From contig NC_049997.1 of assembly GCF_000003815.2 (NCBI RefSeq), positions 3,084,328 through 3,148,327 of the forward strand: a stretch of DNA of 64,000 nt. Direction: 5' to 3'. The stretch comes from Branchiostoma floridae (taxonomy: Eukaryota; Chordata; Leptocardii; Amphioxiformes; Branchiostomatidae). The notes beneath the pieces are model-generated. The model worked only from the letters and a program-made list of their open reading frames with translations. It searched no databases and was not told the DNA's origin. Below, piece by piece: positions 1-64,000 of this stretch (positions are counted from its first letter, which is position 1; every line of letters begins with the position of its first letter). The translations under genes were made by a program, and so were the position numbers.

Positions 1-3000
1 GCAGGGGCGCCGTCTGGCAGTTTGAATGTGAAGTGCTGCAGCAAGGTTGTCAGAAAGGTGAAAAGTTCCATCTTGGCTAATTGCTCACCAAGGCACTGAC
101 GCCGCCCTAGGTAAGGAATAAATAAGCAAAAATGAAATATTTGCAAGTTGGGCGACAATCAAATGATCACTAGGTCTACGGACTAAACTTCAAGGAAATC
201 AAACAGCAAATTTAAATTGAAAATGTATATCAAAAAAGGTTACGGCCGTGTGGCGCGCTGGAGAAGTTAAGCAACGCGACGGTCCGGACAGTTCTTGGAT
301 GGGAATCCCCCAACCAAGGACGGTCGGATCGCTGTAGCCGGCCCAAGCTTGGTCATTCCACGAAATTGTCTTCCGGGAGGGACGTAAAACGTGTGCTCGA
401 GGAGGTGCCTCAACCACGTTAATCAGCCTCATTATCCATTGGGTACCTACTGGCTGGCAAAATACACCAGATGGTTATTAGATCTATTATAAAGATACCT
501 TGGTTGCAGGGAAATTAACCAACAAGTTGTTTTGACAATAACTCACCTAGCGAGAACGGAATGAACCACTCAGGACGAACAAGAGTTCCATCTTCGTCCA
601 GAAACCTGTCCGGGTTGAAGGTCTCGGGGTCAGGTGCCACTGTCGGATCCATCATGGCGGACCACAGGTTCGGGATGACGAAAGTGTTGGCCGGGATGTC
701 GAAGTCGTGCAGCACCGTGGCAGCAGAGGTGGTATGAGGAACACTGAGCGGTACGATAGGTCGGATCCGCTGGATTTCTAGTATGGTGGCCTCGGTATAG
801 GGCAGCTTTCCTCGCTGGGACAACGTTGGGGGACTGGAGCCAAACTCTCGGTCGATCTCGTCCTGCACTTTCCGCTGAACCTCCAGGTGGCGCGCCAGGT
901 ACAACAGTCCCCACTTCAAGGTCGTAGCCGTAGTTTCTGCTCCAGCGATGAACAGATCTCTGACCGTGCCGATCATCCCCATTTCTGTAATGGTACGGTC
1001 CACGTCATCCGGGGTCTGCTGCTGTGTCTCCATCAAGTACACGTCGATAATGTCCCGGATGTCGGCTGGGTCGAAAGTCTCTTTGTGTTCTTTGATTTTT
1101 GCTTTGATGAATTCAACGATCTCCATGCTCATCTTTGCTCGATTTTTGCTTCCCTCGTTGAAGAAGGGCAGCTTACGCACCAAGGGGATAAATCGAGAAA
1201 TGCCGCCAGCACTTACCAACTCTGACATCAAACGCATGAGCCTCTGGAACTCTGCGTCGTTATATTCGAATCGCTCACCGAAGGACATGGAACATATAAC
1301 GTTTGAAACGCCGTTGGACAGAAGAAGAGAGATATCCGTTGCAGTTCCATCCTTCTCCGCAAGGATGTCGCACACGGCGCGAGCCTCCTCTGTGATTTTA
1401 CCCTCCAGACTCCGTTTGCCCATACCGAACTGACGGAGAGCGGTCAAACCGAGTCGGCGTTTCACCTTCCAACTTTCCCCATACTGGGCCATGACAACTC
1501 CTGCGGAATAGAGAAAAACGTCCACATGCAAAGTTGTACGCTGTACTTTAATCTAGACTGTATACTGCGCAATACTGAAGCCCGTTTACGCAACCAGTCG
1601 CGCATGCGTAGGTCAAAGTTGAAGTCCATGAAAAATTCACAGCACTTGCAAACTGACCGACGAATCGAAGGTCACTTGTACCTCAACATATGAATGTATA
1701 AAGTATGGCGGAGAAAAGAACCGTTTCCAGCCATCATGGGCCTTCACGTTTGACCTGCTCATGCGCAGTTTCATCCACGAACGTGCTCATTCTCATGAGT
1801 GGAGTACAAAAATGCAGGAAACTTTCTATTCGGCCGACATTGACCATATCATTTGTTTGTTGTTGTTTTTTCTGGCTGTCAAGCATACATGTATAACGGT
1901 TATATGAAATATTTCTTTTTTGTTTTCTTCTCTTTTCCTATCGTACACACCTTGGTCCTTGTCAGAAAAACGGAATGGAGAAGGGCGGTCCGAAAACACT
2001 TCAGGTTGCTTGACGAGCGCGTCCTGAATAGCCTTGTGCCTGTAATAATGCAAAATATTAATATTGTATAGATATCTCCTTCTTCAAACACTTATGCAAA
2101 GATAGGAATAAGGGTAGCCATTGGAATTGATGGTATCAGTCCAGTGTTCTATCTGATGATTGTGTCTGTCTATTTTGGTAAGTTTTCACCTAGCCTGGAT
2201 GACAACTGAACTAACTGGATGACAGACTGTTTCCAGGCCCTACAAAGGTCAACTCTTCTGGTCTAGGGTGAATATGTTTCCGAAAAAGATTTACAACAGG
2301 CACCCTGAGTTAGCTATAGACCCCGTACGATGGAAATTATTGAGATCGGGCCAGTGGTCTGGTATCCAGGATAGTTTTCACTACATACCAGCCTCGTTCG
2401 TCAACCTCAGCGCCACAGCAACGTTTTTCATTGCCACTATTGTTAATGTTTGTACTGGATTTACTTGTATTAAACTAAATGATAGTAGCCGTACAAAGTT
2501 CAATGTTCACTACAGCGGTCGACAGGTTTCGTATTACCGCTGTGGATAGAAAATCCGTTTGGAGAGAGTAATCCATATGCTTGGTTTACTCCGCAGAGGC
2601 CTAAATAATACCCCTATCGTTACAGATTGTTGTCGTTTCTGTGGTACAAATCTTCGTGTGAATGGGCAACTGGAAAATCTCAGAAGGATTTACGGTGCCG
2701 AAGCAAAAGTTTAATCAGGGCATAACAAGTAAATCTTATGGACGATATCCTCTTAAGACCCCGAATTTGAGAGAGGGCGAAAAAAATAGGTAAAAAGTAC
2801 AAGATACTGTATGTAGATTTTCCCACGGAGGGTGGTATCCAGGTTATTGTAATACGGGCCATTGTGTGTTATTACCTCCATGAAAAATTAAGGTATAGTT
2901 TTTGGTGTGTCTGTGTGTGTCTGTGTGTCTGTCTGTGTGTGTCCGCATATTTCTGGTCAGCATAACTTTAGAACCTCTGAATGGATTGTAATGATATTTG

Positions 3001-3995
3001 GTATGTGGGTAGGTGTTTGGAAGACAAAGGTCAAGGTCGATTTGGGGCCCTATGGTGTGTGACCTTGGTACTGCAGCAGAACTTTGATTTTTTGTATCTT
3101 TTGACCTGAACATGCTATGGTCCTGATTTCTTGGTGGCAGATAGCTTGCGACGTAGGGAAAAGGGTATATAGGCTTGGGCCCCCTATCGGCTTGCTCTGG
3201 AACTGCAGGGGCAAGTTTGTCAAAATCTTCCAAGGAGCATAATGGAACATAGGAACGATGAATTTCTATGATATTTAGCATCTAGGTATGTTTGGCAGAG
3301 ATATACATAATGAAGTGCAAATTATGCACATTTGGACTTGATTTGCATCTTTAATGAGGAAAATATATATTTCCAGTATTTTTCATTATAGGAATCAAAT
3401 ACACGTAACATATGTAATTTGTGACAGGTGGAAGATTAGCAGATACCAATTATGCAAATAAGTCCCTAATTTGCATAATGAATGTGAATGTGTCCTAATT
3501 CATGTAGTAAGTGTAATTAATGATTGGATTGTCAACATTGTGACCTGTGTAAGTTATGCAAAGGTGTATATAACCAAGCATAAATTATGCAGATATGCAA
3601 GTCATTTACATAATCAGAATATTTCATGGAGGTGTGAGGTCTCCGAACTCTTGTTCAATCAGTGTTTTGTCGTCCAAGACCATAGCATGTCATCGTACGT
3701 GTACGTTACAAACCTACCCATTGAGCACGACAGTCAGCCTGTTGGCGATCCTCACACAGAATACATCCCCGTACTGCTGCCGCCAGGCCGCCAGGTTGGA
3801 CAACAAGCGGCTCGGGCGGAAGCTGAGGAGGTTGCCGAGCAGGGGCAGGCCTCTCGGGCCCGGCGGAAGGTTCTTCTGCCGACCACCTGCGCCCAGGAGC
3901 CAGTAGGTCGTCAGGAAGGCCAGGACGAGAACCAGGGTGGACTGTAGGGTCAGGTTAGCGAGTAAACCGCTCGCAAAAGCCACGGCTGATTCCAT
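1..3995 (-). CDS. CYP2-like cytochrome P450, 3' end beyond window
   Basis: Microsomal haem monooxygenase of the CYP2 clan. Four exons were read on the minus strand: 3718-3995, 1951-2039, 547-1500 and 1-106 (partial), all with GT-AG borders and matching phases (2, 1, 1). They give about 475 residues; the usual length is near 490, so only the extreme C-terminus is missing. The ATG at 3993-3995 begins MESAVAF. A membrane anchor lies at about residues 14-36, followed by the proline hinge [14 protein letters not shown]. The I-helix motif AGAETT is at 308-313, the K-helix ExxR is E364-R367, and [10 protein letters not shown] is at about 413-422. The haem loop [10 protein letters not shown] (438-447, Cys445) is split across the last intron. 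The 954 bp third exon covers what is several exons in vertebrate CYP2 genes. Substrate cannot be inferred. All key residues are present, so the gene looks functional. Confidence 0.95.
2874..3656 (+). mobile_element. Non-autonomous repeat, ACCTCCATGAAA family, copy 1
   Basis: Begins ACCTCCATGAAA and ends near TTTCATGGAGGT (inverted termini), followed by a family-specific tail GAGGTCTCCGAACTC. It lies in P450 intron 1. The interior has a TG-rich start, a block around CTTTAGAACCTCTGAATGGA, and an AT-rich 3' part with repeated ATTATGCA motifs. The interior matches copies at 12256 and 41041. No transposase is visible. Confidence 0.75.
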
Positions 3996-4959
3996 TATTA
4001 CAGCGCACTATCGCCAAATGTTACTCTACTCTAAACGTTGCTTGAGGTCATATTTACATACAGTTACAAGTAAAATGGCCTTTGGAAGATCACATGATAC
4101 TACTAAGTATTTTACAGGGGGGGGGGGGGTGGCCTCCGTTGGACCATGGAAGAGTAGCTTGCTTCCGAAAACTTCCACAGGCACCATGTTCCCGTGAACA
4201 TGTACTAATCAGTTTTAGGATATCAGGCATGCACAAAGCAAAGAACATATCATGACGATCACCCGCTAACGACTCACAGGACGGACGAACGAGGTTATAG
4301 TTCAAAGTTCAGTGTCCGCACGGATGGTGGAGACGTTTGCGCTATTATTAGGGCTTGCAAGAACTTTCTAAAACGAAAATACGCGAATCACAACATTAAA
4401 ATGCTGCATAGAAGAAGAAAATAGAAAGTAACATATGATAAAGTATATTTCTTTTATTGATACGAGTGACATTATGACGCCATCAAGCTAGTGTTATTTT
4501 GTATTGTTATTAACCCGCTTTCTCACATGGTAGGATGCTATTTGTGTCTCATCTATTTACCTGTCCTGTACAAACATTGTATTTGCATGTCTTAAATTTC
4601 AAAATAAATCTGACGTTTCATAAACTGTACATGTGTGTGTTGACAACTGTACCGCTAAATTATCACCAATGCAACATATGCAGTTATGTATTGTCATATT
4701 CACGAACCCGTCAACATTTTTAGAGTCCTGACCGTTGTATACACTTTCTGGCCACTTTCAATCAAACATATGTTGTAGTGATCACGACAATTCGACGAAC
4801 AACGACAGTGTGACGAACAACGCCATCTATTTTCTATTAAATAGAACGATCTCGGGCTTTTCTTTCACATCCAACTATAATGTTGAGAGGAAGTGAGGAC
4901 ACCGCTGCGGGGGTTTACACCTACAGTGCAGAGTCCCGTATGTTGTGTTGTGGAGGCTG

Positions 4960-7706
4960 TCAACCTCTACGTGCACGTGAGTCGGCCCACCTGTGAAGAC
5001 AAAATAGGTCTCAAAACTCCAATATGTTCCTCAGTCTACTCCTCCTTGGCCGGTAAAGCAATAATGCCACGCTGACTTAATATTATTATTGACATCCTCT
5101 GGAGACCCCAATCTAATACGCGAGGGCTAAAACAACAAGAAAAATCCACCAAAACTGACTTAACATTCAGTCCATTCTTTCCCAGATTTAGTTTGTCGTA
5201 TGTTGACCTCTATTAAGACTGTAAGAGACAATCGTCGCCTTCTGAATTATGTTCATATTGCCATTCCTGTTTAATGTTATAAAGAGGGAACAAGGTACTC
5301 TCCAAGCAGAGGTTGGTGGGGAAAATCATGACCTTTTCCATATAATTATGATCAGCCTTCCCGCCAACTTGTCCTGACAATATGCCCCCTTACCTGGTAC
5401 CCTGGTAAAAGAATACAGCAATAAATTAGATAAATGATGAGAAATCCTGTGACCTGCGGTACGTGCAGGCCTCATACTGCTCCCTGGTCATGTCCCTCTG
5501 CACGTCCAGCCAGCCCAGGTCCTGGTGGTGCTGGAACAGGCGCCGCTCAGAGAAACCTATCCTCGTGTCGTACTTCAGGATCAACTGGCGCAGGGAGCCG
5601 CAGCTGTAGTCTGGAACGATGTACTCAAAATATCTGGTGGAAATGGAGAGACAGAAATCACGTGATAACTACGACAGTCGAGAAAAAAGAACTGAGCCAA
5701 AGGGGGTTATTACGAAGAGTTAATTTCTGGTTTCCGCAGTCGACTGAGTAGCGCTAAATACTTTTTTTTAAACAACGGATAAAGGTTACATCGCAGATAA
5801 AGGCGAACTAGTGTAAGATAAAATGCACCATAGAAGGCTCTCTGTGGATTTTTTTCGTCTTTTTGGACTCATAAAACACTTTGGCTGGCCATTTGGGGCC
5901 GGCAGTACGGGGCCGGCAGTTGAAGCCACCCAGTAAAAAAAGAAACGGCCAGCAAAAGTGTATTATGAGCAACAAAAAGACGTGGAAAAGACCCCAGAGG
6001 ACCTGCTATGGAGGCTACCGTTACCTGGCACAGTCCTACAACTGCTTGTTGAGGATACCCCTCTCCTTCTCCAGGATCTGGAAATACTCCTTCTCGGCTT
6101 TAGCCTCAACAACGGAGAAAGGTTACCCCACGGATAAAGGTGAACTAGCGTAAGATAAAATTCTACTGTTACCTGGCACAGTCCTTGAACTGTTTGTTGA
6201 GGATGCCCCTCTCCTTCTCCAGGATCTGTAGATACTCCTTCTCCGACTTTAGCCTCAACAACGGATAAAGGTTACCCCACGGATAAAGGTGAACTAGCGT
6301 AAGATGAAATGCAGCTGTTACCTGGCACAGTCCTTGAACTGTTTGTTGAGAATGCCCCTCTCCTTCTCCAGGATCTGTAGATACTCCTTCTCCGACTTTA
6401 GCCTCAACAACGGATAAAGGTTACCCCACGGATAAAGGTGAACTAGCGTAAGATGAAATGCAGCTGTTACCTGGCACAGTCCTTGAACTGCTTGTTGAGG
6501 ATGCCCCTCTCCTTCTCCAGGATCTGGAGATACTCCTTCTCGGCTTTAGCCTCGGCACGCAGGTTCCGTGTGACGCGGTCATAGGCCACGAGGCGTGCCC
6601 GGATACTGGGGCACCTGCGGTCCGTACTCCTCACACTGCGGCGCTGCGGACCGAGGCTAACGTCCTGGCCATCCTTTACCTGAAATTAAACCAGTAAGGC
6701 TTCATGATGAATATTTAGGCAACTTATAGCCTCGACACGTAGGTTCCGTGTAGGCCACGAGGCGTGCCCGGATACTGGGGCACCTGCGGTCCGTGCTCCT
6801 CACACTGCGGTGCTGCGGACCGAGACTAGCGTCCAGGTCATCCTTTGCCTGAAATTAGTTGAGCAGGGCTTTATCGTGGCGTCATGTGCTGCGTAACTGG
6901 TATAGGCTATAGTGTTGGACCCGGTCGGAACCCAGAGGTCCCGAGTTCGATACCCGCCGTGCCCCCTATCAAGTTGTGCCTTTGGGAAAAGCACTTTACA
7001 CGACATGTCTTTTCCTGTCTAGGCATACATATAGGATAGGGTTTCATAGAAACAACAGCACTAACGTTAGTTATTAACATATGTGCAAAGTTGGCAAGTG
7101 TATCCTAAACAATCTAATCAATGTTTAGATTATTGACCTTTGACACGTCCAATATGGCCGCCATGATTCCTCTGTGGTTTCCTCTGGAAAACTCCAGACA
7201 AACTTGTCTGAGCTGAATCACTGTTAGTTGACCTTCTAACATGGTCGTCTGTCAGGAGTTATGATCAACACATCCATACAACACATTCACAATCCCGAAA
7301 AAATCGGAACCTTGAAGGGATAGAAATGTGTGAACAATCGGAGGCCAGACTGAAAACTGACAAATTGATCGTATCAGCAACACTTAAATTACGGTAGCAA
7401 ACGGCCAAACATACAGAACGCTATGTACTGTCAAACTGCCAACAAATTGCTCTCCATGGCCAGAATAAATTAGCGCGTTCACCTGTCCTTTTTTGCGCAG
7501 GTAGGCGTGGTTAATAGTTACGTCTTACTATATAATCTATTGTCGACACCATGAAGTGACACGAAGCTTTCAAAATGACCTTTCACAGCAAATGAGAAGC
7601 GTCACCCAGTAAGTATGTTAGAAGATCTGACACTTACCTTGTCCGGAATATTACGACTCTCTACCAAGTAAAGGACGCAGCAGACGACACAGAATTTTAC
7701 CAACAT
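4960..7706 (-). CDS. Small predicted secreted helical protein, family unknown
   Basis: Not recognised. Proposed exons: 7638-7706 (ATG at 7704-7706), 6471-6679, 5454-5633 and tentatively 4960-4990. Borders are GT-AG and phases match (0, 2, 2). The model gives about 162 aa. It starts with a signal-peptide-like MLVKFCVVCCVLYLVES, then a basic stretch, a charged helix at about residues 50-92 (with EKEYLQILEKERGILNKQF) and a second helical part around 105-147. Four cysteines lie outside the signal (46, 91, 104, 149), compatible with two disulfides. The last exon adds only RWADSRARRG and rests on one good acceptor (TTTTGTCTTCACAG), so the C-terminus is the weakest part. The gene lies about 1 kb upstream of the P450 on the same strand. 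Introns 1 and 2 hold broken copies of exon 2. A helical cytokine-like fold is one guess from size and layout only. Confidence 0.5.
5299..5350. repeat. Partial CTCTCCAAGCAGAG MITE
   Basis: Contains TCTCCAAGCAGAGGTTGGTGG, the left end of the element that is complete at 59687-59820; no matching right end is seen. Confidence 0.5.
5828..6018. mobile_element. Fold-back MITE, GGCTCTCTG family, copy 1
   Basis: Inverted arms run AGGCTCTCTGTGG ... CCCAGAGGACCTGCTATGG, with inner arms CATTTGGGGCC / GGCCAGCAAAAGTG. No coding capacity. It ends next to the first truncated exon copy. Related copies are at 10434, 10905, 11833 and 29779. Confidence 0.75.
6021..6466 (-). pseudogene. Three tandem truncated copies of exon 2 (149 bp unit)
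   Basis: Units start at 6021, 6169 and 6318, and the genuine exon end follows at 6467, so the period is 148-149 bp. Each unit carries the 3' half of exon 2 of the secreted-protein gene, including the splice donor CCAG/GTAAC, but the 5' half and acceptor are replaced by intron-like sequence. The first copy has an in-frame stop after NKQL. The second and third have one extra base (AAAGTCGGAG against AAAGCCGAG) that shifts the frame. They are therefore dead as coding sequence but keep a splice donor. Confidence 0.75.
6724..6860 (-). pseudogene. Broken copy of the 5' half of exon 2
   Basis: Closely similar to 6540-6690 (acceptor and first two thirds of exon 2 of the secreted-protein gene) but with an internal deletion around GTGTAGGCC and several substitutions. 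It lies in intron 1, directly upstream of the real exon, and complements the 3'-half copies in intron 2. Confidence 0.65.
6870..7015 (+). repeat. tRNA-derived SINE-like fragment
   Basis: A B-box-like GAGTTCGATACCC and a following GGGAAAAGCACTTTACACGA, typical of tRNA-derived SINE bodies. No cloverleaf good enough for a tRNA gene. Confidence 0.5.
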
Positions 7707-8218
7707 TATTACAAGAAAAATGTCTCCCAGTCTATCCCACAAATGTCTGCATACAAACTGCAGAGGAAACGGAGATGCCCCGCCGGGAGTTTGCAGTTCC
7801 CTTGTCGTTGATAACCGCAAATATTTGAACTCGAGTCTTGAGCCAGATGTTTCCAATGGGAGAGGTCCTGGCGCTGTCAACCTTGTAGATTCTAAACAGC
7901 GGGTTGCGTAGGTGTCGCCATGGCAACGGGTGTTTCTTTACTTCCCATAAGCCCCCCATCTATGTTATTGTGAAAATGTGATATGTCGAGGGTGCGTATG
8001 TCTGTTGTATAAAAGGTAGATATTGAGACAGACATCGAAGATCACATATCGTATGAGTCAATACAATATTTGGAAAAGATTTTGTAAAAGACAAGGTTCC
8101 AAAAGCCTTTTATACACCCATCACGAATGCTGGAGTCATATTTACCGTTTCACTTATAATCATAGTGATTTGATTTGATTGTGTTATCTGAAATCAATTT
8201 AAACGGACCTGGTCTCAG
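7016..8218. other. Intergenic, upstream of the secreted-protein gene
   Basis: Includes intron 1 of the secreted-protein model up to 7637 and the region upstream of its start at 7706. No other gene, RNA or repeat is supported. Confidence 0.4.
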
Positions 8219-8390
8219 ATGGCTAAAAAACCCCGGCAGATTCCGAAGAAGGCCAGCTCGACAGCGTCCTCTTGCGATTTAATGTGGAAACACAGGGGCA
8301 CGTCCGTAGTGAAAGCATGCGCGATGATGTCCATCCACGATAACTCAGGTCCCCCAATCAAGACTTTCAAAACAAATCCCGCCAACAGCT
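8219..8390 (-). CDS. Unassigned short open frame, possible terminal exon
   Basis: On the minus strand an open frame of about 57 residues runs from an AG-acceptor-like ATACAG near 8385 to a TGA at about 8218-8220. It contains GGPELSWMDIIAHAF and DAVELAFFGICRGFLAI. The composition looks protein-like, but there is no family match I recognise, no start codon and no partner exon found. It may be a gene fragment or chance. Confidence 0.2.
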
Positions 8391-8701
8391 CTGTATTATA
8401 CTAATCTATCGCATTTCTTTTGTTAGAGTAATGATGTATGTCATGTCCTGATTGGTAATTGCTTTTGCTGAACTAAGTAGATTATTAAAAGGGCCATTGA
8501 TATATTTCGTTCCGCCGTATCACCCAAGGGTTTAATATCTATGCTGTGCCATTAGCCTCTACCAGGGTACCTCCTGGTAAAATAGTGTTAATGTGGGACT
8601 TGGGATAAGTTAGGAACTAAAAGTCTAGTAGGAGTTTGGAGTGAACTGACCGGCCTGAGCCGGATAGACTGCAAAAGACTGGCTGAAAACCCATAGCAAC
8701 T

Positions 8702-8913
8702 TACTGTAAATGCATTTAAGTTCGTGGGGATTTAATTTCGCGGTAGCGGGAAAAATGACTTTTCGCGGTGGATTTAATTTCGCGGTAACACCATCTACTG
8801 CAGTCTAATACCTTAATAGAAAAATGTTCGCGGTGGATTTAATTTCGCGGTAAAGTGGTTGCCGTGAAAACCGCCAACATTAATCCACCGCGAACATTTC
8901 TGCATTTACAGTA
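8702..8913. mobile_element. Palindromic MITE, ends TACTGTAAATGCA
   Basis: Perfect 13 bp terminal inverted repeats TACTGTAAATGCA / TGCATTTACAGTA. Internally GTGGATTTAATTTCGCGG occurs more than once, with its inverse near the right end (TTAATCCACCGCGAACATT). No coding capacity. Confidence 0.85.
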
Positions 8914-9240
8914 TTTGCCCCTATTTGGCCAAATACTTTTTTTATCAAGCTGATACGTCTGCTTGGAGACTACTGTGTCATCAGTACAGGATGTCTCTAC
9001 TTACTGCTAACAAGACGAGGCGTCACCGTAATCAACACTGATCGTAATCTGACCTCGGGAGTCGGAACTGCCTTCTGAAACCCGTGCAGGCCCTAATAAG
9101 GACTTAATCCTAATGGATTGGATTAAGGAGAGCTTAAAAGGAAAAACATCTTGAAAGCTCGTCAAGATGTACCGAATTAGGTCTGAATGAAAACTACAGA
9201 CTACGACATCCTCCCTTCAATCAGTCAAATGTTGCTGTGC

Positions 9241-9273
<33 letters not shown>

Positions 9274-9280
9274 GTGTGTG
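9241..9280. repeat. TTG/TG microsatellite
   Basis: (TTG)n run passing into (TG)n. Confidence 0.9.
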
Positions 9281-9405
9281 TGTGCGTGTTTATTTTGGGG
9301 GGGGGGGCTCCTAAGACGTGTATTCTTACATTAGAAGAAGTCGGATTCACTCACTAGACTATGATAGTTTTCGTGTTAGCTTTACAAGTTTACATGTACC
9401 CAACG

Positions 9406-9560
9406 TACGCACACACGCACACACACTCACACGCACACACACACTCACACGCACACACACACACACATACACGCACGCACACGCACACACACACTCACAC
9501 GCACACACACACACACATACACGCACGCACACACACGCACACGCACGCACATAAGGACAG
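9406..9560. repeat. CA-rich compound microsatellite
   Basis: Imperfect (CA)n with interspersed CG and CT. It creates open frames on both strands that are not genes. An internal block of about 60 bp is itself duplicated. Confidence 0.95.
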
Positions 9561-10433
9561 GGAAATTGTACAATAAAGGTCTTCAGTCATTCATTCTTAA
9601 AAACCTGAAAGGTTCAAAGCTTTGAAGTTAGTTATCCTTCTTTACATTTGTATATACAGAAATAAAAGTTTGCATAAGAAGTTGTGATTATATAAATGTA
9701 CAGGTCTAGCTGTATGACTACCAAAAAATCTTTTTTCTGCAAAAGCTACAATACATGTAATAGGTCATAGCCTTACATTTAAGTCTTTTCTGGCAATGAA
9801 GACAATGCAGAAACTTAGTGGTGGCCATGGGATAGTCTTTGTGATGTTTTGCTTTAGTTTCGCTGTTTTCCTGACTAATAAGCTCTGCTTCAGCTGCTGA
9901 ATCTAAATTTGTCTGCGTCCTTTTGAAGACTTACTCACGGCACTTTCTCGTGGGTACCATGAGAAAGATTACAGTCCATGGGAAAACTCTCTCGTCTTCT
10001 GGGACTAATGTTTTCTTATTTGGCAAACTTCTGTGTCAGTTAAACCATCGGGCTCACGGTGGTTCCAGGGCGAAGAGGCGCCCGGCGGCTTTCATGTCAA
10101 CTCACCGTGAAAGTTTCTCACCCTCCCGTAAGGGGGAGTGAAGACCGTTGGTAATGAGAACACGATGCCTGACTCACAGAACGTACCGTGCCTTCCTTTA
10201 TACATGTGTGGGTTCTTGATGAAGTTATGAGAAAGTTACGGCCGCTAGAATCCCACGGCACAGGGAGTTGAAGAAACTACATGCGTAGATGTTTTTATTC
10301 CAAAGGATCGCGCTTGCTACTCAAAACGCTGGTACCCTAGGTTCTTATTTTTTCACCGTCTCTAGACTCTACCATGCGCAAGTCTTTACTGGACTAACGT
10401 GTCGCTGGAAATATTTTATTAAGACAAACTGGC

Positions 10434-10647
10434 TAGCCTCCATAAAGCAGGCTCTCTGTGGACTTTTCTCGTCTTTTTTGGCTCATAAAATGCACTTTTG
10501 CTGGCCATTTCTTTTTGTACTGGGTTTCTTAACTATTTGACCAGATGGTCAAGTGGCCCAGTACAAAAAGAACTAGCCCAGCAAAAGTGTATTATGTGTC
10601 AAAAAAGGCGGGTAAGAAGAATCTGAGAGAGCCTGCTATAGAGGCTA
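10434..10647. mobile_element. Fold-back MITE, GGCTCTCTG family, copy 2
   Basis: Arms TAGCCTCCATAAAGCAGGCT and AGCCTGCTATAGAGGCTA, with a long internal palindrome around TTGACCAGATGGTCAA. Confidence 0.85.
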
Positions 10648-10904
10648 ATACCTGACACACAGAACGTACCGTGCCTTCCTTTTACATGTGTGGGTTCTTG
10701 ATGAAGTTATGAGAAAGTTACGACCGCTAGAATCCCACGACACAGGGAGTTGAAGAAACTACATGACTTGTGTGGATGTTTTTATCCCAAAGGATCGTGC
10801 TTTCTTCTCAAAACGCTGGCACCCTATTGGTTCTTATTTTTTTCGCCATCTCTAGCCTCTATCAGGCTCAAAGAAAGTGTCGCTGGAAAGATTGTACAAA
10901 CTGG

Positions 10905-11118
10905 CTAGCCTTCACATAGTAGGATCTCTTGGGACTTTTCTCGTCTTTTTTGGCTCATAAAATACACTTTTGCTGACCATTTCTTTTTGTACTGGGTCGC
11001 TTGACCATTGGCCCAGATGGTCAAGTGACCCAGTAAACAAGAAATGACTAGCAAAAGTGTACTATGAGCCAAAAAAAGACGGAAAAAATTCCCCAGACAG
11101 CCTGTTGTGGAGGTTAAT
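10905..11118. mobile_element. Fold-back MITE, GGCTCTCTG family, copy 3
   Basis: Same architecture as copy 2, inside the second 480 bp tandem unit; loop TTGACCATTGGCCCAGATGG. Confidence 0.85.
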
Positions 11119-11354
11119 GCCTGACACACAGAACGTACCGTGCCTTCCTTACATGTGCTGGTTCTTGGTGAAGTTATGAGAAAGTTACGACCGCTAGAAT
11201 CCCACGACACAGGGAGTTGAGGAAACAAAAAACACTATGTTTTTATTTATTCCCTTGGAGGATCGCGCTTGCTACCCAAATATATACCGCAGTGTTTTAT
11301 ACAACGACGTTACAGGATCATTATTTATAGCGACTGCTGTATATAACATTATAG

Positions 11355-11581
11355 ATTCTTGAAATAGTTAAACTGTAATTTCCAACACCAAAAATTGGAC
11401 TCACCCAAATTGTCGACTGTACAGCATCANNNNNNNNNNNNNNNNNNNNNNNNNNNNNNNNNNNNNNNNNNNNNNNNNNNNNNNNNNNNNNNNNNNNNNN
11501 NNNNNNNNNNNNNNNNNNNNNNNNNNNNNGGGTGAGTCCAATTTTTGGTGTTGGAAATTACAGTTTAACTATTTCAAGAAT
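11355..11581. repeat. Perfect 52 bp inverted repeat around an assembly gap
   Basis: Left arm 11355-11406 and right arm 11530-11581 are exact reverse complements (52/52). Between them lie 23 bases and 100 Ns (11430-11529). It is either a large hairpin element that stopped assembly or a wrong join. Confidence 0.9.
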
Positions 11582-11832
11582 GACTTGTACCAACACAGAT
11601 GAACTTTCAAGTTAACATTATAGATTAATGCAATAAAACAATTCATTAACTGTAAAAATTCCCTTGTCCCAGAAGTTGGGTAGACATAGACAATTGCAGT
11701 TGTACAACTTGTGATGCATACTATGAATTGACTTTCGTCCAAGTCATAAAACGCTGACAGCCAAGGTTCGTATCATTTTTCCCATCTCTAGCCTCTACCA
11801 GGCTCCACATGTCACTGGAAAGATAGTGCAAA

Positions 11833-13051
11833 TTGGCTAGCCTCTATAGCAGGCTCTCTGGAGTAGTTTTCCGTCTATGTTGGCTCAGTATACATTATTG
11901 CTGGTAATTACATGCTTGAAAAAAGCATGTACTGTTTCTGGTAGGGATCTTTGTGATTCCGGACCGATATCTCTAGAACCTCTGGATGGATTGCGATTTC
12001 CTTTGCTATGGGGATAGAGTGTGTGACCTATTGTGCTATTAAGTAGATTAGAAGTTTGCTGTTGTTTTGTGGTTCGTTTTTTAAAAAATATTTACACCCC
12101 TTTTCCTGATATGGAGTGATCCGGCCTCATTCCCTCTGTCTCAACCTCCTTGGGGACAGCTAGCAGCTGTAACATGTGTTTTGAGTTTTCAGTAGCATGG
12201 TCCGAGTGTGTGGAAGGGTCGTTTCCAGTGCTACATCTCCAGAACAGAACGTGTGATTTACCTCCATGAAAAATGGAGGTATAGTTTTTGGTGTGTCTGT
12301 GTGTGTGTCTGTTTGTGTTTCCACATATTTGTGGTCAGCATAACTTTAGAACCTGTTGATGGATTGTAATGATATTTGGTATTTGGGTAGGTGTTTGGAA
12401 GACGAAGGTCAAAGTCAATTTTGGATCCCCTGGTGTGTGACCTTGGTACTGCAACAGAACTTGGATTTTTGTATCTTTTGACATGGATATGCTATGGTCT
12501 TGATTTTTGGTGGCACATAGCTTGTGGTGTAAGGAAGGAGTGTTGTATGTTTGGGCCCTCTAGCAGCTTGCTCTAGAACTGCTGGGGCATTCTGGTCAAA
12601 ATCTTCCAAGGAGCAAAAAAGAGCAACTGTGACCATCGCTGTCACCTCTGTATGGTGTGAACCATTATATACACATTGAGATACAATGTATGTGCCAGGT
12701 GCAGGTGTAACAATAGGAAATAAAAATGAAATGGTGAGGACACCAGAAAGGTGTAGTTTTGGATCTCACTGTTTACCATAGGTAGATATATAACTTAAGA
12801 ACAATGATGGAATAATTTTGCCAAACGTCAAACCATATCAACCCCCACGACACACCATACGCACCATCACAAAACAAAATATTTCAAGCAGGTTTGAGTT
12901 TTCAGACTCTTGTTTCTTTTTGCAGTCAGTCGCTTTCCCTGTCGGCCCCGTGGAGCAGAAGGGACCCAGTACAAAAAGAAATGGCCAGCAAAAGTGTATT
13001 ATATGAGCCAAAAAAAGACGGCAAAAGGGCAACAGAAAGCATGTAATAGAG
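11833..13051. mobile_element. Fold-back MITE copy 4, split by a nested insertion
   Basis: Left arm 11833-11907 (TAGCCTCTATAGCAGGCTCT ... ATTATTGCTGG) and right arm about 12940-13051 (GGCCAGCAAAAGTGTATTAT ... TAATAGAGGCTA) match the fold-back family. The roughly 1 kb between is foreign and includes an ACCTCCATGAAA-family copy. Confidence 0.65.
12256..12913 (+). mobile_element. ACCTCCATGAAA-family repeat, copy 2
   Basis: Starts ACCTCCATGAAAAATGGAGG and shares with copy 1 the TG-rich start and the block from GGTCAGCATAACTTTAGAAC to AAATCTTCCAAGGAGC. The 3' end is decayed (TTTCAAGCAGGTTTGAG ... CAGACTCTTG). Confidence 0.75.
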
Positions 13052-14460
13052 GCTACAAATTGGCTAAATAGACAAATAATACACCAGAGGAGTCAGCTAG
13101 CCGAGGGGTACAATTTGCGACGAAAACAGTGAAACAGGAGAGAGTTATGGTGCATCTCTTCCTGTGTATCCATGCCCCCAACCGCTTTACAAATATTGAC
13201 CTCGTCAGAAAACGATTCACACATCCATGGGAACCAGAGATTTTCCCAGATAAGGTCATTAACCAATTATCTCTTATATCCGAACTGAATTATGTGGTAC
13301 TGGATCCATGTACCAGCCATTTAATTAATTAACTAGTAATTAATTGGCGTTTAATGAAGTTTATTTGCAAGTTCTTGCCCGAGGGCTAATTGCAACATGA
13401 AACATACCGAAAATATAGTAAACATACATAAAATAAAGTAATTTGGTATAGATAACAATGGTGAAAAATGTAGTGGCTATTCTATCACTGATATGGACTG
13501 CTGAGAGCTACAATCTACGCATCTGGGGTTTGACTTCTTTTCTGGAAGCAGTGAAAGACGAAGTACCCCACTTTTTCTATGATGAGTGTGTTATGTGACG
13601 TTAACAGCGTTATAGTTTTGTTTTCATCGGTAAGCGTTTGGAAATTTTTGTGTGTTTTGCATACCTCTTCAAATAACTCATTTCTTTCCTTGTCATTAGA
13701 GAGGCAGTTGGAAATAAAATGTATTTCGGAATTAATGGACTAAGGTTCCAAGGCCTATGTCGTATTAAACGTTTTCCTTGTTCCTGGTGCGACACAAATC
13801 GCTCACGCTAAGACGACTTAGCTTGGGTACCATTTTCCGCTGCTAAGACGAATCTACTTACCCTTAAAAAATGAAAAGAAAAACGGCAAATAGTGACAAT
13901 TGATATATGTATATATACAGAATAGTTGATATATACAAAACAAAGGTAGATCGCTTCTAAAATAGATGTGTATCAACTAGTTAACTATACTCACTCATTC
14001 CGATGATTCCTCATGCTCATAAAGATACGAAGAAATATGAGGTGAAAATGTAGACATCTTTATTTCTGTTTTCTTTGTAAATTCGTCTTGTGTAGGAAAT
14101 AGTGTTTTGATGGTTGTTGCTCCTGAAGCTTGAGGCGTTGTAAAGATGGGATAATTGTCTGTTGTTTCGGTTCATCGTAAAAACATTTTTGTGGGAAAAG
14201 AATCATGATATTGTTTGCTGAACCCGTATGTCTAAATATTTGCCGACACGGTGGTATCAACAATTCACACGTCTTTGGCGACCACATACATTGTAAGGCC
14301 TCTATCCAATAAATTTTGAGTATTTTAGGGTTTCAGCCAAACTCCTATCAACCTGTTGCATTACTTAAGTTTTGCTGAAGAGAAGATGCTTTTAGCAAGG
14401 TTGTAAAACTAGCTACAGACAGAAATTTGCGTCCATCTGTGTGAGTTTTCTAGCCCCAGT
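13052..14460. other. AT-rich intergenic DNA
   Basis: No gene, RNA or repeat family supported. Short ATATATGTATATATACAG tracts near 13900-13940. Confidence 0.4.
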
Positions 14461-14500
14461 CGTGTCCAGGTGCAGCCCTACCGTCTGTGGAACACATCCG

Positions 14501-14549
14501 GACTCAGACATGGCGGCGCCCGGCCAGCCTTTAACATGGAAATTCTCTC
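14501..14549 (+). promoter_or_regulatory. Distal module 1 upstream of MRF-A
   Basis: TCAGACATGGCGGC followed by CGGCC and CCTTTAACATGGAAATTCT. It matches 23338-23390 upstream of MRF-B. A shared GTCCAGGTG, which contains E-box CAGGTG, precedes both (14464 and 23299). It lies about 1.75 kb before the start codon. Confidence 0.55.
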
Positions 14550-14860
14550 GAGCCGGGAAGCGAGAGGCGAAAATTCTTCTCTCAGCGTGATGATGCTTTC
14601 ATCACTCACCCGTTTACCGGTGGGGAGAGGGGGTATGGGGTCGTGTTTGGGTCAAGTACACGTTGCTTTTTTATACCGCCCCTTACGACAACTGTATATT
14701 TTAGTCAACTTACAGTCATGCCAGGTTTCAAAATGTTAAATGTCAAACATTGTGATCCTTCTTTAGATACCTTACAGCCCCTTGGTGCAATATAAGATGT
14801 ATCCGCAAGAGGCGTTATTGCATTTAACGTGGGTAGACCGTATATGGGGCATAAATACGG

Positions 14861-14990
14861 CTAGGCTCTGTTTGGTTTTTAACGCCTTTTAAAGCGTTTT
14901 ATCGGGTATTTCTTATTTTGGAAGGGTCTCTTTTTGTTATAGAAGCGACTAAAAAGACGTTAAGATATTAGACAGAGCCAAACCTCTACT
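14861..14990. repeat. Small hairpin element
   Basis: Arms AGGCTCTGTTTGG / GACAGAGCCAAACCTC enclosing TTAACGCCTTTTAAAGCG. Similar hairpins lie near 19470-19535 and 55250-55375. Confidence 0.5.
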
Positions 14991-15250
14991 TTGAGTGTAC
15001 AAAATTACTAGTTGTCCTTTTAAATTGTTTGAAGGCAAAGAAAGCTTTGAAAAAGTAAATGCATGAATGCACTTTTCTTAATGGTTGACTTTGATAAAAA
15101 AAGTCTTTGTTGCTATGAACTTTAAGACATGAGTGTGTAGCCAGTGATTGCTGACCTCGTTTTTTTCCAAATTGGAGTAAGATGTTGCGTTCGGTGGTTT
15201 GGTGCCGTTTTAAATCGCCCCTCCCCTCCACACGAATACTCCACAGTACA

Positions 15251-15290
15251 GAAGCCCCGCACCTTTCATGTGCAGCGACCGTGACGTGTT
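15251..15290 (+). promoter_or_regulatory. Distal module 2 upstream of MRF-A
   Basis: Ungapped 34/40 identity to 24011-24050. Core CATGTGCAG then ACCGTGACGTGTT, which holds a CRE-like TGACGTG. It lies about 1.0 kb before the MRF-A start codon. Confidence 0.65.
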
Positions 15291-16016
15291 CTCTCTCCGC
15301 TCACGACAGGACCGGGCAAAATGGGATTTCAACATGCGAGGAATTCTCTAAATTCTCCCGTTGAGAAAGATAGACCCACCGTGTGTCAATGTACAGCGGT
15401 TCATATTCCTATATATACTTGATTTTATTCCCATTTATAAGGCATCCCTGAATAGACGATCGATATTAGAAACGTCGTACCTTTTAGAACACAGTTCCGC
15501 AGGAAAATCCATGCTGTTACACCTTGATAGCCATATGTGATGCTGGTTATGTACATGTGAACTTGAAATTAGGTCTTTTAAAGTTACGTAGTATTACTTT
15601 GATGAAATCGTTGTTATTGTCACCCAAAGCACAAAATAAAAGGTGTTCTGTGATCTGACACCAAAGTTACGTTGTTTAGTTGAAATTCACCTGTATTAGG
15701 TGTTTATGATCTCTTCGGCTTTTGTCGTCTCACGGTCAACAGCTTCAGGCAGGGCCTCAGTCAGTTACTGGTTACAGTTCTTGCCTGTCAGTGCCTTTGA
15801 TGACTATGTTTTTATACGTGTTTATGATACATCTGAATTTATTTCAGTGTGTAAGTCACAAGGGTTTTATAGAGGTTTCTAGCGAAGAGCTTTCAAGTCC
15901 AATTTTCTTCACGCGAACTAAACATGCTACCTCGAATAACGTCGTTCTCGAAGTGCGGCAAAATCTTATAGCACATAGCAAGGAGGACCCCCTTGCTGTT
16001 TACAGTGCCATTTTTG

Positions 16017-16056
16017 TTTGCCACCCAAGTCGGATTTGGTCCGATTTTCCTCGGCG
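16017..16056 (+). promoter_or_regulatory. Proximal MRF-A block shared with MRF-B
   Basis: GCCACCCAAGTCGG then GATTTTCCTCGG. MRF-B has the same words at 24535-24576 with a slightly longer spacer. Confidence 0.5.
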
Positions 16057-16128
16057 GGTGGAACGGTGTCCTACCGAGACAGCTTTGCCTTTCGATCGGT
16101 TCTCCAGCGGGAACACCTCCCGGCCGTC

Positions 16129-16139
16129 ATGAATATTCA
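16129..16139. promoter_or_regulatory. ATGAATATTCA palindrome, MRF-A promoter
   Basis: 11 of 12 bases of the palindrome ATGAATATTCAT found in all three MRF promoters. 50 bp upstream of the TATA box. POU/octamer-like by eye. Confidence 0.55.
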
Positions 16140-16188
16140 ACACCTTGTGAGGAGGAGCTTGAGGAATCCCCTGGTGAGGATGTACGGA

Positions 16189-16195
16189 TATAAAG
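16189..16195 (+). promoter_or_regulatory. TATA box of MRF-A
   Basis: TATAAAG in CGGATATAAAGGC, 85 bp before the first ATG. Transcription would start near 16220. Confidence 0.65.
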
Positions 16196-16279
16196 GCAGA
16201 CCTGCCCTCCTTTAAACTCACACGTGGACTCTTGTTGACAACACGACTCTTCCTTCACACAGTCTTCCGCTGTTTCTTC

Positions 16280-17981
16280 ATGATGAACTACACAGAGCTG
16301 AGCAGCTGTCGGTTCCAGTTCGACACGTCCTACCCACAATCACCGGACCAAGGCTTGGACATGTTCGGCAGTCTGCAGGTCCCCGCCCCGATGGAAGCGT
16401 ACGGAGGCTACGGTGAGTCCGCCGGGCACGTCCCGGCCCCGGCGGCGGCAGCTCACGGGCCCGGGCGGTGTCTGATGTGGGCCTGTAAGACGTGCCGGAG
16501 CAGGAAGGCGTCTCGGCACGACAGGAGGAAGGCCGCCACCATGAGGGAGAGAAGACGGCTCGTCAAGGTGAACGAGGCGTTCGAGGTGCTGAAGAAAAAG
16601 ACGCACATGAAGCCGAACCAGAAGACGCCCAAGGTGGACATCCTCCGGAACGCCATCGCCTACATCGAGCAGCTGCACCAGACTCTGCGGGACGGTCAGG
16701 AGAACTCGGCGGGACAGAGTGCGGACTCCCCCGCGGCCAGCCCCGGGGCATGCTCCGATGGAATGGTGAGTTTCTCCATCATCTTTCCCTGAAATTGAAA
16801 AGCATGTTTCAATCATTTATCCCGGTTTTTATTGCTTTTATTAGGTTGGTCGACGGGACGTGTCCTTAAACTTTTAAATCATAAATGTCGCCGTCGCTCA
16901 ATCGCATTCTACATGTAGTCATGGCCATGGAATCCAAACATATACTTATAAGTAGCCAGCAGGAGAAATCATTATCCATCAATCGTTAACGATTACGTTT
17001 TAAGAAAAATACTTTGTTTGACTCTGACGCATCCTGTAAAATTTCGTCAGCATATTGAATCCTGCAAAATCACGCATTTTGATATCATACACGCGTTTTC
17101 CTCTGCATCACTTAAATGATGACAAGAATTGTAAGGTAGCTACAAATGAGTAACGTTTTGTTTGATGTTGTTTCACAGGATTTAAACAGTCCGGCCAGCT
17201 CGTCATCAGAGTCAAGTTTCACCTGGACGGACGGTGACCTGTACCCCTCTACTGACCTCCTCTCCGGTAAGTCTTGTCATCAGGCATGTACATTTATCTT
17301 TCTGTCAGAATTGAATTGTGGCAAGAACACCTGAGTCCAGGACGATCGTGCGATAGTTCTTGGGACAGCCATGCAGTTTTAAAAGTTCAGCTGTCCTGCT
17401 ACACAAAAGGCTGTGTTAGAGCCATGTCGGTGGTTTGTTCTATCATAGCCTGCTATGGCATCAAAATCGTGCGACAATCGCACAGCGTATGTGATCGTGC
17501 CCTGACTCTTCAAATAAAAGTTAGGCTTCGGCTGGTTTTTACGTTTCTGCCTAGCTTTCTATTCTGTAAGAGTTTCTTTTGGTCCACCAGGCGACTTGAG
17601 AGTAACAAAACGTCATCTTTCTCTTTACCTTGTACTAAAGAACACGGTCGGTCAAATGTGAGAGGAATTGTTCAGGATCAATCAGAGGTGATAAAAGAGG
17701 ACAGTATTTCATTTCTCTAACATGTTTCTATTGCCTACCAGCCAACATGAGAATACCAAAACCTTGTAGTTGTAGTTGTAGTTGTAGTAGTTGTACGGAA
17801 TAATCCGAGGTAGTTGGAGGAGGAGTAGGTCGAGGACACTTTTGCAGTTTCTCTAACATGTTTCCTTTGTCTCCCGTCGACAGATTTCCTGTCCAGCATG
17901 TCTAGTGAAGCCGCTGGGACGAGTCTTGACAACCTGTCGTCCATCGTCAACAGCATCGCGCTTCCCGACGGGCACCTGTAG
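16280..17981 (+). CDS. MRF: MyoD-family myogenic bHLH factor, MRF-A (divergent paralog)
   Basis: Nuclear bHLH transcription factor of the MyoD/Myf5/myogenin/MRF4 family, which binds E-boxes with E-proteins to switch on muscle genes. Exons 16280-16765, 17179-17266 and 17884-17981; GT-AG introns in phase 0 and phase 1; 223 aa. The start is [12 protein letters not shown]; the second ATG (16283) is an equally good start. The Cys/His-Trp motif [10 protein letters not shown] is at about 63-72. The basic region [14 protein letters not shown] (81-94) keeps the myogenic Ala-Thr. HLH follows to about 138. Exon 1 ends CSDGM, as in the other two paralogs. The C-terminal helix-III-like segment is [12 protein letters not shown] (205-216). 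It differs from B and C after the basic region ([13 protein letters not shown] instead of [10 protein letters not shown]) and in the linker before it, so it is the divergent copy. MRF numbering cannot be assigned from sequence alone. Confidence 0.97.
17766..17800. repeat. GTAGTT microsatellite in MRF-A intron 2
   Basis: Repeated TAGTTG hexamers. Confidence 0.8.
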
Positions 17982-17990
17982 TCATGGACA

Positions 17991-18030
17991 CAAGATGGCG
18001 GCGTCCAAGATGGCGGATCCAAGATGGCGG
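17991..18030 (+). promoter_or_regulatory. Three tandem CAAGATGGCGG sites in MRF-A 3' UTR
   Basis: CAAGATGGCGG begins at 17991, 18006 and 18020, starting 9 bp after the stop codon. CAAGATGGCGG fits the YY1 consensus. Spacing of 14-15 bp. Confidence 0.55.
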
Positions 18031-18209
18031 CCACAATCACTAAAATATTCCGTTCCTTTGTAATCAATTCCATGTTCGACGGACTCTTCTGTCACTAATA
18101 GAAAGTCGTAAATTTTATACGTAATTGACATTTCGACCATGTACGACTTGTGCAAGAATGTCATCGAGAAATGTGTCGTGATTTTTTGTCAATATGAATC
18201 TATTTTTAT

Positions 18210-18215
18210 AATAAA
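18210..18215 (+). terminator. Poly(A) signal of MRF-A
   Basis: AATAAA in TATAATAAAATATC, about 230 bp after the stop; T/G-rich sequence follows. Confidence 0.65.
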
Positions 18216-18259
18216 ATATCAAGGAAAAGTATACCATGTTGTCGTCTGATTTACGTATA

Positions 18260-19460
18260 CAATGTACTTTAGTGTCAGGGATAGTAAAGGGGTCGACATG
18301 ACCGGTGAACATATCGATGGATCTAATGAGGAAAAAAGATACAGATCAGTCCAGAAACTCGGAAGTATGAAATATAGACAAAGTTAGTATGTTACTTATA
18401 ACTGTCCTGTTAGGTTCATCACAGGTCGTAATCACAGAAAAAGCAATACAAACTTACAAAAAACTTTAAGGAACATTTCAAGTAATAGTTATACTGACTA
18501 GATCTATATCTTTGTGCAGGTATAGCAAGAAATGAGTGTTCTTACACGTGGACAGCCCAACCGCGTTCAAACTTCGACATGCCCTTTAAACAGAATTAGA
18601 AAACGTTTTACACCTGGTTGAAAATTTAAGACACCCTTTTCTATGCAGGGCGCTTTGAAAACCGCCCTAGTGTCGACACGTCGTCCCTTGTTAAGTAAAT
18701 AAAATGAAATGAAGTGCTACAGAGGAGTCTATAGTTCGCAGCAACAAGGTCATCTACCTAAATCAGAATGCATTCTTTAGTTATTTACACACTTGAAACC
18801 CTTCAACACGGCCCTTACCATACAGGCGATATAATGCCTACCTATCCTTGCCTACATATAGTATGTTCCTTGATGAATAAGTAAAGCCCGTAGAAAGTGT
18901 TGCCAAGTTCAGGGCGTAAGAACTGTACGTCTGTTGACACAAGCTATGGTACATGTATATTGTTGCCACGAAAGCTGCTATACCCCATTTCCACTAGGAC
19001 AACGCTCTGGTCGCGCGCACCTTAAATTTAACTCTTATCTTCTTATCATGATACTGGACAAAACCCCGCGTGGGGCATAATGTCCAGGAACTCGCCTAAC
19101 AAATTGTATAGAACAGAAAACTTATCTTTTTTACGCTTTGTGTGTTTTGTTGTCTTTTCAGTCACACGTTTACATTTTTTATGATATACCCTGTATGAAA
19201 TTGAAGGATACACATGTCCTATTTAGGTCGCAGTCAGAGAGCAGCGCGATCGTCGTCTAGTGGAAAGGGGCTTTAGAAGAAGCCATGTGACCTACCCGAG
19301 TACTCCGCTTTCTATCAAATATGATTACTAAGTCAATTGTTGCCTTGATTACGTTCAAATTTACTGTTTGTGCCCCAAATGAGAGGTTGTATGATAAACA
19401 CTTATGGAAGAATAAAGTATGAAATGATTTAAACTCCAAGCAGATGTTTTTATCGTTTTT
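18260..19460. other. Intergenic between MRF-A and MRF-B, first part
   Basis: No gene or repeat supported. Confidence 0.4.
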
Positions 19461-19554
19461 TTTTAATGTTTGGCTGGTGGACTTAAAAAGCGCTTAAAAC
19501 ACGTCCAAAACCAGCCGAGGCCGAACCTCTGCTAGTTGGCAAGTAGCTATTGGG

Positions 19555-19745
19555 CTGAACAAAGTTTCCAAGGAGTATAAAAGCCCACAGTTTCCAAAGA
19601 GCCCAAATAAGCTAAAAAAAAATCTGTCAATGAAGTTAGCTGGCCCACTGTGTCTCCTATGATCGCCTTTAAACGGTCTTTTCCCCTAATTTCAACCGTA
19701 CAGCTGCAGCCAGAAATCACCAGCTGATTTCTGGGGTGGACTTTA
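19555..19745. promoter_or_regulatory. Candidate muscle-type regulatory block
   Basis: Two CAGCTG E-boxes (19701-19706, 19721-19726), a CCAAATAAGC and a GCTAAAAAAAAATC (CArG/MEF2-like) upstream, and a perfect 9 bp inverted repeat CAGAAATCA/TGATTTCTG at 19711-19733 spanning the second E-box. Lies between two MRF genes. Function is inference. Confidence 0.35.
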
Positions 19746-20701
19746 AACAATCGCCGGGCTTGTTTGCTCAGTAACTGGGCCCGATCGGGCGCAAGTGTTC
19801 CTTCCCTCCGAGAGTTGGGGGTAGCTGCACGGTGCGCCCTGTACAAACCTTCTCGGGGCAACTGTTCCAATATCCTCACGACAAATCACTCCCCTGAGGA
19901 GACACACTTTCCGCGCGGCCCTCAAGATGGATGGGGGTAGGGTGACGTCACTGCAGTACATCATGGTCACCGCTAGGTGATGCAGGTGTCACAGAGCGTT
20001 TAGATGGACTTGAAAGATACTATCAAGCGAAGAATCAAAGGTTTCCAAAGTATTTCATCATTTCAAAGTAAGGCATTACTACACAAAAATACAAATTCTA
20101 TTAGCAGGAATGTTACGAGGCTTTTATTATAACCCAACAATTAGCGAAAGGAGATTCGACCATGTACTTTTTTTTTCCTTTTTTACTTCGCGGCGAAATA
20201 ACTTATGAACGGCAATCTTGTATGTAAGCTTTGGTTTTGGATATGATTAGGCTGAAACTAAGTTTATGAAAAAAATGTGGACAAATTCATCATATCAAAG
20301 ACTCTTTTGGCTTGACTTGACTTAAAAGATCGTCATAAGAATGTACTTGCAAGAATGCGCGCAATTCATACCGGGTGTTTTCTTGCTGTTGCTACGTGCA
20401 TGGATAAAATACATTTCTTATTCTAGTGTGACCGCGACCAACATGCACCCCGCCCTCCGCACGACAAACGTCGACAGATGAATTTGACCCTGACTCTAGG
20501 AGTGAGCAGTTGTGGCAAGTGGCACGCGTCGACAGCACGGCCGGACAAAGGCCTGCCTTATACGTGCCCGTCCCCCGTGTCGCCGGCAGCCCGCAAGTCG
20601 CGTGGATGAACAAGAGGAGACCGGGTCCTGTGTCGTCCTCCCGGGCCGGGTATCCACACCCAGGAGACGGGAGGGAGGCTTCGGTTTCTGTTCCTACTGT
20701 C

Positions 20702-21340
20702 TGTTGCTATGCGATTTCTTCAATAAATGAACGAACAGGAAAACCATTTCAACATTCTATAGGTGTATGAATGAGGATTGAATGTTGCTATGCGATTTCT
20801 TCAATTGATGAAAGAACATAATCCCCAAGCAGATCCTACGGTGCCATAAGATAGTATCAAAGCTGGCCAGGGAGTATAGCCGGCTAAGGGAGTCAAACGG
20901 GCACCGGAAGTTTGATACTATACATTACGCACCCTGGATCTGGTTGGAGATTAGAAAGAACAGGCTAGGCAAACCATTAAATTTACTATCATAGGTGTAT
21001 GGATGAGGATAGAATGTTGCTATGCGATTTCTTGAATAGATGAATGAACAGGAAAACATTTACACAATCTGAAGATGTATTACTGAGGATAGAATGCTGC
21101 CATGGTCGTGGATTATACGAGACTATTATGATAATGTTTCTGCGACACGTATTATAAAAGATACGATACCATGACAGGGAACACTGCGGCTTGTATACTA
21201 GTACTAAGTAGGTGTATGAATGTGGATAGAATGTTGCTATGCGATTTCTTCAATTGATGAATTAACAGGAAAAACACTATTTAAACATTCTATACATGTA
21301 TGAAGTATGAATGAGGATAGAATGTTACCACAGTCGTGAA
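20702..21340. repeat. Dispersed direct repeats TGTTGCTATGCGATTTCTT
   Basis: Four copies at about 20702, 20783, 21015 and 21232, each followed by TGAA(T/C)GAACAGGAAAA-like sequence and preceded by GTATGAATG(A/T)GGAT. A hairpin ATAGTATCAAA ... TTTGATACTATA (about 20850-20928) interrupts the array. Confidence 0.75.
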
Positions 21341-22587
21341 TTATATGACACTGATTAAGCCTCTGCCTCGTATCATAAAAGATATGATATCACGAAGAGA
21401 AATACTGATATTTTATCACAAAATGTAAATACAATGTCACGTTTTTTGTACGTCTCCAACTAGATGACAGGCTCTGGACTACAATTGAATTTCTAAAAAG
21501 CAAGCTGGCCTTGTTGTAACTTTTGTTTTTGTTGTTGTTTCTTTTATCTAAATTCAATGGTGTGTGAAGCGTTTTATACAGCTGCTATGAAATATGTGGA
21601 TTTAGCATAAGACAACAAACAATTGATTGAATGAGCTAACACAAAATGGGTCGGAAATTTCAATAATTTTGAATCTTCAATTTCAGCCCGGAAAGTTTGC
21701 TGCTCACTGCTTTCAGTTTGGTGATTTTTGACAATTTTCTTTGCCCCCCCCCCCCCCCCCCCCCCCAAATCTTGGGAAGAAGCTCTTTCTTGCGTTCATA
21801 TGTGAAGATCCGTACGTGTGTGTTATCTATGTGTGTGTCCGGGACCCCGGCTGTGTAATAAACACAGGCTCGTTGAAAAATCATCAACACTTTCTATGTC
21901 TTCAAGATGCCGACAAAGATAGCAAACGTCTTCCATTCACTTTCACAAAGAAGAGAAAACAAGAAGACACACAAGTCTCCTGAAATCTCCGTTTTTATAT
22001 GACGAAGAAAATGCTGACCAAGTACATAAACGTTTGCGCCAGAGAAACCCAAAGTTTTCCCTGAGAAAACCTACCGTATAAAGCAAATTTATCATCACTG
22101 AGGGACGCGATTTGGCGCGTACTGACAAAGTGACATCATTAGAAAACGATTGTCACTTCTGGGCTAAGTGGAGACGTGCCAGATAATAGTGATTCACACC
22201 GATCTGGCACTTCCGACTTCTGTGTGTATTGAGAGGCGGTTAGCACAAACAGCAGAACAAGAGATTTAACGGGATAAAGCTATTTTCGCCTTTGTGTTAA
22301 TCCGGTTTAGAGTGGATTGTGGTAATCGAGCTAATAAACTCATCAGTGGCACGAGAGGATGAGATTTTAACGAGCACCATAACAAACGGTCAGAACTGAG
22401 CGAGCAGATGTTAATGTCTTCAGAAGAAAACTCTCCCAAGATGGCGCAGTCTTTGTTTTCATCTGACTCATAACAGCTCTAAGTGATGAGGCACATGTGA
22501 CTGTTAAGCACGGAAAGTTTGTTGTCATAAAGCTGGGACGTCCTTCCTAAAACTAACTCATAGTATTTCAAAGTGTGAAAACCTAAA
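21341..22587. other. Intergenic DNA upstream of MRF-B
   Basis: A homopolymer C tract of about 22 bases at 21745-21766; nothing else supported. Confidence 0.4.
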
Positions 22588-22719
22588 ATAGCCTATACCG
22601 GGCTCCACAGGTCGCAAACTGTACTCCTCGGCCATCTAACTCCTCTGGTGTGTTTTCTGTCTTATTTGGCCAATTTCTACTATTTTTCTAGCGACCTGTG
22701 GAGCCTGGTAGAGGCTATG
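22588..22719. mobile_element. Hairpin MITE, GGCTCCACAGGTCGC arms
   Basis: TAGCCTATACCGGGCTCCAC and its near inverse GTGGAGCCTGGTAGAGGCTA, with GGTCGC/GCGACC. Related ends occur near 10355, 10850, 11805 and 39460-39525. Confidence 0.75.
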
Positions 22720-23337
22720 TGATAAATACATTGATTGTAGTCCAGTCTATTTGTTGCAGGATAGCAACTATTCGGGGATGTGTACTGCTTATCTCACATG
22801 CAACAGTCTGTGTTTATCACATGTAGTACGTTCTTTAAATAATCGGATCACAAATGTTTAACTTAAAAGTGATATTCTCAGAAATAAAATCAATTCAGAC
22901 CTTTGCGGGTGTTTTGATACACAGAACTATTACCTCAGGACATAAGTTACCGTTACTTTTATTATACCCACAAAATTTCCAAACATTTACTGACAAAACA
23001 AAACTATAACCCTGTTTACGTCACATAACAAACTCATTATAGAAAAAGTGGGACACTTCGTCTTCCACTGCTTCCATCCAGAAAACAAGTGAAACCCCAA
23101 ATGCTTAGATTGTAGCTCTTTATCTGTACTGTACATATCACCAGAACAGCCTCTTGTTTCTACACCATCTATACCAAAGTCTTTTATTTTTTGTATGTTT
23201 ACAATTTATTCTGTATGTCACATGTTGCAATTAGCCCACGGGCAACAACTTGCAAATAAACTTTCATCATTATATTTCTATCCTTTCTCCTCCCGGTTGG
23301 TCCAGGTGGCGGGAGCCGCGGCTGGTGTACACCTCCC

Positions 23338-23390
23338 GGGGTCAGACATACTGGCGGCCGGCGCGCGCCTTTTAAATGGAAATTCTTTCT
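23338..23390 (+). promoter_or_regulatory. Distal module 1 upstream of MRF-B
   Basis: GGGGTCAGACATACTGGCGG then CGGC and CCTTTTAAATGGAAATTCT; counterpart of 14501-14549. About 1.5 kb before the start codon, with E-box CAGGTG at 23302-23307. Confidence 0.55.
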
Positions 23391-24010
23391 AATGGCTACA
23401 AGTTCTTGTCCCAGCATGGCGGGCCCTTCATGTCCGACCGCCCGGAGGATCCTGGGGGACACCAGAAGGATGACGTCATTTTCAGACGACGTTTAGGGTT
23501 GACCAAGGAGGCTTTATCAGCTAAAACCTCCAGGGTTGACCGATATTTTGTTTAGCTAAAATGACTTTAACTCGTGCGCTTCAAGTTTCTTTTCTATTTG
23601 ATTGTTGAAGATGTTGTGTTTTTTTTGCCTACGTCGGGTAACGTTAACTTTGAGTTTGAAAGAGTTGTTTTAGAAATTTTGATCTAGAAGTAGAAATTGA
23701 CGTCGGTTGACGACAACAAGTCAAAATATCAGAAAGAAAGAGAAAAAAATTCTAGAAAAAAAAGGAGGAAAGCAAATTTAGAATCTTTGTGTGTTTGTAT
23801 TCTACGCTACTGTTTATCTTGGGAAGTCTTTCAATTCACAGACAATTGAGGACAATGGTCGTGTGTCCAAACAAAGCGATTGTATCATGCGAACAACTTC
23901 AAGGTGGCAAACTTCAGCACTTCTTGAAAGGAAGGGTACAAACACAGAACACGCACAAGCTGTAATAGGCCCTCACGTTTACATCACAACACCTCTGGAC
24001 AACAGATCTA

Positions 24011-24050
24011 GGAGCTCCGAACCTTTTATGTGCAGATACCGTGACGTGTT
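24011..24050 (+). promoter_or_regulatory. Distal module 2 upstream of MRF-B
   Basis: 34/40 ungapped match to 15251-15290. Core ATGTGCAG then ACCGTGACGTGTT. About 0.85 kb before the start codon; module order is the same as in MRF-A. Confidence 0.65.
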
Positions 24051-24534
24051 GTAGAGGGGGAGGGGCCGCGGGACGACTTCAAGATGAGAGAAGTCTTCAT
24101 GCGAGAAATTGCCACAACAACTTTTCTTGTACTTTGGAGTGCCTTCGAAATACAAAATTGTATTCAATGCAGTAATAATGATATTATTGCAACTTCTATT
24201 GCAAGTGACAAAAAGGACATACAAACAATAGTAACAGCATAGTGAGCGACTACTCTATTAAAAGGCCGACTCTAGAAATGTATTGGGTTTGACCTATTTT
24301 TCTGAGACGGTGGAAGAGTTAGACGATGGATCACCACTTTCCTGTAATGTGTGGGTTTTGAGATGCTAAAAGGAGAGAAGTTTTCTTTTTATCTGCTGGC
24401 CTGTCAAGAAGGAATATCAACATGTGTCAGCACACAAAAGTTCTGTTACATTAGCGAACATCTTCCATGTGCAGATGGTTCTAAGCAGACACAAGTGACG
24501 CATCTTGACTTCCAGCCGAGTTGTGACCTGTCGT

Positions 24535-24576
24535 GCCACCCAAGTCGGCCCGGCTCGCAGCACCGATTCTCCTCGG
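24535..24576 (+). promoter_or_regulatory. Proximal MRF-B block shared with MRF-A
   Basis: CCACCCAAGTCGG and GATTCTCCTCGG. Confidence 0.5.
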
Positions 24577-24657
24577 TAGGGGTAACGAGGTCCAACCGAG
24601 AAAACTCACATCCCGAGCAGGTTCCCAGAGGGGGCACCGTGTTTCCAAATCGGGAGT

Positions 24658-24669
24658 ATGAATATTCAT
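24658..24669. promoter_or_regulatory. ATGAATATTCAT palindrome, MRF-B promoter
   Basis: Perfect 12 bp palindrome, 55 bp upstream of the TATA-like box; identical to the one upstream of MRF-C. Confidence 0.55.
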
Positions 24670-24723
24670 AGGTCACCAGAGTGGGAGGGGCCGGTGGACT
24701 GCCCCCCTTTGGAGGAAAGCGGG

Positions 24724-24730
24724 TATATTA
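24724..24730 (+). promoter_or_regulatory. TATA-like box of MRF-B
   Basis: TATATTA in GCGGGTATATTAGCGC, 149 bp before the ATG, at the same distance from the palindrome as in MRF-A. Confidence 0.55.
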
Positions 24731-24878
24731 GCGCTCGGCGGATCCTCTAACAACATACATGTGCCCTTGTTCGAGCGGAGAGTGTCAGTGTTCATCACTT
24801 GCTCTCTGACACTTCAAAATATCACTCCCATCACAGTTTTAGTTGGAGTAGGGGTGACTTAAGAGACACCAGACCAGG

Positions 24879-27800
24879 ATGGAGTTTGTGGAACTGAGCA
24901 GCTGTAGGTTCGACGCGACGCCGACCTTCTGCGATCGTCCAGCCGCCCCCAACGCCACGGTCCTACCGGGCGAACACTTCCCCGTACCGAACGGCTCTTA
25001 CGAGTCGGACCATGGGGACGGTCACGTCCTGGCCCCGGGCCCGTCCTTCCACGGCCCCGGCCGCTGTCTGCTCTGGGCCTGCAAGGCGTGCAAGAAGAAG
25101 ACGGTCCCGATCGACAGGAGAAAGGCCGCCACCATGAGAGAGAGGCGTCGTCTGGTCAAAGTCAACGAGGCCTTCGACATACTGAAGAAGAAGTCATGTG
25201 CCAACCCGAATCAGAGGCTCCCCAAGGTGGAAATCCTCCGCAACGCCATCTCCTACATCGAGCAGCTCCACAAACTGCTACGGGACAGCAAGGAGAACTC
25301 GTCGGGAGAGGTCTCGGACAGCTCCGCTCCCAGCCCCGGGTCCTGCTCGGACGGAATGGTGAGTTGACTCCGCCCGTTACATGTTAGAACACGACCGGAC
25401 AGGGACGGATCAGAAAACCGAGATCAAACGACAAGCGAGTCAAGTCGTTATCCCCCTTGTCAGGCCTGGCTTCCGTTGTGTATAATTAGTTAACAATCCT
25501 GACGATAAAGAAGCTTCCGAAACTTATATAATTGCACAGTGGGGAGTTTAAAGTACATCTAGATATTCATACAAATTAGTCAAAATTATAAGTTGTCGAT
25601 TGTCTAGCGTTGCTGTAGAAATATTCACGTCTAGTTTATGGTTTTTCACTTCACTAGAAACATGAATAGTGTTCATATATGTACTGTACAGGGTTACTTA
25701 CAGGGTTACTGGTGTCTTTTTATGGCAGTGCGTAGGAGGAAAAGTTCCCATAGCCGTATTAACTTTTACTACATGAGAACCATATCCATGACGCAGACCG
25801 TCTGTACGATATGACGTTAGCAGTCTTTATCTGGGTCTTACTATCGCTCCATCCTCCCAGCCTTGATCCATATTTACCCCGGCTGACTCGCCCGAAAATG
25901 GCGTTGAGATAGATCCCATATCTACTTCTGATAATGGCCTCCTAATGACGTGCTTCAGTCCGTGGGTAGTTGTGGGATTTCAGCTTCACAGAGAAACGTT
26001 CAACTAGTGATGTCCGCCGCTCTCATCTGGTCTTCATTACGCAAACCTACGTTGTGTTTCCAAGTGGGGTCAGCAGGCCCCATGCCCCTGGGCTATCAGC
26101 TCCCCTGCACCACTTTGGTTCAGTAACTTTTCAATCTGTACTGCAGATAAATTTAATTAGCAAGAAAAACAATGTTGTCCCATGGAAGTAGCACTCATTA
26201 CCGGGGGTACTGCTGACAGAGTCGGCCGCAAATGGGAGAGTCGGGAGGGGAAAATATGATCCGTGTTAAGGGTGAGGTGTGGGGAAAAGTCGACTGTCTG
26301 ACCTAGACTGGGTGTAAACTGACACTACAAGTACCTTTTCTTCTGGCGATCCGAATACTGGCGTCCTTTTTTTTGGTGAGAAGCCAAAATAGAAACGTTT
26401 TTGTACTTAATCGCTTTTGACAATCGCTACACACATATACATGTATACACAGAGGTACTAGGCCACGTAAATTGAAATTGGAAAGATATGCATTGTACCT
26501 TTTGTTGTTTGATAAACAGTGATACTTTTAGTTTTAACATACTAAACCTTGCTTCAACAGGCTTACAGCTAGAACCCTCTAAATGTGTACATAAGAGTAT
26601 TTGAGTGCAATGTCAATGGTTAGATAACGTTGTTTATTATTTCCTCTTCTTCCTTGCAGGCTGCCCACAGTCCCCACAGCTTCTGTACAGACACATCCGG
26701 GAACTCATCCTGGGAACATGGTGACAGGCATCATGGGAACGGTAAGAGAACTTCCATCTTACCTTCCTAGGCTACAGAAACATGGACGTTCTTTTGACAG
26801 AATGACTCTTTCTGTTGTCTCAGTGAGAAGTTTGCCTTCGATTAAGCATTGTTCCGATACTTTGGACGTTATGATGCCACAAATTAGCCTACAATAGTTA
26901 TAAACAATTCCATTTTACTTTGTAGACACAAGCAACTGCTTATAAATGTTAAAACTGAAGAAACGACCCTGCAAAGCAAAGAACACAAAATATGGAACGT
27001 TATCCACTGTATGAAACATACCTTGTATTGATGTAAACATAAGAACACACAGCGATCGCTTCACAAAAGAAAACATCGCTTCTTGCTTTAGCTGCCATAA
27101 AAGATGCATTTATAGTTAATGAAGCTGTTTTAAAGACCATAACATTGCAAAGTGATTTGTAATTGAAAGTGATAGCGTAAGCAGGCACATGTACCCTGCG
27201 TGATGCCGCATATCAGGTTACAGTCTGTCTATAAATACATGGGCTATAGAATAACGCACTATTCAAAACGGAGTTATACAGGGCAGTAATACAGGATTTT
27301 ATGAACTTGATTTTTGCTCAAGTCAAAGTTGTAGAATGGCAATATTGTAGTTCGTTAAGACTTAACCGAAGAATAAAGTGCTGGTTCTAACTGGAATAGA
27401 TATTAATGTTGGCATGATAATTGAAAGCTGAGACGGGGCATCATTTCCAGAATATTCCAGTCATAAATCATCGGTATATATATATATAGATGTCGATGAA
27501 TGGAAATTGTCCATAGTTTTGTGTCTTGTGAGAAATGTTTTCGGACACACGTTTTGGCTCTGTGGCATACTACAGTTATGAGTAACAATTGGCAAACAGT
27601 TACTCATTTTCTTTGCTTTATTTTTATATCCCATGCACCCAATGTATTGTAGCAATCCTCTTGACCAAAACAGGACCCAAACGGACTCAAATATGCATGC
27701 TCCATTCAGAAATTTATTTTGAATTACTTAAATGGCTCTTTTTGTACCGATCAATCCTCTGTTATCGACAATGGCAATCGTATATTGTTTTAATTTAATA

Positions 27801-28219
27801 ATGTAATAAATTGATCATAGATACTTAAACGTAAGTCCTTAACAAATTATTAATTATCGTTTATTGACGGAACGTCCGATTCTGTACCAGAAAGCGCAAA
27901 AAAAAGTTCTAAACTTTTTGAACTGTTAGTGCAAAAGTGTATCGACATAATTCATTGCACTACAAATTAATTTCTTTATTTTGCACTTCATGTTTGATCC
28001 ACAAACTGCGAATGACTTTAGCTAAGAAAAGACTGTTTTTTGTGTGTTGTTGCTATTGTGGTTTGTGCCTGACCATAGTTTTCCTGTTCTCTCCTAGGCC
28101 ACGAGAACCAGTCATGCGGTAACAACGTGTCGAGTCTAGACTGTTTGTCTCTCATCGTACAGAGCATTTCTACTATTGAAGGCGAGGAGAACAACAACGC
28201 GAGCAACCCGCCAAGATGA
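24879..28219 (+). CDS. MRF: MyoD-family myogenic bHLH factor, MRF-B
   Basis: Muscle determination/differentiation factor of the MyoD family, acting in the nucleus. Exons 24879-25358, 26660-26741 and 28098-28219; introns of 1301 and 1356 bp in phases 0 and 1; 227 aa. The start is [13 protein letters not shown]. The Cys/His-Trp motif [13 protein letters not shown] is at 62-74, identical in core to vertebrate MyoD (the region that in MyoD contacts Pbx). The bHLH is at 79-135 with [14 protein letters not shown] and [15 protein letters not shown]. An acidic Ser-rich stretch is followed by CSDGM at the exon end. The C-terminal [15 protein letters not shown] (199-213) matches MRF-C and resembles the helix III transactivation segment of Myf5/MyoD. 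Tandem with MRF-A, same strand, about 6.9 kb apart. No damage seen. Confidence 0.98.
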
Positions 28220-28498
28220 GAGACCCGCGCCAAAACAGGGGACTGCCATTCATTTTTAACAAAGGAGGCATCGGGGACCATGTGTACATTTCCAATGAAC
28301 TTATATGGACTTGAGAGAGAAGTAATTATTGTGAGGAAAAGTCGTTGTGTTGTTGTTGGTCTTGTTGTCGTATTCTTCTTGTGAAGTCTCGCGAGAGATG
28401 AAGTGTCCACGAGATTTTCTGAACGACTGAATGTATATCTATTTGTACATATGCTGTATATACTTGACTTCCAAGCTACGCCGTGTTCTCGTGCTAGA

Positions 28499-28504
28499 AA
28501 TAAA
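28499..28504 (+). terminator. Poly(A) signal of MRF-B
   Basis: AATAAA about 280 bp after the stop, followed by TGTTGTGTGTTTTC. Confidence 0.65.
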
Positions 28505-29070
28505 TATTTACATGTTGTGTGTTTTCTTACAAACCTGTGTATGCTGCATTTATTTCTTGAAGCACACACACTTCGGTTAGATACAACGTTTTCATAGTCA
28601 ATAGTCTAATACCAAAAACGCCTAAAACCATTCAATATTGATTGTTAATCATTAGTTCATTGTATTATATACTATTAGTTATTTCTTTTGGAATATTCTA
28701 TCAAGAACAGTAGACATTTTTTGGCAAATGTACTAAATTTCAACATGTAGTAATTCTCCAGGAAGTGAAGAGTGTAAACAAAATTCAGGTTAATCAACTG
28801 ACTCACTCACAAGGGCTCAAAATGAAATATTAGTGCCTCAGTCCAAGATAGCAGCCACCTCCCTACAACTTTAACTTACGTTCATTTTGTAATTCATCGA
28901 CAGGATTGCTGTTATTATCTATAAGAGATGGACCACAGAGCCCTCTGTATGGTTCTTCTCAACAAGATGCACCAAATGTGACCTGACGTAGGCAGCCATG
29001 CCTCAGGCAGACGGCTGTGTATCCTAAACCCTCTAGATTCTTCTCTCCGTCTCCGGGCACTAAACCGTCT

Positions 29071-29315
29071 CTAAAGGTGGTCTCTCACTGCACTTGGGGC
29101 ACCAGTGTGGCACTGCGGGGTTCATCCACTGCTGCATTGTTGTGTTATGTGCCGATTTAAAAAAAATTGTATATTGCGTAATACGTAAAAATTAGAAGAC
29201 AACAAAATACACAAAAAGCAATACAATTCACTCTTTATCTCTGTAATTCGTTGAGTAATCTTTCGAACCCCTCAGTGCCGCACCGGTGTCCCAAGTGCAG
29301 TGTGATACCACCCTA
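29071..29315. mobile_element. MITE, TAAAGGTG family, copy 1
   Basis: Inverted ends TAAAGGTGGTCTCTCACTGC and its near inverse to 29315. The interior (ATTGCGTAATACGTAAAA, GACAACAAAATACACAAAAA) is shared with 39670-39910. Confidence 0.8.
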
Positions 29316-29339
29316 AGTATCCCATCCATCACGCACATT

Positions 29340-29560
29340 CAGCCCAGATTAGCGCAGATTTGGCGGGAAGGAGAAGTGAGATAATTGCAGGTGTAATTGC
29401 CGTCCGCGCGGTTAGCTGTGACCTCTGACTCACCTCCCGGTAATGTGACCTTGCCTGTGGTAATCCAGCTCGAACGTTACGGAGCCTGGCAGGGAGACAA
29501 GACTGCGTCACAGGCGGAGACAAGGGCTGTCAGCACTGACTCAGCGGTGTGCAACTTCTG
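29340..29560. promoter_or_regulatory. Candidate regulatory block with TAATTGCAGGTGTAATT
   Basis: E-box CAGGTG flanked symmetrically by homeodomain-type TAATT (29382-29398) in a GC-richer stretch 1.1 kb downstream of the MRF-B stop. Function is inference. Confidence 0.35.
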
Positions 29561-29778
29561 GGCCATTCTTGGTGGGAAAACTCAGCCATACAGAATATAG
29601 AAATGGGCTTTGTTTCTTACGTCTAACAGGCAAACCAGAACACACCAGTTTTGTAGAGAAAATAGGAGCTGCGTCAGAAGTTTGATCTACTCAAGGCGGG
29701 AAAGACCCCTGCTGTTTTCGATAGCACAAATGACATTATACAATGTCCTTGATAAAACGAAATATTCGGTTTTACACC

Positions 29779-29962
29779 CAGGCTCTCTGGGGCCTTTTTT
29801 GGGGCTCATAATACACTTTTGCTGGCCATTTCTATTTGTACTCGGTCGCTGATTGCTGGCCTTTTCTGACTGCCGGTAGGCCCCAAGTCCAAATAGAAAT
29901 GACCAGCAAAAGGGTATTATGAGCCAAAAAAAAGGCCACAGAGAGCCTGCTATGGATGGTAG
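29779..29962. mobile_element. Fold-back MITE, GGCTCTCTG family, copy 5
   Basis: CAGGCTCTCTGGGGCC ... GGCCACAGAGAGCCTGCTAT, inner arms TTTTGCTGGCCATTTCTATT / AAATAGAAATGACCAGCAAA. Confidence 0.85.
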
Positions 29963-30059
29963 GGGACGTCCCGAACCGAAGCTAGGTACATGTACTCATA
30001 TGTTGTACTCATGTGTTGGTATCACATTAAAGTGCCCTTCTAAAAGGTCGATAACATTG

Positions 30060-30115
30060 TTCCAGCTATGGATTTGAACCACATTCTCTACCACAACACT
30101 ACTCTACCACTGGTA
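30060..30115 (-). repeat. tRNA-like relic
   Basis: Minus strand CAGTGGTAGAGTAGTG followed by a B-box GGTTCAAATCC. Too decayed for a working tRNA. Confidence 0.35.
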
Positions 30116-30287
30116 TGTAGAATATATCAGAAGATTTACCTGTAGCTACTTTTACCGAATGATACATGTAGCGCTATATATCGCTATCTACTCAACAGGA
30201 AATGGTGTCAAGCACATGTCCTCACTCGCTGCTATTCATCGACGACTAAGTTACGTTACTGTGGAAACGTTTCATGAACAGTGGATA

Positions 30288-30410
30288 AGTGTGTGTGTGT
30301 GTGCGTGTGTGTATGTGCGTGCGTGCGTATGTGTGTGTGTGTGTGTGTGCATGTATGTGTGTGCGTGCGCGCGCGCGTGTGTGTACTTGTGTGTGTGCGT
30401 GTGTGCGGAT
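30288..30410. repeat. TG-rich microsatellite
   Basis: (TG)n with interspersed CG. Confidence 0.95.
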
Positions 30411-30550
30411 TTATCAGTGTATAAATGGACACAGTCAAGGTTATCGTATAAATTATCCTCTTAAGAAATACGATATGGGCCCTATTTCATCCACACATCA
30501 CGTGTGCGTGTTTCACCTGTGTGTTACTTTAAAGCCCTGTGTTCTAGTAT

Positions 30551-30650
30551 AGAAGCTCCCGAGCCTCTTACAAAAGACCACCGGGTCACGTCCGACCCAC
30601 GTCCGGGGACCAGACATGACGGCGGCCGGTACCGCTTTGAAATGGAGCCG
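30551..30650 (+). promoter_or_regulatory. Orphan copy of MRF upstream modules
   Basis: CCAGACATGACGGCGGCCGG then CGCTTTGAAATGGAG at 30610-30645 matches module 1 of MRF-A and MRF-B. AGTATAGAAGCTCCCGAGCC just before it resembles the start of module 2 (AGTACAGAAGCCCCGCACC). No MRF exon follows on the plus strand. Confidence 0.4.
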
Positions 30651-31534
30651 CGGTCCCAGGTCGGGAGTGTTCGCACTTGGCACAATCAGGCCACATTGGT
30701 CACGCAACGCTGACGCCATCTCGCACCATCTTGCTCGAACTGAAAACCAAACTTTGAAGAATCGGTGAACAGAGGGGCCAATTAGTCTCTCCAGCAGGCT
30801 ATTCGAGCTTGGAATTTGGAGGCTTCATTTTTTTTTCTAATGGCATATATATCAGTGTATTTCTTGGTCTATTGTACTCGTGTGCGAAGTCTACAAACGA
30901 GGCTAGAGACGAGTTAAAGCTTTTTTTTTAATGTACCGATACCAGTTAATCGCTCACCTTCTCAGCGAATATATCTATGTTGGCTGAAAATAAAAGTCTA
31001 TCCAAAAGGCAGTTCACATCTATAGTAGCGCAAGGTAATATGAGCAAGGGACAAGTACCTTAGCCACCTAGCTGCCACTGGGGCTTGAGCCATGCAGACA
31101 GGTGGTACAATTTGTAGGTCAAGTTCAAAAAGAAGTCATCTGCATGTATACTGTAATTCTTAGGCTTCAAAATGGACATTCTTTCTAGGTCCTTTTACAC
31201 ACCCTTATCATTGGACAAAATCATCTGTTAATTTCTTCAACGTTACATCAAACAAACGGAGGAACGCAAGATATGACAAGCACTTTGGCCTGGTCACGCG
31301 ATGGTCAGTACTGGGATGGGGCAGCGGGCATCCTCTTCCAATCAAAGTTTCATACCACACAGTAGGGACAAAGAACCGAACACCTATCCTTATATAGTCA
31401 ACTTGGAAGCTGAAGTAAAGAACTAAGAAGTGAGATGATTAAAGGATGACCTATAAACTGAAATTCGGAAAACCTCAAGAATGCACGAAGGGAGGCGGTA
31501 TTAGATTTTGAAGAATGGAAGGAATGGCGGTGTG

Positions 31535-31640
31535 TGTACGTGCGCGTGTGTTTCCGTGTATGTGTGTGTGTGTGCGTGTGTGTGTGTGTGTGTGTGCGTG
31601 TGCGTGCGCGTCTGTGTGTGTGTGCGTGCTTGCGTTTGCA
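31535..31640. repeat. TG-rich microsatellite
   Basis: (TG)n interrupted by CG. Confidence 0.95.
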
Positions 31641-31825
31641 CATGTCTGTGTGTTCTACACAACACTACATATCCACTCAAACGCTTTCTTAGAGAATAGT
31701 CTAGATCTCTCTCACCAATGTCAAAGCCATACCTCCCGTTGTCCCTCTAGCCCCATAAGTTACACCCAGTGTGTCAGAACCCCGCCTTGCCCCATATTGA
31801 AGACGTTAGCAGAACGTGACCAGGT

Positions 31826-32030
31826 GAATCGACACGTTTTACCGACACCGGCGCAGTTAGCACGACTGGACAGGGGAGTTGACCGTGAACAATGGATTAG
31901 GGAGGCGGAGAATTGGGCTATCGTCAGTCGAGGTGGGGGTCCGGCAGATCGCGTGCTGAACCCTCATCCACCCGCTAATTATCCACTACCCCCACGGTAC
32001 CGGGGAGATCGCACACCGGGGTAGGGGAGT
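31826..32030 (+). pseudogene. Possible retroelement ORF tail remnant
   Basis: The frame reads NRHVLP ... VDREQWIREAENWAI ... LNPHPPANYPLPPRYRG. This resembles the C-terminal VKEAI..R..LNRD..LPP pattern downstream of endonuclease domains in some retroelement polyproteins. Short and without the rest of the element; assignment uncertain. Confidence 0.25.
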
Positions 32031-32929
32031 CGGGGGGACCGTAACTCTCCACGTGCCTCAAGACGACAGGTGGATACAGAGTAGCCAACTTCAAGTTCAA
32101 GTCTGGGGCTAGACTGGCGTTAAAGTCTAGTTTAAAAAGTGAAGAATTAATTCCGCCTCCAGGGAAGCATTTGTGACACAGAAAGACTTATTTTCACCTG
32201 ATATCAAAACTTATAATTAACAAAAGCAAAATACGGGCCGGGAAAATATAGGAACTAAGTGTTAATATCATTTGTCTGTAGGTCGTTATACAGATGAATG
32301 AATGATTCAATCAAACGTTTTATCTTGACAGAAGGATTTCTAGCTTTCAATCGAACGTGATAAAAAGAGACACTGAAGTTAGATGCATCTTGTGGCACTC
32401 GCTATGTTTTCCGTAACCTTTTCTGTCATGTTTTTTTAAATTCTTTTATTAATGTTCTTTTCTTAATACCCGTATATTTCTCTTCTTTTCGTTATTATAT
32501 CCTTATGTTTTCTTTTCTTTGGGTCCTTACATGTATAAGGCCGGTCATACCTGCCATATAATTTAGATACAGATGTAGATACAGATATTTACGACCGATT
32601 CTGTATGTACTCCTGAGATGTCTCAAAGTCTCCTGAGATGCAAGGCGCAAACAGGTCCTTAAAAGTCCCACATGAGACACATCCAGGGAGCTGAGGTGAT
32701 AAACAGGTTTGACAATATGCGCGCCCCGAGTCCTACCCAAGACACAACACATCCACACACACCTGCCGAACCGGATTTCTCCGGTCCTCTGTCACGGCGA
32801 ACTCCTCACAGTCATTTCCTTTCTTAGTCATCGCCCACTCCAAGACGCTATCGTCTTGAGGCGTAACGTGACACGAGCTACAATCGCGGATTAACGATCA
32901 CTGATATGTCAGATAATCTGCTGCGACAT

Positions 32930-33310
32930 CTCTGCCCAAATATGAAAATCTGCGCCGAATTAGCCTCGATTTCCTGCGAGGTAACCGTGACTGTGACCTC
33001 TAGAGGTCACGACCCCTGCATGACCCCCGAGGCGAGGCCAACCTTTTATGGGTAAAATCGGAGGACGGGGGATCCCGGTAGGGATGGGGCTTTATCTGCC
33101 CGGCAGAGGCGATGAAATGTCGTACAAGACTTCTGGAGACAGCCGTCCCGAGATGTAAAGCCGATAAAAGTAAGGACTGGCAATTAAGCAGCCCGGCTTC
33201 TCGGGATGTGTCACATTCTGGGCGTGCTGGGGCGATCAGATGACGTCATCAAGATGGCGATTAGTTTGGCGATTTCATTCTGCCACTCATCAAAGTTACG
33301 ACATCGTCTC
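32930..33310. promoter_or_regulatory. CpG-rich candidate regulatory block
   Basis: 16 bp palindrome TGACCTCTAGAGGTCA (32994-33009), i.e. two nuclear-receptor half sites as an everted repeat with 4 bp spacing; a consensus CRE TGACGTCA (about 33242-33249) followed by AAGATGGCG; and CTTTATCTGCC. No open frame of interest. Confidence 0.4.
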
Positions 33311-33889
33311 GATATGGTCTTTATCTGACAGTGCGACAACTTATAGCGGTACTGATGTGAGCAAGTTTTAGATACTGACGAATACCTATGTTACTAATTA
33401 GCTACGACAAAGAAATATTCATATGTAGCCATCAGTTTCGAGTTTGGTCAAAATATAATATATAGTATACTAGCTGCTTAAATCGTTTTTGTCATTTATC
33501 TAAGTTGTTGTTTAAAGTAAATGAAAGAGAAAACCCAAGAAAAACACGCTAACAGAATACTAGTATGAACGTACAAAGAGAACCACTGTGTGCAGGTGAC
33601 TTGTTGACTGCCTCCTCTCCGTTTCACACTGTTTGTGTGATGCCTGTTGCTTTTGCTATTGATGTGTTTTGCATTGATTAAAATACTTCAGATTAAAATT
33701 CCTATTTAGATGCCAATTTGCCTACATTACCATACGCACTTCAACTTGAACATGAACTTCCTCGTAGTACAGTCGTTATGGGCACAAACGGAACCACTTA
33801 AAAAGAAATCAAAAGCCTTGTCAACCTTTCTATCTCCCCTAGCACCATTACACCATCCAGTTATAACAGATATCTTCAGACTTAGTCTT

Positions 33890-34060
33890 CTCGTGCCTGG
33901 GTCTCGTCCAAGACGAGGGCAATAATCGGAAGCGACGGTTGCCAAGCTGCCTCCAGAAACAATCCCGGGGAGGATCCATTCCGCGCGGGGAAGTCGCTTC
34001 CACCGGCCCGGGGCGAACGGAAGGAGGGCGGGGCCGGATGTCAACACAATACCGAGGAAC
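33890..34060. promoter_or_regulatory. GC-rich block with GC box
   Basis: Contains GGGCGGGGCC and CCGCGCGGGGAAG. No gene identified downstream on either strand. Confidence 0.2.
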
Positions 34061-35390
34061 GTGTGGAGGCTTTTCCCCTGTTACTGCTGAAGATTGTTTG
34101 ACTATCACTGCATACAACAAGGGCTGCGGAGGTGTTCTTCAGCAACTTCTCCAGTACTTTTTATAGAATCTACACGACTTTACTTCTAGGCCAAAAGACT
34201 CGGATAATGTTGGGTTATGGAAGAAATGAAAAGATATACCGTGCAGGTGCCTTTTGTGTCTTAAAGTTACCTCAATTCTATTTCATTGTCATGGTCAGAT
34301 CGATAAAAAAAAGCTTGAGATGAGAAAGAATAATTTATGATAAAATACGCAGCAATGTTTCGAGCATTTCTGCCATTTGTAATCACGGTGTGGAATTCCC
34401 ACTGTTCTGCTCGTTGAAAGTGGACAGTTTTTTCCAGAATGTATATTTAGCATCATCACACAATGATCCGATACGTATCAGTCCAAACAACCGTTTCCTT
34501 CATTACTGTCTTCTTTTGTTTGACAAATGCGTTGGAATCGTTTCCCTTCTTCTCTACCCACATGACCCTTAAAATAAATCGCCTTCGGGAATATGCGTTC
34601 CAACAGGTCACCAAGACAAGTCTCCCTTTCAATGTTCAATGGACTTTTTCTGTTATTGCCAGGGAACTTGCTACTAGTAGTCCAGATCCATCGGAAACCA
34701 TGATTAATGACAATAGTTATTTGCATAATATTCAATTCAAGCTGACGCACTGGAAACAGCGAGGCATCTTTATGCAGAGTCTTTTTTGTACAGCGACTTT
34801 CGTAAGGTCTACATGTATAACAACTACTTACGGTACAACTAAACAGACATATGTAGATTTCTACAGGTATGAATAAATCAACATATCTGGTCTAGCATGT
34901 CATTTACACTATTGGTTCTACGGTATAAGCATTCGTGGATATGTGTCTAACACATTGGTAGGTGCAGGAACTGCTTCCAAGAACGTAACGAGCTAAAGAC
35001 AAAGGCACTACACATCCTGACCACGCCTACCCTTCGCTTTGCTGAAGTCAGCAGCATCGGGAGATGACGGGTCGTGTGTCAAGTACCAGTCCCAAACGTG
35101 CGGTCACGTCGTACTGGGTCCAGCACGCGGCGTATGCGGCGGTATTTGGACAGTTGTTAGTATGACAAGCAGGAATCTTGTGGGGATTACCAACCCAGAC
35201 CACGGCACGCGCAACGCGGCCTGCCGGGTCACTAGGGGAACCAGCACTTGTGCTGAGGAGAGGTACCGTGCACTTGTATCCAATCTTCTGGAACAAGCGT
35301 GAAAGGGAGAGGGATAGCATGGTGTTCTTTCTAAGCGATTGCAGACTCCTCGGTGTTACTTTACCTTTGTCAAGAAGGTTATGTGTTGGG
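34061..35390. other. Intergenic DNA without supported features
   Basis: Open frames here show no domain, composition or splice support. Confidence 0.4.
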
Positions 35391-35399
35391 TGTAGTTTG

Positions 35400-35529
35400 T
35401 GCACCTGTGTGTGTGCGTGCATGTGTGTATGTATGTGTGTGTTTGTGTGTGTACATGTATGTGTTTATGTGTGTTTGTTCATGTATGTGTGTGTATGTGT
35501 GTGCGTGTGTCACGTTTGTGTGTGTGTGC

Positions 35530-35560
<31 letters not shown>

Positions 35561-35562
35561 GA
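35400..35562. repeat. TG-rich microsatellite
   Basis: (TG)n with TATG and CATG interruptions. The following 35563-35760 resembles the interior of the ACCTCCATGAAA repeat family. Confidence 0.9.
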
Positions 35563-35887
35563 AAGTATAATTTGGAAAGCTGTGGACGGATGCTGATGGT
35601 ATTTGGTAGGTCAGTATCATCGGGAACACGATGGTCTAAAGTCGAAAATTGGCCCTCTGGCGGCTCTCTTATATTCCGCAGCGAAAAGTCCTGTTTTGAT
35701 ATCTCGTTCGAAATCAAAAGGACGCATCCTTTACATTGGGGTACGTTTTGCTGATCGACGCAAAGCAAAAAGAGACTATTTTAGATTTAAGGGGCAAGTT
35801 GGACCGGTTTTTCATTGTGATGTATGTGACGAAACGTTTTCGACGAAAGCAACTACCAAAATGCACTTGTCGTTCGCTATTGTATGA

Positions 35888-35945
35888 AACAGATACCAAA
35901 CGTCCGAACAATTGTAAAACAGATACCAAACGTCCGAACAATTCA
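35888..35945. repeat. Direct repeat, two units
   Basis: AAACAGATACCAAACGTCCG occurs twice, 29 bp apart, each followed by AACAATT. Confidence 0.85.
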
Positions 35946-36839
35946 CGACAGTAAACCAACAATCCCCCCAACACGGCCCGGGTCAGGCCCGTGTCCCGGG
36001 TGATGGGATGATATCTGCAGAGATGGCTATATATAACCCCGGGTGGTTACTCGATCCCTCTCCGCTAAAGAATGACACCAGTCTACTCATACACATCACT
36101 CGCACAGTCCATAAACATCATCAATGAGCCATGGTACTCGTAACGTTTCTGTGGAGCTTTTCTCCATTTGGTATCCTCGTAAAGTCACACACAGGTCCTG
36201 ATGATGTATTGAACACGGGTGCAGAATTAAACGATGTTCCTGACGCTACCCGGTCAGTGGACGTGGCTTTAAATGTGTCATATTTCGCGAAAAGTCTAGT
36301 TTGCATCGGCGGTGTAAAAATACACAGCTTTACTCTAGCCACATCGAGTTCAAGAAAGTACCCCCAAAAAGTTTTTTTTCAATAAGTACAATGATTTTAG
36401 TCCAAGAAAATATTGCCTCTGATGGTTGTCTAGTCAATGTCCTGGCAACGTTATAAAGTTAACATGTACAAAAGTTGAAAGGAATAGCGGCAGTTCAAAG
36501 ACTACACGAAAAGGAAATGTTTATTTACCTTGTTCGATGTTTTATAAACAATTCCTATTTAGATGCTACGGTGATTACGTTAGTACTTTATTTCCACACA
36601 GAACATTATAAGTACATGTGTAATTTACCTTCATTTTTGTACAGCAGCTATGTTTGCCTACGATTGCAATAGTCTTCAAAAGTTTTAAGTCGTAAGTTTT
36701 GCCCAGGAATGCTATTTCCGGTTTGGTTATCTAGGTTTCTATCACAATACATAAGGGAAATAGCCTGCTCCAATTTTTCCAGTTGTCGAATGTCGCCGAC
36801 CATTCTAAAGGGTATAAATAAACAATGCGGTGTTGCCAC

Positions 36840-36915
36840 GTGCCGAGAGTTTAACGGAGAGTGAGTCAGACTCCCCACAGGGATTCATAGTCCAGGGTTC
36901 AAATCCCACTCAAAA
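36840..36915 (+). repeat. tRNA-like sequence
   Basis: B-box GGTTCAAATCC with a GAGTGAG/CCACTC pairing. A box and anticodon arm are not convincing. Confidence 0.25.
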
Positions 36916-37239
36916 CTTTTCAGAAGATGTTATCGTTTTCTTCTCTATGGTTGATTTACAGTACATCGACGTAGCCTCAGTGTCTTCTTAGATAATGATT
37001 TTACTGTGATTCCCATACTGATTGGCGAGGGTGAATAAAGCATAGAAACCGAGAAATCATAGGAGCCTCGTAAGTAGCATGACAATCAGGCTAACGCCGT
37101 CGTGGTCTTTGGTGAAAAAGTCACAGAGCTTTGTTATACATATGATATTGCTGTACCGATAAGATGTGTGTAAGTCAGTACGTGAACAGAAGAAAAGGAA
37201 AACGACAAAAAAAATAGCACATTTTCACCTCCACCCATA

Positions 37240-37650
37240 CATCATTCTTCCGGGTCAGTGACCTTAAGTCCCACTAGTCACACGAGATTTCGCGAGAACA
37301 CCTGTGGACAACGTGATGTCACGCAGGTGGCAGCCTCCATGTCTTCAGGGGACAATGCTTCGCTTTTGACAAATGGTTTACAGCGTCGCAACCCTCTGGA
37401 CTTTTCATCATTGGTCACGGCAAATTAGGCCACTTTCTGCAGGTTCTTCTCTGGCCGACAGGAAGCCCGCCCGGGGGACGGGGCTGGTCGGCGGTACCGG
37501 CACGTGTCCGTCCCGCCGTGTTTGTGTTAGCGCCCGGTGATCTCTCCCTCCCGACAACTCTGTGACAGCTCATAATTGGAACCGTGCCCGACATTGGGGA
37601 AGCGTGGCCGGGTAACTGGGCAAAACTCATCCGACGATTTTCCGGGTCGT
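37240..37650. promoter_or_regulatory. CpG-rich candidate regulatory block
   Basis: GC-rich stretch with CCCGCCCGGGGGACGGGG and a TCATAATTGG homeodomain-like site in an otherwise AT-rich region. No protein supported. Confidence 0.3.
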
Positions 37651-39235
37651 TCGACGTACAAAGACGTATTCAGTCCAGGTGTCACTGCCGCAAATTAACG
37701 GCAGTGTCTGGGGGGTGGGGTCGCCAGAGTCACATATGACAAGATGTGGGCTCTCTAACACGTCTACATGGAGGAGGGCCTGAATGACTCAAGGACGATT
37801 GACTTTAAAAGTCATGAGTAGGAGGGAAACGAAGGGAAACCCCGCAGAGAGCCAATAGATGACATCATTCCATTTTCCCTGTCACGTCTAACCAAATTAA
37901 ACCAAATCAAGCCAACCGTGGCAAAAAATATAAGATCTTTTGAAGTTCTATAGTAGCTTCTACATTCTTATAGAAAAGCGTTAATACTCCTGTACTTTGA
38001 AGAAAAAAATGGTCATAGTAAATTGGTGCAATTGACAATGGTAACGAAGACAATTAGGATTGTCTAAAAAAAAGACTAAATCACTCTATTTTCGCTAATG
38101 TTGTACTCTTTTCGATACACAATGGATTAAAAAAAGTCGACGCGTTAGATGGGCTATATTTTCTCCCAATTGACTTTATTTTGGTTACGCAGATTGGCAC
38201 AACATTTCTGTTATGAGATACATGTACAAATGTATGCAACAGGGGGACACGAGCAACACAGAAGAACCGCACAGGATTTTCCTTTTTTTTGCCTGAATGC
38301 AAAACGCTGCAAATGCGGTTTTCTTCCCGCCTATCGTAGATGGTTGGCTTTGTATTTTCCCCCGTTAATATATGTACATGTATATGTCTAAGAAGGGCAC
38401 ATCGCCCTACTTTTCTTACGTCTGTCTGACTATCATGGCATCACCGTGAAAGAAAAATCTTACTTCCATGCAGTCACTACGGTACATCAACGATGACAAT
38501 CAACAATGGGTACTTCTGCTGACCGAGTTGTGGGTTAAATGTTTTAACCTCATCGTGGTATAGCCCAGTAAAAGTTCTATCTCTAGTTTCCATGCCCCCT
38601 ATCACCAGAGGCAAAGAAACTGGCTCACTTGAACTCAGTCGGGCGAAACGCCGTTTTTCATCGGCCGAACGTTCTCAGAAGCTGTCTGAGATGTCAGAAC
38701 GTCGGAAGTGCCCGTCAGTACCAAGGGAAACTTTCTCCGACTCCTTACCAAACCCAAACATATTGTATAGCATAAGTTGTTTATTTAACCCTATATCAGC
38801 AGACGTGCTTGTGTCGGGGCTTTGTACAGAACTAGTATATACTAGTACGACACGTGTGCTAGACTGGTGCGATGTCAGGGCGACAACTTTAGTCTACAAA
38901 AGGACGTTTGGAGTCGGAACGCACGGGTAGTAAATCCACGATGGCGAGGCAGAGTTTCTAAAGACCACATGTTGTCCAGACCAGTGCATAGGAGATTTCT
39001 GTACAATCCTTTCAGAACTTCGCTATTAGCTATATATATAGATTTAATTTTTTCTACATAACTATTCATATCTTGTTTAATTCTAACCGACGTTAACTCT
39101 TTCTCTGTATTATGAACGAAATATTTCACCACGAATAGTTTGATAGGTATCAATAAAAAACAAATTGAGTTGACGTTCTTTTGTAAAACGTAATACATTT
39201 CGGTAAAGGGAAAGCTTCATGCCACATTGCTAGGA
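37651..39235. other. Intergenic DNA without supported features
   Basis: No repeat family or gene recognised. Confidence 0.4.
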
Positions 39236-39239
39236 ACTT

Positions 39240-39640
39240 TCAAAGCAAATTGTGACCTTCTTATCATCACCGTTTTTGGTGGGGAAGCAAGAAAAAACAC
39301 AGGACATACGATAAGAAGGTCACACTTTCCCCCAACAATCTCTACTTGGCTTGGAGAGTAGTTGGTCGGCTATTTCATGGATCCAGGGTAGGCTCACGCC
39401 GCTCACCCCAGATAAGAAGGTCACAATTTCCCAAACAATTGCTCTGTAGACTTTAACAGGCTCCCCAGAGGCGTTAGATGGCCACGGAGTACAGTTTGCG
39501 ACCTACTTGGAACCTGGTAGAGGCTAGCTGCTCGGTAGCCTGATAAAAGCTCGCTTATAGCAGCCCGCCCCGGCCTCCTAGAGGGGAGGGGCCAGTTACA
39601 GCCCTGGACGGCAGAGTTTTTGTCACACAAACTAGTTGGT
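39240..39640. repeat. Decayed hairpin-element cluster
   Basis: GTGACCTTCTTATC / GATAAGAAGGTCAC inverted pair (39252, 39310), a second GATAAGAAGGTCAC at 39412, and CCTGGTAGAGGCTAG at 39513. A related GTTACAGCCC block recurs at 51830-51960. Confidence 0.55.
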
Positions 39641-39669
39641 CGGCTCTTTCCAGGGTAGGCTCACCCCGC

Positions 39670-39910
39670 TAAAGGTGCACTCCCATTGCGTCATTGGGTC
39701 ATTGGGGGGTTTGTTCACTGCGTCACTGTTTTGTTATTTCTCCGATTTTTATGATTTAAATATTGCACAATACGTAAAAGTACGACTTAGAAGACGACAA
39801 AATACACAAAAAAATAAGAAAATTCGTTCTCTATCTCCGAAGTTAGATGAGTATCTTTCGAACCACGCAATGCCGCAAGCGTGCCCCAAGTCCGGTGAGA
39901 GTGCACCTTA
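39670..39910. mobile_element. MITE, TAAAGGTG family, copy 2
   Basis: Termini TAAAGGTGCACTC / GAGTGCACCTTA; interior shared with 29071-29315. Confidence 0.85.
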
Positions 39911-40090
39911 ACTGCGACAGTGACGCGGGCCGGCTGCGCGATCCCTGCGGGACTGATGGCGCACGAGCCCGGCCAGCTCCCGCCTCACCCCCGTCCGATC
40001 AATCCGTCCCGCTGTCCGTCCTGAGCCCTGACATGATCCGCCCGCCCACTCTTCTGACACGACATGTGGAAATTCACTTTCACTTGTGCC
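39911..40090. promoter_or_regulatory. GC-rich block, weak module-1-like
   Basis: CTGACATGATCCGCCCGCC and, further on, ACATGTGGAAATTCAC loosely recall MRF module 1. Weak. Confidence 0.2.
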
Positions 40091-40099
40091 CCGTGTTTA

Positions 40100-41040
40100 T
40101 GTGCGCGGCCTGTCGGACACGCCGAGTTATCAAACCGTTCATTTTCCAACTATCCATGTCAAAAGGGGTTATTGTGGTGGGGAACATCAATCATACAACT
40201 GGCATGTGTTTTAGATTTTAGATTTTAGGATCTACCACAGCGATGGGATCACGCCTATGGATACGTCCAAACTTTGACAAAAGTTGAATTGTACATGGAG
40301 TATTATAAAACACGCGGTATTTGGAACATGGTATTTTGGTATGGTATAACTATCTTCAAGTTAAATGGATGTCGGGTGAATTACGCACTATGCAAACGAT
40401 GGTTTTAATTTGATAAAGCGTTTTTGTTGTTATTGATGATATTTCCTTTCAAAGACGAATTCAACGCCTGCACGTGTCAAAATGTTATTTGCGTTATATA
40501 GACGAATAGAATGTGTCGTTTAGTCCAGTTTATTCCTCTTTGAGAGTACACGATTTTGATTTTTCTCTCTTAGCGTCGTCCAACAAGTGGAAGAACTTCA
40601 AGAAGGGAGCACGTCCGTACATACAGTGGTGAAACAAAGGCTCATTCACTAAAGGACTGACAATGACTCAGGTCAAGTCAAGACTTGTGCAGCGCCTACG
40701 CCTTCCACAGGTCAGCACAGTAACTCAGTCTGAAGGGACTCTGTCCGGAAGTAAAGTTTGTTGACTTTTCAAGTCCGTTTCGCTTTCTACGATCCCTATA
40801 CTTAACCCTGCTATATTAGTATGTGATTCTCAAATAAACAAACTTGGCTTGGTGTGGAAAGAGTTTACAGTAAGAAGCGCTAATAGCGCCCATAGTTCAG
40901 ATCCTATTTCAGGTGTGCACTGAGTACTTCGTCGTCTGAGTTTTAAACGGTCTGCCCCTGTAAACACTCCCAAGCATCAGTACCGTACTGACTCACAGGT
41001 AGCTTTTGTAGAAGTTGATAAACTGGTCCCCTTTAACCGT
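40100..41040. other. Intergenic DNA without supported features
   Basis: Nothing recognised. Confidence 0.4.
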
Positions 41041-42107
41041 GATTACCTCCATGAAATGTCATGGAGGTTATATTTTACCCAGCGTTTGTGTGTGTGTGTG
41101 TCTGTCTGTCAACAAGATAACTCAAGAACGGCTGGATGGATTAGTTTCATACTTGGTGTGTTGGTGAGGTGTGATGAAAGCTAGAAGTGATTAGATTTTG
41201 GGCCCCCTAGCGGCTTCCCTTGGTACTGCAGCGCAACTTCCGGTTTTGCTATCTCGTGTTCTGAACACGCTATGGTCACGATTTTTGAGTGTTAGATAGC
41301 TCTTGTGCTCAGGAATAAGGGACATAAGTTTTGGCCCCCTACCGACTAAGTTTGGGATAGCAGGGGCATTTTTGTCAAAAACTTCTGAAGCGGATAACTC
41401 AAGAAGGGAACAATGGATTTTCATGATTTTTGGTACGTAGGTACCTTATACAATGTTGTACAAGATAAGATACTAATTATGCAAAATAGGAGTAAATTTG
41501 CATAATTAATGGGAATATTCTATCATAGCAGTTTTTTCAATGTATCTCTTGTCCCGGACATGATATAGTTTTGACATTTGGGTGGTAGATAGCTTGCAGT
41601 GTCATGACAAAGTGGGGCAGAGTTCAGCCCCCTAACATGTAATTTTGGAACTACAGGGGCGTTTTTGTTATGACATTCCAAAGAGGATAACTGCAGAAAG
41701 GATTGACGGATTGGCATCATTTTAGGGGTGCAGGTAGCTTAGGCAAAGGTGTTCATAATGATATACATGTTATGCAAATGAGGACCTTATTTGCATAATT
41801 AATGAGGAAATTGTATAATACCATTATTAGCAATAACTGGACTTCAATAAATGTAACACTTATCAATTATGATAGATGGAATATAAGCAGATACCAAATA
41901 TGGTAATGAGGAACTTATTTGCATAATTTATGTAAAAATTGCAAAGCCGCTTTATGTCTAATGATTGGAATTTTATACTTGTGACATGTGTACGTTAGTC
42001 AATGATGAACAACACCACGCATAAATTATGTTAATGTGTTAGTCAATTGCATGAAATTTACAAAAGCTCTAAATTTTCATGGAGGTATGAGGTCGCCGAA
42101 CTCTAGT
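41041..42107 (+). mobile_element. ACCTCCATGAAA-family repeat, copy 3 (longest)
   Basis: Starts ACCTCCATGAAATGTCATGG and ends TTTCATGGAGGTATGAGGTC then CGCCGAACTCTAG. The interior has three related blocks with GATAACTC(A)AGAA..GG and AATTATGCAAA, so it is internally repetitive. Longest of the three copies at about 1.07 kb. Confidence 0.8.
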
Positions 42108-42950
42108 TTTTCTTTATTTTGCGAACATGTTTTGCCATTTATAGACCATGACATTTTTCCTAGGGTAGTTCAAAATGGAAATTGTGCTGTATGATAACGG
42201 TTGTGGTGAATTAGGTAATTTGGGCTGAACTCCCCGCTACCCAACCAGGTAGCCACCCCGTTTAGCGTCAGGAAGCGCTGCTGTCACTCCCCGATACCAG
42301 CATATACTACAGGGTTGACGGACACCTTGTGAAGATCTTTTAAAGTGATGTCATCGTCAGCCAATGAGCCACGTCGTTGGCAAGGACACGCAAAGGCAGC
42401 CAATTGGGCGGTCCGGTCAGTTTTCACGACTTGCCAAAAATTGTATCCCTGATCCATGGTTTGCTAATAATTTCGATAATAAACAACGCAGGAACTGGCA
42501 ATAAGATGGATATTATGGATGAACTTGAACCCCAGAGATAGTTGCACGAAATGTTGGAACATGTAAGATCGGTTCTCATCGTAAAAATCATTGTTATCGA
42601 GCTTAGAGGTCTTCATAAGAATGGACTGAACTCCTAAATATCTCAAGTGTATATGCCTCAGGATGTCTCATGCTGCAGCGATACATCAATTTATGTATTT
42701 TGCTTATCATGTGGCAGTATCATGGTATCCAGTGGAGTTATAAGAGTTGATGCCGTACTTGCCGTCGCCCTCTCAGACGGCTGATGGGAAATCTGACAAG
42801 TGTGATTGACAGCTCTCCTACCCCTATAGGCGTGACATGATGATAAATTACTTGTCTAATTTGTTGTTAATTTGATTGTATCTTGTCTGAGGGAGTACCT
42901 GACTTCTCTCCGTGAATTCGTCGTTTTATGTGTCTCTACGTACATTCATC
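42108..42950. other. Intergenic DNA with CCAAT-type motifs
   Basis: GCCAATGAGC and GCCAATTGGG near 42360-42405; no downstream gene found. Confidence 0.25.
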
Positions 42951-42957
42951 CGCTCAC

Positions 42958-43140
42958 TCATTCCTTTCATTCATCTATTCATTCATTCATTTATTTATTC
43001 ATTTATTCATTCATTCATTCATTCATTCATTCACACGCATACATGTGCTCACATACACTCATTCATTCACATACGTGTACTTAACCATGTTGCTGTTACT
43101 CACTCACTCACTCATCCACTCAATCACTCACTCACTCGTT
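42958..43140. repeat. ATTC and CACT tetranucleotide microsatellites
   Basis: (ATTC/ATTT)n to about 43032, further ATTCAC, then (CACT)n; open frames here are artefacts. Confidence 0.95.
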
Positions 43141-43289
43141 TCTTTGCGTATACGAAAATCTTATGGTTGCTAAATGATAATACGTACTGTATCTCACAGA
43201 TCTCTTTAACTGACCACATGTTGAGAAGGTGTATGTGTTTTGGGCGTACTCACCAAGCAGGGTTGATTTGGAAATTTGTGAACTTTTTC

Positions 43290-43441
43290 TCATATGTCGT
43301 ATTTTTCTGTCAGCTAAACACTGGAGCAGAAAAGTGTAGTGATGACACGAAGAAGAAGCAGCTAAACACTTGGATGGGTTAGCTGACAGAAAAAGACGGC
43401 ATATAAGAAAAAAAAGGTCACGATTTCCCCCATCAACTCTG
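43290..43441. mobile_element. Hairpin MITE related to the CTCTCCAAGCAGAG family
   Basis: TTTTTCTGTCAGCTAA / TTAGCTGACAGAAAAA inverted pair around CACTGG ... CACTTGG. The right end CCCATCAACTCTGCATGGAG resembles 59800-59820. Confidence 0.65.
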
Positions 43442-44682
43442 CATGGAGAGAAGGTGTGCGTAGGTGGTCCGATTAGACGCGGTCTCCTTTCGCCTCCCGT
43501 CAGCACCTTGTGCGTTTGGATGACATCCGTACAAATTCGGACCAGAGGAAACATAGCACCGTAAAATAAGAACCACACCCCAGGGTCACGGAGAGGTGGG
43601 GGGTCGCGGGGAGGACTCGGGGCAGGTCCTGATGGAGCCCGGGGGCAAAGGTCACCAAGGTTAAGGGTAAAGGTCAGGTGTAGTGTTGGGGGCAAAGTTC
43701 AGGTGTATACGGGTACATACGCCCGAACAATTCAAACATTAGATCTTTGTGTGTATTTTGTATTGTTGGTGATTTACACCTGGTCTGGAACTGTAGCGTC
43801 AGTTCTGCATATATCTCACCTTTATGCCAAGTTCACCTGAAATAAGTGTAACATATCTATTAGAACTATCCCAGTCCCCAATAAATATCCTCCCTATATG
43901 AGGTGCTAAAATCAACATAGGTCAAGTACATGAACAGAGGATATAAATGGATTACTTCGTTTAGGAATGATATCAGCGATAGCTATGCAGTACAAACAAG
44001 TATTTGCTGCCCTTGAAACCTACATTCCCACCACAAAGCCACTCAACTATACTGTAGCTTCGAATCTGTTACTTAATAGTTTCCATAGACTAGACCTCTG
44101 GCTCCAAATTTCCGGACCTATACAACTTATGCTCTACTCACTAAGGTTTGTCTTTTAGCTTGTCGTTTCATTTGACTTTGACTTTGACTGTATATTTATA
44201 CTGTACATTTGAAGTATACGTTAACCAGTTGAGTCAATCATCGGTGTATTTAATGAGAAGTGTAAATGCAGGTTTGTGCTCGCACCCGATATCAGCTATC
44301 AGCTAAGCTATCTGAGTTTGCCATGTATTGTATTGTCTGCAATTTCGATAAATTTAAAACATTGCTGTACAAGTTTTGATACCCAATTACTTCATCGAGC
44401 TAAAGAAGCCATTGACAGGACCTTGGGAACATGTTGTAATGTCATGGTCAAGTGCAACAAGAGATGAGATTCGCGCTCTGTGATTTTCCCACAATCTTGG
44501 AAAGTATTATCAACCCAAACATGTCCAGTTCGCCTGTATAGGTCAGTCTGCATATGTGGGAATGTCCATTCTTGTCGTGAGTTCTCGCAACTCTCACGGC
44601 CCTGATAAGGACATACCGGAGCCAGCCCTAAAACGTTCGCAATGAGCTAAGCCTCTACCTTTCAGAGGAGACCTACAAAACC
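43442..44682. other. Intergenic DNA without supported features
   Basis: GC-rich patch near 43560-43660, otherwise AT-rich; no gene supported. Confidence 0.4.
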
Positions 44683-44834
44683 NNNNNNNNNNNNNNNNNN
44701 NNNNNNNNNNNNNNNNNNNNNNNNNNNNNNNNNNNNNNNNNNNNNNNNNNNNNNNNNNNNNNNNNNNNNNNNNNNNNNNNNNNNNNNNNNNNNNNNNNNN
44801 NNNNNNNNNNNNNNNNNNNNNNNNNNNNNNNNNN
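44683..44834. other. Assembly gap (152 N)
   Basis: Run of N; no inverted repeat noticed at its flanks. Confidence 1.
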
Positions 44835-45349
44835 GATAGACTTGTTTGTTTGTATGTACTACTAGTATGTGACATTTGAAGCTACAAACCTTACATCGAA
44901 CGTCTGAGTAATGCTTATCATGTTGGTGATTAAAACGCAAATAATTCAGCATCAAACTAAAACTATAAGATCAGCCAGTAACATTTCCTTACCACTACCA
45001 GATAATTTTGCATGTTACACTTGTAAGAACACCGTTAATATTTTTGTATTCAGTACAAACTGCCCAAAACACAACTGATAGGACCGATAAAGTGTGGTCT
45101 ATGTGGACAGGTGGCCAGGATTCTCAATAATGAATCTTCGTACCAATAACAAAAATATCTACGGGCCCACCTAAATATGGTCACATTTACAATTACAAGG
45201 TGGTCCTCATGTAGAGGTGGTCACTTGTACAGGTTTGACTGTACCCTCGATAAACAAGTCAATCTTTGAACACCTGAACAGGGAGTGTTGTGTATCAGTG
45301 GGGTTCAAGCGCAGCCGGCGCCAAACTGACCATGTCGGAAACTCTGATC

Positions 45350-45440
45350 TTTTGGCGTAGTGGTTTGAGGTGCTGGGCAAGATTTGTGGTCTGGCGCCCG
45401 GGTTCGAATCCCGGAAGCCAGGAGACGGACTGTTCTCCTC
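45350..45440 (+). repeat. tRNA-derived SINE head or tRNA-like sequence
   Basis: A box TGGCGTAGTGG and B box GGTTCGAATCC at normal spacing. The sequence before the A box does not pair as a clean acceptor stem, so a SINE is preferred over a tRNA gene. Confidence 0.5.
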
Positions 45441-46300
45441 TTTCTCTCATTCTTACACTTGTCGGCTAGCTCGTACCGGTGACCTGCTCGGGCTTGTCAT
45501 GGAGTGATGGACCAGACCTTTGATGACTCCTGACACGTTCCGTCCACACTCTCCTTCTTATACTTGTTTACAACAGTACGGATACTCATGATGACAGTCA
45601 CAATGACATTAGCCGCCAAATTAAGCCGGTCTATATCCAGAGAAAGCCCCAATGACGCTAACCAACATCGCTCAGAATCATTGTGAAGGAATGCAGTTCT
45701 GCCCCTGTTGAGCTGAACACCGTTCCCTGTAGAGTGGTTGAGGGCAGACGTCTCTTGTCTCGTGTGAACAAAGATGACACTGTTCTTCCGTCAGGCCCAT
45801 CTATGGGCATGTTCACCGCCTCCAGTCCTGTATCTCCGCACTGCGGATTAGTACACCAGCCAGGAGAGGTCAGGGGTCAACAGCAGGGTCAGAGATCAGT
45901 GAAAGTGAACGCCGCTTGTCAGATAGATAAACGAGGGAACAGTCAGTAACAATACCTCACCGGCAACCCTGAGATTTACAGCACCAATCTGTGTACTGCC
46001 TTCAGACTGAATCATTCTGAGATGTTACTTCTGTCTAGATTGCTCATATTAAACTGGATCTTACCCCTCAGGCTAGTTGATAAAGAATCAGCAATAAGTC
46101 ATTGTTGTTCTGGATTTTTCCCATGCATTATTTCAGCCAATAATTTCTACCATCAACAGTAGGCAAACAAACCCGAAAACATATATTGTTGTTTCGTTGC
46201 GTTTCGAAAGAACAGACTTGAAAGACTTGTACAGGAAACACCTTAAAAAGAATCACTGAACGTCTCAAAGCATTGCGCAAAACGATAAGGCTTTCGGTAG
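45441..46300. other. Intergenic DNA without supported features
   Basis: An 88-residue open frame at 45683-45949 has no domain or splice support. Confidence 0.35.
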
Positions 46301-46560
46301 CTATTTCTAATTAGCTTTTAATTAGTCTGTGGTCTCGGCTGGTCTGTCGGCACGATTGGGATCGACTTACACAACCCTCCCGATCGGTAATGAGAGCCCT
46401 CGCTATCAACTCTCGGGATACTAATGAACTTAAATAGGTGGAACTATACAATCGGCTTTGTTTACAGTCTCCTGCCGGAGGCTTTGGTCAGGTCTCTGGG
46501 GGGAATGTCCAAAAGGCCGCGCATTGCTCCATGGGAAGTATCGGGTGACACGCTATCAAA
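46301..46560. promoter_or_regulatory. Candidate regulatory block 3' of MRF-C
   Basis: CTAATTAGCTTTTAATTAG (paired homeodomain cores), then a CpG-bearing stretch with CCCTCCCGATCGG and CTTAAATAGGTGG. 1.3 kb beyond the MRF-C stop. Confidence 0.3.
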
Positions 46561-46960
46561 TGTAAAGAAAACAAAGCGGTGAGTTAATTTTGGAGGAGTT
46601 GGCGACATTTGAGATGAGAGGGTGCTGATGACTCTGGAAAATTCAGACGGTTCAGACAGGATATTTTTAGTCGTGCAGAGGAGCATCTTCCACTGGCAGT
46701 GTATCAAATATTCATTGTCGTTGAGTTATGACTGTTAACAAAATACTGTATGCATATTACAGGGGCCCTTAACATCAGTATGGCTATCAAGTCAAGTCAA
46801 CAAAAAAGCAGGCAAAAGCTTTAACCAGTTAAATAACATAAAGAAACCGTCTTGAAATATTCTTTATCATTCCTCTACTCCAAAATTCCAACATCATTCT
46901 ACTTTTTTTTGGTACACGACCTAAACTGGAGTCAACACTCCTACCTGGCCGAAGTTACGT

Positions 46961-47316
46961 ATACTCAACTCTACTCTACTCTAGTTTACTCTACTCTGCT
47001 CTGCTCTACTCTACTCTGCTCTGCTCTGCCCTACTCTGCTCTACTCTACTCTACTCTACTTTGCTCTACTCTACTCTACTCTACTCAGAGTGCTCTACTC
47101 TACTCTACTCTGCTCTGCTCTACTCTGCTCTACTCTACTTTGCTCTACTCTACTTTGCTCTACTCTACTCTACACTACTTTACTTTGCTCTACTCTAGTC
47201 TACTCAGTAATCTGCTCTGCTCTACACTTCTCTGCTCTGCTCTACTCTACTCTGCTCTGCCCTACTCTGCTCTGCTGTGCTCTGCTGTACTCTCTAATCT
47301 ACTCTATTCTACTCCT
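46961..47316. repeat. CTCTA/CTCTG pentanucleotide satellite
   Basis: About 350 bp of (TCTAC/TCTGC)n in which position 4 alternates A and G. Lies downstream of MRF-C. Confidence 0.95.
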
Positions 47317-47371
47317 TAACGATCATATGATTTTATTAATAAAACTGAACACGTTACGCATCGAAACAGAC

Positions 47372-47377
47372 TTTATT
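47372..47377 (-). terminator. Candidate poly(A) signal of MRF-C
   Basis: TTTATT on plus = AATAAA on minus, about 470 bp after the MRF-C stop; another lies at 47332-47337. Confidence 0.4.
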
Positions 47378-47841
47378 AGAAATTGTTTACATAAGTCTTG
47401 TAGAGGATAGGTAGGATTACAAACAGTTCACATATATATTTACATTTGAAACAATATATATTTCAGGAAAACGGTCAAGGCTCGCCCAATATCTGAGTAA
47501 ATCATAGCATGATCATGGGATAGGTAAAATGCAGCGATTTTATATCAAGCCAAGGTGGAAACAGACAATACAGTCATGAACAGTGACTCACAGGTAAATA
47601 CATTAAGTACTTATTAATATAAGAATGTAAATGTACAAAAGGAATAAAAAGTACGAATATATACTTGAATCTCAACAGAAAAGTATACATATAACTGTGA
47701 CGGGGAAATAACAGAGATATCTCTGTAGAAATATTACATAGCAAATATATCTTTAATACATGTATATCAAATACAGTAGACGGAAAATTCAAATATCTTA
47801 TCGACAAAAGCTGGAAATATGGGGTCAATTCTCGTGACGTT

Positions 47842-50800
47842 TCACTGCGGTGTGCTTCTTGAAATCTCGCGAGAGTTGTCCTCGCCCGTGGACGAGACGA
47901 TGACGTCATCACTGTTTTCCTCTGACGCAGACTCTAACGTGGCAGCTGTCTGCGCATGTGCAGAGGTGGATATACTCTGGACGATGAGGGACAAGCAGTC
48001 TAAACTGGATACCTTGCTGGCGTTGTAACCTGGAGGGGAATAATAGATTTGGAATGGATAGATTAAAATTATGAAAACACCAATATTTTACATAATTGTT
48101 TCTAAAAATCATACAGGGTTAGACATCCAAGTAATAAGGCACACGATAAAAGATATCTATTTGTAAACGGTCCATTTTTCGTCAGTTGAAGCTAAAGACA
48201 GAAAGTAAAAATCTATCCACTTGCTTGAGTAAGATACCGTCTACCCCCCTCCCCCATTGGATCTTTTTCCAGTCACAGAAGCATATTTTCAACATCAGTT
48301 TTCAGTCAGCGACAGAGTCAGTTTTTGCCCAGAGCAGAAAATGTCTGAGTTTCTGTTTTGTAATTAAGGGACGACCTCGGCCTGTGATTGTGATCTGGGA
48401 GAGGATTATGCTTATCTGAGCAGATATCCCGTTTTCCGGACCAACAGATAAAGTCTGGGTAGACTTTAGTGTTTGTTGTTTCTCTGTGCACGGGAACGGG
48501 AGCGGACCAGACAGGCGATATCAATTAATGTAGCGGTAACTTCGTCAGACCATTTAAGGAACGGAGTACTAGTTAACGGACCAGTGGTAAGTAGTGGAGG
48601 ATTTATCCAAGTTGTCGACATCTCAAATTTATTGCGATGTAATCATCATATTGTTATGACTTTCATCATATTAAGCCATTAGTTTCAAGACATTTTAAGT
48701 GTCGTTTAAAGTGAGGCGAATTATATTGCAACGATATTGCTCCTTAATTTTTGAATTGGCGAAGGACATGTTCTGATGGTTACTATGACAACTTGTTGAT
48801 TTTCATAAACGTATCTTCCTTCAAAAATAAATCATTTCGTCATATTTCCTTTGCAAATTTTTGTCCTATTTTGAAAAACAGTAAAAAAAAATGACAATAA
48901 TTACCCTGTCTGGAGAAGCATCGCGCTGTAAACATTATAATCAATTCAGGGTGGTGAAATTTGTACATTTTAAGCAGCTCAGGTTAATCGCTGTTTCCGT
49001 CTTGTTATGGGTTTTAATAACTATTTCCTTTGTTAGTTGATCTGTTTCTCTTCTCCCACAGGGCTATAATCATCCCTAAATGAGCCCCATCTGTAGTGAG
49101 TGATAACCTGACCCTGACCTTCCTAAATCTCAGCTTTATTCCCCGCACATTGCCCCACGTTTACAACTTCCCTCCATTTACTGGACTATAAAACATGTTA
49201 GTTACACCAAGTTCACAATCATGTACTTGACCTTATTTGGTTACGTACGGTAATTTGTTCATTAGCATTCTACCGATTTGGTGAGGATTTTCCTTCTCAC
49301 TACAATCACTAGAAGTAGTAGAATAGTTATGTAGCAAGTCCTCATAAGATTGTCATTTATAAGTATAAAAATGAACTAGCGATATAACATTATTTGACTT
49401 TTGGCTTTGTGCATAATATCAATGGCACGAAACAATAATAAAGATTCCCTGTGATCACTTATAATACTCACGACTAGAACACAAGCGATAGGGGATCTTT
49501 TTATTCGCAGTATTAGGCAAAAATCACAATTTGCTCATACAAAGCCTCCTACTCAAAGGGCCATATTTTCCAACACAGGTTGAATATAACAGGTTTAATT
49601 GGCCACTCCTATCATTCTTGTTGGGTTCTACTTATGTTCATTATATATGGCGGCCACGATTCTCGAACGTTATGATGAACTGTACATGTCTTGATTAATT
49701 CTATTAAGTATCAGTATAATTTAATGATTTGGGTTTTACTATTTAAGGACGATACAGGAGAGAACTGGGGTTATGCTAAGAGCACAAGGTTTCCAGATAT
49801 AAAAATTTAGATCTTGGAGCCATGTTGGTGACGTTTTCATGTTTTATTGCTCTTCGTGATAATGTTAAAAGGCAAAGTGCAGAACTCTGGCAATCACCAA
49901 CAACGCAAGAACACAACACGTCGTTCCAGCATCACCCCTTCCCCTGCAGGAAAGCCAGCCTGTCCATGTAAGGCGTAAGTACGTGTCTGCTGGGACGTCT
50001 CTTGTCGGGCCCACTTGTTCTGCTGCCTATTAGAGGCGTTAAACGCAGAATAAATGGCCACTACTGAACACAGTGAGATAAGCAATGGCTCCACACGAAC
50101 CATAATCGGGCTATTCTATTACTTGTTGCCGCTATCAAAAAATACAGGCATTGAGACGAAGGTCAAGTTCGACTTTGGGTTCCAAGCGTGTTTTCTTGGT
50201 ACTGCAGCAGAACTTCTGATTTCTGTATCCTTTGTCTGGACATGCAATGGTTTTGTTATTTTGCTAAATAAACAATCAATATTCCTGTAGTTATCGTCAG
50301 GAAGAAATGGTGTAGGCTTGGGTCGTCTGGTAGACGATGTTGTTGGATTGATGACTGCAATGACTAATTGTATTGCTATGAAGATACTAGTACACATATG
50401 TACCTTGTATTGACTTAAATATTATCTTACTCTAATTGATACTTAGCGACTGCTGTGCACTACTAGGAAGTGTGAAAACTCCTTGGTGCACGAGTAGTAC
50501 TTTTTAATTTAGCCAACTTCTAACCCATCAAAAAAACTTGAATTAAACTTACGGGCTACGAGTATAAATACAGTAGTAGTGTAAACGCTCTCTGCATATT
50601 TGACTCAGTACTAATGTATATTGCCCAATGTATGTTTTCCGTCGTATACGTATATAAGAACTGGTCTTTGAACACTGTATCTTTCTTTAACAAAGATATA
50701 CTGTTTATACTGAGGTATCGTTATTGACAGTCGAATTAGATTAGCAGAAATAAGGCATGAGGAGGGGGGATTAAACTGCAAACGTCATAGTCTAATGTGA

Positions 50801-53800
50801 TCCGCTCTTTACGTCCTTACGGATTAAAACGGAACCCTGGATGCCTCAGGCCCGGAACAGCGCTTATGAACACCTAATGCTGTAAGGTATCCTGATACTA
50901 GACCTGTCAGTAACCATACCTCAATTACAACGCAGGGGAAAATAATATACAATTGTCTCGGATGTTGCGGAGCTCGGTCGACGTCGGAAGGAATAAGTTG
51001 TTTTGAGCTTCTTTAAGCACAACAGTAAAGTTGTAAGTCAGAAGTAAGTCAGTCCTGATCGTTGTCAAGCCCACGGAAAGCCTTCCGGGTGTGAACTAAT
51101 CCCTCCAACCTATGTAAACGCATGTACAGTCTGTTGTATAAACTTTACGTAGCTGCGAAAACAAACATGGTTGTACGATGTTCGCTCTCTGATGACAGAC
51201 CGTCGACCGGACTGCCTGGACACACTTCTTGTGGGTGTCGGTGCGGATTTGAAGATAAGAAGGTTTGTTTCAGTGGGAAAGTATACTTTAAACACGGTAA
51301 GCCATATGTGGATCGTTGGAGGATGAGGGGGGGGGGGGGGGTGACCATGTGGTTCGTGTTGGACTAAGGGCGAATACTAAACCAAATGTTGAAAAAACAG
51401 TTGTTTGAAGGTCGGCCAAAGCAGCGGCGTTCATCGCCCGAAGGGTGCTCTTATCACGGGCGGGGGCCTGCTTCTCATTTCTGACTTTGTTTGCTCCTCA
51501 AAACGGAGTTGAACTGGTCTGGGGGAGACAAGACTGCTAATTCTGCCAATCAGAATCATAGTAACCGAACGACGATAATGAATGAAAGACCTTTATTGCA
51601 CATTTATGCTCAAACAAGCTAAGTACAGGTCGTAGCGATGAGGTACAATTTCATGTTTTCTTTCTACATCTACAGAGTTTACTACAGGTTCAACTTCTCG
51701 CTTCTTCAGAGTCTTCAGACAGCTGTAAACATAAGGGCAGATGCAATCAATAATGTACTGTCGTCAAGCAAATCCAACAAATATGGAGTGCGATGATACG
51801 TTAACGTATCAAAGGCTTATTCGTCTTCTACATGGCGGGGAATAGCCTGATTAAATCTCGCTTGTAGCAGCCCGCCCAACAACATCCATGGGGAGGGGCC
51901 AGTTACAGCCCGGACAGCAGAGTTTGTGTTACACAGACTACCGGTGGAAGGCTCCTAAAAACAGCTTTTCCAGCACAGTTACATTGCCAAGTACAGAGGG
52001 TTAAATATATCGCTCTTGTCTTGTCTAATGTTTGACTCAGGTAAACTAGAAATAACCTTCTCGGTTACACATGATGAGAAGTAGGTGTAGGAGATGACCA
52101 GACAACCCCCCGCGGAGAGACATGGTCCTATCCCGTCCATTACATCCTCCCTGCTGAGGCAACAGGTCCGGGGACAACACGGCAAAACTTTCCCAGGACT
52201 AACCAGATTAAAACAGGCTGGGCACGGATGGGAACACCATCATTCATGCCTCAATGCAAAAAAGGAACTTCGTATAATCTATATATTACTTGTAAAGATC
52301 CTCACTGTGTCTCCTTTCAATATTGTATTCAAAGAAGATAAACTGAATGTAGTTTGTGCAAGATCTATGCTACCAGCAAGTAGTATCATGCAACAATCTG
52401 GCTTTGTTTGTCTCACATGATGACATTAGTATACGTACTGTGTTTCCTTTTGATATTGCATGGAATCTACATCTACTGTTACTAGACTCTATGTGGCTAG
52501 CTGTCTTCTACAGTATACTAAGTTTACATCCGATCGTACCTGTTGCAAATGTTGACCCAATTTGTTGTGCAGTAAACTTTGACTTGACCGATATCGAGAC
52601 GTTTATACTAGTATCTTCCATGGAAAGGGGAGTTGGTTATCTGACAAAGAAAGAAACTTGACGACACGACATAAGCTTCATATGCTAACATTTTGTCCAA
52701 ATTTGCGAATACGCGACAATACAGACAGCTTAGACCGTGGATTAGTAAAACTAACGTCTCGGGGGTTTATAAGCGATTCCATCGCAAGTCAATCAAATAT
52801 AGCTTTAGCAGTCTTATCTCGAGTCGTCTAACTTTCATCAAAGTATGTCGGAAGCCACATCAGGGGCTGATTTAGCGCTCCCTTTCTTCTGCAGTAGCGG
52901 AAGTTTACTCCGACGTTACCACACCCACACAGTGTTTATAAACTCCACCTCAGAAAGGCCTGTCCTGCAGTAGTGTTGTCATGTGGGATGCAGGTAGAGT
53001 GTATAACGACATGAGAAAATGATGAAACGGGGGCAGTTTCCGCTGTATAACGAGGCTCGTTTGTTTGTGTTGAGTCGCGGACAGCAGGCCGATTGGCCGG
53101 CCCCGGGCCCCGGCAGACACACGCTCCTCATTAGCTTAATTCGGCGGGTTTGGAAGCGATTTGGCCCGAAGTGGAACCACATGCGGCGCCGATGACCTTC
53201 GGGATGAGTTACTAGGCTGCGCGGAAGGACTTGTCAGCCTCCCCGCTCCCGAGACTGATCGCTATCAGCATCGCTGCCGACGGAGGTCCCGTCCGAGGGG
53301 CAGCGGGGACGGGGAAGCTTCGGGTCGGAGGACATAAGGTTCACGCGAGGGGCAAATCATCGGCTGACTCCGACGTCTGTCCTCTCTTGTAGGGCGTGGG
53401 ACAAAATGCACGGTACATTAACCGCGTGACCCTTACCTGTCGGCTCATTCTCACGATCTACATCAGTATTAAACTTTTAAAGAATTAAAACTCTAAATTG
53501 CGTGATCATCTATCAAGAAACACTTAAGTAATCTATTGAATTTACTCTCGTACCCCCAGGGGTGCCTAAGCATTTGCACGAACCCTATGAAATTCGTACG
53601 AATATTATGTGATACACACGAATCACTATGCGAAAACGCACGGATATTATGAAATTCGCACGAATCACTATGCGAAATCGTACGAATTTTATGAAATTCG
53701 CACGAATCACTATGTGACACACACGAGCCTTATGTGATTTGCACGATCCTTATGCAAAAACGGCGGNNNNNNNNNNNNNNNNNNNNNNNNNNNNNNNNNN

Positions 53801-56800
53801 NNNNNNNNNNNNNNNNNNNNNNNNNNNNNNNNNNNNNNNNNNNNNNNNNNNNNNNNNNNNNNNNNNNNNNNNNNNNNNNNNNNNNNNNNNNNNNNNNNNN
53901 NNNNNNNNNNNNNNNNNNNNNNNNNNNNNNNNNNNNNNNNNNNNNNNNNNNNNNNNNNNNNNNNNNNNNNNNNNNNNNNNNNNNNNNNNNNNNNNNNNNN
54001 NNNNNNNNNNNNNNNNNNNNNNNNNNNNNNNNNNNNNNNNNNNNNNNNNNNNNNNNNNNNNNNNNNNNNNNNNNNNNNNNNNNNNNNNNNNNNNNNNNNN
54101 NNNNNNNNNNNNNNNNNNNNNNNNNNNNNNNNNNNNNNNNNNNNNNNNNNNNNNNNNNNNNNNNNNNNNNNNNNNNNNNNNNNNNNNNNNNNNNNNNNNN
54201 NNNNNNNNNNNNNNNNNNNNNNNNNNNNNNNNNNNNNNNNNNNNNNNNNNNNNNNNNNNNNNNNNNNNNNNNNNNNNNNNNNNNNNNNNNNNNNNNNNNN
54301 NNNNNNNNNNNNNNNNNNNNNNNNNNNNNNNNNNNNNNNNNNNNNNNNNNNNNNNNNNNNNNNNNNNNNNNNNNNNNNNNNNNNNNNNNNNNNNNNNNNN
54401 NNNNNNNNNNNNNNNNNNNNNNNNNNNNNNNNNNNNNNNNNNNNNNNNNNNNNNNNNNNNNNNNNNNNNNNNNNNNNNNNNNNNNNNNNNNNNNNNNNNN
54501 NNNNNNNNNNNNNNNNNNNNNNNNNNNNNNNNNNNNNNATAGGGATCGTGCAAATGCTAGCACCCCTGACCCCAGTCGCACTTATGTACATAAACTAGCC
54601 AGGAGAATATATGGTCATAACGTTATATATATATATTTAGAGGGGGGGGTTAGAAAGAGGAGAGAGAGAGATGAGGAGAGAAAGAGAGAGGAATAGATAG
54701 AGAGAGAGAGAACTTTGGTGGACATACGCCAAACTTCTCAAGATTATATAGTAACAATGCTGTAGCTTTGGACAGACATTGAAATATTGAGAACATCCCT
54801 ACATGGTTACTTCTTATGATAGTAATAAAAATGAAATACAATGGATGCTACGTAAAACACACACGCCAAGTTACCAGAAAAGTTGTGTTTCCTCTTGAAA
54901 TGCTAAACGGTTCAGATTCAAAGTAACGGAATTATTGACAAGATTCCAGCTTGAAACATATTCCAGTTGTACATATTGAATTGTATTTGAATTTGTTTAC
55001 TTGGATGACTAACCTTCATAAACGTGCCATAAATCATATGATAAGTAGACGACTCACCGTTCTTGCCTGTAGGTTTGACGTCACAGTTGTCTCCGAAGTG
55101 ATGTAAGGTGTCCACACAGAAGGCGTCCGGACTGTGGTCAGACTGGGGGATCATGGGAAATAGGATTACAGGGGAAGGACAATAAACAAACCGGATTATC
55201 TATTATATATCTAACCTGCGGTAAGTTATAGTACTTTGCAAACAGAAGTTCGGCTCATGCTGGTTTTTGGCGTTTTTTTTAAACGTATTTCGCGTTTGGG
55301 CGAGAGACATAGAGAAACCCGTACAAAATAGAAACTCAATAAAAACGCCTTAACCGGAGCAGAACCTATCTTGGAGAGTAAGCTGATGTACTACGCAAGC
55401 TAGAGTAATGAGGAGAAGGATAGGTTTTTCCCAGTTCCAATGAAATTCTCCCTATAGGTATATCAATACATTCAATGTAATCAATTTAGTATAGTACGTC
55501 GATAAAATGGTATAAAAGGCCAGTTTCTCCCAGATCACTTCAGTCTCACTGACGAATGTTAGTGGATGCTATCTGAAACGTCTGACCGTTTCCAAAATCA
55601 TATCCAGTTGGTTGAGTAGCTTTTAGGTGTATCTAGTATTGTGTATACCACCTTACCAAGCAAAAGACATTACTTATTGTCCATTTGCCCCTTACATCTT
55701 ATAACAAGTTGCTCAGGATATCGAATCTGACATTTAAGAAAGCTTTAATTAACATGTGGGGTATCCTGACACACTCTATTACTATGGTAACGGGGTCCAC
55801 AAAAATACAGTGTCAGTCCCATCCATATTGCGGATTTATTCATTGTAGCCATGTAAGTCCCACATTTGTCTTATATTAACTGTTATGACCTGTATAATCA
55901 AGTGTACCTGACTCAGTTTAGCTGACGTGACAAACTTGTAACACTACCTCCATTCTGTATCATGTAACTCATCCGGTTAGTGGAACTCTTAGCGGAGCAG
56001 TTTTGCGTGGTCTACAGCTACTGTATGCTATGTACAAAAATGTACCAATGATTTAACAGAAGTATACGCACCTTAGTGTTAGTAATTTGTAAGATTTTCA
56101 CCTCTTTCCATTCTCTTCTCTTTCGTTTTAATTTTAGATCTAGACAAAGCTCTGTGCTGTAAACGCTCAACAAGTGGTTTGAAAGCAGTTAGGCTTCGTA
56201 ATTAATCCCAAAAGGCAAAATACACGACTTCTTTCTCTATAGTTTGTTTTTATATGAATAAAAATGACCAGGTTGGTAAATAATAAAGGGTTAATGCCCC
56301 GGCNNNNNNNNNNNNNNNNNNNNNNNNNNNNNNNNNNNNNNNNNNNNNNNNNNNNNNNNNNNNNNNNNNNNNNNNNNNNNNNNNNNNNNNNNNNNNNNNN
56401 NNNATACACCGAGGATAAGGCGGGGCATTAACGTTATTATCATATAGCCTATCCAACTGACAGTTATTTCACACAAATTCATTTATAACAAATAAACACT
56501 TTTAGTTAATACATTACATAAAAATACATTTGCAATATATATATTGTACAATAGTGTCTATATATAATACAAACATTAAACTATTTCATCATCATCATTT
56601 AAGTAATAATTTTAACTAATCATCTGTTTGTGAGATAGCATATCAGCATCAACATGTGGCTTATTTGCAATACAAACTACATGTATTAAGTGGAGTCCTG
56701 GTACCCCCCATGCAGAGCCTTTTCACTTGGGCACGACAAAGTACGTATATATGAAGTGATTTAGGAAGGTACCGGCTTAATCACGTTAGAAAGCCATAAT

Positions 56801-58742
56801 GAAAATGTGTAAAATCAGCATAATTCCTTTTCAAGTATCCCTATATTCCCCATGTGGAGCCCTAATTAACATAACCAATCAATCATAATATTTTTGACAG
56901 TTATGCATGGTTTACACACAAACAACAGTACAAAAAAAATTCATGACTGTCCCCTGTATAATGGTGCGGTCCAAAAAGTGGTCGGTTATTAGAATAACCG
57001 ACCACTTTTGAGGTTACGGCCTGATAACCCATGGGAAATGGGGGCCTCTGATTGGCCAACTCCATCTGGCTATATGATAATAATATATACACAACCTCTG
57101 TTCTTCTACACAGTATATCTGATGACAATCACAACTTTTGCGCATAAATAATTTTCTTCCGACATCTTCTTTTCATGTACAAAACTATGTAATATTTCAC
57201 AGACCTGTTGACGACAGCTGATTGCCTATAGCTGGCAGGTAGAACGTTACCTGAAAATTCCCAAATCCTATTATCTTAACCTCTAATACTAATAGTCTAT
57301 TGTCCTGTGATAATGTTCCGCGTGTGTTTGTGTAGCTTTGTACTTGTTCCCAGTTGGAGAAACAGTCTCTACAATGTTCCCAGTTCGGCCTGAAGAAAGC
57401 ATACTTCCCAGGCCAACTTTTGTTTCGTCGGGCTGGCAAAGGGAAGTGTCGGTCCCAGAGGATATCACCTGGGAACCGAACCCTACACTCCAGCCCTGTC
57501 CCAGCCCACGGACATGTGGTTCTAGTTATTCTGCTGTAACAAACTTGGCGAGTAGGGTTTGACCTCTCCGTTTCGGGTGAGCGCCGTTCTGAGAGAGTGA
57601 GAAAAGCTTTGTTTTGGATCATCTCTGCTCTGTTTTCCTCGCTGGTTCTCAACTGAAGAGCCTCGAGTGGCAAATGTTTGGACGGTGCGGAACTGGGAAA
57701 ATATACAACTACATGATGGAACTTTTGTACGACGAAAAAGAACTGTGTCAGTGCAGAACATATTAGTATGAAGAAACTGTCTTTCGGCCTACTTTTGGTA
57801 AATTAACTTCAGATAGCGACTAGGAACGTCAAACTGAAGCTGTATTGCAACAAATTGGATATGTATCATAGAAGTGTTTGTATACAGAACAACTTTTAAG
57901 ACTTCTGAGCTTTCCAGACGAGCGTATTAAGGAAGATACTGTAGGACAGTATCTTAGGAGCTAAAATTATTTACTAGAATTGACGATAAAAAAACACTAC
58001 CAGTGACTATGAGATTTATATCACAGACACTGAAAGGGAAGTTGTTAGACAAGTGATAAGTCTTGTGGTGTCCCACCCACACTTACGATAACTTCTGGAA
58101 CCAGACTTAACAACCCGCAAGCGTACATTAACACCGCTACTACATGATCAGTGAATCGTACATGTACACTGTACACTAAACCCATGATATACTCAGCAAG
58201 AGCTATAACTAATTTAGAGACGAAGAGAACACAACAGAACTCACCATCCCGTCCGAACACGACTCCGTGCCCGCCCCGTCACTGTCTCCGTCCGTGTGCC
58301 GTCTGTTTCCCGACTTCTTGCGATTCTCCTTTGCCCCTCGTAACAAGTTCTCAAGACTCTCGATATACGTGATGGCGTTTCGAAGAATCTCGACTTTGGG
58401 CAGCCTCTGGTTCGGATTGGTGCATGTTCTTCTCTTCAGAACCTCGAACGCTTCGTTGACTTTCCTTAGGCGTCGCCTCTCTCTCATAGTCGCGGCCTTA
58501 CGCCTATCTACAGTCACGGATTTCCTCTTGCAAGCCTTGCAGGCCCAGAGGAGGCAGCGGCGCTGGGAGTGGAAGGCTCCGGGGGCGAGAACGTGCTCGA
58601 CTGGCTCATCGGAGTCGTCTAGAGGAGAGGCCGGGATCGGGAGGTGGTCGCCCGGGAGGACAGCACCGTTCGACGTCGATCCGCGCTCGTAGAACGTCGG
58701 GCCTGTGTCGTACCGACAGCTACTCCTCTCAACCACCGCCAT
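47842..58742 (-). CDS. MRF: MyoD-family myogenic bHLH factor, MRF-C
   Basis: Third MyoD-family gene. Minus-strand exons 58245-58742, 55058-55142 and 47842-48029; introns of 3102 and 7028 bp, phases 0 and 1 exactly as in MRF-A and MRF-B; 256 aa. The start is [12 protein letters not shown]. The Cys/His-Trp motif [13 protein letters not shown] is at 62-74. The bHLH is at 79-135 with [14 protein letters not shown] and [15 protein letters not shown]. Exon 1 has an extra basic/acidic stretch ([19 protein letters not shown]) before CSDGM. Helix-III-like [15 protein letters not shown] is at 202-216 and almost identical to MRF-B. The C-terminal tail is about 30 residues longer than in MRF-B and is Ser/Glu-rich. 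Intact and likely functional; it converges on A and B. The much longer introns carry repeats, a gap and a CpG-rich block. Confidence 0.98.
48030..52899. other. MRF-C intron 2, 3' part
   Basis: Mostly AT-rich. It holds a partial ACCTCCATGAAA-family interior at about 50155-50260, a G tract near 51328-51341, and a hairpin-element fragment at 51830-51960. No exon of another gene is supported. Confidence 0.5.
52900..53450. promoter_or_regulatory. CpG-rich block in MRF-C intron 2
   Basis: About 500 bp of markedly GC- and CpG-rich DNA inside an AT-rich intron, with CTCATTAGCTTAATTCGG (homeodomain-like) and GGCCGGCCCCGGGCCCCGG. No protein supported. An intronic enhancer or alternative promoter is a reasonable inference. 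Confidence 0.35.
53552..54573. mobile_element. Element with inverted ends around a 21 bp minisatellite and gap
   Basis: Left end 53552-53588 contains GGGGTGCCTAAGCATTTGCA; right end 54539-54573 contains its near inverse TGCAAATGCTAGCACCCC. Inside, 53590-53760 is an array of about 20-22 bp units such as GCACGAATCACTATGCGAAA. The array runs into a 772 N gap. Confidence 0.7.
53767..54538. other. Assembly gap (772 N)
   Basis: Run of N following the minisatellite array. Confidence 1.
54636..54712. repeat. GA-rich simple repeat
   Basis: AGAGAG tracts in MRF-C intron 2. Confidence 0.9.
55250..55375. repeat. Small hairpin element
   Basis: GGTTTTTGGCGTTTTTT and, inverted, AAAAACGCCTTAACC; like 14861-14990. 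Lies in MRF-C intron 1. Confidence 0.45.
56289..56425. repeat. Short inverted repeat around a 100 N gap
   Basis: Left GTTAATGCCCCGGC and right GGCGGGGCATTAAC flank the gap at 56304-56403. Second case in this window of inverted repeats at a gap. Confidence 0.7.
56426..58244. other. MRF-C intron 1, 5' part
   Basis: Includes a hairpin AGTGGTCGGTTATT/AATAACCGACCACT at 56977-57008 (complete inverted repeat). No other feature supported. Confidence 0.5.
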
Positions 58743-59043
58743 CTCGCTTCACAACAACATAAAACAACCCACGAGTTCACAAGTTGTTCACAACTGCACG
58801 TTTACTCGAGAAAACGCGCCACAGACTTCACAACAGTCTCCGAGTCCCAGAGAACAACTCCTCAAGTTTGACAGTCACAGTCTATCGGAAACCAGTGGAC
58901 CGGCGACTTGATGTGGTAACCCGATCCACTCGTTGTCCACTCAGGGTTCAGAGACGCAGCGTTCGACAATTAATCCTGCATGTACATCGCCAGTCAACTT
59001 GCTCGATATGTCTCTAAAAGTCACGCCTCCTTGCGGTCGGCTC

Positions 59044-59055
59044 ATGAATATTCAT
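59044..59055. promoter_or_regulatory. ATGAATATTCAT palindrome, MRF-C promoter
   Basis: Perfect 12 bp palindrome about 300 bp upstream of the MRF-C ATG, identical to the MRF-B one. Further upstream an 8 bp pair CTCGGAC/GTCCGAG encloses CAAAATAAGAA (about 59133-59160). Confidence 0.55.
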
Positions 59056-59686
59056 CAGATAAAAACTTTCACCGCCCAGACCGAGGTATGACGACATGTC
59101 ATACCTTATCGAAGAACCGTCGATGGGGGAAGTGCTCGGACTTCTTATTTTGGTCCGAGTGCCAGAAGGCCGCGGGGAGCGTGTGGGCTTATTTCCATGT
59201 TGGGTCTGCTCTGAACCTTCAGCCCCCGGACTGCTGTCAACCGGGGAGGATTATCACGGCTTTCCCAAGCTCCGCTGTAAGGTGGCTGCATTCTTCATTT
59301 CCCTGTGCTCTGATAGGACTTCCTATCGCTGCCACTCTTTGTGGGGAACACCCCATGTTGACAGGACGGGGTGGATCGGTTTTACAGTTTCTTTTTCCTA
59401 TTTCATCTTGAAAGTTTAACAATCCTACGCACCGTTTCAGTATCTCGGGATTGGCAAAAATGACTTTCTGATGGAAACACCTGTCATTCGGACCTGTAAC
59501 CTTTAGAGGTGGACTTGGTCTGGGTCTGGGTCCTAGGGCTAATGACGTTATGGAGCAGAGTATTTTGGGAATGAAAACTAAATGATTCGACCTGTATCTA
59601 CATTCCAATGTCCCTCAAACAACTCTATGCTGAGGTCATTGACCCCGACTAGAGCATGTCCTGGATTGTATTTCTTGCTTATATTA

Positions 59687-59820
59687 CTCTCCAAGCAGAG
59701 GTTGGTGGGGGGAAAATTGCGGCCTTTTTCATATATGCTGCCTTTTTCTGTCAGCTATCCCTAAAAAAAAGTATAAATGAAAAAGCACACGATTTTTCCC
59801 ATCAAACTCTGCTTGGAGAG
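59687..59820. mobile_element. MITE with perfect 14 bp ends CTCTCCAAGCAGAG
   Basis: Inverted ends CTCTCCAAGCAGAG / CTCTGCTTGGAGAG, internal TTTTTCTGTCAGCTA. The complete reference copy for fragments at 5299 and 43290. Confidence 0.85.
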
Positions 59821-61540
59821 TGAAATGTCTATTGCCAAACGTTTGTCTGCTGCGACTGAGCGAAAGCCCAGACGCCCCAGTTTGAAGGATTATGTCTTAT
59901 ACTAGACAGTTCTAGAAAACTGACCGCCATCTGTCAGTAAATGCGGAACATTTCCATTCCATGTTTCAGGAGTGTTTTCCCACTACATTTTGCGTGCCAA
60001 ACTTAACATCAGAGTAGTGGAAAACCAGATGTATAGAGATCTTCAAACAGAAGCGTTGGAGGGGGGCTGGTAATAATGTAAAGCGAATAGCCGTGCAAAG
60101 AAAATAGCGAGAAAAAAGGTTATCGGGAACAAAGTGACTTTAAATATATTTGTATAACTGTAAGAAATATACATTGGATTTATCAAACACAAGAAACAAC
60201 CAATTAAGACCTTTCGGTTGTCAACCAAACTTGGCTCCAGGTGACGGCACTTCTCGTGCCCCGCCCATCAAACTCACTTTTCCCACCGACCTTTGCTCCA
60301 GCTCTGCGGGAGGTGGGAGGGGGGCAGAGCCTGGCAGCCATCCTGAGATCCAGCTCCTTGTCCAGCTAAAGTACTGTCAGACCGTTCATACACACATTTG
60401 GTAAAGTCGTGTGGGAAATAGCTTACCGTACTCTTCCCTCAACCAGCGGTCACTTCTAAAAACGGCAGGGTGCAAAGCAGTACCTTTTTGGTCGGAGCAG
60501 CTGGTTTTACAACTAAAACGTAAATGTGCGACAATAGTATGATAATAGACTCGTTTTGATGTCCAAGTTTTACCATTTGTCTATGACTTTCGGTTTCTTG
60601 ATTAGGTTCTGCCTTTACAGCTTCAGAAAATTCGTCTAGTCTAGACATTTTTCAGGTGAAGGAATAGGAATGAGCATCTTCACCACACCAATGTTATCTA
60701 TTTGCATTACTCAATACTCATAAATTGTTCCCTTTTACTCAATAATAATAGCTTTCTTTCCAGATGTTTTTACACCTTGTGAATAGTAAGGTAAGAAAGA
60801 AGGAAAGAATAAAGCAAGCAAGAAAACAGAAAAAAAGAAAAAGGAATAATCTATACTACACATTCTTTTTTTTAAATTAGATGCATGTTATTATATCATC
60901 TTAGTATATTTACAAACGCATGCGGTAAACAACATATCCTACGAGTGCTAGTACTTGGCAGTGGTAGGACAGCACAAGACCATTCGCGTTTTCTCACTTA
61001 TCGTACGAGCGTGTAGACTGACAATTCAGGATTAATTTAAACAAGGAAAGAGTTGTTTCGTAAATACGATCTTTTCCTTCTCTGACATGAAACCATTACC
61101 TTGTGGAAAGCTGCTGTATTAGATGCTTCCTTTGGTAAATAATGGGGACATTCTCCGAGTCATCAAGGCGGGCAGTCGGGCACACATGAGTGATCATGTC
61201 GGACGGTATGGGGAGCTCCAATTTCACAAAATGTTGCAATGGTAGAAACAGAGATACTGGAACAGCAAATTTTCATGTCTTCTGAGTATTGTTTTCGTGA
61301 AGATACCAATATCAGGAGGATAGTTGCATACAGTATACATAGCATTTCTTTTAGGTCTAGCTAGTAGTCAAAGCAATCTTGCTTTCTGTCTATGTTGTTA
61401 TCCTTTTTTTTTCAGTTTTCATGACGAAAATTTATTTATTTTCATCTTATATTTCGGGAATGCAATGTACAAACAAACTTTTAAAGTTTAAAAATTACTG
61501 TTATCGGTATATAGGTCTTATTTTTAGTCCACAGTTTGTT
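59821..61540. other. Intergenic DNA upstream of MRF-C
   Basis: GC-richer patch at 60230-60360 with CCAGGTGACGGCAC; otherwise AT-rich; nothing assigned. Confidence 0.4.
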
Positions 61541-61545
61541 GTATT

Positions 61546-61620
61546 TAGGTTACCAGGTCGCGTGCGCAGTGGTTCAGGGTTCGAGTCCTGCGAGGGCTAT
61601 CCCAGTGTCCCTAGGACCCG
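61546..61620 (+). repeat. tRNA-derived SINE-like fragment
   Basis: Partial A box GCGCAGTGGTTC and B box GGTTCGAGTCC too close together for a tRNA. Confidence 0.4.
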
Positions 61621-62049
61621 TCAGCTGTGAAAATACGCCGGACATTCACGAACGGACGATCTCTTCAGCAGGCTCACGCTGGCACATTTGTATGTACATG
61701 CCGCAAATTTCCTGCATTTCTAAACAAGAAAGAAAAAGAAGACAATAATAGAACCGGGTAAAAACAAACATGGTTTGTTTTCATCTAAGGCAGTAATGAA
61801 GGGCCCTCTTGTTTTATACATCCAAATGGTTGTGTTTAGAATAGATTGATTTAACACAGAATTAAAGGTTTATTTCCTTTTCTTCGTTTGAATTACTGCG
61901 TGCATTCGAGAATCACAAAGAAGAAAAAAAGAATGCTAGCATTTGGTAAAAAAACAGCATATCCTGATACTGATTTTCTTTGTACGCAACTGAGGTTTTT
62001 TTATTTTTTTAAATCTGAGGCGTTATCTACTTTGTAGATTTCTTAATGA

Positions 62050-62310
62050 TTCAATAAAAAAGGCGGTACACATTAACCGCATTTACAATCTTATTTCTCA
62101 GATGCTCATGTAAATAATCTTGAATAACGCTCTCCGCGGGAAATTCCAGGGACATTCTTGTCTCATAATTGAAAATAAATGAGTGACGTTCTCGCTGGCC
62201 GGAACTTACGGTATTCGGACCCTTCTTTCAACCCGCCCGCTTCGATGAGTGAAAACAACCCTCTGATTAGACCCGTGGACATAATTAAGAAGGAGACAAA
62301 AATAGAAATA
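62050..62310. promoter_or_regulatory. Candidate regulatory block upstream of MRF-C
   Basis: GC-richer island in AT-rich DNA with CTCATAATTGAAAATAAATG and TCTGATTAGACC; 3.4 kb upstream of MRF-C. Weak. Confidence 0.2.
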
Positions 62311-64000
62311 GGCTGGAATAAGACATAAAAATGATGATAAGTATATATAAATATAAATATATCTCCATTGGATTCAAACGAGAGAAGAAAATATTAGATG
62401 CAGCGATTAACGATAGTACAATGATGTTTCCTATAGAAATAAACAGTGTTTTAGTTCATTTTCAAGATAGTCTAGATTACTGTATAAGTTTAGTTTTTAC
62501 TTTTCAACCAGTACTTTTGACCACATATGTGGTCAATTGTGCATTTAGCCTACGGAGATGAATATGCAATAAAGATTATCATTATTGATATGATTTGACA
62601 GTGATATCATTTGTAGGAACTAGGCACGTTAAGGAGATATATGAGATATGTTTATGTATCTAACAGTTGCAATGAAACGTCTGCCAATGTCAATTAATCA
62701 ATTTGACATAGGCATATGCATATTGCTTAAATTTTCATTTCCCAACAGCCCTTATAAATTTTAAACTGGCTAGCAAGCAGTCCGATTCTTTAGTAGGAGA
62801 TTTTTTAGTATTGTTCTTTAACGTTAACCCTTGAGCAGACTTGGTCAGGTAGTCAACATTGAAAACCAACATCTAGAAGAGTTTTAGGACCACCTTGAAG
62901 TACAAAATACACGTTTCCTGATCACTCCCACCACATGTCAATATAGCACATAATGTCACAAGTAAAATAAAACGTTTTAGTTAATTGGTCCTCGATTTTT
63001 ACCAGATTAACCTACTGACCTGATATATATAGATATTTCTCGTCGCATCGGTCATGATCAAACTAAAGACTCTCTTGACTGTTTCTCTTTTGTTTCTTAT
63101 TGACTTTTGGTCTTACCTTCAGAGAAGAGGTCTCATCTTTCAATACAGAACTAGTGTTAATCACCATGTAATGTGATTTTTATCGTTAAAAGCTAATTAG
63201 CAAGAAAGACAAGCATTACAAATTGAATCGTTTCCTATTCAGCTTGTTATTTCTCAAGTTTATCGTTACTTACGCTGGCTTTCATATGTTTCCATGTGCT
63301 GTATACTAGTATATTATATAGAGGATGCTGAATATGCAGTTTTGATAATAAAGCCGTTTAGAAATCAGCGTTTTTTCTTCTTGTTCTGGGATTGTAATCT
63401 CGCACTGCGCCAAACACTGTCAAAAGGTTCAGTTGAAAAGTTAGACATGCCCCATATTGCCATTTGTCCGGCGTCCAATCCCAGAATACAGGCGACATCT
63501 GTCCTTCTAATTGTTACATTTCATCGTTTACCTCCGGTCGTGTGGACGGACACGGGCCCTCCCATCACCCTCTGCGCCTCGAGCGTGTCGCTATGTCATT
63601 ATTTACGACATTTTATCTCGCGTTGCCGTAAACCGACACCGTTTGATGTGTCGTTAAATTTCTGTTGCCTACACAGAAAGGGTATGCCAAGTCGATCCTT
63701 TGTGTCGCCACTTCGCGTTAGGAAAGGAACGTAATATACTAGACTGTTTTAACACGCCGCTAGTGGAGTGTAAAACGGTTATAGTGGCGAATAACAAGTT
63801 CCACGACGATTGAAATGTTACTTCGTTTATAGAGTTTGAGGGGAGCAAGCCGGAGCATTTCAAAGGTCTGCCCTGAGGTCCGGGTTAAGATGAAGTGTGC
63901 GCCATCACAGCGGGTCATTGCGCGAAGGTTAACCTGTCTCCGCCCTTTACTGGTACACTGTGAGTCGGTTAATGCTCCATATCAACATACACATGCACAC
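62311..64000. other. Intergenic DNA at window end
   Basis: A 146-residue open frame at 63294-63734 shows no recognisable domain. Sequence 63530-63960 is CpG-richer and could be a promoter or exon of a gene beyond the window. Confidence 0.3.

Follow-up and report, generated by a model that had tools for sequence, protein, structure and literature searches.

The 40-bp element found upstream of two MRF genes of Branchiostoma floridae is the core of a conserved block, module 2, which is the middle one of three colinear blocks present before both genes. With a probability of about 0.65, this core belongs to a set of three cis-regulatory modules which descend from an ancestral MRF gene, were duplicated together with it and were kept by selection, module 2 serving as a two-protein enhancer for the early onset of MRF expression. 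The MRF genes are muscle master genes related to MyoD, and five of them form the lancelet cluster (PMC7530620). The stretch analysed, here called the window, comprises 64,000 nucleotides, and its coordinates are used throughout (Table 1). Gene A was named MRF2b from a published primer matching its exon 2 at 28 of 28 positions (17236-17263), while the names of genes B and C follow from the gene order.

Table 1. Positions of genes, modules and related sites in the window.
Feature	Position	Strand	Details
Orphan module 2 copy (F)	10077..10138	+	6.2 kb upstream of A; CTTTCATGT-N7-CCGTGA at 10089-10110
Region of A with three islands	14185..16770	+	islands 14185-14664, 15216-15339, 15818-16770
Module 1 before A, distal block	14447..14602	+	69% to 23284-23389, E 2.7e-8
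Module 2 core before A (MRF2b), first copy	15250..15290	+	CTTTCATGT-N7-CCGTGA at 15263-15284
Possible 3' extension of module 2 before A	15333..15345	+	CATGCGAGGAATT
Module 3, proximal promoter of A	16019..16236	+	TGCCACCCAAGTCGG, POU dimer-like site, TATAAA
POU dimer-like site of A	16129..16140	+	ATGAATATTCAA, one mismatch to MORE-A4; 151 bp before A start codon
Gene A = MRF2b	16280..17981	+	exon 1 16280-16765; exon 2 from 17179; exon 3 to 17981
Module 1 before B	23284..23432	+	matches module 1 of A
Module 2 core before B (MRF1), second copy	24010..24050	+	CTTTTATGT-N7-CCGTGA at 24023-24044
Possible 3' extension of module 2 before B	24098..24110	+	CATGCGAGAAATT
Module 3, proximal promoter of B	24534..24771	+	63% to A promoter, E 5.2e-10
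POU dimer-like site of B	24658..24669	+	ATGAATATTCAT, exact MORE-A4; 221 bp before B start codon
Gene B = MRF1	24879..28219	+	exon 1 24879-25358; exon 2 from 26660; exon 3 to ~28219
Module 1-like stretch (D)	30598..30646	+	downstream of B; nhmmer E 1.8e-4
Gene C = MRF3	47929..58742	-	exon 1 58742-58245; exon 3-like match (weak) near 48009-47929
POU dimer-like site of C	59044..59055	-	ATGAATATTCAT, exact MORE-A4, palindrome; ~300 bp before C (MRF3) start codon

As the original prediction had stated, the segments at 15251-15290 and 24011-24050 are identical at 34 of 40 positions without gaps, and the end ACCGTGACGTGTT is fully identical (blastn E 1.4e-6 for module 2). The best chance 40-mer match had a mean of 24.8 and a maximum of 28 in 60 trials with Markov versions of both 2-kb upstream regions, and real 2-kb segments of the window, paired at random 80 times, gave best matches of 33 (from a GT microsatellite), 31 and 29. 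From the 5 kb upstream of B, 248 40-mers were drawn at 20-bp steps and compared with the 5 kb upstream of A; the best match was 30. Two of these 40-mers overlap the element, though off its exact register. Non-coding similarity at matching positions of the MRF paralogs thus exceeds chance. The claim that the coding 5' ends are less alike than the element also held, as exon 1 of A and B shares 92 of 155 amino acids and 26 of 41 fourfold sites. The extended pattern ACCTTTYATGTGCAGNNACCGTGACGTGTT, searched with up to three mismatches in 513,431,437 bases, had three matches, upstream of A, of B and of a third MRF gene just beyond the window. Since it occurs only three times in the whole 513-Mb genome, each time before an MRF gene, the element is not a dispersed repeat present at many unrelated loci. 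The reversed extended pattern, used as a control, had no match genome-wide.

The presence of the element before both genes was thus borne out, but it does not stand alone. Local A-B scores exceeded the null maxima for all three blocks (40 vs 15.5 for module 1, 29 vs 9.0 for module 2 and 52 vs 16.5 for module 3). A-B identity of 63-85% is limited to the modules, and the DNA between them, introns 1 and 2, the 5'UTR and the 3' flank showed similarity at shuffle level, in line with an element that MRF genes share and that was retained while the surrounding DNA diverged. Module 1 of A contains what we take to be an E-box (CAGGTG), a CAGACA motif and a YY1-like ATGGCGGC. The module 1-like stretch downstream of B reached local scores of 24 and 21.5, while 20 Markov versions of the window reached at most 20.5 and 20.0. 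On the MRF3 strand, another such stretch (window-coordinate 67442-67376) was discarded as too weak (E 0.06 with a profile in which A was counted twice together with B). Of ten A-B upstream blastn rows, the other seven were also set aside, four being inverted or non-colinear repeat matches of 309, 69, 49 and 57 columns and three being short same-strand matches (E 0.011, 0.028 and 0.55).

Further copies of module 2 were found. A near-identical copy (98%) lies beyond the window at C19:3157389-3157487 on the minus strand, and diverged copies lie before MRF4 and at 10089. The bipartite core CTTTYATGT-N7-CCGTGA has seven exact copies in the genome; five of these are within the MRF cluster (MRF2b, MRF1, MRF2a, MRF4 and the orphan), all with the two parts at the fixed spacing of 7 bp, and the two copies outside the cluster lack shared flanks. 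By chance, 0.07 such cores would be expected in the 113.6-kb locus at up to one mismatch. The reversed bipartite pattern, which has no CpG, is commoner genome-wide than the real one (18 vs 7). By profile alone, the MRF4 copy is a weak match (E 0.2), and DNA upstream of MRF4 aligned with that of B no better than shuffles did (29/100). The first match to the orphan was likewise weak, with 2 of 60 nulls as good; aligned with the MRF4 copy over about 62 bp, the orphan scored 26.5, a value reached by 0 of 100 shuffles. Apart from the five copies, the 113.6 kb contain no module 2 at up to two mismatches, at MRF3 or elsewhere, and seven stretches have exactly three mismatches, compared with 7.6 at three or fewer in shuffles. 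A 3' extension of module 2 is possible: CATGCGAG occurs in the window at 15333 and 24098 only. The A-B alignment of this tail is weak (4 of 100 shuffles equal it), and the extension is lost in the MRF2a copy.

If A and B were a fairly young pair, the blocks could be neutral remnants, i.e. stretches that happened to escape substitutions and small indels. Fourfold sites of exon 1 are indeed more often identical for A-B than for A-C (12/35) or B-C (19/46), and modules 1 and 3, with 69% and 63% identity, are not above this yardstick of 26 of 41 identical sites. Module 2 does exceed it (P 0.002, for one stretch picked after the fact). Nevertheless, this explanation is unlikely: introns 1 and 2, the 3' flank and the inter-module DNA keep no detectable similarity, the core is found again, exactly spaced, before MRF4 and at 10089, and the duplications are old, because all five genes are also present in Asymmetron (PMC7530620).

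The original prediction pointed to a CRE-like TGACGTG in the element and saw the element as a good candidate for a shared myogenic enhancer core, and it was considered whether a CREB/ATF site might tie cAMP signalling to MRF onset. CREB drives Myf5 and Pax3 in the mouse dermomyotome, according to a review (PMC3180440), and TGACGTG is present in three of the five module 2 copies. However, the MRF4 and orphan copies lack it, and TGACGT occurs 30 times on both strands of the window, whereas CTTTYATGT and CCGTGA at their fixed spacing are found in every copy. A CREB/ATF response element was therefore rejected as the common core, and such a site as the working core is improbable. The consensus of TCF is CTTTG. 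A TCF site was rejected for CTTTYATGT, the G being C or T in the five copies.

Selection on a bipartite enhancer core is the preferred reading, and a Pax3/7-type paired-domain protein is the leading guess for the factor that would bind the second half. TCACGG, part of the PAX3 paired-domain consensus GTCA[C/T]GG (PMC12111051), is present in 5/5 copies and GTCACGG in 4/5, the fifth reading TTCACGG. A parallel is the vertebrate control of MRF genes by Pax3/7; in the lancelet, this likeness is a motif match alone, and the motif is common (17 matches in the window). Against the preferred reading, Pax3/7 sits laterally in the somite (PMC8141804). A search of literature text for the letters of the paired-domain site returned primers or letters that were not sites, and none in PMC12574859. 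Likewise against the preferred reading, T-box and MRF motifs are reported to be enriched in muscular somite peaks of the lancelet neurula, and POU activity to be neural; ATAC-seq data exist for B. lanceolatum (PMC11136973).

Among the five MRF promoters, the letters of the POU dimer site MORE-A4 are present exactly at MRF1 and MRF3 and with one mismatch at MRF2a and MRF2b, and MRF4 has a half site only. These four are the only sites with at most one mismatch in 113.6 kb; 200 shuffled windows had a mean of 0.36 and a maximum of 3. At MRF3, the exact MORE-A4 site is the only remnant of the shared promoter that was detected. MORE-A4 is known from ChIP-seq of POU class III proteins in neural stem cells of the mouse (PMC4576985), while the lancelet sites, read from the letters, are candidates.

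According to the preferred reading, the ancestral lancelet MRF gene would have carried upstream modules in the order 1-2-promoter, which were duplicated together with the gene and which purifying selection then maintained. The most likely role of module 2 is that of an enhancer core, where two proteins would sit side by side, on CTTTYATGT and CCGTGA, at the fixed spacing of 7 bp. It may help to start MRF transcription early, in the presomitic mesoderm, from the promoter with the POU dimer-like site. Conserved non-coding elements persist upstream of duplicated developmental genes. The lancelet blocks are like such elements in being colinear and non-coding, near paralogous regulators and between diverged flanks; the lancelet core differs in being cluster-specific and bipartite with fixed spacing, and in occurring at four of five MRF genes plus the orphan.

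Inverted counterparts of the three islands of the A region lie upstream of and within MRF2a, outside the window (window-coordinates 74188-73703, 73165-73043 and 72667-71706). The islands comprise the modules, the promoter and exon 1, measure about 0.48, 0.12 and 0.95 kb, lie on opposite strands about 57 kb apart and have near-identical cores (239/240, 40/40 and 279/280). Thirteen of the 16 rows between the A region and the right-hand side were set aside as shorter, more diverged, scattered repeats (69-81%). Exon 1 of MRF2a and MRF2b differs at 6 of 486 sites, all third positions, yet no similarity was found in intron 1 or exons 2-3, and sharing of exon 1 within each species with different exons 2-3 has been described (PMC7530620). 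This pattern fits gene conversion between the inverted copies, by which modules and exon 1 of this pair may also have been homogenised. The prediction had left the choice between selection and conversion open; conversion fits A and MRF2a but is a poor account of A and B, where only the modules match. That conversion alone maintains the likeness of an element without function is very unlikely, in view of the 63-85% A-B identity confined to the modules and the persistence of the bipartite core in the diverged MRF4 and orphan copies. Least probable is a transcribed unit (a shared upstream exon, small RNA or alternative promoter), for which the GC-rich module 1 with its YY1-like motif in A could speak: by eye, no single frame places all six A/B changes at third positions, the distance to the 3' tail differs by 5 bp (82 vs 87) and so breaks a frame, and Rfam had no match in the 64 kb, so that coding or RNA identity of the 40 bp was rejected.

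Besides gene conversion, the islands also fit an inversion, as do the primer positions. Highly identical inverted repeats flank the segment, as inversion by exchange requires. Assemblies disagree on the MRF gene order, and two orders have been published (PMC7530620). In this assembly, the published BAC primers share one direction, so that the BAC gene order differs from that of the assembly; the primer positions fit a sequenced BAC carrying the inverted order, and misassembly of either is possible. A reversible switch, to which we give somewhat less than an even chance, would consist of inverted copies of promoter, modules and exon 1 kept alike by conversion. A crossover between them would flip the interior, i.e. 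exons 2-3 of MRF2a and MRF2b, MRF1 and MRF3, so that each outer promoter with exon 1 would join the 3' half of the other gene, while modules 1-3 would stay fixed on the outside. In that case, both published orders would be real alternative alleles, found repeatedly among several Branchiostoma species. A similar arrangement is human HsInv0241 at AQP12A/AQP12B, which exchanges first exons because the inverted copies contain those of both paralogs (PMC3961182). HsInv0241 was genotyped in people, whereas for the lancelet two gene orders are reported, possibly by misassembly, and the lancelet islands, unlike the human copies, are short and include upstream modules.

The inverted islands offer a physical basis both for the sharing of exon 1 by MRF2a and MRF2b with different exons 2-3, a question raised in PMC7530620, and for the disagreement of assemblies on MRF order left open there, and the mirror-image copies could allow the cluster to flip. 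The onset of MRF1, MRF2a and MRF4 is in the gastrula and that of MRF3 in the early neurula (PMC7530620); the early-starting genes carry module 2 and the late-starting MRF3 does not. For the MyoD counterparts of the lancelet, module 2 provides a candidate regulatory code that is short, specific to the cluster and directly testable in reporter embryos.

The original prediction, a 40-bp element upstream of the MyoD-type (MRF) genes A and B matching at 34/40 positions, was borne out, and the match was well above chance. Three blocks were present upstream of both genes in the same order (Table); the element formed the core of module 2, while module 3 was the proximal promoter. The A-B scores of modules 1, 2 and 3 were 40, 29 and 52, respectively; the null alignments peaked at 15.5, 9.0 and 16.5, and the weak tail of module 2 was equalled by 4/100 shuffles. 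Shuffles as good as the A-B alignment numbered 100/100 upstream of module 1, 81/100 and 20/100 in the two gaps between modules, 92/100 in the 5'UTR, 29/100 and 66/100 in introns 1 and 2, and 11/100 in the 3' flank. As the modules were alike and the other regions were near the shuffle level, the similarity between A and B is mostly gone except in the modules. Fourfold sites of exon 1 were identical at 26 of 41 positions, and module 2 alone was clearly above this yardstick (P 0.002, for one stretch picked after the fact). Both module 3 promoters kept a short inverted repeat, CTCGG...CCGAG (16045-16078 and 24567-24602), with a less conserved middle. An inverted repeat pair at 13357-13655 and 22966-23263 (80% over 309 columns) resembles a mobile element; one of its copies stops about 20 bp short of module 1 of B.

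Genes, modules and islands of the MRF locus (window coordinates; values above 64000 lie beyond the right end of the window)
Feature	Position	Counterpart	Remarks
Gene A (MRF2b), ATG	16280 (+)		MyoD-type, within window
Gene B (MRF1), ATG	24879 (+)		MyoD-type, within window
Gene C (MRF3), ATG	58742 (-)		MyoD-type, within window
Gene A' (MRF2a), ATG	72196 (-)		neighbouring stretch
Gene E (MRF4), ATG	79821 (-)		neighbouring stretch
Module 1	A 14447-14549	B 23284-23389	69%
Module 2 (40-bp element)	A 15251-15290	B 24011-24050	plus weak extension to CATGCGAGRAATT at 15333 (A) and 24098 (B)
Module 3	A 16019-16236	B 24534-24771	63%
Weaker module 1 copy	30598-30646		E 1.8e-4
Weaker module 1 copy	82474-82524		E 0.002
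Island 1	MRF2b 14185-14664	MRF2a 74188-73703	
Island 2	MRF2b 15216-15339	MRF2a 73165-73043	
Island 3	MRF2b 15818-16770	MRF2a 72667-71706	

All genome-wide counts refer to 513,431,437 bases in 431 contigs, with the window at C19:3084328-3148327. In a whole-genome protein search the cluster genes were the best five of 15 matches (E 3.7e-42 to 1.2e-22); the sixth had an E of 2.6e-8. Gene names were assigned from gene order and primers rather than from database records. A PCR between MRF2b and MRF4 was used to test a B. floridae BAC (PMC7530620), and its primers matched the assembly without mismatch (28/28 and 23/23) in exon 2 of A (forward, 17236-17263) and in gene E downstream of its exon 1 (reverse, 78094-78116), so A is taken as MRF2b and E as MRF4. 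The perfect primer matches also make B. floridae the most likely source of the window. The exon 1 protein of A' was identical to that of A (162/162), as published for MRF2a and MRF2b (PMC7530620), so A' would be MRF2a. Since MRF1 adjoins MRF2b and MRF3 adjoins MRF2a in both published orders (PMC7530620), B and C would be MRF1 and MRF3.

Genome-wide, the extended module 2 pattern had three matches, one each at A, B and A'. Profile searches pointed to two more copies, a divergent one ahead of MRF4 (80961-80933, E 0.2) and an orphan at 10077, 6.2 kb upstream of A (E 1.3); despite the weak scores of these two, a bipartite core, CTTTYATGT, seven bases and CCGTGA, was exact in 5/5 copies. The MRF4 and 10077 copies were each other's closest (0/100 shuffles as good). 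Markov versions of the 113.6-kb locus gave 0.07 expected core matches at ≤1 mismatch. The exact core, defined after the five copies had been inspected, had seven matches genome-wide, five of them inside the cluster, and the flanks of the other two aligned no better than the short core. The reversed pattern, a control without the CpG of the real core, was not lower, with 18 matches against 7. MRF3 had no module 2 copy at ≤2 mismatches, and 34/100 and 46/100 shuffles were as good as its 2 kb upstream compared with A and B. Between MRF1 and MRF3, AACCTTTTATG, ACCGTGAC and TGACGTCA lie close together at 32960-33260 in an order unlike module 2, with profile scores at chance level.

A module 3 remnant was present before MRF4 (E 3.7e-5). 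In pairwise tests the MRF4 upstream DNA was alike to that of A (0/100 shuffles as good) and not to that of B (29/100). The sequence ATGAATATTCAT occurred at ≤1 mismatch four times in 113.6 kb, in each case preceding the start codon of an MRF gene (MRF2b, MRF1, MRF3 and MRF2a) by 140-313 bp, while the MRF4 promoter had only the half site ATATTCAT. Because shuffled windows reached up to 3 such sites (mean 0.36, 200 shuffles), placement tells more than count. ATGAATATTCAT is the MORE-A4 variant of the POU dimer site, which was identified in mouse neural stem cells for proteins of POU class III (PMC4576985).

MRF2b and MRF2a, which are on opposite strands and separated by about 57 kb, have three islands in common (90-94%). 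The island cores were nearly identical (239/240 at 14419-14658, 40/40 at 15256-15295 and 279/280 at 16026-16305), the outer edges less so (199/234 and 151/185). Exon 1 differed at 6/486 sites, all third positions. Upstream of the first island 11/60 shuffles were as good, between the islands 15/60 and 13/60, in intron 1 24/60, and in intron 1 with exons 2-3 68/100. This is what gene conversion leaves on an old pair whose front end was recently homogenised. Since the non-coding cores diverge less than exon 1 third positions, the sequences suggest that selection may have acted beside conversion. A family of stretches of about 200 bp (10432-10647, 10904-11116, 12912-13059 and 76365-76569; 74-77%) matches on both strands and is therefore probably a palindromic short mobile element.

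Two gene orders have been published (PMC7530620). Assemblies of B. floridae and B. belcheri have MRF4-2a-3-1-2b; the order MRF4-2b-1-3-2a was described for B. lanceolatum and for a B. floridae BAC, whose arrangement long-range PCR reportedly confirmed. In the present assembly both BAC primers point left, so that no product would be possible; inverting the interior would turn them towards one another. An exchange inside the exon 1/promoter island would, by arithmetic, give a product of about 6.9 kb, and would account for exon 1 sequences clustering within species and those of exons 2-3 within genes. The human inversion that swapped the first exons of AQP12A and AQP12B is a close precedent (PMC3961182). 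Alternatively, misassembly at near-identical repeats may lie behind the differing orders; PMC7530620 mentions assembly error as a possible cause without deciding the matter.

Elsewhere in the window, an open frame of 345 codons (515-1552, minus strand) presumably resembles part of a cytochrome P450, and a long run of short CTACTCTACT-like tandem units (46837-47410) has LLYSTLL repeated in its open frames.

No published description of modules 1-3 was found in the titles and abstract openings of the papers covered, and 'enhancer' and 'conserved noncoding' had 0 occurrences in PMC7530620. Read on the other strand, CCGTGA gives TCACGG, which lies within the consensus GTCA[C/T]GG of the PAX3 paired domain (PMC12111051), and in vertebrates Pax3/7 acts upstream of MRF genes (PMC7530620). 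Against this stand the 17 occurrences of this consensus in the window, the reported lateral position of Pax3/7 in the lancelet somite, adjoining MRF2 cells (PMC8141804), and the reported enrichment of muscular somite peaks in T-box and MRF motifs, with POU activity being neural (PMC11136973). For these reasons the proposed binding proteins are guesses. MRF1, MRF2a and MRF4 are reportedly expressed in the B. floridae gastrula at the blastopore lip, while MRF3 expression begins in central somites of the early neurula (PMC7530620); these early genes have module 2 and the later-starting MRF3 does not. In the simplest reading, module 2 would be the core of an enhancer for early onset, on which two proteins bind side by side.
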